Source of the DNA: Terriglobia bacterium
GTDB taxonomy: Bacteria > Acidobacteriota > Terriglobia > Acidiferrales > UBA7541
DNA: 37,455 nucleotides
Assembly: GCA_020073585.1 (NCBI GenBank)
Contig: JAIQEV010000038.1
Location: forward strand, 1 to 37,455
Direction of reading: 5' to 3'
Part shown: positions 1 to 37,455 of the stretch, one piece after another
Layout of the letters: every line of letters begins with the position of its first letter
Position numbering within the stretch: position 1 is the stretch's first letter
Translations under genes and position numbers: made by a program
Notes under the pieces: model-generated
Seen by the model: only the letters and a program-made list of their open reading frames with translations
The model's database searches: none
What the model was told of the DNA's origin: nothing

Positions 1-11
1 TTTATATCATC

Positions 12-227
12 TTAATCCTTACCTTGCATTAACTTACCGATGCTCGCCGCGCCAGACGCCACACCACCCGACCGGACCCTACCAGACCTTAACAAATTCA
101 TAATTTTTAGTTTTTCATTTACTCTACGTTGTCTAATTAAGTCTGTACCGGCTTCGTCATTGACCTGCCAGAGCTTGTGCCGCAATACTTCGAACGTGAC
201 GGGATCGAGTTGTTTTGTCGTAGCCAC
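12..227 (-). pseudogene. hyuB: Truncated hydantoinase B/oxoprolinase fragment at window edge
   Basis: Starting from a GTG at 227, the first ~28 residues (including DPVTFEVLRHKLW and QVNDEAG) match the conserved N-terminus of HyuB, the partner of HyuA in hydantoinase, oxoprolinase and acetone/acetophenone carboxylase-type enzymes. The start sits 12 bp after the HyuA stop with an AGGA-like ribosome site, as expected for a hyuAB operon. From about position 143 leftwards the frame continues for ~43 codons of basic, low-complexity sequence unlike HyuB (family proteins are usually over 500 residues), and the DNA becomes AT-rich. The real gene is therefore cut after its start, either by a genomic rearrangement or by misassembly at a contig end. 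The N-terminal identity is seen directly; the cause of the break is not. Confidence 0.7.
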
Positions 228-239
228 TTTAGTCCTGTG

Positions 240-2324
240 CTACTGCACGATAATGTTCCGGTAGCCGTCCAAATACCCCTCGCGCTGCGGCGGAATTACC
301 ACCGTAGTCGTGGGACCTTCGATCACCGCCGGACCCGGAACCTTGTTCCCAGGGTTCAGGCGTCCATAGTCATAGACGGGCGTTGGTATAAACCCGGGAC
401 CTTGAAAGAAAATGCTTCGCTCGTGTTTGACCGCGCCGGAGGAATCCGTATCCCCACAAACGCGCCGAATCAGCTTCGGTTTGTGCGTTCGTCCATAGGC
501 ATCGACGCGGAATGTGACGATTTCTTTCCCCGCCTGTTCGTATGCGGAACCCTTCCCGTACAGTTCCTCATACCGAACCTTGAAAGCTTCATGGATCCGC
601 TCGAGATCTTCGGTGGTAATCGTTCCCTCCGGCAGCGTCAGCCAGACCTCGTTGTGGATCTGCCTCCGGTAACGCATGCTCACGAGCTGAACCACCGTGA
701 TCTCGCCTGCGCCGAGTTTTCCGCTCCGCAGGCCATCCACGGCTGTATGCCTGAGGGAGTCCAGTATCTTGTTGACCGTGCCGGCAGCTACCGGCAGAGG
801 CATGGGATCCGAACGAGAGCACGTCTGCAACACGTCGCAGGATGCAATTCCCAACGCGGAAAACGCCGCTGCCATCGCCGGCACAACCATCCCGCGCGCT
901 CCCAGATCGCTTCCAAAGGCCACGCCGTGCACCGGCCCGGCGCCGCCAAACAGAAACAGAGAAAACTGGCTTGGCAGATATCCCTTCTCCACCGTGCTCT
1001 TGCGGATCAGATCGGCCATATGCGAGTTGACGATGCGGAAGATCGCCGCCGCCGCTTCCTCTACACTCTGTTTGGTATACGCGCAGATATGCTCTCGAAT
1101 CGCCTGACGTGCTTTCTCGGGGTAGAGCTTCATGCGCCCGCCCAGGAAAAAATCCGGATTGAGATAACCCAGGACCAGATCGGCATCCGTCACGGTCGGG
1201 CGGGCGCCGCCTTTCCCGTAGCAGGCCGGTCCAGGAATCGCGCCGGCGCCGTCCGGGCCGACATGCAAAACGCCATTGTCCGGTTCCACCCAGGCAATGC
1301 TTCCTCCCCCGGCGCCGATGGACCGTATATCGATAGTGGGAATCGCCAGATTATATTTATCAATGACGGGTTCGCGGGCATAGAGAGCCTGTCCGCGGGC
1401 GATCAGCCCCACATCGAAGCTGGTGCCGCCCATATCAGTGGTAATGACGTTCTCCAGGCCCAGAAGTTCCCCGAGATGTTTGGCGGCGATGACCCCGCCG
1501 ATGGGCCCGGAATTCAGAGTGCGCACGCTGGTGCGCGCAGCCTGGGTCGAGGTAAGCACACCGCCTGCGCTTTGCATGATCAAGGGCGCGCTGCGCAGTC
1601 CCGCGGCCTGCAATTGCCTTGTCAGGCCCTCAAAATAGGTAAGCATGGTGGGCCCGATGTAGCTGTTGATGACGGTTGTGGCGGTCCGCTCATACTCGCC
1701 GATCACCGGAACCAGCTCGCTCGACACAGTCACGAAGATTTCCGGGTGCTGCTGCTCGATCAATTTGCGGAGCAGCAGCTCATGCTCCGGCATCTTGAAT
1801 GACCAGAGCAGGGAGATGGCGATCGCCTGCACTCCTTGCGCAACCAACTGATCAACGGCCCGGCGCGCTTTCTCTTCGGCCAGGGGCACCAGGACCGCGC
1901 CCTTGTAATCCACGCGCTCGTTTACTTCCACGATGCGATCCCGGGGGACCAGAGGTTCCGGCTTGCTGAACCGCGCCGGAAACGTGAGCTCGCTTTCCCC
2001 CAGGCCCGCCGTCTTCTGATGGGCCCTCCCGATGAGAATCGCATCTCCATGGCCAGCGGTTGTGATGAGACCGGTCTTGGCCCCCCGCCGCGTCAGGAGT
2101 GCGTTCAGGCCAACGGTTACCCCGTGGGCCAGAACGGTGACCTGCTGAAGGAAGTCGCCGAGTTTCAATTCCAACTGCTGGGCGACCACCTCCAGCGCGT
2201 CCAACACGCTCTGGGAGCTTCCCGTAGAGGAAGGAACCTTGCCGACCGTGACAGTTCCGGCATCGTCGATGGCCACACAGTCTGTAAACGTTCCGCCTGT
2301 ATCGATGCCTACAATGTAACGCAT
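240..2324 (-). CDS. hyuA: Hydantoinase/oxoprolinase subunit A (HyuA family)
   Basis: This is a 694-residue protein of the HyuA/acetone carboxylase beta/5-oxoprolinase family. These are ATP-dependent ASKHA-fold enzymes that open or carboxylate amide, ketone or lactam substrates together with HyuB. The N-terminal phosphate loop GIDTGGTFTDCV is at residues ~5-16, the central block has GGTSFDVGLI and SIGAGGGSIAW, and the C-terminal Hydant_A_C-like region ends near GYLDGYRNIIVQ. The start at 2324 is preferred because AAGGGA lies ~9 nt upstream and the protein then begins at the family-typical IVGIDTGG. An ATG at 2345 overlaps the upstream stop (ATGAGTGA) and would add seven residues. The gene is coupled to the FAD oxidoreductase upstream and to hyuB downstream. 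The substrate cannot be read from the sequence. Confidence 0.92.
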   Translation of the reverse strand: MRYIVGIDTGGTFTDCVAIDDAGTVTVGKVPSSTGSSQSVLDALEVVAQQLELKLGDFLQQVTVLAHGVTVGLNALLTRRGAKTGLITTAGHGDAILIGRAHQKTAGLGESELTFPARFSKPEPLVPRDRIVEVNERVDYKGAVLVPLAEEKARRAVDQLVAQGVQAIAISLLWSFKMPEHELLLRKLIEQQHPEIFVTVSSELVPVIGEYERTATTVINSYIGPTMLTYFEGLTRQLQAAGLRSAPLIMQSAGGVLTSTQAARTSVRTLNSGPIGGVIAAKHLGELLGLENVITTDMGGTSFDVGLIARGQALYAREPVIDKYNLAIPTIDIRSIGAGGGSIAWVEPDNGVLHVGPDGAGAIPGPACYGKGGARPTVTDADLVLGYLNPDFFLGGRMKLYPEKARQAIREHICAYTKQSVEEAAAAIFRIVNSHMADLIRKSTVEKGYLPSQFSLFLFGGAGPVHGVAFGSDLGARGMVVPAMAAAFSALGIASCDVLQTCSRSDPMPLPVAAGTVNKILDSLRHTAVDGLRSGKLGAGEITVVQLVSMRYRRQIHNEVWLTLPEGTITTEDLERIHEAFKVRYEELYGKGSAYEQAGKEIVTFRVDAYGRTHKPKLIRRVCGDTDSSGAVKHERSIFFQGPGFIPTPVYDYGRLNPGNKVPGPAVIEGPTTTVVIPPQREGYLDGYRNIIVQ

Positions 2325-2337
2325 CCGCTGGGTCCCT

Positions 2338-3960
2338 TCACTCATCCGTGCGCGTGGCCGCTCCCACTTCGATTTTCTCCATGCCCAGGTCGTGCAGCAC
2401 GGCATTGGCGGAGTTAATGCCCGGTGCCGTGGTCACACCCCCGCCGGGATGTGTCGCGGCACCTGTCAAGTATAGATTGGCGAACTGCGTGCGATAGTTG
2501 GCCAAACCCGGCATCGGCCGGAGTCCGTACATCTGGTCCAGGGTCATATCGATATAGAAATCGCAGCCGCGCGGCAACCCCAGGCGGCGCTCCAGGTCCA
2601 GGGGCGTGACCACGTGCCGGCCTTTCGCAATTTTACGGAAGTTCGGCACATACTGGCTCACAACTTCGAAGACGCGCTCGGCATAGGCGTCCTTGACCTG
2701 GTCCCAGTGCTGACCATTGGCCAGATCATATGGGGCGTTCTGCACCGCGAGGTGCATCGTGTGTTTGCCAGCCGGCGCCCGTGTGGGATCCAGCACGGAA
2801 TGGGTGAGCATCATCACCGTTGGGTTGTGGGAGGGTCTCCCCTGCGCCCCGTCCATGTAGGCCTGGTCAACATATTCGGCCGAAGGCGAGATGACCGCGC
2901 AGCCATTATGACAGGGTGCGGGCCCCTTGCTGGGATAGCATGCATATTCCGGCAGACCATCGAGAGGAACATGCATGGTCAGCAATACCGCCGTGGACTT
3001 CACGCGGTTTACCTTGCGCACGAACTCTTCGTCGAGGTGCTCGCTCCCGATCAAGCGCAGGAATGTGGCTTTGGGATCCAGGCTGGAAATGACGATGTTG
3101 CTTTCCAGGACGGTTCCGTCCGACAACTCGACTCCCGCGGCTCTGCCCTTTTCGAGCAGGATGCGCTTGGCGCCATTGTTGGTGAACACCGTCCCGCCGA
3201 AATGCTTGACGGCCCGCTCCAGCGCCACCCCCAGCATGCCCGACCCGCCCTTGGGAAAACGGCACCCCACCTTGTGGAAGCGGGCAATCATGCCGGCGTT
3301 CAGCCCGGACCCGGGACTGGAAGGAGCTAGCCCAAGCTGGATGGCCCAATACGACAGCGCTCCCTTGACGTAGTCACTCTCAAACCAGTGATCGAAGACT
3401 TGCCGCGCGCTCGTCAGCGTGGACCAGACAAACTCCGCGGCGATCTCCGGCGAATCCACGAACTTCATCAGCGACAGCATCTGATCGAGCGGCGGCGGCT
3501 CGCTGAAGCTCAACGTGGACATGAGCTCGCGCAGCCCCAAAGCCCACTTGATAAACTTGGGATAAGCCTGCCCGTCGTGCTTGGAAAGCCGGCTGATTTC
3601 GGCCGCGGTCTTGTCCAGATCCCGGTAAAACATAAGATACTTTCCGTCCGGATACGGGCAGAACATGAACGGATCCGCCTCGATATACTCCAAGCCGAAC
3701 CTAGCGAGATCCAGGTCCACCATGGCGGGCGAAAACTGCGTGTAGATGTGCACCGTGCTGTACGGATCGCTGAAGTGTCCGGGAAAAAATTCTTCCGTGG
3801 CGGTTGCTCCGCCCACCTTTGCGTTCTTCTCGACGACGGCGACTTTCAGCCCTTTCTTCGAGAGATAGCCTGCGCAGGTCAATCCGTTATGGCCTGCCCC
3901 GACGAGGACCACATCATATTTACCGCCGGCTTGCTTGCGATTCGTTTCAGCGTTTCCCAT
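2338..3960 (-). CDS. FAD-dependent oxidoreductase, phytoene desaturase/PYROXD2-like
   Basis: This 540-residue flavoprotein has a Rossmann dinucleotide motif GAGHNGLTCAGYL at residues ~21-33, followed by the acidic ribose-binding end of beta-2 (VVEKNAKVGGATATEEFFPG). Its C-terminal FAD loop contains GAATHPGGGVTTAPG. This pattern is typical of the CrtI/CrtO-PYROXD2 branch of NAD(P)/FAD-dependent oxidoreductases, which desaturate or oxidise lipophilic or cyclic substrates. The ATG at 3960 has a strong ribosome site (GGAGGAACG). The 3' end overlaps an alternative hyuA start, so the two are probably translationally coupled. No carotenoid genes are nearby, so a role in the same catabolic pathway as HyuAB is more likely than pigment synthesis. 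That role is an inference. Confidence 0.88.
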   Translation of the reverse strand: MGNAETNRKQAGGKYDVVLVGAGHNGLTCAGYLSKKGLKVAVVEKNAKVGGATATEEFFPGHFSDPYSTVHIYTQFSPAMVDLDLARFGLEYIEADPFMFCPYPDGKYLMFYRDLDKTAAEISRLSKHDGQAYPKFIKWALGLRELMSTLSFSEPPPLDQMLSLMKFVDSPEIAAEFVWSTLTSARQVFDHWFESDYVKGALSYWAIQLGLAPSSPGSGLNAGMIARFHKVGCRFPKGGSGMLGVALERAVKHFGGTVFTNNGAKRILLEKGRAAGVELSDGTVLESNIVISSLDPKATFLRLIGSEHLDEEFVRKVNRVKSTAVLLTMHVPLDGLPEYACYPSKGPAPCHNGCAVISPSAEYVDQAYMDGAQGRPSHNPTVMMLTHSVLDPTRAPAGKHTMHLAVQNAPYDLANGQHWDQVKDAYAERVFEVVSQYVPNFRKIAKGRHVVTPLDLERRLGLPRGCDFYIDMTLDQMYGLRPMPGLANYRTQFANLYLTGAATHPGGGVTTAPGINSANAVLHDLGMEKIEVGAATRTDE

Positions 3961-3981
3961 CGTTCCTCCGGAATTTACAAC

Positions 3982-4137
3982 TCAAAGTCCTTTTTTTTCC
4001 GCACCGCATGCTGCGTCCCCTACCGTTCTGGACGCCCTATTTTCTTCCGCAGCCTGCATCCGAATGCGCTCTGCCTCACAAATAGATAACTCCTGCGGCT
4101 TTCCTGCTTCGGCAGCTCGCTGGATTTGTTCCCGCAT
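3982..4137 (-). CDS. Possible 51-residue small protein between CoxG-like and FAD genes
   Basis: The 216-bp gap between the SRPBCC gene and the FAD oxidoreductase contains an open frame of 51 codons on the operon strand. It begins MREQIQRAAEAGKPQELSI and ends in a lysine-rich tail before TGA. It is charged and probably helical, with no signal peptide or metal motif. There is no convincing ribosome site, and the frame is open further upstream, so it could also be a remnant of a longer gene. I do not recognise a family. It is listed because nothing else explains the gap. Confidence 0.3.
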   Translation of the reverse strand: MREQIQRAAEAGKPQELSICEAERIRMQAAEENRASRTVGDAACGAEKKGL

Positions 4138-4176
4138 GATACCCAGCGGCCGGATCCGGAACGCCGGTGACCGCCG

Positions 4177-4617
4177 CTACGCGAGGGCGGCTTTGATCGA
4201 ATCCACCAGAACCTTGATGCTCTGCCTTGCCACCGGCTCCAGCAAATTCGCCGCGGCCGCAGGCAGCTTCATCTTCAGGCTGGATTCACCCACCCAGTTA
4301 ACCTGCGTCTGGCCGCCTTTCTCTTCCAGGTCGAATGCCGCGGTCACGGCCATCGGTTCGCCCGCCACGGTGCCGCTGCCCTTGTACGTCGCGTGGCTGT
4401 GCGGCTGTTCCCCACTCAGCGCCAGCCGGATCTTGGCCGTGGACTTAATGAAGCCCAGACCCACTTTCACTTGCACGGTGAATTCCCGGTCGTCGTGGAT
4501 CTCCAGATCCTGGAGATTGGGCAACAGCGGCGCGAATTTCTTCGGATCTGTGAGCAGCCCGTAGACGGTTTCGCGATTCTTCAACACTTGGAAATTTCCG
4601 TTAAATTTGAAGTCCAT
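4177..4617 (-). CDS. SRPBCC/CoxG-family protein
   Basis: This 146-residue protein belongs to the SRPBCC (START-like) fold, in the branch named after CoxG, a protein encoded with CO dehydrogenases and other molybdenum hydroxylases. It shows the family pattern: an N-terminal strand MDFKFNGNFQV, a helix containing VYGLLTDPKKFAPLLPN, the strand pair around FTVQVKVGLGFIKSTAKI, and a long amphipathic C-terminal helix (ANLLEPVARQSIKVLVDSI). Full length for the family. It follows the TonB-dependent receptor on the same strand after 148 bp that contain a strong hairpin. CoxG proteins are linked to membrane attachment of CO dehydrogenase. The only molybdenum-hydroxylase sequences here are remnants at 9.5-10.2 kb, so it may now have another role. 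Confidence 0.8.
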   Translation of the reverse strand: MDFKFNGNFQVLKNRETVYGLLTDPKKFAPLLPNLQDLEIHDDREFTVQVKVGLGFIKSTAKIRLALSGEQPHSHATYKGSGTVAGEPMAVTAAFDLEEKGGQTQVNWVGESSLKMKLPAAAANLLEPVARQSIKVLVDSIKAALA

Positions 4618-4662
4618 TGGATTGACTTGGCCGCTTCTCCCGTAGGGTTAGATCTGTTCTTC

Positions 4663-4697
4663 GATTGGCGCGCCGCCCCGGGGTGGCGCCCCCAATC
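4663..4697 (-). terminator. Strong hairpin between TonB receptor and CoxG-like gene
   Basis: The outer arms GATTGG and CCAATC, together with inner arms GCGCC/GGCGC, form a GC-rich hairpin of about 35 nt, ~70 nt after the receptor stop codon. No T-tract follows on the minus strand, so it is at best a weak or Rho-independent-like attenuator, or an mRNA-stabilising structure, rather than a full terminator. Confidence 0.4.
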
Positions 4698-4765
4698 ACC
4701 TTCGCGACTTTTGCAAGGTCCAATTGCCCATCCAGCCCCTCTCATTGCCTCCGCTTGTGACTAAC

Positions 4766-7700
4766 TCAGAAACTGAATCGCAATGAGAATTGCAGTTGGC
4801 GCGGGTTGGCCACGGCCGACGGTGTTCCGTAAACGGGATCGGGCGAACCTTGAAAGTGCAGCGGCCCGCTCCCGCAAACGTTTGGCCCTCCAGCCGGGCA
4901 GAAGTCCGCGGCACCGTAGACCGTATTGAAGTACACAATGTTCAATGTGTTCAAAACATTGAAGGCCTCGGCACGGAATTGCCCTTTAATCCTTTCAGTC
5001 AATTGGAAACTCCGCGATACTCCCACGTCCACAGTCCGTAACGAGTCGCCCTGGAAAGTACTCCGGCCTTCGAGGCCTACCCTGTCGTTCAGATTAAAGA
5101 CGTCTCCATTGACATCGGATCCAGCATAAATATTGAAGTGGTGCGGCGATTGAAGCGTCGTGATCGTGCTGAAGGTAAAATCGCGCAGCAAAACCGGCCA
5201 CTTTGAAGGTGTCGTTAGCAGGACATTGAGCACTGCCCGCTGGCGAACGTCATCAGGCGACAGCGCACGCTCGGCCCGGAAATTTCCGGTATCTTGCGGA
5301 AAAGCGGCGAACGTTGGATTCGCATCATCGTCGATCGTCTTCGAATACGTGTAACTGAAACCGTAGGACAAGTACTTCGTCGGGCGCTTCTGCACGTTCA
5401 AGAGCAAGGCGTCGTACTGCGAATCAAAGCGCGAATTATATTCGAAGTAAATCGCGTAGGCCGGGTTTCGCTCACCGGGAAATAGCGGCGGTCCAGCCGG
5501 CGGCGGCGCGGGATAGCCGGGGCACTGAAAACTTCCGCAAACCTGCATCCAGTTCACGAAGTACACGTTCTTGTACCCCGCGTTGCCCTTGGAATCGTGC
5601 ACCAGAACTTGTCCGCTGGGATCCGGCTGGTTCACATTATAAAAATTCCCTAAATGGACCCCCCGGACGTGCAGGAAGGTGATGTTCAGCACAGTATTCT
5701 TGAATGGTTCGAAATCTACGCCCAGGCTGGTTTGTAAACCATACGGCTTCTGGGTATCCGCATTCCACCTCGTCACCGTCACTAGTCCCTGGTATCCGCA
5801 ACCCGCTAGCACCCCTCCCGGGCAGAACCCCATTGGCGTTCCGTCCGGATACAGGCCTTGCAGCATGGTGCCTAGCGCAATGTTCATGATTTGCGGGGAA
5901 CTCGCAAAGGCATACAGCTGTGACGGGGCGTTCAGATTGCTTTCTGTGGCCAAGTATTTTGTCTGCCCGCCGCAGCATGTCCCTTGGGGATACAAGCCTT
6001 CGGAGAGGATGATGCCGTGATATAGTCCGAAACCTGCGCGAACAACGATCTTTCGCGAAGTCCCGAGATCGTAGGCGAGTCCAATCCGCGGATCAAAGTT
6101 CTTGTATTTCGTGTTAAACACTCCCGACGGCCAGGTTTCAAAGTCCCAGCGCACTCCGCCATTCAGCGTCAGTCGCTTCCCCGCTCGCCATTTATCCTGC
6201 ACATAGAATCCCTCGTAGGTATGGCTGGGATTCCACTGCACCTGGTTCTTGATGCTATCGGGAAAACTGCTCCCCTGAAAAATCGCAGGATTGAAACTCG
6301 GCTCTGTGTAATTCGGGGCCTGCAGTCTCATAAAGAACAACACGGATGGCGTCGGCCCCAACCCCGCGTAGGCCCCTGTCCCCAGCAGTGCATTCACGCT
6401 CGGGAAGTCCGCTTCGAACGGGTACCACAGCACAAACTTCTCATCCGTCTTCACGAAATTGAAATCGCCTCCGAAACTGACCGTATGGCGCCCTGAAGTC
6501 CAAGTTACGTTATCTTGCAACTCAAAGCGCCGCTCTCTGTAAAAGTCGGGATTCCCCCGGTTCACCCCGATTGCAAATTCATTCGCTACCTCAAGATGCG
6601 GCTGCGTAGTGGCGGTGGGAAAATCAAATGAGCGCCGCGCAAATTGGCCGCGCAACTCATTTCCCAAGTGTGGCGACAAATTCGTGGCCAGGCTGATAAC
6701 GAGCGACTGATCCCGGACGAAGTTATGCTTGAACGCCGAGGGAAGATCGAAGCCATTGTTGAGTGGCGATAGGTTCGTCATTCGCGCGTCCGTAACGAAA
6801 TAGCGCATGAATAGATAGTTTTTTCCAAAATTGTGATCGAAACGAACGAAACCGTTGTCGTTGTTATTCGTGCGCAGCACGTTCAGCCCAGCGGGCTCCG
6901 CCGGCAGCCCAAAAACGTTCACCTTCACCTGATTGATTGCGGCGATGTTGGCCAGCACGATCTTGTTATAAAAGGGCGATTCCCCGCGCCGCTGCCCTTC
7001 GTAGTTCGCAAAGAAAAATGTCTGATCCTTCCGCAGCGGCCCCCCGATGACTGTACCGAACTGGTTTTGCCGCAACGTGTGCAGTCCAGGCGCATCCAGC
7101 AAACCCGTTGCGTCCATAACGTTGTTCCGGAAGTACTCATAGAGCGAACCGTGCCAGTCGTTCGTCCCGCTTTTCGTAATGATGTTCACAATCCCCGCGT
7201 TGGAGCGCCCAAATTCTGCGCTATAGTCGGTGTTGATCACCCGAAATTCCTGCACCGCCTCCTGCGACGGCGTGGCCCGCTGGTTTTGTGAGGCAGTGGA
7301 AATATTGTCAGCCCCGTCCACGGCCACAAAATTAAAGTGAATGCTCTGCCCCGCAAACGAGATATGCGTGCCGGACTCCACCACGGCGTCCGTGGAACCC
7401 GATGTCGAATTGCCGATTTGCACGGCCGGGGACAACAGCGTAAAGCTGATGAAGTCCCGCCCATTGACCGGCAAATCGGCGATCTGTTTTTCCACGATGA
7501 CCGAACTCACCTGGGTCTTCGTGGTCTCCACCAGCGGTGATTCGCCCGAAACGGCCACGCTTTCTGCCACCGTCCCCGGCCGAACCGTGAAGTTCAGGCT
7601 CGCTTCCTGGCCCACTTGCAGAGTCACTTGCGCGTTTTCGACACCAAACCCGGGCTGCTCAGCCCGAATGCGGTACGTACCGGTCGGCAGTCCCGTCAGG

Positions 7701-7918
7701 ACATAATTGCCATCGGCCGTGGTAAGTGCCGCGCGTGTAAAGCCGGTCGCCACGTTCACCACCGTTACCTTTGCTCCCGTAACAGCCCCCCCGCTCATGT
7801 CGTATACGTACCCCGCGAGTGTGGCCGTTACCGCTTGCCCATAGCTGCTCGTCGCGAGGGCCAGCAAAACCAGCAAAGCGCAGACTGCACTGAGGAAAAT
7901 TGGGCGCAACCGCTTCAT
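4766..7918 (-). CDS. TonB-dependent receptor with carboxypeptidase-regulatory domain (Oar-like)
   Basis: This is a 1050-residue outer-membrane transporter. It has a signal peptide (MKRLRPIFLSAVCALLVLLALATSSYGQA), a CarboxypepD_reg-like beta sandwich at residues ~28-110 (ATLAGYVYDMSGGAVTGAKV), and a plug region at ~115-240 containing QIADLPVNGRDFISF and VQEFRVINTDYSAEFGRSNAG. A long 22-strand-type barrel follows, ending in the aromatic terminal signature SLRFSF. The start at 7918 is chosen because AGGAGGGG precedes it and the signal peptide begins there. A promoter and an operator-like palindrome lie upstream. It heads the operon with the CoxG-like, FAD oxidoreductase and hyuAB genes, so it probably imports their substrate. 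The cargo is unknown. Confidence 0.92.
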   Translation of the reverse strand: MKRLRPIFLSAVCALLVLLALATSSYGQAVTATLAGYVYDMSGGAVTGAKVTVVNVATGFTRAALTTADGNYVLTGLPTGTYRIRAEQPGFGVENAQVTLQVGQEASLNFTVRPGTVAESVAVSGESPLVETTKTQVSSVIVEKQIADLPVNGRDFISFTLLSPAVQIGNSTSGSTDAVVESGTHISFAGQSIHFNFVAVDGADNISTASQNQRATPSQEAVQEFRVINTDYSAEFGRSNAGIVNIITKSGTNDWHGSLYEYFRNNVMDATGLLDAPGLHTLRQNQFGTVIGGPLRKDQTFFFANYEGQRRGESPFYNKIVLANIAAINQVKVNVFGLPAEPAGLNVLRTNNNDNGFVRFDHNFGKNYLFMRYFVTDARMTNLSPLNNGFDLPSAFKHNFVRDQSLVISLATNLSPHLGNELRGQFARRSFDFPTATTQPHLEVANEFAIGVNRGNPDFYRERRFELQDNVTWTSGRHTVSFGGDFNFVKTDEKFVLWYPFEADFPSVNALLGTGAYAGLGPTPSVLFFMRLQAPNYTEPSFNPAIFQGSSFPDSIKNQVQWNPSHTYEGFYVQDKWRAGKRLTLNGGVRWDFETWPSGVFNTKYKNFDPRIGLAYDLGTSRKIVVRAGFGLYHGIILSEGLYPQGTCCGGQTKYLATESNLNAPSQLYAFASSPQIMNIALGTMLQGLYPDGTPMGFCPGGVLAGCGYQGLVTVTRWNADTQKPYGLQTSLGVDFEPFKNTVLNITFLHVRGVHLGNFYNVNQPDPSGQVLVHDSKGNAGYKNVYFVNWMQVCGSFQCPGYPAPPPAGPPLFPGERNPAYAIYFEYNSRFDSQYDALLLNVQKRPTKYLSYGFSYTYSKTIDDDANPTFAAFPQDTGNFRAERALSPDDVRQRAVLNVLLTTPSKWPVLLRDFTFSTITTLQSPHHFNIYAGSDVNGDVFNLNDRVGLEGRSTFQGDSLRTVDVGVSRSFQLTERIKGQFRAEAFNVLNTLNIVYFNTVYGAADFCPAGGPNVCGSGPLHFQGSPDPVYGTPSAVANPRQLQFSLRFSF

Positions 7919-7964
7919 GAGCCCCTCCTGATTCTCTCGCTCGGAAGTCATGTACAGCGGAAAG

Positions 7965-7994
7965 CTAATACACCACGACCCAAATTCTTGTCAA
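7965..7994 (-). promoter_or_regulatory. Sigma-70-type promoter of the TonB receptor operon
   Basis: On the minus strand TTGACA (7994-7989) is followed after 18 bp by TATTAG (7970-7965), directly preceded by TG. This lies ~50 bp upstream of the receptor start at 7918. The -35 box is a perfect consensus. The assignment is by eye. Confidence 0.55.
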
Positions 7995-8003
7995 GCACTA
8001 AAA

Positions 8004-8014
8004 TGTCAGTGACA
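8004..8014. promoter_or_regulatory. Perfect palindrome TGTCA-G-TGACA, probable GntR operator
   Basis: This 11-bp perfect inverted repeat with one central base lies immediately upstream of the -35 box of the TonB receptor promoter. Short inverted repeats with this geometry are typical of operators for FadR/FCD-type GntR regulators. A one-mismatch copy overlaps the start of the adjacent GntR gene (9336-9346), which links the site to that regulator. Its position suggests activation or modulation rather than simple blockage of the polymerase. Confidence 0.5.
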
Positions 8015-8085
8015 GGTCAGCTGCGCGTTATCAACATGTTAGAATATAAAGAAAAGAATGCGGAGGAGGCCCGGCGAGAGGAGGT

Positions 8086-9336
8086 TTACGGGTGTGCCTC
8101 GGGCACCGTCTGCCCGTCCAGCGAATAGCATTTGCGGATACTGCCCCCCAGCTCGCGGATGTCCGCCCCGTACACGTGGATCGAAATGGCCGTTTCGCGC
8201 GAGGGATTATCCACGGAATGGATATTCGGGCTGTTGGGATCAAAATAACTGACATCTCCCCGGCGATGATGCGTCACCCCGGAAGGAATTAACCCATACT
8301 GGCCGTCTGTCCCCCCGGCCAAAAGGTACCGCTGTTCCCGCTCTTCTCCCTGGTACACGCCCACGACCCCCCAGCAGGTATGGTCATGAATGGGGCTGGA
8401 ATGCCCCGCCTCACGCACTAACGCCAGAATCGAGAACCACCCGTCCGGGTGGCGGTACAAGAGGTACTGGCGGTACGCGTTGGTTGCCGAAGCCACCTGT
8501 TCCGCAGTGAGCAGGTTTGGATTCGCCAGCAGCCGGGGCATCTTCTCGGCTACACGGACCGGAGCCTCCATCCCTTTGCCGGCCATGACGATCTGGGCCA
8601 CCTCCTCCGCAAACTCCCGCAGAGTAATGCTCTCCCACCGCATGCCGCCGCCGAAGTGCACCTGCATCGGTCCGGGGTAGGAAAGAATTGCATTCATGAC
8701 GATCTTCCGGCCCGTCTCAATCTCTGCCGCTGAAATCCGTGCCGCCGCCTCCCCATCCCCGGCAAGGAGCGCTCCAATCAAGGCATCGTGCCCAAACGGC
8801 AACTCTTCCCCCATGCTCCAGGATGACAGTCCCAAGTGGAACAGGCGTTCCAGTTGATCATGCAGCTTTTCCAGTATGCCGGCGAGCCGGTCATTGGCAC
8901 AGGTCCGCGCCACGGTGACATGAAACAGTCGATTCGCTCGGAGCAGAGCCGCAACATGCGCTTTGCGTGAGCCCGGATGCGCTGTGCACAGGGCATTCAG
9001 CCGCTTCAGATGTTCCCCGTCCACGTGTCCGGCCGCAAGCCGGACCGCTGTGGGTTCCAGCAGTTGTCGAAGCTGGAAGATGGCTTGCACATCCCGGACG
9101 GTGACCGGAGCAATGAGATATCCTTTGCGCGGGATGGCCCGGACCCATTCCTCCTGGCAGAGCCGCAACAGCGCGGCCCGCACCGGAGCCTTGCCCAGCT
9201 TGTAGCGCCGCGCCAGCTCGGCCTCCGTCACCTCGATGCCCGGCTGCAGCGCGGCGCTTACGATGTCCCGCTTGATGCGCTCGAAGGCCACATCGCTCAG
9301 GCGCTCCCCGCCATTCGCTTTTCTATATACTGACAT
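8086..9336 (-). CDS. GntR/FCD transcription regulator fused to cysteine-dioxygenase-like cupin
   Basis: This 416-residue protein has two parts in one uninterrupted frame. Residues ~10-75 are a GntR winged helix (AFERIKRDIVSAALQPG, EAELARRYKLGKAPVRAAL, RKGYLIAPVTVRDV). Residues ~80-215 are an all-helical FCD ligand domain. Residues ~230-416 resemble the cysteine dioxygenase/COG5553 cupin group: SPIHDHTCWGVVGVYQGEE gives H317 and H319, and NIHSVDN gives H373, matching the three-histidine iron site of thiol dioxygenases. Ordinary FCD regulators stop at ~220-250 residues. The start at 9336 has AGGA upstream and overlaps an operator-like palindrome, pointing to autoregulation. It lies directly upstream of the catabolic operon on the same strand. 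Whether the cupin is a catalyst, an oxygen/thiol sensor or a ligand pocket is open. Confidence 0.85.
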   Translation of the reverse strand: MSVYRKANGGERLSDVAFERIKRDIVSAALQPGIEVTEAELARRYKLGKAPVRAALLRLCQEEWVRAIPRKGYLIAPVTVRDVQAIFQLRQLLEPTAVRLAAGHVDGEHLKRLNALCTAHPGSRKAHVAALLRANRLFHVTVARTCANDRLAGILEKLHDQLERLFHLGLSSWSMGEELPFGHDALIGALLAGDGEAAARISAAEIETGRKIVMNAILSYPGPMQVHFGGGMRWESITLREFAEEVAQIVMAGKGMEAPVRVAEKMPRLLANPNLLTAEQVASATNAYRQYLLYRHPDGWFSILALVREAGHSSPIHDHTCWGVVGVYQGEEREQRYLLAGGTDGQYGLIPSGVTHHRRGDVSYFDPNSPNIHSVDNPSRETAISIHVYGADIRELGGSIRKCYSLDGQTVPEAHP

Positions 9337-9397
9337 ATCAGTGACATCCTACTGAAAGGTTCATTGTCATAGATCTGCCGTTTCTTTCCTCTTGTCA
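9331..9397. promoter_or_regulatory. Cluster of TGTCA/TGACA half-sites at the GntR-cupin start
   Basis: TATCAGTGACA at 9336-9346 matches the TGTCAGTGACA palindrome at 8004-8014 with one change and overlaps the regulator's start codon. Additional half-sites occur at 9331-9335 (TGACA), 9365-9369 and 9393-9397 (both TGTCA). The arrangement is consistent with autorepression by the GntR-cupin protein. It could also influence the plus-strand genes that begin at 9504. Confidence 0.4.
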
Positions 9398-9503
9398 TCC
9401 CCGCGCATTTGCACTAGACTGCGCGCCGCGCTTCGGATTCCATTGTGATTCTAGTGTAAGTTGCAGCCTCGAATCCACTAAAAAGGGGGCGCAGGAAGCT
9501 GGC

Positions 9504-10234
9504 ATGTACCCACATCTCTTCTCCTATCACCGTGCCGGATCCCTTAAAGAAGCCGCCACTCTTCTGCAGGAGCTTGGGGAGGAAGCCAAGCTCATCGCGG
9601 GGGGGCAGAGCCTGATCCCGCTGATGAAGATGCGGCTGGCGCGACCGGCAGCACTGATTGACATCAACCACATTCCAGGATTGAGCGGGATCGAGCGGCA
9701 CGACGGGGAGCTGCGCCTGGGGGCGCTGGCGCGGCACGCGGACATTGAAGCGTCGAGCGTGGCCGCGGCGATACCCATCGTGCACGACTGCGCGGCGGAG
9801 TCGCCGACATTCAGGTGCGCAACATGGGCACCATCGGGGGGGCGAGCGCCGAAGCCGACCCCAGCGGGGACTGGGGCGCGGTGCTGCTGACGCTGGAGAC
9901 GCTAGTGCGCTCCTTCGGGCCGCAGGGCGAGCGCACGGTGACGCTGGGGGACAAGGAGACCTGCAAGGACGCGCGGATCGTGCTGGGCTGCGTGGGGCTG
10001 ATGGCCATACGCGCCCGGGAAGCGACCTTCAACGGCGCCAAGGGCATGGGCGAGGGCGGAGCGGCGCCGGTGCACACCATCTCCGCGGCGCTGCAGGATG
10101 CGCTGTATGCGAACGGCGTGATCATCGAAGAGTCGCACAACAACGGCGATTCCATCTACCGCGCGCTGAAACGAGCGCAAATAGGCGAATTCACCACGCT
10201 GGTTCGCGTGGAACGCAGCCGCCTCTCTCGCTAG
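9504..10234 (+). pseudogene. CoxM-like FAD subunit, frameshifted, deleted, and fused to a CoxL-like tail
   Basis: The ATG at 9504 (AGGAAG upstream) opens a clear molybdenum-hydroxylase FAD-binding subunit: MYPHLFSYHRAGSLKEAATLL, LIAGGQSLIPLMKMRLARP, IDINHIPGLSGI. At about 9795 the frame slips. The continuation VADIQVRNMGTIGGA is in the next frame and would be restored by one extra G in the GCGG/AGTC run. After GERTVTLGD at ~9950 roughly a third of CoxM is missing before KDARIVLGCVGLMAIRAREA. From ~10030 the frame changes family: NGAKGMGEGGAAPVHTISAAL is the C-terminal signature of the molybdopterin-binding large subunit (CoxL/XdhB). CoxS and most of CoxL are absent, so no functional enzyme is possible from this locus. 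Confidence 0.85.
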
Positions 10235-10242
10235 GATTCTGA

Positions 10243-10320
10243 GGCGTGCCCACGCCGCTCAACCGCGCGGTGTGGCAGTTGATCAAGGGGCTGGAGCATT
10301 CCTGGACGGATCCGGCTTAA
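10243..10320 (+). pseudogene. C-terminal remnant of ketopantoate reductase (PanE/ApbA family)
   Basis: The frame GVPTPLNRAVWQLIKGLEHS, ending in TAA at 10318-10320, is the characteristic last helix of 2-dehydropantoate 2-reductase-family proteins (GVPTPxNxxxxxLIKxLE). An in-frame stop lies just before it and no Rossmann domain is upstream, so only ~25 codons remain. PanE-like genes are sometimes encoded near molybdenum-hydroxylase clusters. This piece sits directly behind the CoxM/CoxL remnant on the same strand, suggesting serial deletions within one former operon. Confidence 0.6.
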
Positions 10321-10417
10321 GCGGGTTTTTGTGCAGCACCGGGCGGAATTTATTCCGACGTAGTCGGGAGCCCGGGATCTTACGTTCTTCACTCATCGAA
10401 GGGAGAGGCGGAAACAA

Positions 10418-11500
10418 ATGGGCATGCCATTCAAAATCGGAGTACTGCAACTGAGCATGGAGCCGCTGGACGAAACGGTGCAGATGGCGCAGGCCTGCGA
10501 CGCCGCGGGTTTCGACGTGTTCTGGCTGGCGGAGGCTTATCCGTGGTGGCGCAAGCACTCATTCGAGGCGCGTTCGTCCACGGCGGAAACGGCGATCATC
10601 GCGCGGGAGACGAAGAAGATTGCCATCGGCTGGGGCATCATCTCGCCCTACACGCGGCATCCCGTGCAGATCGCCATGGAAGCGCGGGTGCTGCAGGAGG
10701 CCGCCGGCAAGGGGCGTTTCCTGCTGGGGCTGGGCGCGTCGAAGATCTTCATGAAGGAGATCGGCGAAGGCGAAAAAGGCAAGGAGATCGGCCCGGCGAC
10801 GGTGATGCGCGAGAGCATCGAGATCATCCAGGCGCTGCTTTCCGGCAACGAAGTGAAGTACGAGGGCAAGGCCTTCCAGACCTACGCCCCGCCGATCAAG
10901 CCTGATGCGCACGTGCCGCGCTGGCCCGTGCCCATCTACGTGGCCGGCACCGGCCCGGTGATGCAGCGCCTCGCCGGCTCGCACTCCGCCGGGCTGCTTA
11001 CCGCCAGCATCACCACGCCGAAATTCGCGGCGTATTCGAAGAAGGCGATGGAGGAGGGCGCAATCGCGGCCGGCAAGGACCCCGCGAAGCTGGACCTCGG
11101 CTGCGTGGTGGTCGGCAGCATCGGCGAAAATCCGAAAACGGCGCGCGAAGGCGCGCGCGAGATGGCCGCCATGTACCTGGCCAACAAGGTGCAGAACATC
11201 CGCGGCTCGGCGGACACGCTGCTCGAGTGCGCCGGGCTGAGCATGGAGGAGATCGCTCCGATCGCCGAAGCCATGGAAAAGGGTGGGCGCAAGGCCGCCG
11301 CGAAAGCGGTGAGCGACACGATTCTCGACAAGGTCTGCCCGGTGGCCGGCACACCCGCCCAGTGCATCGAAAAGCTGGAAGAGTACCGCGCGGCGGGCTG
11401 CACGCAGATGATGCTCGAGCTGTGGGGCAAGGATCGCCCGGGCCAGGCCAAGCTCTTCGGCAAGAAAGTGCTGCCGCACTTCCGCAAGAAAAAGCGCTAG
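10418..11500 (+). CDS. Luciferase-like flavin-dependent oxidoreductase (LLM class)
   Basis: This intact 360-residue TIM-barrel protein is of the bacterial luciferase/F420-dependent methylene-H4MPT reductase superfamily. Features are the N-terminal strand KIGVLQLSMEPLDETVQMAQ, FDVFWLAEAYPWW, the core IAIGWGIISPYTRHPVQIAM, the flavin-phosphate region KGRFLLGLGAS, and the C-terminal helix VAGTPAQCIEKLEEYRAAG. The start at 10418 has a GGGAGAGGCGG ribosome site; a second ATG two codons on is also possible. Members use FMN or F420; which is used here cannot be decided. It lies downstream of the molybdenum-hydroxylase debris on the same strand and may be the surviving gene of that operon. Confidence 0.88.
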   Translation: MGMPFKIGVLQLSMEPLDETVQMAQACDAAGFDVFWLAEAYPWWRKHSFEARSSTAETAIIARETKKIAIGWGIISPYTRHPVQIAMEARVLQEAAGKGRFLLGLGASKIFMKEIGEGEKGKEIGPATVMRESIEIIQALLSGNEVKYEGKAFQTYAPPIKPDAHVPRWPVPIYVAGTGPVMQRLAGSHSAGLLTASITTPKFAAYSKKAMEEGAIAAGKDPAKLDLGCVVVGSIGENPKTAREGAREMAAMYLANKVQNIRGSADTLLECAGLSMEEIAPIAEAMEKGGRKAAAKAVSDTILDKVCPVAGTPAQCIEKLEEYRAAGCTQMMLELWGKDRPGQAKLFGKKVLPHFRKKKR

Positions 11501-11552
11501 CTCATTGTGAAAATTAAGCACAACTTGGGAACAAACACTGCCGAATACCGTG

Positions 11553-11689
11553 CAAAACCGTGATGCAAGACATAGGAAAATGCTAGACGAACCAACTACT
11601 TAGCATTTCTGCTCTTACCTTGGGCGCAGGAGGTCTCCGGTTCAAATCCGGGAGCCCCGACCACTTACTTCTTTATTTTCAATGCACTG
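11553..11689 (+). repeat. tRNA-Pro-derived att-like repeat, left copy
   Basis: The left member of a direct-repeat pair; the other is at 24421-24557. It contains a hairpin (11579-11607), an 11-nt spacer, and then 11619-11663, which reads exactly as tRNA nucleotides 32-76: anticodon loop CTTGGGC (anticodon UGG), 3' anticodon-stem arm GCAGG, variable AGGTC, T arm TCCGG-TTCAAAT-CCGGG, acceptor AGCCCCG, discriminator A and CCA. The 5' half of the tRNA is absent, so it is not a functional tRNA. A 26-nt block with one mismatch to the other copy follows (11664-11689), after which similarity stops. Identity that starts in the anticodon loop and runs to the tRNA 3' end is the classic footprint of tyrosine-integrase attachment sites. 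Confidence 0.75.
11579..11607 (+). other. Hairpin AATGCTA-N15-TAGCATT in the left repeat
   Basis: A perfect 7-bp inverted repeat with a 15-nt loop. The right copy (24447-24475) has AACGCTA/TAGCGTT, a compensatory change of one base pair with the same loop length and the same 11-nt distance to the tRNA part. Covariation indicates selection on pairing, as single-stranded DNA or RNA. Confidence 0.65.
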
Positions 11690-11745
11690 TTTCTGAACCT
11701 GCGGCGCTGGAGACCGAACTTGGGTCCAAGTATGAGCCTCCCAAC

Positions 11746-14178
11746 TCAATAGGTTACGCGGACCTGAGTTCCCTCGGCCGGATCGGGCAGGGTGAAAGTT
11801 ACGCATTGGCGCTGCTCATCGAACTTCCAGTTGGGAACGGGGCGGTCGCCAACGCGAATCTCCTTCGGCGGGCGGGGCACTCCGTAAACTTCCAGGGAGA
11901 CGGCGTCCCACCAGGGCTTGTAGCTTCCCGTGCGTGAGGAAACGGTGATGACCATCGAGCCGCTTGACGGCTGGCAGGACAATTCGAGGCGAATGAATTC
12001 GCCGTGGGTGAAGTTGTAGGTTTCGCCGTCATCCCAATAGAGAGAACCGTGGCAAGGCGCACCGGGATAGACACGCAGGGTAAGCGGCCCTTGCGGCTTT
12101 TCCCCCGTGTGTTGCACAACCGGCTGCTGCGGCACGATAGATCCACCGCGCACATAGAGTGGCACGACGTCGAGCGGTGGATCCACGAACAGTGGCTTGC
12201 TTCCGGGATATTGCGCACCCGTCCAGTAGTCGTACCAAGTGCCGGGCGGCAGGCTGATTTCATAGCCACCCAGCATCTCGGTGACTTTGGGAGCGACGAG
12301 CAAGCTGGGACCGAAGAGAAATTCCTGGTCATTCCCGTAGAGCGTTTCGGCTTCGGGAAACTCGAGGAAGAGCGGGCGCATCAGGGGAATGCCGGTGTCC
12401 GCGGCCTCCTGCGTGGCGGTGTAGATGTACGGGAGCAATTCGTAGCGCAGCTCGATGTAGCGCTTGCGGATGGCCTCGTGCTGCGGGCCATGGACCCAGG
12501 GCTCCTGATCGGCGCTGCCCTTCATGGTGTGGTCGCGATCAATGGGATTGAAGGAGCCGAGTTCGATCCAGCGGGTCAGCAGGTCGGGAGCGGGGCTGCC
12601 GTTGAAACCGCCGATATCATCGCCAACCAGAGCGTAGCCGGAGAGTCCCAGGCTCAAGAGGGTGGGAATGCTCAAGCGATAGTGATTCCAGGTGCTGGAG
12701 TTGTCCCCGGTCCAGGTGGCGGCGTAACGCTGCGCGCCGGCATAGGCCGCGCGCGTGAGAACGAAGGGCCGGACATTGGGGCGAAGCTTTTGCAGGCCTT
12801 CGAAGGTGGCGCGGGCGTTCTGCATACCGAATACATTGTGGATGGCGCGATGATCGAGCGCAGCGCCGCCGTCGAGGCGATGGATGACGTCGAGGGGCAT
12901 GGTCTTGTCGGCGCGCTGGAAAATGGCGGGCTCGTTCATGTCGTTCCAGAAGCCGGCGATGCCCATCCGGGCGAAATCCGTGTAGAGGGCGCCCCACCAG
13001 GCGCGCGTGGCGCTGCGCGTGAAGTCCGGGAAGACGCTCTCGCCGGGCCAGACCGCGCCGACGTACACGCTGCCGCCGGGATTCTTGACGAAGTGATCGC
13101 CGGCCAGGCCCGAATCGTAGGGAGGGTAACCGGATTCTTTCTTGATATGCAGGTCGGTGATGGCGATGGTATGAATGCCCTGCCGGGAGAGGTCGCGAAT
13201 CATGCCCTCGAAATCGGGGAAACCCTTGCGGTCGATCGTGAAGGGCCGGTTGCCGTCCTGATAGTCGATATCGAGATAGATGGCGTCGAGGGGGATTTTC
13301 TTTTCGCGGAAGGTGCGGGCGATCTCGCGGACGCGCGATTCCGGATAATAGCTGTAGCGGCTCTGCTGGAAGCCGAGAGCCCAGCGCGGAGGCATCGGAG
13401 TGCGCCCGACCAGCGCGGAAAACTCCTGGAGCACTTGTTTCGGCTGCGGGCCGTAGAAAAAATAGTAGTTCAATTCCCCGCCCTCGGAGCCAAAGGAATA
13501 GAGCGTGGAAGACTCCTTGCCGAAATCGAAACTGCTGCGATAGGTATTGTCGAAGAAGATGCCATAGGCCGCGCCGTGACGCAGCCCCAGGAAGAAAGGA
13601 AGAGTCTTGTAGAGGGGATCCGTGGACTCCTGCCAGCCGAAGGCGTCGGTATTCCACATAGTGAAGGACTGGTTGCGGCGATTGAATGCGCCCGCCTTGT
13701 CGCCCAGGCCGAAATAAAATTCCTCGAGGGGCATCTCTTTCCAGACACGCACCTCCGCATCTTCCCAGGCCATGCCTCGCGCGGGTGCATCCTGTTCGAT
13801 CACGTTGCCGTGGAGATCGAGAAAAGAGAGCCGCAAAGGAGACTTGGTGATGCGGACCTGCAGGCGGGCGGTGGACAGCACAATTGCATCGCGCGTCTGG
13901 CGGATCTCCACTTGGGGAGCCGCGCCGGCGCGCGGCACGACCGCCCAGGAGAAATCATCCAGAAAGCTGCCCAGGGGCGCGAGACGCACGCGAATGACGG
14001 AATCGGTAACCGCCAGCACGCGCAGGGAGGCCTGGCCAGCCCGCACTTCGACGCCGTTTTTCATCTCCCGAACCTGCGTAACATTGCCGACATGCCGCCA
14101 ATCGGCGAAGGAAGCGCGCACAGGTCCAAAGGCCAGCAACAAAGACGCGCACAGCAGAGAGCGGATCAGTCCCTTCAT
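11746..14178 (-). CDS. GH31 alpha-glucosidase, secreted
   Basis: This 810-residue glycoside hydrolase family 31 enzyme releases glucose from the non-reducing ends of alpha-glucans. It has a signal peptide (MKGLIRSLLCASLLLAFGPVRAS), an N-terminal galactose-mutarotase-like beta sandwich, a TIM barrel, and C-terminal beta domains. Nucleophile D413 is in GFWNDMNEP, and acid/base D492 is in TWTGDNSSTWNH, followed by the family pattern GLSGYALVGDDIGGF. The start at 14178 is chosen for the signal peptide, with GGCGGGG upstream; an in-frame ATG at 14250 would bury it. It is the last gene of the starch module, 56 bp before the left tRNA-derived repeat. It probably acts in the periplasm on oligosaccharides made by the two GH13 enzymes. 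Confidence 0.92.
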   Translation of the reverse strand: MKGLIRSLLCASLLLAFGPVRASFADWRHVGNVTQVREMKNGVEVRAGQASLRVLAVTDSVIRVRLAPLGSFLDDFSWAVVPRAGAAPQVEIRQTRDAIVLSTARLQVRITKSPLRLSFLDLHGNVIEQDAPARGMAWEDAEVRVWKEMPLEEFYFGLGDKAGAFNRRNQSFTMWNTDAFGWQESTDPLYKTLPFFLGLRHGAAYGIFFDNTYRSSFDFGKESSTLYSFGSEGGELNYYFFYGPQPKQVLQEFSALVGRTPMPPRWALGFQQSRYSYYPESRVREIARTFREKKIPLDAIYLDIDYQDGNRPFTIDRKGFPDFEGMIRDLSRQGIHTIAITDLHIKKESGYPPYDSGLAGDHFVKNPGGSVYVGAVWPGESVFPDFTRSATRAWWGALYTDFARMGIAGFWNDMNEPAIFQRADKTMPLDVIHRLDGGAALDHRAIHNVFGMQNARATFEGLQKLRPNVRPFVLTRAAYAGAQRYAATWTGDNSSTWNHYRLSIPTLLSLGLSGYALVGDDIGGFNGSPAPDLLTRWIELGSFNPIDRDHTMKGSADQEPWVHGPQHEAIRKRYIELRYELLPYIYTATQEAADTGIPLMRPLFLEFPEAETLYGNDQEFLFGPSLLVAPKVTEMLGGYEISLPPGTWYDYWTGAQYPGSKPLFVDPPLDVVPLYVRGGSIVPQQPVVQHTGEKPQGPLTLRVYPGAPCHGSLYWDDGETYNFTHGEFIRLELSCQPSSGSMVITVSSRTGSYKPWWDAVSLEVYGVPRPPKEIRVGDRPVPNWKFDEQRQCVTFTLPDPAEGTQVRVTY

Positions 14179-14280
14179 GTGATGCCCCGCCTTTCCGGAG
14201 TCTTCCAACGACGGATTGCCAGCCATGGTAACGAAGGAACGCATCTGCATCCTTCCTCCCGGTCCAGATGCGCCGGAGGC

Positions 14281-16215
14281 CTATTTCGCGACGTACACGG
14301 CGACGCTCTTCGCCGCGATCCGGGCTTCCGCTTGTCCGTGCTGTACGGAGCCGGGCTCGGCAGAGAGCACCGCGGAAAGCGAATGTATCCCGCGAAGCGG
14401 GGTATCTTCAAGCGGAACGCTGATAGTGCGCGGGTGATCCGAAGTGTTGGCAATGATCAGCAGGCTCTCCTCCGCGCATTCGCGGGCAAAGGTGTATACG
14501 CCGGCGTCCACAGCCAGATGCCACTGTCGCCCACGGCGCAGCGCCACATGCTCCCGCCGCAGCCGCAGCAGCGCCTGGACGTACGCGAAGAGCTCCTCCT
14601 CGGCCGGCGTGCGCCCTGCCGCGGCAAACGCGCTCCGCGGGTCCTGCGCCCAACCCCCGGGGAAATCGCGGCGGTTGTCCGGATCGTCTCCTCCCGGCAT
14701 GCCGATCTCGTCGCCGTAGTAGAGCTGAGGAATCCCGCGCATGGTCAGGAGCAGCCCGTAGGCAAGCTTCAGGATGGCGGGGGAGCTGCCTGGCTCGCTC
14801 GCAAAACGCTTTACGTCATGATTCGAGAAAAACGTCACCAGTCGCTCGGGATGGGGATAGAGCGCATCCTGGCGCAGCACCCCGGCCAGACGCCCCACGG
14901 GCGCGCCGCGCAAAAGCACGTCGCGCAGCGCAAAGCGCAGGGGATAATCGAAGAGCGTCGAGAGTCCCGAATCAATCCCGTCGTAGCGCGTCTGCCCGCC
15001 GGCGAAAAACGACGTCACACTGGCATCCGGATGAAACACTTCCCCAATCGTGGTCAGCGAGGGATAGATCTGGTGCAGCCCCGCATGCCACTCCGCCCAC
15101 GAGCGCCGCGAACTGTAGGGAAAGGTATCCAGGCGCAGGCCGTCTAACCCGGACGTCTCCACCCACCAGATATTGTTCTGCAGCAGGTATTGCCCCACGA
15201 GCGGATTGTCGGTGTTCAGGTCTGGCAGAATTCCCACGAACCAGCCCTCCACCAGATTCCGCCACAGGCGCGGCGGCGCGTGAGGGTCCGCCAGCGCTTC
15301 GAACAGATCGTTGCTGACCGGCTGATTCGCGGGCTGGCCGTAGAAATCTCCCCCGACCGCCGCCGAAGAGTTCGTGTGCCGCTCCCGCGTTCCGTGGAAC
15401 CAGTCCGCCAGCGGTGGATTTGCCACCCAGGGATGGCGCGGACCGACGTGGTTCACCACCACATCGAAGAGCACCTTCATCCCCGCGCGGTGCGCCGCGT
15501 CAACCAGCTTGCGGTACTCCTCGAGCGTTCCCAGATGTTCGTCCGTGGCATACAGGTCCACCGCCCCGTAGCCGTGATAATCCTCCGTGGCTCCGTTTTT
15601 GACCACCGGCGTCAGCCACAGCGCCGTCACGCCCAACTCCTGCAGATAGGGCAGGTGCTCGCGAATCCCGCGCAGGTCTCCTCCGTGATAGGCATGCGGA
15701 TTCGCACGGTCGCGGGAACCGGGCGCAGCGGCAGGCTCGTCATTCGCGGGGTCCCCATTCGCGAAGCGGTCCGGCATGATCAGGTAGATCACGTCGTCCG
15801 GGGAAAGCCCGGCGAATTTTCCGACCGGCGCGCTGCGCGCCGCCAGCGGCCATGCGAACTTCGCGGCCCCCGCCGGAGTCGTTACCCGGCAATCGGCCGT
15901 CCCCGCTTTTGTTCCGGGGCCGATCTTCAGCCAGACAAAGAGGTAGTTTCCGCCGGCGCCCGCCTGCGTGCGCGTCACGCGCAGGCCCGGAAGATTGCAG
16001 GCCACGCGCGCCTCTTCCAAACCATGCCCCGAGAGCAGCAGCATCACTTCCGGCGTCAGCCCCACCCACCAGTTTGGCGGATCGAGCTTGGACACGCGCG
16101 GTGTGCCTTGGGCGTGTGCGGCAAACGGCGCACTCAATATGCACAGGAGCAGGAGCCCAATGCACTGCCACCTGTGAAGCTTGCGCAGATGGAGTGTTTG
16201 GATCTCTTGTTTCAT
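14281..16215 (-). CDS. GH13 cyclomaltodextrinase/neopullulanase-like amylase, secreted
   Basis: This 644-residue protein has a signal peptide ending AAHAQ, an N-terminal Ig-like cyclomaltodextrinase domain (residues ~40-125, KLDPPNWWVGLTPEVMLLLSG), a GH13 catalytic barrel starting DDVIYLIMPDRFANGD, and a C-terminal beta domain. The four GH13 regions are visible: DVVVNHVG, GLRLDTF with nucleophile D363, IGEVFH with acid/base E392, and FFSNHD with D467. The DRFANGDPANDE calcium-type loop is intact. Such enzymes open cyclodextrins and cut maltodextrins or pullulan, so it fits downstream of the cyclodextrin-forming-type enzyme. The start at 16215 has GGAGAC upstream. Confidence 0.92.
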   Translation of the reverse strand: MKQEIQTLHLRKLHRWQCIGLLLLCILSAPFAAHAQGTPRVSKLDPPNWWVGLTPEVMLLLSGHGLEEARVACNLPGLRVTRTQAGAGGNYLFVWLKIGPGTKAGTADCRVTTPAGAAKFAWPLAARSAPVGKFAGLSPDDVIYLIMPDRFANGDPANDEPAAAPGSRDRANPHAYHGGDLRGIREHLPYLQELGVTALWLTPVVKNGATEDYHGYGAVDLYATDEHLGTLEEYRKLVDAAHRAGMKVLFDVVVNHVGPRHPWVANPPLADWFHGTRERHTNSSAAVGGDFYGQPANQPVSNDLFEALADPHAPPRLWRNLVEGWFVGILPDLNTDNPLVGQYLLQNNIWWVETSGLDGLRLDTFPYSSRRSWAEWHAGLHQIYPSLTTIGEVFHPDASVTSFFAGGQTRYDGIDSGLSTLFDYPLRFALRDVLLRGAPVGRLAGVLRQDALYPHPERLVTFFSNHDVKRFASEPGSSPAILKLAYGLLLTMRGIPQLYYGDEIGMPGGDDPDNRRDFPGGWAQDPRSAFAAAGRTPAEEELFAYVQALLRLRREHVALRRGRQWHLAVDAGVYTFARECAEESLLIIANTSDHPRTISVPLEDTPLRGIHSLSAVLSAEPGSVQHGQAEARIAAKSVAVYVAK

Positions 16216-16365
16216 TGATCAGTCTCCACGCCCGGGGGTACGGTACTCGGCGCGTCCCCTCACCAGGAACGCGCCGAAGCCGGCCTGGAACGTGGGCTCA
16301 AGATGTTCACGAACCCCGCTCTGGCCCCTGGATGGTGCGCATCACGCCGTGCGGCGCCGTGTTTC

Positions 16366-18501
16366 TCAATACTGCCAGTTCACATTCACGAAGCCAGTGC
16401 CACTGGCGGGCACAGTGTAGGTGTGGTTGGCGCCATTTTCCCAGGTTACGGCGCCATTGGCGGCAATCTTGATGAACTTGAACTGAATCGTCGCCCCAGC
16501 GGGCATGGAGGCGTTGAGGAACCAGTTCGGATAGTTGGGAGCGAGCATGGGTCCGACGGCACCGTCCCAGGTTGTACTCCAGTTGCCAAGCTCCACAGTA
16601 TTTCCGGTCAGGAAGATGTAATCGCCGACATTCGTGGGGGTGGCATTGTTCACGGTGAACGTGACAGGGATCAGTTTCGCCGTCAAAACGGTGAACTGGA
16701 TCGTGTTGGCGGCCTGGCCCGCACTGTTCTTCAACTGCACGCTGTAGACGCCATTCCCCACGCTGGGGACGGTGAACGTCGCCTGCGAATCGGACCAGGA
16801 CAGAATTGGCGCCGCGGTCGTGCCGAACCAGACGGTACCCGCGGCAGAACCGAATCCCTTCCCTGCAATGGCCACCTGCATTCCCGGCTGGCCAACGGTC
16901 GGACCAATCGAGCCAACTTCCGGAGCCGCGGCGGAGCCCGTGATCTGCCATACGGCTACCGTGTGCGCGGGCAGCGTGAATGCATTGACAGGGTTGTTGC
17001 CGATCGTGCCGCTTACAACCGTGACGGCAAAACCTCCCAGCAGGCCACTCAAGTAGTCCGAATAGGTGCCTGCGGGCAGTGCAGTGTTGAGTCCAGTGAT
17101 GCTGTAGCCGGTTGTGTCGTTCTTGTTGATCGCGACCAGCACGACATCGTTGAAAAACTGGCGCTCAAAGATGTAGACGTCATTGTTGATCCAGCGCTGC
17201 AGCGAGGTTCCATAGGCCAGGGCGTCGTTGCTGCTCTGGCGCAGAGCGGCCAGCTTGCCAATCAGCGAGTAGGCGGTCGTGGCGGTGCCCCAGGAATTCA
17301 TCATGGGCCGGTTGTAAGGATCGCCCCCGCCGTTTGTGTCATTGTGCAGATACTGTTCATCCCCGTAATACAGACTCGGGATCCCGCGACAGGTGAGAAT
17401 AAAAGCCAATGCCTCATTCAGGCGGTTGGCGTTGTTATTGACGCTGAGAAAACGCGCCATGTCATGATTGTCCACGAAGGTCACCAGATCGTTCTGCCAG
17501 GCGAAGTTGGCATTCTCCGTGTTCAGCGTGTTGTCGATCTCCGAAAAACCCGCGTTATTCGCGAACACGTCACGAACCGCCGTGTTCAGCGGGAAATCCA
17601 GGAGGGACATGCCGCTCTTATTGGCGAACTTGTAGGAATCGTGAAAGAGCGGGTCGCTGGTGGAACCCTGATACCATTCGCCGAAGACAAAGCTCGGCGC
17701 GCTATTGAAGAGCGCATTCGTCAGACTGTATTCCCAGCCCCAGGTGACATGCTTCACCGCATCAATGCGAAAAGCGTCAACGCCGTGCTGGGCGAGCTGC
17801 TGGACCGATGCCTTCAAATAGGCATCCATGGCGGAATTTTCCTGGTTAAGGTCGGCCAAACTGTACAGGGTGTAATACTGCAATTGGTAACGGTCGTTCC
17901 AATCGCTGATGTTCGCATTGTGGTGAAAATAGCCGCTGGGGTCGTTTGTATAACTGGCCAGGAACGTGCCCGCGTCGTAGAGCGCTCCGTATTCTCCGGC
18001 TGAGTTGTTGTTTGTGTGGTTGGGGGCGAAGTCCACGATCACCTTGATGCCGTTTTGGTGCGCCGTGGAGACCACATTGTTAAACGCAGTCCAGGTATTG
18101 GAGACGTCTCCAAAATGTTCCTCAATCAGTTTCATGTCCCGTGCCGCATAACCGTGGTAGGAAGCCGTCGGATTTCCCAGACTATCCGGAATGCTGACGT
18201 TGATATTGTCCACGGGAGGCGAAATCCAGAGAGCGGTCACCCCCAGCCCCTTGAGGTAGGCCATCTTCTGCTGAATCCCGGCCAAATCGCCGCCCCAATA
18301 GAGCTGCCAGTTCGTCTGCGTGGAGTCAAACAGGCCCGCGCTTTGCGCCGGGTTGTCATTGCTCGTGTCTCCGTTGAAAAACCGGTCGGTCACGATTTGA
18401 TAGATGACTTGCTTCTTGAAATCTTGCCCATACGCAACGCCAGCCAGACCCGCCAGCACAAACACCAGGACGCAGAGACCGCGCAGCCATTTCCGCATCA
18501 T
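16366..18501 (-). CDS. Cyclodextrin glucanotransferase-like GH13 amylase with TIG and CBM20 domains
   Basis: This 711-residue secreted protein has the five-domain A-B-C-D-E layout of CGTases and maltogenic amylases. After the signal peptide (ends VAYGQ) come domains A/B (VIYQIVTDRFFNGDTSND, LGVTALWISPPVDNINV), nucleophile D247 in FRIDAVKH, acid/base E275 in FGEWYQG, D347 in VDNHDMARF, a C domain, an IPT/TIG domain (residues ~545-625, VGSIGPTVGQPGMQVAIAGKGFGS) and a CBM20 starch-binding domain (VTFTVNNATP through HTYTVPASGTGFVNVNWQY). The LYDAGTFLASYTND segment corresponds to the CGTase loop with the central cyclisation tyrosine. Whether it cyclises or hydrolyses cannot be settled by eye. There are two adjacent ATGs; numbering is from the first. 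Confidence 0.9.
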   Translation of the reverse strand: MMRKWLRGLCVLVFVLAGLAGVAYGQDFKKQVIYQIVTDRFFNGDTSNDNPAQSAGLFDSTQTNWQLYWGGDLAGIQQKMAYLKGLGVTALWISPPVDNINVSIPDSLGNPTASYHGYAARDMKLIEEHFGDVSNTWTAFNNVVSTAHQNGIKVIVDFAPNHTNNNSAGEYGALYDAGTFLASYTNDPSGYFHHNANISDWNDRYQLQYYTLYSLADLNQENSAMDAYLKASVQQLAQHGVDAFRIDAVKHVTWGWEYSLTNALFNSAPSFVFGEWYQGSTSDPLFHDSYKFANKSGMSLLDFPLNTAVRDVFANNAGFSEIDNTLNTENANFAWQNDLVTFVDNHDMARFLSVNNNANRLNEALAFILTCRGIPSLYYGDEQYLHNDTNGGGDPYNRPMMNSWGTATTAYSLIGKLAALRQSSNDALAYGTSLQRWINNDVYIFERQFFNDVVLVAINKNDTTGYSITGLNTALPAGTYSDYLSGLLGGFAVTVVSGTIGNNPVNAFTLPAHTVAVWQITGSAAAPEVGSIGPTVGQPGMQVAIAGKGFGSAAGTVWFGTTAAPILSWSDSQATFTVPSVGNGVYSVQLKNSAGQAANTIQFTVLTAKLIPVTFTVNNATPTNVGDYIFLTGNTVELGNWSTTWDGAVGPMLAPNYPNWFLNASMPAGATIQFKFIKIAANGAVTWENGANHTYTVPASGTGFVNVNWQY

Positions 18502-18545
18502 ATTTGCTCTCCTAAGGTGAACTGCTGCCGCACCAGAGTGAAGAC

Positions 18546-18581
18546 GGCGAAGGTTCCGGCCTTACGGCAGGAACCTTCGCC
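18546..18581 (-). terminator. 12-bp perfect hairpin between TonB receptor and amylase genes
   Basis: The arms GGCGAAGGTTCC (18546-18557) and GGAACCTTCGCC (18570-18581) pair perfectly. The 12-nt loop nests three more pairs (GCC/GGC) around TTAC after one mismatch. It is the only strong structure in the 111-bp gap between the receptor stop and the amylase start, and no T-tract follows on the minus strand. A role as attenuator or mRNA-stability element setting receptor-to-enzyme ratio is likely but inferred. Confidence 0.55.
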
Positions 18582-18612
18582 CCAAACCAGTCCGCCTCCT
18601 CAACGACTTACA

Positions 18613-21600
18613 TTAGAAGATAATGCGCAGGCCGAGTTCGACCTGGCGGTAGGTGAACGGCACGGTGCCGCTGATCTGGCCGAAGTTCCCCCACGAGAAA
18701 TTGCTGTTGGGGTTGCCGAAGTGCGGCGTGTTGCTCAGGTTGTAGGCTTGCGCGCGGAACTGCGCCTTGAACCTCTCAGTGAACGCCAGGTTCTTGAAGA
18801 GGGCAAAGTCCAGGTTCGAACTCCCCGGCCCGCGCAGAATGTCCCGCCCCGCGGTGCCGGGCCGGTCGTAGACGCCGCCCGTGGACGGAGGTGCTGCAAA
18901 AGCCGCGGCGTTGATGTAATTATTGAGATTCCCGGGGTTGACGCTCGGCGCGCCCACGAGATCAGGACGCACCGCGCTCGGCCATGTTCCCGGGTTCCCA
19001 TCGATGTTGACAGTGAACGGCAGGCCGGACTGCAGGGTATAGATGCCGTTCATCTGCCAGCCCCCGAGGGCCCAGTCCAGCGGACGCGACCAGTCGTGCC
19101 CCCAGCGCTTGCCGCGTCCGAACGGCAACTCATACAGGGAGCTCAGCACCAGCCGATAGTTCTGGTCAATGTTCGAAAGGCCCCGCTCGGCGGCGTAGTT
19201 GGTGAAGAGCTGGGGCGCGCAACTGTCCAGATTGCCGCAGGCGTCATCGAGGGCCTTCGACCAGGTGAACGCGCCCAGGAACTGCCAGCCGTTCGACAGC
19301 CGCCGCTCGTACTGCGCCTGCAGGGAGTTGTAGTCCGACTTGCCGCTGTTGTCCTGGACTTTTACAGTGCCCAATTGCGGGAAGGCCTTGGAAAGAGGAC
19401 TGGAGAGCGGCACACCGAACGACGGCTGGTTGGCGTTGTAGTTGCGCGTCAGATGCGCGCCGTGGGTGCCCACATAGGCGATGCTGGCCGAGGAGTTGCT
19501 GTCGATCTTCCGCTGCACCTGCAGGTTCCACTGCGAAACGTTGGGAACCACGTTCGTCGGAAGAAGGGCAATTACGCCCACGTTCGTCGGAGCGCTTAGG
19601 TTCAAATTGGTGAAGTTGCCACTCGGCAGCGGCGCTGTCGCTTGCGTGGAGAGCAATTGCGCCGCGGTGCACGTAGGCTGACAGGGCAGCGCCCCGGAGA
19701 GTGTAATCCGATACCCATCCGTGTAGCTGGCCGAGTTCTCCCCACTGAACGGGGGGTTCTGCGCCAACTGGTTGTCGATTCCTCCACGATCCATGAAGTA
19801 GAAGATGCCGAAGCCGCCGCGCAGGACGGTCTTGCCGTCATCCGTGAGCTGGTAGGCAAAGCCGAGGCGCGGAGCAAAGTTGTGGTAGTTGTTCGGGATC
19901 GCTGTGCGCAACGACCCGTTGCTTCCTGCGACCACCAATGCTCCCGTGCTCAGGTCGAAGTTCGCCTGGCGGTTGCGGATTTCCATGGGCCACGTATACA
20001 CGTCATAGCGCAGTCCGAGGTTCAGCGTCAGCCGCCGCGTTACCTTCCAGTCGTCCTGGGCAAAGAATCCGTTTTCCCAGGTGCGCGTCCCCACCATGCC
20101 GTAATTCGTGCCGTGGTCATAGCGGTCCACGAACCCCGCCAACAGGTCCGACACTTCATACCCGGTGTTGACGTGATTTCCACTGTTGCCATTTCCGCTC
20201 AGGAAGAAGTACCCCTTCCCGGCCAGCGGACGGTAGAGGTTCAGTTGGCGCCGGAGGACACTGGCGCCGAACTTGATCGTGTGATTACCCCTGATCCAGG
20301 AGAGCGAGTCCGACGCTTGGTACCCGGTCTGGGGAATAAAATAGGAACCGTAGTCGCCGGTGTACTCGATCTGATTGTTCCACCCTCCGATCAAGGCGAT
20401 GCCGCCCAGAAGCGGGGTGTTGCAATTGACGATGCCGAGCTGCGTGCAGACATTGACGTTATTGAACGGGGGCGCATAGCCGTAGAAGGTGCGCACAAAA
20501 CCGATGCGCACTTCGTTGATGAGCGTCGAGCGAATGCTGTCCGTCCATCCGATGGCCGCGCCATAGGGATGGTTGAAGTTGGTGCCCGAGCCCCAGCCTG
20601 AAGGCAGGGTGGCCAGGCGCGTAGAGTTTGTCTGGTCGGCGCGCCCACGGCTCACACGAAGAAAGAAGGAATTAGTGGAGTTGAAGATATAGTCGCCGCG
20701 CACATCGAAATCGTTCCAGTTTTCCCGGATATTCCGTGTGTTGCGGTAATTCTGGTAGATGCTGTGGCAGCGCGAGTCAATCGTCGCGTTGCAGTTGGGC
20801 TCCGGAAAGGCATTCAGATAGGCCAGCCCCACCGAATTGATGCGGTTGGCGGGAATGACATTGGGCTGCGCGCCATTGCCCATGAACTGCAGGCCGGTGG
20901 TCGGATCCAGAATGGTGATGGGTGCGGATAGGCCCGTGGGATTGCTCACCGGACCCGCTCCCGCGAGGAGTTCCGAGAAATCGCCCGTGCGCATCAGATC
21001 CGTCGGGACCGTCGCGGTCTCGCTGCCGGCGGGCTGGCGCAAGCGCAGGAACTGCACATCGCCAAAGATGAACAGCTTGTTCTTGAGGATCGGGCCGCCC
21101 AGCGTGGCCCCGAACTGGTTGCGGTTGAACGCCGGGGTTGGCCCGTTATTGAAGAAGTCCCGCGCGTTCAGGTTCGTATTGCGGTTGAACCAAAACACGG
21201 TGCCGTGCCAGTCGTTGGTGCCCGCCTTGGTCGAGGTCGTGACGACAGCGCCACCCGCGCGGCCAATTTCGGCCGGAGCCACGCTGGTCTGCACGCGAAA
21301 TTCCTCGATAACATCCGCTGGGGGAAAGAACACGATGGTGTTGACCAGCGCTTCGTTGTTGTCGATCCCGTCGAGCGTGAAGTTGTTGTTCTGCGGGCGC
21401 AGGCCGTTGACCGCCAGCGAGGCGCCGCCCGCCTGTCCGTAACGGAAGGTCTCCGCGTTCCCGCCGGACCCTGTCGCGGAGCCGGTGGGGACGCCGCGCG
21501 TCACGCCCGGCACCAGGGTCGCCAGTTGCGTGAAATTGCGGCCGTTCAAAGGCAGTTCCGTCACCTGCCGCCCCACGATCACTTCGCCGAGCGCGGAGTC

Positions 21601-21999
21601 GGCCAGGTTGATCACCGGCGCGCCGCCCTCCACCGTGATGCTCTCCGACACCGAACCAACCTCCAGGCGGAAATTCTGCTCGATGTGCGCCTGCACGTTG
21701 ACGATCAGCCCCAGCAGATCCGTCTGCCGGAACCCGGTCTTGCGCACCGTGAGCTGATAGGTGCCGGGCTGCACGCTGGCGAATACATAGATGCCCGCGT
21801 CGTTTGTCGTCAGGGTGGTCACGGTTCCGCGCTCGACGCTGCGCAGTTCCACCGCGGCTCCCACCAGCACCGCGCCGGAAGCATCCACTACCCGGCCGGA
21901 GATCGTGGCAGTCTCCGCTTGCCCCATCACCTGTGGCACGGAAACCGCAAGCACAAAGAGAAATAGAATGGCGATCTTAAGAAAACGCGTCAGTGGCAT
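18613..21999 (-). CDS. TonB-dependent receptor with carboxypeptidase-regulatory domain, starch module
   Basis: This 1128-residue Oar-like outer-membrane transporter has a signal peptide (MPLTRFLKIAILFLFVLAVSVPQVMGQ), a CarboxypepD_reg domain at ~28-110 (ATISGRVVDASGAVLVGAAV), a plug with TELPLNGRNFTQLATLVPG, LAVNGLRPQNNNFTLDGIDNNE and VIEEFRVQTSVAPAEIGRAGG, and a long barrel ending VELGLRIIF. The start at 21999 begins the signal peptide and follows AGGGGGG. Longer in-frame starts up to 22113 lack a signal peptide. It sits between the sigma/anti-sigma pair and three alpha-glucan hydrolases, so maltodextrins or cyclodextrins are the likely cargo. It is related in architecture to, but clearly distinct from, the receptor at 4766-7918. 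Confidence 0.92.
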   Translation of the reverse strand: MPLTRFLKIAILFLFVLAVSVPQVMGQAETATISGRVVDASGAVLVGAAVELRSVERGTVTTLTTNDAGIYVFASVQPGTYQLTVRKTGFRQTDLLGLIVNVQAHIEQNFRLEVGSVSESITVEGGAPVINLADSALGEVIVGRQVTELPLNGRNFTQLATLVPGVTRGVPTGSATGSGGNAETFRYGQAGGASLAVNGLRPQNNNFTLDGIDNNEALVNTIVFFPPADVIEEFRVQTSVAPAEIGRAGGAVVTTSTKAGTNDWHGTVFWFNRNTNLNARDFFNNGPTPAFNRNQFGATLGGPILKNKLFIFGDVQFLRLRQPAGSETATVPTDLMRTGDFSELLAGAGPVSNPTGLSAPITILDPTTGLQFMGNGAQPNVIPANRINSVGLAYLNAFPEPNCNATIDSRCHSIYQNYRNTRNIRENWNDFDVRGDYIFNSTNSFFLRVSRGRADQTNSTRLATLPSGWGSGTNFNHPYGAAIGWTDSIRSTLINEVRIGFVRTFYGYAPPFNNVNVCTQLGIVNCNTPLLGGIALIGGWNNQIEYTGDYGSYFIPQTGYQASDSLSWIRGNHTIKFGASVLRRQLNLYRPLAGKGYFFLSGNGNSGNHVNTGYEVSDLLAGFVDRYDHGTNYGMVGTRTWENGFFAQDDWKVTRRLTLNLGLRYDVYTWPMEIRNRQANFDLSTGALVVAGSNGSLRTAIPNNYHNFAPRLGFAYQLTDDGKTVLRGGFGIFYFMDRGGIDNQLAQNPPFSGENSASYTDGYRITLSGALPCQPTCTAAQLLSTQATAPLPSGNFTNLNLSAPTNVGVIALLPTNVVPNVSQWNLQVQRKIDSNSSASIAYVGTHGAHLTRNYNANQPSFGVPLSSPLSKAFPQLGTVKVQDNSGKSDYNSLQAQYERRLSNGWQFLGAFTWSKALDDACGNLDSCAPQLFTNYAAERGLSNIDQNYRLVLSSLYELPFGRGKRWGHDWSRPLDWALGGWQMNGIYTLQSGLPFTVNIDGNPGTWPSAVRPDLVGAPSVNPGNLNNYINAAAFAAPPSTGGVYDRPGTAGRDILRGPGSSNLDFALFKNLAFTERFKAQFRAQAYNLSNTPHFGNPNSNFSWGNFGQISGTVPFTYRQVELGLRIIF

Positions 22000-22057
22000 A
22001 GTGGCACACCCCCCTATCTTCGGTCTGCCCGCCAACTGCCGGAACTTTGCCATCCAC

Positions 22058-22096
22058 GATTCACATTTTTTTGATTCACCGGCGGGCGCCCGCCGG
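22058..22096. repeat. Direct repeat GATTCAC x2 and 18-bp perfect palindrome upstream of receptor
   Basis: GATTCAC occurs at 22058-22064 and 22073-22079 (15-bp period), followed immediately by the perfect palindrome CCGGCGGGCGCCCGCCGG (22079-22096). They lie in the 205-bp gap between the anti-sigma stop and the receptor start. The palindrome could form a very stable hairpin ending the anti-sigma transcript. The direct repeats could be a regulator site for the receptor. Function is not established. Confidence 0.4.
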
Positions 22097-22204
22097 CTCA
22101 GGAAAGCCGGCACCCCAAAGGGTACGGAGCAGGAGCACAGAGCGGCAAGTCACTGCCGAACCCCGCAGGAAAAAATAACCAGTCGCTTGTCACCAGGCAC
22201 TGCT

Positions 22205-23581
22205 TCACGGATGGTTCGGCTGGCTTCCAAAATAGGCGTACAGGACTTTCTTACCATGCGGTTGAAGGTAGCGCTTGTTGGCGGCTTCGGCGGTAACGAA
22301 GACCGAATTGATTTGCTGCAGGACCTTGGGGTCATCGAAGGTCATCGCCCAACGGTCCCGGCTGGCGTCATCGTTGCGCAGGATACCCAGGCTGTGGGTG
22401 GTAGCCTTCATGCCGGCCTTCTCGCCCCACACATGGAAGACCACACGGGCATTGAGCCGCCGCGAATCATCGAGGTCGTAGGCATAGAAGACCAGAGACC
22501 GGCCCTCGATATAGAACACGCGCCCGAAGGAGCGCTGCCGCTTGCCCTGATTGTCCGCGTCATACACATCGATGATATGCAGGTTTCGCGCGGCCACCAG
22601 CTCGCCGATCTCGCTCTTCGCGGATTTCTGATTCAGCTCGCGTTGCAGGTTCGCTTGCGTTTCCGCAAACATGGCCTTCAGCCCGTCGCTCTCCCGCTGC
22701 TGCATCGCCAGCCGCGCCTTGGACTCCTCCACCTGCCAGCGCAGTTTCCCCACTTCGTCCTGCAACGAGGCCACCAGGTTCTTGGCCTGCTGGTCCTCCC
22801 GCACCAGCCGCTGCTGGTTCTCCCCGCCCTGGCTGGCCAGCGTCGCCACTTGACGGAGGGTATCCGCCAGTTTTTTGCTTAGCTCCCTTTGCTGCGCCGC
22901 GGCAGCAGTCAGCTTGATTCGCAATTCGCCCAGCCGCGCTTCCAGGGCGGCCTTTTGCTGTTCCAGTTGCTGCACGCGATCGGCGCCATCGATATGTGTG
23001 ACCGCGAAGCGGTCAACCGCCGGCGCATTCCCATTCCCGGGCGCAAGCGGCGCGCGGGACGCATCCACCAGCGCTGCGAGTGGAAGTGCGGGCGTGGCCC
23101 TGTGCTTTCCCGCATAAAACCCGGTCACGGCGAGCACCACGCCGGCCGCCAGGGCCGCGGCCCGGCGCCACCCCAGCGGAAGCGACTCCGTCCAAATAGC
23201 GGACACCCCGCGCGGCTCGCCTTCCGCGGGCTTCTCCGCTGCCATCCCCAGGGGCTTTTGCATCACAAACGGCTGCGGGCGGAGCCCCCCGCCGCTCTCT
23301 CCACTCAGTTCCTCCGCGGCCAGCCGCGCCAGGAATCGCGCGCGCATCCCTTCCGGCGGGGCAATGTCAGCGGCCGGCGCACGGCTCTCCGCGAGGAGGG
23401 GCATGAGCTGCACGCTGGCCTGGGCAGCGGATTCGAGAAACTTGCGGCAGGCCAGGCAACCGGCGATGTGATCGTTCAATTCGCACATCTGCGCGCCGCC
23501 CAGCTGCCCGGTGGAAGCCAGGACACACATCTCCCGGTAACGCCGGTGTGCCACCTGCCAGAACCTGCCAACCCTCTTCAT
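22205..23581 (-). CDS. Membrane anti-sigma factor with zinc-finger motif and long coiled coil
   Basis: A 458-residue protein encoded directly after an ECF sigma gene. Its N-terminal cytoplasmic part has an anti-sigma zinc motif H38-x3-C42-x2-C45 (DHIAGCLACRKF). One membrane segment is at ~141-158 (AAALAAGVVLAVTGFYAG). The extracytoplasmic part begins with a long charged coiled coil (~195-330, VQQLEQQKAALEARLGELRI and onwards) and ends in a ~125-residue beta-rich domain (HIIDVYDADNQGKRQRSFGRVFYIEGRSL). The start at 23581 has AAGGGA upstream; an ATG at 23602 overlapping the sigma stop (ATGATTAA) would add seven residues. Its large outer domain probably senses envelope or substrate status and releases the sigma factor. 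Confidence 0.8.
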   Translation of the reverse strand: MKRVGRFWQVAHRRYREMCVLASTGQLGGAQMCELNDHIAGCLACRKFLESAAQASVQLMPLLAESRAPAADIAPPEGMRARFLARLAAEELSGESGGGLRPQPFVMQKPLGMAAEKPAEGEPRGVSAIWTESLPLGWRRAAALAAGVVLAVTGFYAGKHRATPALPLAALVDASRAPLAPGNGNAPAVDRFAVTHIDGADRVQQLEQQKAALEARLGELRIKLTAAAAQQRELSKKLADTLRQVATLASQGGENQQRLVREDQQAKNLVASLQDEVGKLRWQVEESKARLAMQQRESDGLKAMFAETQANLQRELNQKSAKSEIGELVAARNLHIIDVYDADNQGKRQRSFGRVFYIEGRSLVFYAYDLDDSRRLNARVVFHVWGEKAGMKATTHSLGILRNDDASRDRWAMTFDDPKVLQQINSVFVTAEAANKRYLQPHGKKVLYAYFGSQPNHP

Positions 23582-23594
23582 GAGTGCGTATCCC

Positions 23595-24185
23595 TTAATC
23601 ATGCGTCTTCGTGAAAACGGTGCGAAGCGCCGCGAGACCCCGGTGCAAATCGTGGCGCACCACGTGCACGGATTCGCACAGCCGCTCCGCAATCTCTTCC
23701 GCGGTCAACCCTTCGTAATACGTCATCTCCACCACGGCCCGTTGCCGGGGCTTCAGTTTTCCCAGCATCTCTTCGGCCAAGCGCATGCTATCGAATGCCT
23801 GGCCCGGCAGCGTCCGGCTGCTGCCAATCTCGATGGCCGTCTCCAATTCCTCCCAGCGATAAAAGTGATTGGCCACCAGATGCCGCTTGCGGTGCAGAGC
23901 CCGGTGGTAAGCGTACTGCAGGATCCACACTTTAGGAATGCCCTTGCGGGGGTCAAACTTCGCCGCAGCCCGGAAGATGTCCAGAAAGACGGTCTGAACG
24001 ACATCCTCCGCCTCCCCAGGGTCGCGCACAATGCGGAAGGCCACGCTGAAAACAAGCCGGTGATAACGATCAAACAGAATGGTGAGCGAGTCGTGGCGGC
24101 CCAGCGCCAGATCCCGCATAAGCTGTTCATCGGAGAGCTTGCAGAGGTTCTCCGAGTGAAGCTCCAATGTCTTGGCAAGGCTCAT
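23595..24185 (-). CDS. ECF-type RNA polymerase sigma factor
   Basis: This 196-residue sigma-70 family protein has only regions 2 and 4. Region 2 includes LFDRYHRLVFSVAFRIVRDPGEAEDVVQTVFLDIF. Region 4 includes KLKPRQRAVVEMTYYEGLTAEEIAERLCESVHVVRHDLHRGL, a canonical helix-turn-helix for -35 recognition. The linker WILQYAYHRALHRKRHLVANHFYRWEELE is typical of the ECF groups common in acidobacteria. The downstream anti-sigma gene is separated by or overlaps only a few bases, which fixes the pair. It probably directs transcription of the starch module that follows on the same strand, though no ECF promoter was identified with confidence. Confidence 0.92.
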   Translation of the reverse strand: MSLAKTLELHSENLCKLSDEQLMRDLALGRHDSLTILFDRYHRLVFSVAFRIVRDPGEAEDVVQTVFLDIFRAAAKFDPRKGIPKVWILQYAYHRALHRKRHLVANHFYRWEELETAIEIGSSRTLPGQAFDSMRLAEEMLGKLKPRQRAVVEMTYYEGLTAEEIAERLCESVHVVRHDLHRGLAALRTVFTKTHD

Positions 24186-24446
24186 TTAGATCCAACCGAC
24201 CCGTCAAGGTGGGGACCGAACCCCAAACTTTAGTGCTAGCTCTATAACACAAATTAAATGCTTTGAAATAATATTTATTTTTTCTAAAGCTGGCCAAAAC
24301 CATGTTCTTCGCGGGCATACATTAAACGCCTTTCCGAAAGGCTAACCCCGTCCCAATGTAGCTCTTCCCTGGCATCCCAGCGAGCAAGGAAGTCGTATTC
24401 CACTTGTCGAAACTTAGGTCCAAAACCATGTACTGTGACGCAGCAC
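24186..24446. promoter_or_regulatory. AT-rich intergenic region upstream of the sigma factor
   Basis: Part of the 347 bp without a gene between the ECF sigma gene and actF. It is strikingly AT-rich at ~24235-24300. A candidate sigma-70 promoter on the minus strand is TTTCAA (24268-24263), a 16-bp spacer, and TATAGA (24246-24241), ~56 bp before the sigma start. A small hairpin GCCTTT-CCG-AAAGGC lies at 24328-24342. The remainder up to 24531 is taken by the right tRNA-derived repeat. Confidence 0.35.
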
Positions 24447-24557
24447 AACGCTAGACAGACCAATCAGATAGCGTTTCTACCGCTGCCTTGGGCGCAGGAG
24501 GTCCCCGGTTCAAATCCAGGCGCCCCGACCACCTACTTCTTTATTTTCAATGCACTG
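24421..24557 (+). repeat. tRNA-Pro-derived att-like repeat, right copy
   Basis: The direct-repeat partner of 11553-11689. The hairpin at 24447-24475 is followed after 11 nt by 24487-24531, read as tRNA nucleotides 32-76: loop CTTGGGC (UGG), GCAGG, AGGTC, T arm CCCGG-TTCAAAT-CCAGG (one mismatch), acceptor CGCCCCG, A, CCA. The 5' tRNA half is absent; only four bases of a 5' anticodon arm (CTGC) could pair. The conserved 3' block at 24532-24557 overlaps the last codons and stop of actF. Together with the left copy it brackets 12.9 kb that hold exactly the starch module. Confidence 0.75.
24447..24475 (+). other. Hairpin AACGCTA-N15-TAGCGTT in the right repeat
   Basis: Counterpart of the hairpin at 11579-11607, with one compensatory pair change (C-G here, T-A there), identical stem and loop lengths, and identical spacing to the tRNA-derived segment. 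Confidence 0.65.
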
Positions 24558-25705
24558 CTGAGGAACGGGTCGCCAACAGGAATCGGCTCTGACGCAAAAA
24601 ACGAGCGCATGGTCACCAAGAACAACCCCGCCGCCGCGACTGAAAGTGCTGCGAAGTCCCAGATCGCAGGCCGGGAACTTGCCGCTGAGAACGGAGGAAT
24701 GATCATGAGGTAGAGGTCGCACACACGGCCTAGCAGAACGATCAGGGAAGCGGCGGCGAGGGTTCGTGGGTTTATCTTATTCGCGCGCGGCAGAAGCAGC
24801 AGAAAGGGCAAGGTCCAGTTCAGCAGCAGGTTCACGACAAACAAGCTTCCCCACCCCGAACTTGTCCTGAGCACCATGTACGAGGTTTCTTCGGTGAGAT
24901 TGGCATACCAGATCAACATGTACTGGCTGAACCAGATGTAAGCCCAAAACGTCGCGAAGGCGACGATCAGGCGGCCCAGATCCAGAAACTGATCGTTGCT
25001 AACGCCGTGGCGCAGCGGGCCCGTCGCACGCAGGGCCAGGGCCAAGAGAGCGAGCGTGGCCAAACCCGAAAGAAACATTCCGGAAAAGTGGTAGATACCG
25101 AAGATCGTACTGGCCCAGTGGGGCTCGAGGGACATAACCCAGTCCGTGGACGCCAGCCAGAAAGTCACCCCAAAAACCACCATGAAGGCAACCGAGAGAC
25201 GCGTGTTTTTCCGGCTCAACTCGATGCCGCCTTCCCGGTCCTGACGGCGCGAATTCCTTCGAATCGCCGACGAAAATCCCAGCCAGGCCGCCAGATAGAT
25301 CACGGCACGAACGAGAAAGAAGGGGTAAGAAAGCCAGGCGTGCTTGAAACCGGCCCATCCTTCCGTGACGATTTCCGAATGGCCGTACCAAGGATAAATC
25401 GCCGGATGCAGGAGGAGCACGGCCAGAATTCCAAGGCTTCCCACGGGCAGGACGGCGGCGAGAGCTTCTCCCACGCGCCGCAGAGGAATGCTCCACACCG
25501 CTCCGGTCGCATACTGGAGGGCGACAAAAAAGATGCCGGACAAGCCGAGGCACACCATCGCGAAGCTGGCTAACAGCAGATCCGCCCAAGCCCGGGCAGG
25601 AGCGATCCTGAGGCCACTGAGGAGAATCACGCCACCGATCGCGGCGACGGCGGCTGCCGGCCTCCGCAGGGCGGCGAGTCGCGCAGGAAACTGGCGGTCA
25701 TTCAT
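24533..25705 (-). CDS. actF: Alternative complex III subunit ActF (quinone-binding membrane subunit)
   Basis: This 390-residue polytopic membrane protein has about ten hydrophobic segments and is related to ActC but shorter. Diagnostic stretches are HAWLSYPFFLVRAVIYLAAWLGFSSAIRRNSRRQD, DWVMSLEPHWASTIFGIYHFSGMFLSGLA, and FWAYIWFSQYMLIWYANLTEET. ActF forms one half of the membrane core of ACIII, a cytochrome bc1 replacement that oxidises quinol and reduces cytochrome c or an oxidase. It overlaps actE by 4 nt (ATGA). The last seven codons and the stop (SALKIKK) are encoded by the tRNA-derived repeat, so the natural C-terminus may have been replaced. No actG follows. Confidence 0.9.
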   Translation of the reverse strand: MNDRQFPARLAALRRPAAAVAAIGGVILLSGLRIAPARAWADLLLASFAMVCLGLSGIFFVALQYATGAVWSIPLRRVGEALAAVLPVGSLGILAVLLLHPAIYPWYGHSEIVTEGWAGFKHAWLSYPFFLVRAVIYLAAWLGFSSAIRRNSRRQDREGGIELSRKNTRLSVAFMVVFGVTFWLASTDWVMSLEPHWASTIFGIYHFSGMFLSGLATLALLALALRATGPLRHGVSNDQFLDLGRLIVAFATFWAYIWFSQYMLIWYANLTEETSYMVLRTSSGWGSLFVVNLLLNWTLPFLLLLPRANKINPRTLAAASLIVLLGRVCDLYLMIIPPFSAASSRPAIWDFAALSVAAAGLFLVTMRSFFASEPIPVGDPFLSSALKIKK

Positions 25706-26298
25706 GGCTGGCCTCCCGCCGGAACGGACGAAGCTTGCTTCTGGAGAGAGCGCACGAAAGCAATCACGCGCCAGCGATCCTCTCGGGAAAGCTGGCTGGC
25801 ATAGGAAGGCATGTTCTTTTGGCCGTAGGTCAAAATGTGGAAGATCTGGCCATCCTTGATTTTCCTGGCGTTGTCCGCATAGAGCGAAGGCGGCGCGGGA
25901 AAACCTCGCTGCGCGACGAGGCCGTCACCTTTGCCCGTGGCGCCATGGCACGGCGCACAGAAATTAGAGAAAACGACGGAGCCGCGCCCGATAGCTTGGG
26001 CGTCATCGGGCCGCAAGGGGCTCTCCAAAGTGTCTCCCGCGCGAAGCGCATCTTCCGGGGTGGGCGCATAGTGCACTGGGAGAAATCCGCGCGGGATCGT
26101 TCCCCCGACCGGAGCCTGCAGAGTCATCCCGTTGGGAAAGTTGGGGTTCGTGGAATAGGCATTGAAGCGCGGGGTTCGCACCATCTCCGGAATAAACTCG
26201 CGGTTGGGCCGCCAGGGTTGTGGGCGCACCGCCCAGTTCAGCGCAAGACTCGCCAGGAACGCCGCCAGCAGCGCGACGTTCAGAGTTCGCCGGGACAT
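25702..26298 (-). CDS. actE: Alternative complex III subunit ActE, monohaem cytochrome c
   Basis: This 198-residue protein has an N-terminal membrane anchor/signal ([20 protein letters not shown]) and one c-type haem site CAPCHG. The distal ligand is probably in the methionine-containing segment GQKNMPSYASQLSREDRW. The segment NGMTLQAPVGGTIPRGFLP is typical of ActE, which sits on the positive side of the membrane and passes electrons out of ACIII. It overlaps actD by 19 nt and actF by 4 nt, so it is strictly within the operon. Confidence 0.92.
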   Translation of the reverse strand: MSRRTLNVALLAAFLASLALNWAVRPQPWRPNREFIPEMVRTPRFNAYSTNPNFPNGMTLQAPVGGTIPRGFLPVHYAPTPEDALRAGDTLESPLRPDDAQAIGRGSVVFSNFCAPCHGATGKGDGLVAQRGFPAPPSLYADNARKIKDGQIFHILTYGQKNMPSYASQLSREDRWRVIAFVRSLQKQASSVPAGGQP

Positions 26299-26822
26299 CC
26301 AGCCTCCTCGATCCGTTCTTCAACCGCCACGACGCCAAACTTCTCAAATAGCCTGCGCACCCGCACCAGGTCGAACTGCGCATCGGACTCTTCCAGCATC
26401 AGGACGAAGCGGTCGTCGGTGACGCCCGGAAAAAGCATGGCCGGCCGCTTGCCCGGCCGGAGGCGCGCCAGCACAAGGAACGTAAACACGGTCGTCAGCC
26501 CGGCGGAAAGCACCATGACTTCAAACGTCACGGGCACGAATGCGGGAAGAGAGTTCCAGGGCTTGCCACCGATGTTGAGCGGCCAGTCCACCATGGTGGT
26601 CCAAAATTCAAACCAAAGTTTCAGCGCGGCCCCGGTGATCGCCGCCAGGAAACAGACCCAGGGAAGACGCGAGGCACGCAAGCCCATTGCCGCGTCCAAG
26701 CCATGAACGGCATACGGGGTGTAGACGTCGAGAATCTTCAAACCCTCTGCGCGGGCTTCCTGCGTGACCCCGAGCAGATTCGCTTCATCGTCAAACACTC
26801 CGACAACGACTCGCCGGCTCAT
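26280..26822 (-). CDS. actD: Alternative complex III subunit ActD (DUF3341)
   Basis: This 180-residue protein opens with [23 protein letters not shown] and [18 protein letters not shown], the conserved head of the DUF3341/ActD family. Two transmembrane helices follow ([21 protein letters not shown] and [21 protein letters not shown]) separated by [19 protein letters not shown]. ActD is a structural membrane subunit without cofactors. Its start overlaps the actC stop by 4 nt (ATGA). Confidence 0.92.
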
Positions 26823-28267
26823 GCCAATCCTCCTTCCCCGGTCCGCACGGCGGCGGTCTGCAATTGCTCCAGTGGCCGTTGTGCGGGGTGCCGCTCGGAA
26901 CCCGGCACCTGCGCCTGGTGGCCGACGTGCAGCACGCCTTTCACCTCGGCCATGGCAATGACCGGCAAGAACCGGCAGAAGAGGAGAAATAAGGTGAAGA
27001 ACAGGCCGAAACTCCCGAGCAGCATGGCGATCTCGATGGGCGTGGGGCGGTAACTGGTCCAGCTGGAGGGCAAGAAATCGCGGTGCAGCGAGGTCACGAT
27101 GATGACGAAGCGTTCAAACCACATGCCGACATTGACCAGAATGGAGACGGGGAAGACCAGCCAGAGATTGCTCCGGACCTTCCGGAACCAGAGCAACTGC
27201 GGGGTGAGCACGTTGCAACCCACCATGATCCCATAGGCCCAGCCGAACGGCCCAAAGGCGCGATTCATAAACGCGAATTCTTCATAAGGATTCGTGGAAT
27301 AGAGAGCGGTGAAAAATTCGGTGGCATAGGCGATGGCGACAATCCCGCTGGTCAGCAAGAGCAGCTTGCACATGACGTCAATGTGACGGAGCGTGATGTA
27401 GTTTTCCAGGCGCATGGTCTTGCGCGCCACGAGGACCAGCGTCAAGACCATGGCCACGCCCGAGAAAATCGCGCCGGCGACAAAGTACGGCGGGAAGATG
27501 GTGGCGTGCCAGCCGGGAATCACTCCGGTCGCGAAGTCCCAGCTCACGATGGTGTGCACCGAGAGAACCAGCGGCGTCGCAAGTCCCGCGAGCATCAGGT
27601 ACACCGATTCGTAGCGATGCCAGGTGCGGAAGGAGCCATTCCAGCCGAGGCTCATGACCGACGCCAGGCGATGACGGAAGCCGCCGCGCAAGCGGTCGCG
27701 AACCGTCGCCAAATCCGGGATCAGTCCCAAGTACCAGAAGACCAGCGAGATCGTGAAATACGTGCCGACCGCAAAAGCATCCCACACGAGCGGCGAACGA
27801 AAATTCACCCACAACGGCCCGCGCGTGTTGGGATACGGAAACAGCCAGTACGCCATCCAGGGCCGGCCGAGGTGAATCACGGGGAAAATGCCCGCGCACA
27901 TGACCGCGAAGATGGTCATGGCCTCGGCCGAACGATTCACGGAGGTGCGCCAGCGCTGGCGCAGCAAGAAGAGGATCGCCGAAATCAAGGTGCCGGCGTG
28001 GCCAATGCCGATCCAGAAAACGAAGGATGTGATGCCCACGGCCCAGCCGACGGTGCGATTCACGCCCCACGTGCCGATTCCGGTGGCTACCTCATAGCTC
28101 ACGGCCAATGCGCCGAGGAGCAGGAGCGCAAGCGCCACAAGAAAACCGCCCCACCACAGCGGCGTGGGCCGCCCTTCGAGTGCGTGGCAGATATCTCGCG
28201 TGACATCCGCCGGTGTCTTGTTGCCGGTGATCAGAGGCTTTTGCGCCGGTAGAAGGAACTCAGCCAT
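26819..28267 (-). CDS. actC: Alternative complex III subunit ActC (NrfD-like membrane subunit)
   Basis: This 482-residue NrfD/PsrC-family protein is the main quinol-binding membrane subunit of ACIII. It has about ten helices and begins [20 protein letters not shown], as ActC proteins do. Conserved family blocks include [67 protein letters not shown], and [37 protein letters not shown], with the likely quinol-pocket histidine and aspartates. The start at 28267 overlaps the actB stop (ATGGCTGA); an upstream in-frame start at 28300 lies inside actB and is less likely. Confidence 0.93.
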
Positions 28268-31200
28268 GGTTCTGGCCCTCTTTTGAGGTTCTGTCCGCAT
28301 AATCGCGGTTCCGGACGACGGCGAGGTAATTCACCGCAGGCCGAAAGTTGAACTCCTCGAGTACCCCGAACCTCCGCGGATCGCGCGCCATCCGGGCGAT
28401 GCGGCTGTTCGGATCGTTCAGGTCCCCGAAAACAATCGCTTGCGATGAACACGACTGCTGGCACGCGGTCTGGATCTGTCCGTCGGCAATCGGCTTGCCG
28501 CGCCGCCGGGACTCGATGCGCGCGGCCTCAATGCGCTGCACGCAGAAGGAACACTTTTCCATCACGCCGCGCGAACGGACGGTCACATCGGGATTGAGGG
28601 CGAGATTCTGGAGACGATCGTTGCGGACATAGTTGAACCAATTGAACCGGCGCACCTTGTAGGGGCAGTTGTTGGCACAGTAGCGCGTGCCCACGCAACG
28701 ATTGTAAATCTGCTGGTTCAGTCCTTCGGCGCTGTGCACCGTCGCGACCACCGGGCAAACGGTTTCACACGGCGCGTTGTCGCACTGCTGGCAGACCATT
28801 GGCTGCTGCACCACGTCGACGTCCGCATCGCCCGAGTAGTAGCGGTCGATCCGCATCCAGTGCATCTCGCGATGGCGAAGAACCTCATCCTTGCCCACGA
28901 CGGGAATGTTGTTCTCGGCCTGGCAAGCGACGACACAGCCGGAACAGCCCGTGCACGCCGTCAGATCAATGGCCATCGCCCAGCGATGGCCATTGTAGGG
29001 GTGGTCCGCCGGCCACAGGCCGTTCTTGCCGGGCGGGGCGGGTGAAGGTTTCCCGGCTTCCGCGAGCAACGCGGAGACGGTCGTCTCGCGCACGATTTCG
29101 CGATGTTCGCCGCCGACCAGCGGCACGTTCTGCGGCATCGTCAAGCTGTGATGGGTCTGCGTGGAGGCCAGCGCGTGCCGCCTGCCGGTCTTCGTCAGGC
29201 GGACCCCGTCATGAACGTATTGCAGGCTTCCGCCGGCCAGGATGAGCATCGGTGCGGCATTCTTGCCGATCCGGCCGTCTTCGCCCACGTCCGGCCCGCC
29301 GAAGAGCCATTTCGGCCCGGCGCTGGCGAAGCGCTCCGTCGCTTTGCGGCCGTAGCCGAGTGCTACGGCGATCACCTGGTCGTGCTGTCCCGGCTGGACA
29401 TAAACCGGCAGTTCCAGCGCGGCAGCGCTTCCCTTCCCGGAATCCGCTTCGAGGCGAACCACGTCCCCGTCTTTCAGTCCGAGCCGCTGAGCCGCCGCAG
29501 GAGAAACGCATGCGTAGTTATCCCAAGTCACCTTGCTGATGGGGTCCGGCAGTTCCTGCAACCAGGGATTTTCCGCGTGGCGGCCGTCCAGCATCGCGAC
29601 CTTAGGATAGAGAACCACGGAGAACTCGCCGCCAGCGCGAGCCGGCTTCGGCACAGCCTGAAGTGTCGCAGCGCGGAAATGGCCGGGCTTGGGCGCCGCG
29701 GAAGGCGCTTCCGCATACCCGGCTTCGACGGCACGATCCCAGAACGTTTGGAAATCCGTATCGCTTTTGCGCTGCGGGAATACATTCTCGCGCCAGTAGT
29801 CCCGAAGGATGTCGTAGGCCGCTTTAGGCTGGCCTCCCCAAATCGCGAGACTCTCCAGGACAGCGCGCGTATTGCTCAGAGGATGTATCGCCGGCTGGAA
29901 CAAACTGATGGTGCCGCGCACCGGTTCGGCGTCGCCCCAGGATTCCAGGGAATGGTGGTCCGGGCAAACAAACCGCGCGAGCGCCGACGTTTCATCCAAA
30001 CGGCCGGCGAAGCTCACTACCAGCGGCACTTTTCGAATCTGCTCGGCCAGCGCATCTCCGTTGGGCAGGTCGTAGACGGGATTAACTCCGTGGAGAAAGA
30101 GCGCCGCGATCTTTCCGTCACGCAACTCTTCCAGGAGCGCCTGCAGTTCGCGGTCGTTGCCGGCCTTCTGCTGCGAAGGACGCTCCAGATCCAGCGACGA
30201 TCCGTAATTTCCGAGCACATCGTTGATGAAATTGACGAGCACCTGCAGGCGGATATCCTGCGAACCGCACAGGACCAGGCTCCGGCCACGCGCCTGCCAG
30301 AGCCGGTGCGCGAGGTCGTCGAGCGATGCATCCAGCGGTTGATCCGTCGCGCCGACGCTGAGAGGAAACGCCGCGCCCGCGAGATGCGCAAGCCGCCCGG
30401 CAAGCCGCACCATCACATCGCCGAGCTCTTGCGGCGACACGCGAATGCGTCGGTCGGCTTTGGCGCCGGTCACCGACATCCGCGACTCGAATTGTGCGTG
30501 ATACGACATCCGCGGCGGATAGGCATCGAGCCGGCGCCCGGCGGCGTAGTCGCGGCTGAACTCCACCGGGGATATCCACGTTCCCAGAAAATCGGCGTCG
30601 AAACTCACAATCACATCGGCGTGATCGAACCGGTAGTGCGGCAGCAGGCGCTCCCCGTGCGTGTCCTTGTGCGCATCGAGGATCGCCGAGCTGGACAGTC
30701 CGTCATACACGATGTGGCGCGCATCGCGGAATTGCGCCAGGAACTTCCGGATCTCCGCGTTCAGCGTGGGACTCGATATCGTTCCGGAAAGGAAGCGGAC
30801 GGGACTCCCCGCATTGCGGTACAGGGCAAGTTGCGCGGTGATTTGCCGGTCCACTTCTTCCCAGGTGGCGGGCTTGCCCTCCCGCTGAGGCTCTTTGCAT
30901 CGGTGCGAATCGTAGAGTTCCAGCAGCGAAGCTTGTCCCACGGCGCAGAGCCCGCCGCGCGAAACCGGATGTTGCGGATTGCCTTCCAGCTTGATGGGCC
31001 GGCCATCGCGGTTCTTTGCCAGAACCCCGCAAGCGGCCGGGCAACCTCCGCAAGTGGTCGCGTAGAAATAGGAAACTCCGGGAACGATCTCTTCGGGCTG
31101 AATCAGATAAGGGATCGCTTTCTCGACGGGGGCCCGAGAACAGCCGATCCCGGCCGCCGCTACGGCGGCCGTAAAGCCTGCGGCCTTCAAGAAGGAGCGC

Positions 31201-31328
31201 CGGCTGAATTGCTCGGCCGGACGATCCAGGGGTTCAGGAAACTCGTCCGTGCTGATTTGTACGAGATCCGCTGCGCCGGGGCCTTCCTCCCAGCTCTTCC
31301 AGTATTGCGGTGTTTTCCCCGAATCCAT
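28260..31328 (-). CDS. actB: Alternative complex III subunit ActB (molybdopterin-like and iron-sulfur fusion)
   Basis: This 1022-residue protein has two parts. The first ~770 residues are a molybdopterin-oxidoreductase-like domain behind a twin-arginine segment ([20 protein letters not shown], residues ~41-60). In ACIII this part binds no Mo cofactor. Residues ~785-985 are a ferredoxin-like domain with four cysteine groups ([59 protein letters not shown]...TACQQSC), expected to hold three 4Fe-4S and one 3Fe-4S cluster. The ATG at 31328 is chosen because GAGGAG lies 5 nt upstream; a GTG two codons earlier overlaps that site. It links the haem subunits to the membrane subunits. Confidence 0.93.
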
Positions 31329-31337
31329 GCGCACTCC

Positions 31338-31991
31338 TCAGTAGTGACACGTCGAGCAGTCAATCGAAGGCTGCACCGGTTTGCTCGCTACGCCCGATGC
31401 GCTTGCCGTGCGGTGACAGTTCACGCACCAACCCATCGTCAAGTCCGGCACCTGGCGCACGCGGTCCATGGTTTCGACCGGGCCATGACACTGCTGGCAC
31501 GCCACGCCAACGCTGACGTGCGCGCTGTGGTTGAAATAGACGAAATCCGGCAACCGGTAGATGCGCGTCCAGACAATCGCCTGCTCTGTCTTTTGCGGAT
31601 CGCGCACCAAGTGTCCGTCGAGCGCCAGCGCATCGTAGATCTTCTGAATTTCCGGCGACACGACCTGCCGCGGCTTGCGGTTTTCCCGCTTCGCCAGCTC
31701 GTCTTCCGCGCGCAGCGCACCGAGCGGCGCGGAAACGAATTTGTGGCAATTCATGCACGTGCCGGCGGGCGGAATCCCGGCATGGCGGCTCGCCTCCGCG
31801 CCCGAATGGCAGTACAGGCAGGCAATCTGCATCTCCCCCGCGTGCAAGCGATGAGAGAAAGCGATGGGCTGAGCCGGCTCATACCCCTGCTGATTGCCGG
31901 GCAGGTGCCACGAGCTCGCCTGCACAGCGAGCACGGCAAGGCTGAACAACAACCCCACAATCAGCACGATGGTGACGACTTTCTCGTTCAT
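31338..31991 (-). CDS. actA: Alternative complex III subunit ActA, pentahaem cytochrome c
   Basis: This 217-residue protein has an N-terminal membrane helix (VVTIVLIVGLLFSLAVLAV) and five CxxCH haem sites: CLYCH, CMNCH, CQQCH, CVNCH and a C-terminal CSTCHY. Five haems and the surrounding FSHRLHAGEMQIACLYCH pattern match ActA. The start at 31991 has AGGGGGG upstream; a longer frame to 32078 would run into narK. It begins the ACIII block and follows narK by only 11 nt, indicating transcription from the nar genes. Confidence 0.93.
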   Translation of the reverse strand: MNEKVVTIVLIVGLLFSLAVLAVQASSWHLPGNQQGYEPAQPIAFSHRLHAGEMQIACLYCHSGAEASRHAGIPPAGTCMNCHKFVSAPLGALRAEDELAKRENRKPRQVVSPEIQKIYDALALDGHLVRDPQKTEQAIVWTRIYRLPDFVYFNHSAHVSVGVACQQCHGPVETMDRVRQVPDLTMGWCVNCHRTASASGVASKPVQPSIDCSTCHY

Positions 31992-32002
31992 CCGAGGCCC
32001 CC

Positions 32003-33328
32003 CTAGCGGCGGACTCCCGCGGGCTCTGCCTGCTCCGTGGGCTGTGTCGCACTCTCGCGCGCATATTTGAGAATCCAAGCCATCGAGAGCGAAAAGAGGG
32101 ACAGGAAAACAAAGGTCACAAATCCGATCGCGTATCCCGAAGTGCCGAGGTTGCGCACAGCAAAGGCCATCACCGGCGGGATTACGAAACCGCCGAACGC
32201 TCCCAAGCCTCCCACCCAGCCGGCTGCGCCCCCCACGGCTTGCGGCACAGCCTGAGGCACAATCTTGAACACCGCCGCATTGCAGATGCCCATGCCAATG
32301 GCCATCAAGATCTCGCCCGGGACCGAGAGCTCGAACTGGTGCGAGCTGGTCATCACCAGTGCGCCAACCAGCGTGATCAGCAGCGCAAGAATCGCCGTGT
32401 TTTCTCCACCCTCGCGCAACTGGTCCGAGAGCACGCCGCCCGCAACTCGAATCAGCGAGGCCAGGATCGAGAAGACAGCCGTCAGCATCCCGGCCTTCAA
32501 CAAGCTAACGCCGTAAAAAGAGGTCCAGTAGACCGGGAGCCAGGCAGTCAGCGCGATGAAACCGCCGAAAGTTGTAAAGTAGATCCAGACAAGCGCCCAG
32601 GTCCGCCACACGCGGGCAGACGCTTGCAGGGTTTCTTTCAAACTCCCCGCCGGGAACAAGTCCTGGCCGAGTCCCTGCGCACGCGCGCGTGCCTCCGCGG
32701 GAGCAAGACCCCGCTTCAATAGCTGGAAATACGGGCTGTTCTTCCCGGAGATGGCGTAGAAAAGCGTGCCGGCGGCGAGAATGCTCAGCCAAAGTACGTA
32801 GGATCCCGCAAGGCGAAACCGGGCCAACGCAAAGGGTAGAATCAGCGTGAAGATGCCCGGGGCCAGATTGCCCACGCCGGCAAAGATGGCCAGAGCGCGC
32901 CCCTGTTGTTTCTGCGGAAACCAATAGGCAACTTGACTGATACCGACGGAAAAAGTTGCGATACCGCAACCGCACAGCACCCCCAAAACCATCAGCAGCG
33001 GGTAGCTTGCTGCGGAGAGGTGTGCCGGATAAAGAAACCGGGCAACAAGAGTCAGGCCGGTCATGCCTGCCAGGGAAAGACTCAGCAGCAACAGAAACGG
33101 CTTGCGGCCTCCGGTGGTGTCCACCCACGCCGAAAACGGAATTCGTAACAGGGAACCGGACAGCGCCGGTATGGCCACCAGGAACCCCATGGCCAGCGGG
33201 CCGAGTCCCATCACCTGCTGAAAAAGTTTGGCGGACGGTCCAAAGAGAGCTACCGCCGCGAAGCCCACGAAGAAACCGAGCGTCGCGCTCCACAATGCCT
33301 GCTTCGGTGTTCCTTCAATGCCCTTCAT
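32003..33328 (-). CDS. narK: Nitrate/nitrite transporter, NarK family (MFS)
   Basis: This 441-residue major-facilitator protein has ~12 hydrophobic segments. It shows the MFS loop-2/3 motif (FSAWVDTTGGRKPFLLLLSL) and nitrate/nitrite-porter signatures: SVGISQVAYWFPQKQQGRALAIFAGVGNLAPG in TM5 and QAVGGAAGWVGGLGAFGGFVIPP in TM11. NarK proteins bring in nitrate and/or export nitrite, fitting its place between narI and actA. Start at 33328 with GGGAG upstream. Substrate direction cannot be read from the sequence. Confidence 0.9.
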   Translation of the reverse strand: MKGIEGTPKQALWSATLGFFVGFAAVALFGPSAKLFQQVMGLGPLAMGFLVAIPALSGSLLRIPFSAWVDTTGGRKPFLLLLSLSLAGMTGLTLVARFLYPAHLSAASYPLLMVLGVLCGCGIATFSVGISQVAYWFPQKQQGRALAIFAGVGNLAPGIFTLILPFALARFRLAGSYVLWLSILAAGTLFYAISGKNSPYFQLLKRGLAPAEARARAQGLGQDLFPAGSLKETLQASARVWRTWALVWIYFTTFGGFIALTAWLPVYWTSFYGVSLLKAGMLTAVFSILASLIRVAGGVLSDQLREGGENTAILALLITLVGALVMTSSHQFELSVPGEILMAIGMGICNAAVFKIVPQAVPQAVGGAAGWVGGLGAFGGFVIPPVMAFAVRNLGTSGYAIGFVTFVFLSLFSLSMAWILKYARESATQPTEQAEPAGVRR

Positions 33329-33372
33329 GGCGTTTCTCCCTCTCTGCTTGATTCAAAAATGAATCGCGGTAC

Positions 33373-34065
33373 TCACGCCGCTTCCTTCGGTGCGCGATAC
33401 CACCGCACCACCTGCGTCCTGCGCCAGAGATAGGGATTGGGAACAACCAGGATGTGCACGAGGCGCGTGAACGGAGTGACCCCAATGATGGCGTACGCCA
33501 GAACGATATGCGCCTTGACCGCGACCGGCAGCATCGCCACGTAGCCAAGATCCGGACTGAACCGCACCAGGGACCACAGATACGGGGAAATCGCCGCGGC
33601 GAACCATGCCGATCCCCAAGGGTGAAAGATGGCCACGAAAACGCCGAGCAACACCTGGGCCAGCAACATCGCCAGCACCACCCAGTCAAAACCGTTGGTC
33701 ACCGCGCGCACCTTGGAAACCGTCAGCCGCCGCGCAATCGCTCCGAGCAATCCCACGACCGTGAGCAGGCCGAAAACCAGCGCTGTCGTTTCCAGGACGT
33801 ACAGGCGCAACGGCCGGCTATTCCAGGCCAGTATCTGTTGGGGCAGAAAAAAAGCGACGACGTGGCCAGTGAGCACAAAGACGATTCCGTAGTGGAAGGG
33901 CACGAGCGCCCAAAAGTGGCGCTGATTTTCCAGAAACTGCGAGGAGAGGCTCGAGTAGGAGTAGGGCGCCAGGCGATAGCGCAAGATGGTGGCCAGAAAA
34001 AAGATGAACATCGCCAAATAGGGGACAACGGCGAACAGCAGCTGATTGACGAATGGATTAGTCAT
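33373..34065 (-). CDS. narI: Respiratory nitrate reductase gamma subunit (cytochrome b)
   Basis: This 230-residue membrane protein has five hydrophobic segments. It carries four conserved histidines in pairs, FHYGIVFVLTGH in helix 2 and KAHIVLAYAIIG...FTRLVH in helix 5, as expected for the two b haems of NarI. NarI oxidises quinol at the membrane and feeds NarH. The ATG at 34065 has AAGAGGAAAAG upstream. It follows narJ by 12 nt. Confidence 0.93.
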   Translation of the reverse strand: MTNPFVNQLLFAVVPYLAMFIFFLATILRYRLAPYSYSSLSSQFLENQRHFWALVPFHYGIVFVLTGHVVAFFLPQQILAWNSRPLRLYVLETTALVFGLLTVVGLLGAIARRLTVSKVRAVTNGFDWVVLAMLLAQVLLGVFVAIFHPWGSAWFAAAISPYLWSLVRFSPDLGYVAMLPVAVKAHIVLAYAIIGVTPFTRLVHILVVPNPYLWRRTQVVRWYRAPKEAA

Positions 34066-34077
34066 CTTCTTTTCCTC

Positions 34078-34641
34078 TTACTGCAATACATGCAATTCCG
34101 GCACGCGCCTTGGAGTCAGCGCGGGATCATACGGGTACCGGTTCCTCAGTAAAGCGAATGCCGACTCCAGCAGGAGCGCAAACGCATTGCGGTTTTCTTT
34201 CCAGGCGCCGCGCATTTTATCGAGTGCCGGCAGCACATAGCGGCTGGCGAACTCGGCGGCTTCCTCCGCCTCCAGCTTTCCGAGCAGCAGGAGGGCATGG
34301 GAGAGATGATCGGGAAGTTCGCCGGACTCCGGCACCTCATATTCGCGGAGCTGCTCGCGCATCCTCACGAGGAATTCGCCGCGCTGGTAATCCTCGCCGT
34401 AGAGCTGCCAGCCGGTCTCCAGCGTGCACATCGGATTCAGGTCAAACGTGCGGGTGAAAAGCTCCTGCACCTCCTCCGTGTCCAGTCCCTCGATGCCTGC
34501 ATAGAATTCCCGGAAAGCCGCGGCGACTTCGCCCGGCTCGCCGGCCATCGCGCCCAGACAATCGCCGGCCTGCCGGCGATAGCCGTCCGCCGGGTAGCTG
34601 AAGAGCACGGCCAGCCGCTCGTAAATAGTTACGCCGCTCAT
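34078..34641 (-). CDS. narJ: Nitrate reductase assembly chaperone NarJ
   Basis: This 187-residue all-helical protein of the NarJ/TorD chaperone family is needed for cofactor loading of NarG. Conserved patterns are YERLAVLFSYPADGYRRQ, VQELFTRTFDLNPMCTLETGWQLYGEDYQRGEFLVRM and ELPDHLSHALLLLGKL. The start at 34641 shares one base with the narH stop (TGATG), so the two are translationally coupled. The longer open frame to 34818 is an overlap with narH, not coding. Confidence 0.93.
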   Translation of the reverse strand: MSGVTIYERLAVLFSYPADGYRRQAGDCLGAMAGEPGEVAAAFREFYAGIEGLDTEEVQELFTRTFDLNPMCTLETGWQLYGEDYQRGEFLVRMREQLREYEVPESGELPDHLSHALLLLGKLEAEEAAEFASRYVLPALDKMRGAWKENRNAFALLLESAFALLRNRYPYDPALTPRRVPELHVLQ

Positions 34642-36131
34642 CACGTCCCCCTGCGCGGTCCGGAGACAAACCCAAATCCGGCGCCCTGCTTGTGCTCCAG
34701 TGGGTCTTCCAGCATCTGGATGGCCTCCTCCCGGTGCATCGGCGGAATCACGAAACGATCGTCGAAGGTGCACAGGGAAGTCAGCCGGTAGATCGCTTCG
34801 GCTTCCGCCGGCGAGCAATCGGCCTCCCGCAGCATCCGTTCGGCGGTGGCCATCTCCACATCGCCTACGGTCAGCGCGCGGCGATACCAGCGGACGGCTT
34901 TTTGCTTGCGTAGCGCGTAGCGCACGAAGCCTTCATGCCCCGCGCCGAACAAATTGGCGAGAAATTGCAACGGGACGCGCGATTCGTCGATATCGTGGAA
35001 GAGGTCCTCGGAATTATGATGAATCGTTCCCTCCGCCTGGTTCGACATCACCGGAGACATCGGCGGCACGTAGAACAGCATGGGCATGGTCCGGTACTCG
35101 ATATGCGGCGGCAGGGCGATCTTCCACACCTTCACGAATTGATAGACCGGAGAGCGTTGCGCGGACTCGAGGACCGATTCGTGAATGCCGTTCTTCCGCG
35201 CTCCGGCGATGACTTCGGGATCGTGGGGATCGAGAATCAGCGTGCGTTGCGCCTCGACCAGCTTCTCATCCGTACTCGAGGCGACCGCTTCGATCCGTGA
35301 TGCGTCGTACAGCACCACGCCAAGATAACGGATGCGGCCCACGCAGGAATGGAAGCAGGCGGGAGCCTGCCCGGTTTCCAGCCGCGGGTAGCAGAGAATG
35401 CACTTCTCCGATTTTCCCGTGTTCCAGTTGTAAAACATTTTCTTGTACGGGCACGCCGCCACGCACATGCGCCAGCCGCGGCAGCGCTGCTGGTCCACGA
35501 GAACGATGCCGTCCTCCCCGCGCTTGTACAGTGCGCCCGACGGGCAGGAAGCGACGCACGACGGATTCAGACAGTGATTGCAAATGCGCGGAAAGTAGAA
35601 AAAGACCAGCCGCTCGACCGCGGAAAGCTGCGCGCGCTGTTCCGCGCTCAGCCCTTTCAGGTTCGGATCGTTTTCCGCATAGACCGGCGAGCCGCCCAGG
35701 TCGTCATCCCAGTTCGGGCCGGCTTCGATGTGGATTAATTCCCCGGTGACCATCGAGATGGGCCGGGCCGTTGGCTGGTCCGGCCCTTCGGGAGCGTTGA
35801 AGAGATGCTGGTAGTCGTAGGTCCACGGTTCGTAGTAGTCGTCCATCGTGGGCATGCTGGGGTTGTGGTAGATGTTGAAAATCGTCTTTGTCTTGCTCGT
35901 GGAACGCAGCTGGAGTTGCCCGTCATGCACTTCCCAGCCGCCGTGGTATTTCTCCTGATCCTCCCAGCGGGTGGGAAAGCCCGTGCCGGGCTTGGTCTCC
36001 ACGTTGTTCCACCACATGTATTCGGTGCCGCGGCGGTCGGTCCAGATGTTCTTGCACGCGATGCTGCACGTGTGGCAGCCGATGCACTTGTCCAGATGAA
36101 AGACCATCGCTACTTGCGAACGGACGTCCAT
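34641..36131 (-). CDS. narH: Respiratory nitrate reductase beta subunit (iron-sulfur)
   Basis: This 496-residue electron-transfer subunit has four cysteine groups: CIGCHTCSIACKNIW near the N-terminus, CNHCLNPSCVASCPSGA, CRGWRMCVAACPYKK and CILCYPRLETGQAPACFHSC. The Trp in CRGWRMC is the typical NarH replacement that gives one 3Fe-4S among three 4Fe-4S clusters. The start at 36131 has AGGAG upstream and begins MDVRSQVAMVFHLDKCIGC. It lies 11 nt after narG. Confidence 0.95.
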   Translation of the reverse strand: MDVRSQVAMVFHLDKCIGCHTCSIACKNIWTDRRGTEYMWWNNVETKPGTGFPTRWEDQEKYHGGWEVHDGQLQLRSTSKTKTIFNIYHNPSMPTMDDYYEPWTYDYQHLFNAPEGPDQPTARPISMVTGELIHIEAGPNWDDDLGGSPVYAENDPNLKGLSAEQRAQLSAVERLVFFYFPRICNHCLNPSCVASCPSGALYKRGEDGIVLVDQQRCRGWRMCVAACPYKKMFYNWNTGKSEKCILCYPRLETGQAPACFHSCVGRIRYLGVVLYDASRIEAVASSTDEKLVEAQRTLILDPHDPEVIAGARKNGIHESVLESAQRSPVYQFVKVWKIALPPHIEYRTMPMLFYVPPMSPVMSNQAEGTIHHNSEDLFHDIDESRVPLQFLANLFGAGHEGFVRYALRKQKAVRWYRRALTVGDVEMATAERMLREADCSPAEAEAIYRLTSLCTFDDRFVIPPMHREEAIQMLEDPLEHKQGAGFGFVSGPRRGT

Positions 36132-36142
36132 AGCAGCGCTCC

Positions 36143-37455
36143 TCACCACTTCAGTTCGGGCAGCTTCCGCACGAAGACGTGCGTGTCCCGGTTGCAGCCC
36201 ACCGGGCCCCAGTAGTTGAAATGGAACGTGAATTGTCCGTAGCCGCCGACCATCAGATTCGGCTTCAGCCGCGTGCGCGTGAGCGAATTGTGCCCGCCCG
36301 CGCGGCGGTTCTTGCGCAGCGGCGAAGTGGGAACGGAAAACGTTCTTTCCGGCGAGTGATACTGGATGCAGATGCCGCGCGGGATGCGCGCGCTCACCAC
36401 TGCCCGCGTGACCACCACGCCGTTGTCGTTGTGCACTTCCACCCAGTCGTTGTCGTTTACGCCGATGTCCACCGCGTCCTTATCGTTCATCCACAGCGGT
36501 TCGATGCCGCGCGAAAGCGTGGTCATGCGGTGGTTGTCACCGTAGGTCGAGTGGATGTGCCATTTCCCGTGCGGCGTCAGGTAGTTCAGCGTCTTGGTCG
36601 GCCCGACCTGCTCGCTCAGCCGGAGATCGGAGTATTGCACCGGCAGCGGCTTCGGCTTATACGTCGGCAGGTGCTCGCCGAACTGGATGTACCCGGGATG
36701 GTCGAGATAGAAGTGCTGCCGGCCGGTCAGCGTTCGCCAGGGCACCAGGCACTCCACGTTATAGGTGAAGGGAGCGTATGCCCGGCCGTTTTCCGTCAGC
36801 CCGGACCACATGGGGCTGTTCAACAGGCGATGCGGCCTGCTTTGCAGTTCCTTATACGAGATGCGCGATCCGCGATTGCGCTCTGCCAGGTGCGCGAGCG
36901 GCAAACCCACCTTGGCTTCCATTTCGCGATACGACCGGTAGGCCAGTTCTCCGTTGGTGACCGACGCGAATCGCAGAATCAGATTGCAGGCGTCTTCATC
37001 AGCGGCCATCGAGGGATAGCGCTGGCCGTTCCACACGCTCACCGGCAGAATGCGCGTGGCCTCATCGTAGAGATCCTCGCAGTTGTAATGCGTGCCGTGG
37101 GCCCCCAGGCCTTGCGCGCGTACCTGCGGCCCAAAGGAAATGTACTGGTTATAGAGATTGCTGTAGTCCCGCGCGACCAGCTTCAGCCCCGGCATCGTTT
37201 TGCCGGGAATCGCTTCCACTTCGCCGCTCTTCCAATCCAGCATTTGCGGCTGCGCGATCTCCGCCGCCGTGTCGTGCGCCAGCGGTGTCGCCACCAGGTC
37301 CCACACGGGCTTGGGGAAATGCCGGGCGGCCAATTCCGAAAACTTCTTCGCCAGGGAGCCGAAGATCTGCCAGTCGCTCTTGGATTCCCAGCAGGGAGGC
37401 ACCGCCGCGGAGAGCGGATGGATGAAGCTGTGCATGTCGGTCGAATTCAGATCGG
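36143..37455 (-). CDS. narG: Respiratory nitrate reductase alpha subunit, C-terminal part
   Basis: The frame is open from the window edge to TGA at 36143, giving ~436 C-terminal residues of the molybdenum catalytic subunit NarG. Conserved blocks include [14 protein letters not shown] at the edge, [69 protein letters not shown], and [51 protein letters not shown]. No frameshift is seen. The N-terminal part, with the FeS ligand and any export signal, lies outside the window, so the side of the membrane it faces cannot be judged. Confidence 0.96.

Follow-up and report, generated by a model that had tools for sequence, protein, structure and literature searches.

A GntR/FCD transcriptional regulator joined in one protein to a thiol-dioxygenase-like cupin in two genomes of a single Terriglobia genus

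In the stretch of Terriglobia DNA analysed here (37,455 nucleotides, hereafter the window), we identified a gene in which a GntR/FCD regulator and a thiol-dioxygenase-like cupin form a real one-protein fusion. A sequence-only reading had placed such a gene at positions 8086–9336, and these coordinates are correct; the strand, which it did not give, is the minus strand (9336..8086), and the same interval contains stops when read on the plus strand. The gene (8086..9336, minus strand) specifies 416 aa from an ATG start in one uninterrupted frame, as had been proposed, with the GntR, FCD and cupin domains all present in a single protein. Its assignment to a winged-helix/FCD regulator likewise held, with both Pfam families represented at nearly full length: the GntR winged-helix DNA-binding domain (9115..9294, minus strand; residues 15–74) matches positions 3–63 of the 64 in PF00392 (E 2.2e-11; 43.7 bits against a cut-off of 27), and the FCD ligand-binding domain (8725..9081, minus strand; residues 86–204) matches positions 2–121 of the 125 in PF07729 (E 5.8e-21; 75.6 bits against a cut-off of 24.3). 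A linker of approximately residues 211–236 (8629..8706, minus strand) lies between the two halves, and the thiol-dioxygenase cupin (8101..8637, minus strand; residues 234–412) is matched by phmmer to 3uss/4tlf at an E-value of 6.5e-17. The Pfam family CDO_I scored 21.7 bits over residues 296–389, below its curated cut-off of 23.

Neither an assembly join nor a separate C-terminal gene, which had been set beforehand as observations against the fusion, was found when we checked for them; the same fusion is intact in a second genome of the genus (G009), where it lies on a 1.6 Mb contig and is 97% identical across the 416 residues. Window positions 148–9546 share a common gene order with that genome over 9.4 kb, at 94.6% identity. 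Within the fused gene 64 of the 1251 bases differ between the two genomes, 50 of them at third positions, and dN/dS is 0.077 overall, 0.088 for residues 1–210 and 0.067 for residues 237–416. The ratio is low in each half, and both have therefore been kept by purifying selection. In the linker DNA (8629–8706) none of the 78 bases differs, against 64 of 1251 for the gene, a sample small enough for this to be chance. A sign of decay at the locus is a divergent CoxM-like (FAD_binding_5) remnant on the plus strand (9504..10234), which is broken into two frames, the first of which gave the Pfam match; in G009 only the start of this gene is present, and the common gene order ends inside it. That breakage would fit an explanation of the fusion as an assembly join or a pseudogene in a decaying locus, but the intact counterpart on its long contig and the dN/dS of 0.08 refute this account, which we regard as highly improbable.

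With respect to the class of the cupin, the sequence-only reading had called it cysteine-dioxygenase-like; that it is a thiol-dioxygenase-like cupin stands, whilst phmmer, Foldseek and fold comparison refine the assignment, placing it nearer to the Gln-type 3-mercaptopropionate dioxygenases (3MDO) than to mammalian cysteine dioxygenase (CDO). Searched alone, the cupin half matched solved 3MDO proteins at E-values of 6.5e-17 to 1.2e-15, compared with 5e-4 or worse for mammalian CDO and 6e-4 for mercaptosuccinate dioxygenase (6xb9 and 4qma, of the 3MDO group, carry cysteine dioxygenase type I as their deposition name). The predicted structure of the cupin is confident (pLDDT mostly 80–98) and adopts the family cupin fold, aligning to 4tlf with a Z-score of 21.1 over 171 residues (rmsd 2.0). 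Z-scores were 20.8–21.1 for 3MDO and its kin, 18.1 for mercaptosuccinate dioxygenase, at most 17.9 for CDO and 14.5 for ergothioneine dioxygenase, and Foldseek also put 3MDO first for this model. The alignment used for modelling consisted of 51 rows, cupins only, and as a result the linker and most of the GntR–FCD half are of low confidence, so that contact between the domains is not visible in the model. No GntR relatives for the structure alignment were found in a viral scan, a wider alignment offered no stretch that could be used, and a trial in which two GntR rows were included looked misaligned over the cupin and was left out of the modelling. With most of the N-terminal half at low confidence, the fact that GntR chains are missing from the fold matches listed carries no meaning.

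Active-site positions were mapped through alignments with the Pseudomonas and Azotobacter enzymes, using residue roles given in parts of PMC8050391, and eight recognised residues were found in the cupin: Q290, H317, H319, H373, S385, H387, Y389 and R401. The H317-x-H319 pair (8380..8388, minus strand), expected to supply two iron ligands out of three, aligns with His90 and His92 of 3MDO, and H373 (8218..8220, minus strand), expected to be the third, with His142; the three histidines thus occupy the positions first claimed for them when aligned to solved 3MDO. The Ser-His-Tyr motif of thiol dioxygenases is present in the alignment as S385-x-H387-x-Y389 (8170..8184, minus strand). R401 (8134..8136, minus strand) aligns with Arg168 of 3MDO, which contacts the substrate carboxylate according to PMC8050391, as consulted in part, and is invariant in nine of nine alignment rows; this equivalent of Arg168, replacing Arg60 of CDO, is a Gln-type trait. 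The neighbouring K402 was considered as the Arg168 equivalent, which would have meant a changed substrate residue, and was rejected because the alignments place R401 there. By count along the alignment, Q290 (8467..8469, minus strand) corresponds to Gln62 of the Pseudomonas enzyme and stands at the marker position of Gln-type thiol dioxygenases, which in the Azotobacter enzyme is Gln63 according to the same paper (PMC8050391). Judged from its sequence, the cupin is nearest to Gln-type 3MDO, and its predicted catalytic residue set is complete.

The fused cupin thus resembles the Gln-type thiol dioxygenases (4tlf/3uss, 6xb9) in fold (Z ~21), in its three histidines, Ser-His-Tyr motif and Gln marker and in its Arg168 equivalent; it differs from them in sharing 28–31% identity, in the absence of a C-terminal tail and in being joined to a DNA-binding regulator. 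In a 30-row tree, built from 17 of the 80 loci of the cupin scan described below together with both fused proteins and 11 further rows, a branch with support of 99/93 divides it from the clade containing the annotated Sphingobium 3MDO, and it falls among actinobacterial and Chloroflexota cupins, the forks around the fused row being poorly resolved. The annotated Sphingobium 3MDO gene itself (locus L061, 4001–5886) lies between sulfonate ABC transporter and thiosulfate sulfurtransferase genes, and at two further loci (L046 and L062) a sulfurtransferase-like gene was seen by eye after the cupin. The nearest sequence relatives found for the fused cupin are stand-alone actinobacterial cupins, for example L063 and L060, with the same active-site residues and up to 49% identity over the core, in a scan from which the best 80 of at least 587 loci were kept.

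The branch leading to the fused cupin is long, at 1.46 changes per site, and its function could have changed. The branch length lends weight to an explanation in which the cupin acts as a sensor only, binding metal and ligand and driving DNA binding without substrate turnover, as does the lack of the C-terminal tail, which 3MDO has but which is missing from most stand-alone relatives as well. A precedent is offered by the cupin sensing domains on XRE-cupin regulators, as described in part of PMC7901475. Against this, the cupin evolves under purifying selection and retains the recognised catalytic residues, the Ser-His-Tyr motif and the carboxylate-binding Arg among them; we consider a sensor devoid of turnover unlikely.

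Full-length fusions were found in 2 of 151 relatives, 42 of which had some match, and among 36 genomes of the genus the cupin occurred in 2, both of which carry the fusion. Among the matches listed for a draw of 396 genomes of the phylum, the fusion was found in the window's own genome only, G009 not being among the matches. In three draws of 400, 396 and 301 genomes (the first and third overlapping), run with E-value limits of 1e-30 to 1e-35, the matches listed covered the regulator half only. The best four to six candidates per genome were scored in the phylum draw and in three further draws, and, given the strict limits and the few candidates per genome, a weakly similar fusion could be missed. 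Ten cupin loci were chosen, and in none of their ten genomes did a match span both halves. Pseudomonadota were covered as a group through their plasmids only, and 0 of the 1020 matching plasmid records covered 80% of the fused protein.

A whole-protein search of GTDB genome contigs gave no relative, and for this reason the cupin was searched as an alignment, keeping the best 80 (L063–L142) of at least 587 confirmed cupin loci. Using both tblastn and a profile, we found no GntR domain in frame with the cupin among these 80. Separate GntR genes were detected in the flanks of two loci, two genes in L140 (by tblastn) and one in L133 (by profile), in each case more than 1 kb from the cupin. FCD-to-cupin matches with one stop in G410 and G249 were considered as broken fusions and rejected, since at each locus the cupin is a gene of its own with other genes ahead of it. 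Locus L123, titled Proteobacteria, was likewise rejected as a Pseudomonadota entry, its phylum draw recurring in that of the Chloroflexota-titled contig L078; because the two share a phylum draw, one of their titles is probably wrong. After one of the best 80 loci was dropped for Ns, the residues outside the search patterns were found to be highly conserved in the stand-alone cupins, with H373 kept in 79 of 79, Q290 in 75 and R401 in 76. H317, H319, S385, H387 and Y389 were also kept in 79 of 79, a result partly built in by their position inside the motifs that fetched the loci.

In 62 of these best 80 of at least 587 loci a LysR gene on the same strand ends 55–320 bases upstream of the cupin's extrapolated start, as detected with a profile made from three of these LysR genes, two of which come from loci in the count; no LysR gene was found divergent or downstream within 600 bases of the cupin in the 80. 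All 62 paired loci are actinobacterial by title. Pairing of this cupin subfamily with a regulator gene is therefore common there, through adjacency rather than fusion: the stand-alone actinobacterial cupins mostly have open frames of ~190–220 codons, and differ from the fused protein in having no GntR fusion and, in these 62 loci, a separate LysR gene before the cupin. Ten chosen proteins encoded beside stand-alone cupins comprised two LysR regulators, three without a family at the limit used and five of unrelated kinds. We found no description of a LysR–cupin pairing among the open-licence papers listed on this subject, nor does PMC3359211 contain one in the part consulted.

Such pairs bear on a further explanation, in which neighbouring regulator and thiol dioxygenase genes merged into a bare tether, the halves remaining independent and the fusion only fixing their ratio. 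A cupin behind a same-strand regulator gene of another family, as in those 62 of the best 80 of at least 587 loci, would be a natural precursor pair, and the linker is mostly of low confidence in the model, as a bare tether would allow. The partner there is LysR and not GntR, however, with GntR genes in the flanks only at L140 and L133 among the 80, and the two genomes have identical linker DNA (no difference in 78 bases, a small sample). On balance we view a bare tether as somewhat unlikely.

The regulator half matched seven solved GntR regulators at E-values of 3.4e-7 or better. Its stand-alone relatives share 40–47% identity among the matches listed, matching to the end of the FCD domain only, and the best of these reached 47% in the 396-genome phylum draw and 45% in the 400-genome draw. 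Alignments, together with part of a paper on DgoR, place the FCD metal-site positions at N135, H139, H183 and E205, the last just past the Pfam match; many FCD regulators, though not all, carry an Asp/Asn-His-His-His site. The fused protein accordingly shares the GntR and FCD domains of FadR-type regulators (3c7j and 7xp0, and stand-alone relatives such as L028 and L143–L148), whose matches stop at the FCD domain, and differs at the fourth metal position, which is Glu here and His in 3c7j, whilst the Asn also occurs in 3c7j. The same Asn-His-His-Glu set (window positions 8720–9081) was observed in the close relative L045, with His last in L059. This set of residues suggests that a second ligand site may persist. 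Ten genes were chosen beside eight stand-alone relatives of the regulator, and nine of them fall into catabolic or transport families, the tenth having no family match; the neighbours are diverse, and the FCD effector is not inferable from them.

The fused gene heads a same-strand cluster in both genomes. The next gene downstream (4766..7951, minus strand), its order conserved in G009, encodes what we take from its sequence to be a TonB-type outer-membrane receptor, and is a possible target of the regulator. It is followed by a CoxG-like gene (4177..4617, minus strand; PF06240, E 2e-23), an FAD oxidoreductase gene (2338..3960, minus strand; Pfam DAO/Amino_oxidase) and a hydantoinase A-like gene (240..2405, minus strand), the last assigned by family search on its G009 counterpart; in G009 hydantoinase B comes after hydantoinase A. 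In a genus-wide search the FAD oxidoreductase was found at 98% identity or more only in the two genomes with the fusion, the next best being 41%. A candidate operator lies over the start codon of the fused gene (9330..9355, no strand assigned) and consists of two overlapping palindromic patterns, both of which are present in G009: TCAGT-N8-ACTGA at 9338–9355, with 0.01 occurrences expected by chance in the window, and CTGA-N4-TCAG, with 0.36 expected and so not unusual by chance, each pattern having been chosen after inspection. No terminator-like site was found in positions 7800–9600, where shuffles average 1.5, and no thiol-metabolism gene was recognised beside the fused gene. Elsewhere in the window, a minus-strand run at 24533–37435 resembles, by eye, membrane-bound respiratory complexes with cytochrome c, iron-sulfur and molybdopterin-type subunits.

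Of the explanations considered, the most likely, although we hold it tentatively, is that the protein is a catabolic regulator which acts locally and controls its own gene, its dioxygenase domain being competent and giving some coupling to thiol and O2. According to this explanation, a GntR/FCD head of the repressor type would carry a fused Gln-type thiol-dioxygenase domain with a full catalytic site, which would bind Fe(II) along with a small thiol acid and, with O2 present, convert the thiol into a sulfinate by oxidation. Either binding or turnover at the cupin may then alter the dimer and, in doing so, DNA binding at the site over the gene's own start codon; the putative targets are the gene itself and the neighbouring cluster of receptor, CoxG, FAD oxidoreductase and hydantoinase genes. 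The FCD pocket probably still binds an effector of its own, which would give the protein two inputs. We base this explanation on the presence of the fusion in two genomes under purifying selection, on the eight Gln-type residues and a confident cupin model nearest 3MDO, on the candidate operator kept in G009 and on the catabolic and transport neighbours of the regulator relatives, as well as on the precedent of cupin sensing in XRE-cupin regulators (PMC7901475, in part) and the LysR gene before 62 of the best 80 of at least 587 cupin loci. Against it, the fusion is known from just two species, both of the same genus, and could be a tether of recent origin that lacks allostery. The long branch of the cupin, the choice of the operator patterns after inspection, the lack of a recognised thiol-metabolism gene alongside and the low confidence of the linker and most of the GntR–FCD half in the model also count against it.

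A more far-reaching possibility is an undescribed class of one-component regulator, in which the cupin's iron-catalysed turnover of its own ligand sets the output, so that the protein reads the product of thiol and oxygen. If this were true, the cupin would destroy, whilst consuming O2, the very thiol that sets its DNA-binding state; we judge it distinctly improbable. The view that the architecture is not a described regulator class agrees with the open-licence literature searched, in which, among the papers listed, no description of a GntR or other transcriptional regulator fused to a cysteine or thiol dioxygenase or to a cupin was found. A survey of the domains that accompany bacterial transcription factors (PMC5882156) mentions neither cupin nor dioxygenase in its main text. 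The nearest known concept is that of the XRE-cupin regulators of Pseudomonas, which, in the part of PMC7901475 consulted, similarly combine a DNA-binding head with a C-terminal cupin and exert local control of both uptake and catabolism; they differ in belonging to another DNA-binding family and in having cupins described as signal-sensing. That role was assigned largely by prediction, and the word thiol is absent from the main text of that paper (PMC7901475).

In bacteria, regulators that respond to thiols or to oxygen usually rely on cysteines, haem or iron-sulfur clusters. Thiol dioxygenases of animals and plants are reported to sense oxygen by acting on a protein substrate that is a separate molecule. 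A regulator carrying its own thiol dioxygenase would be a one-protein version of such oxygen sensing, and directly testable as such. The LysR genes found just before the cupin in 62 of the best 80 of at least 587 loci point to a wider tie between this enzyme subfamily and dedicated regulators, and the rare pairing described here might allow the cell to link gene control with a thiol or with oxygen.
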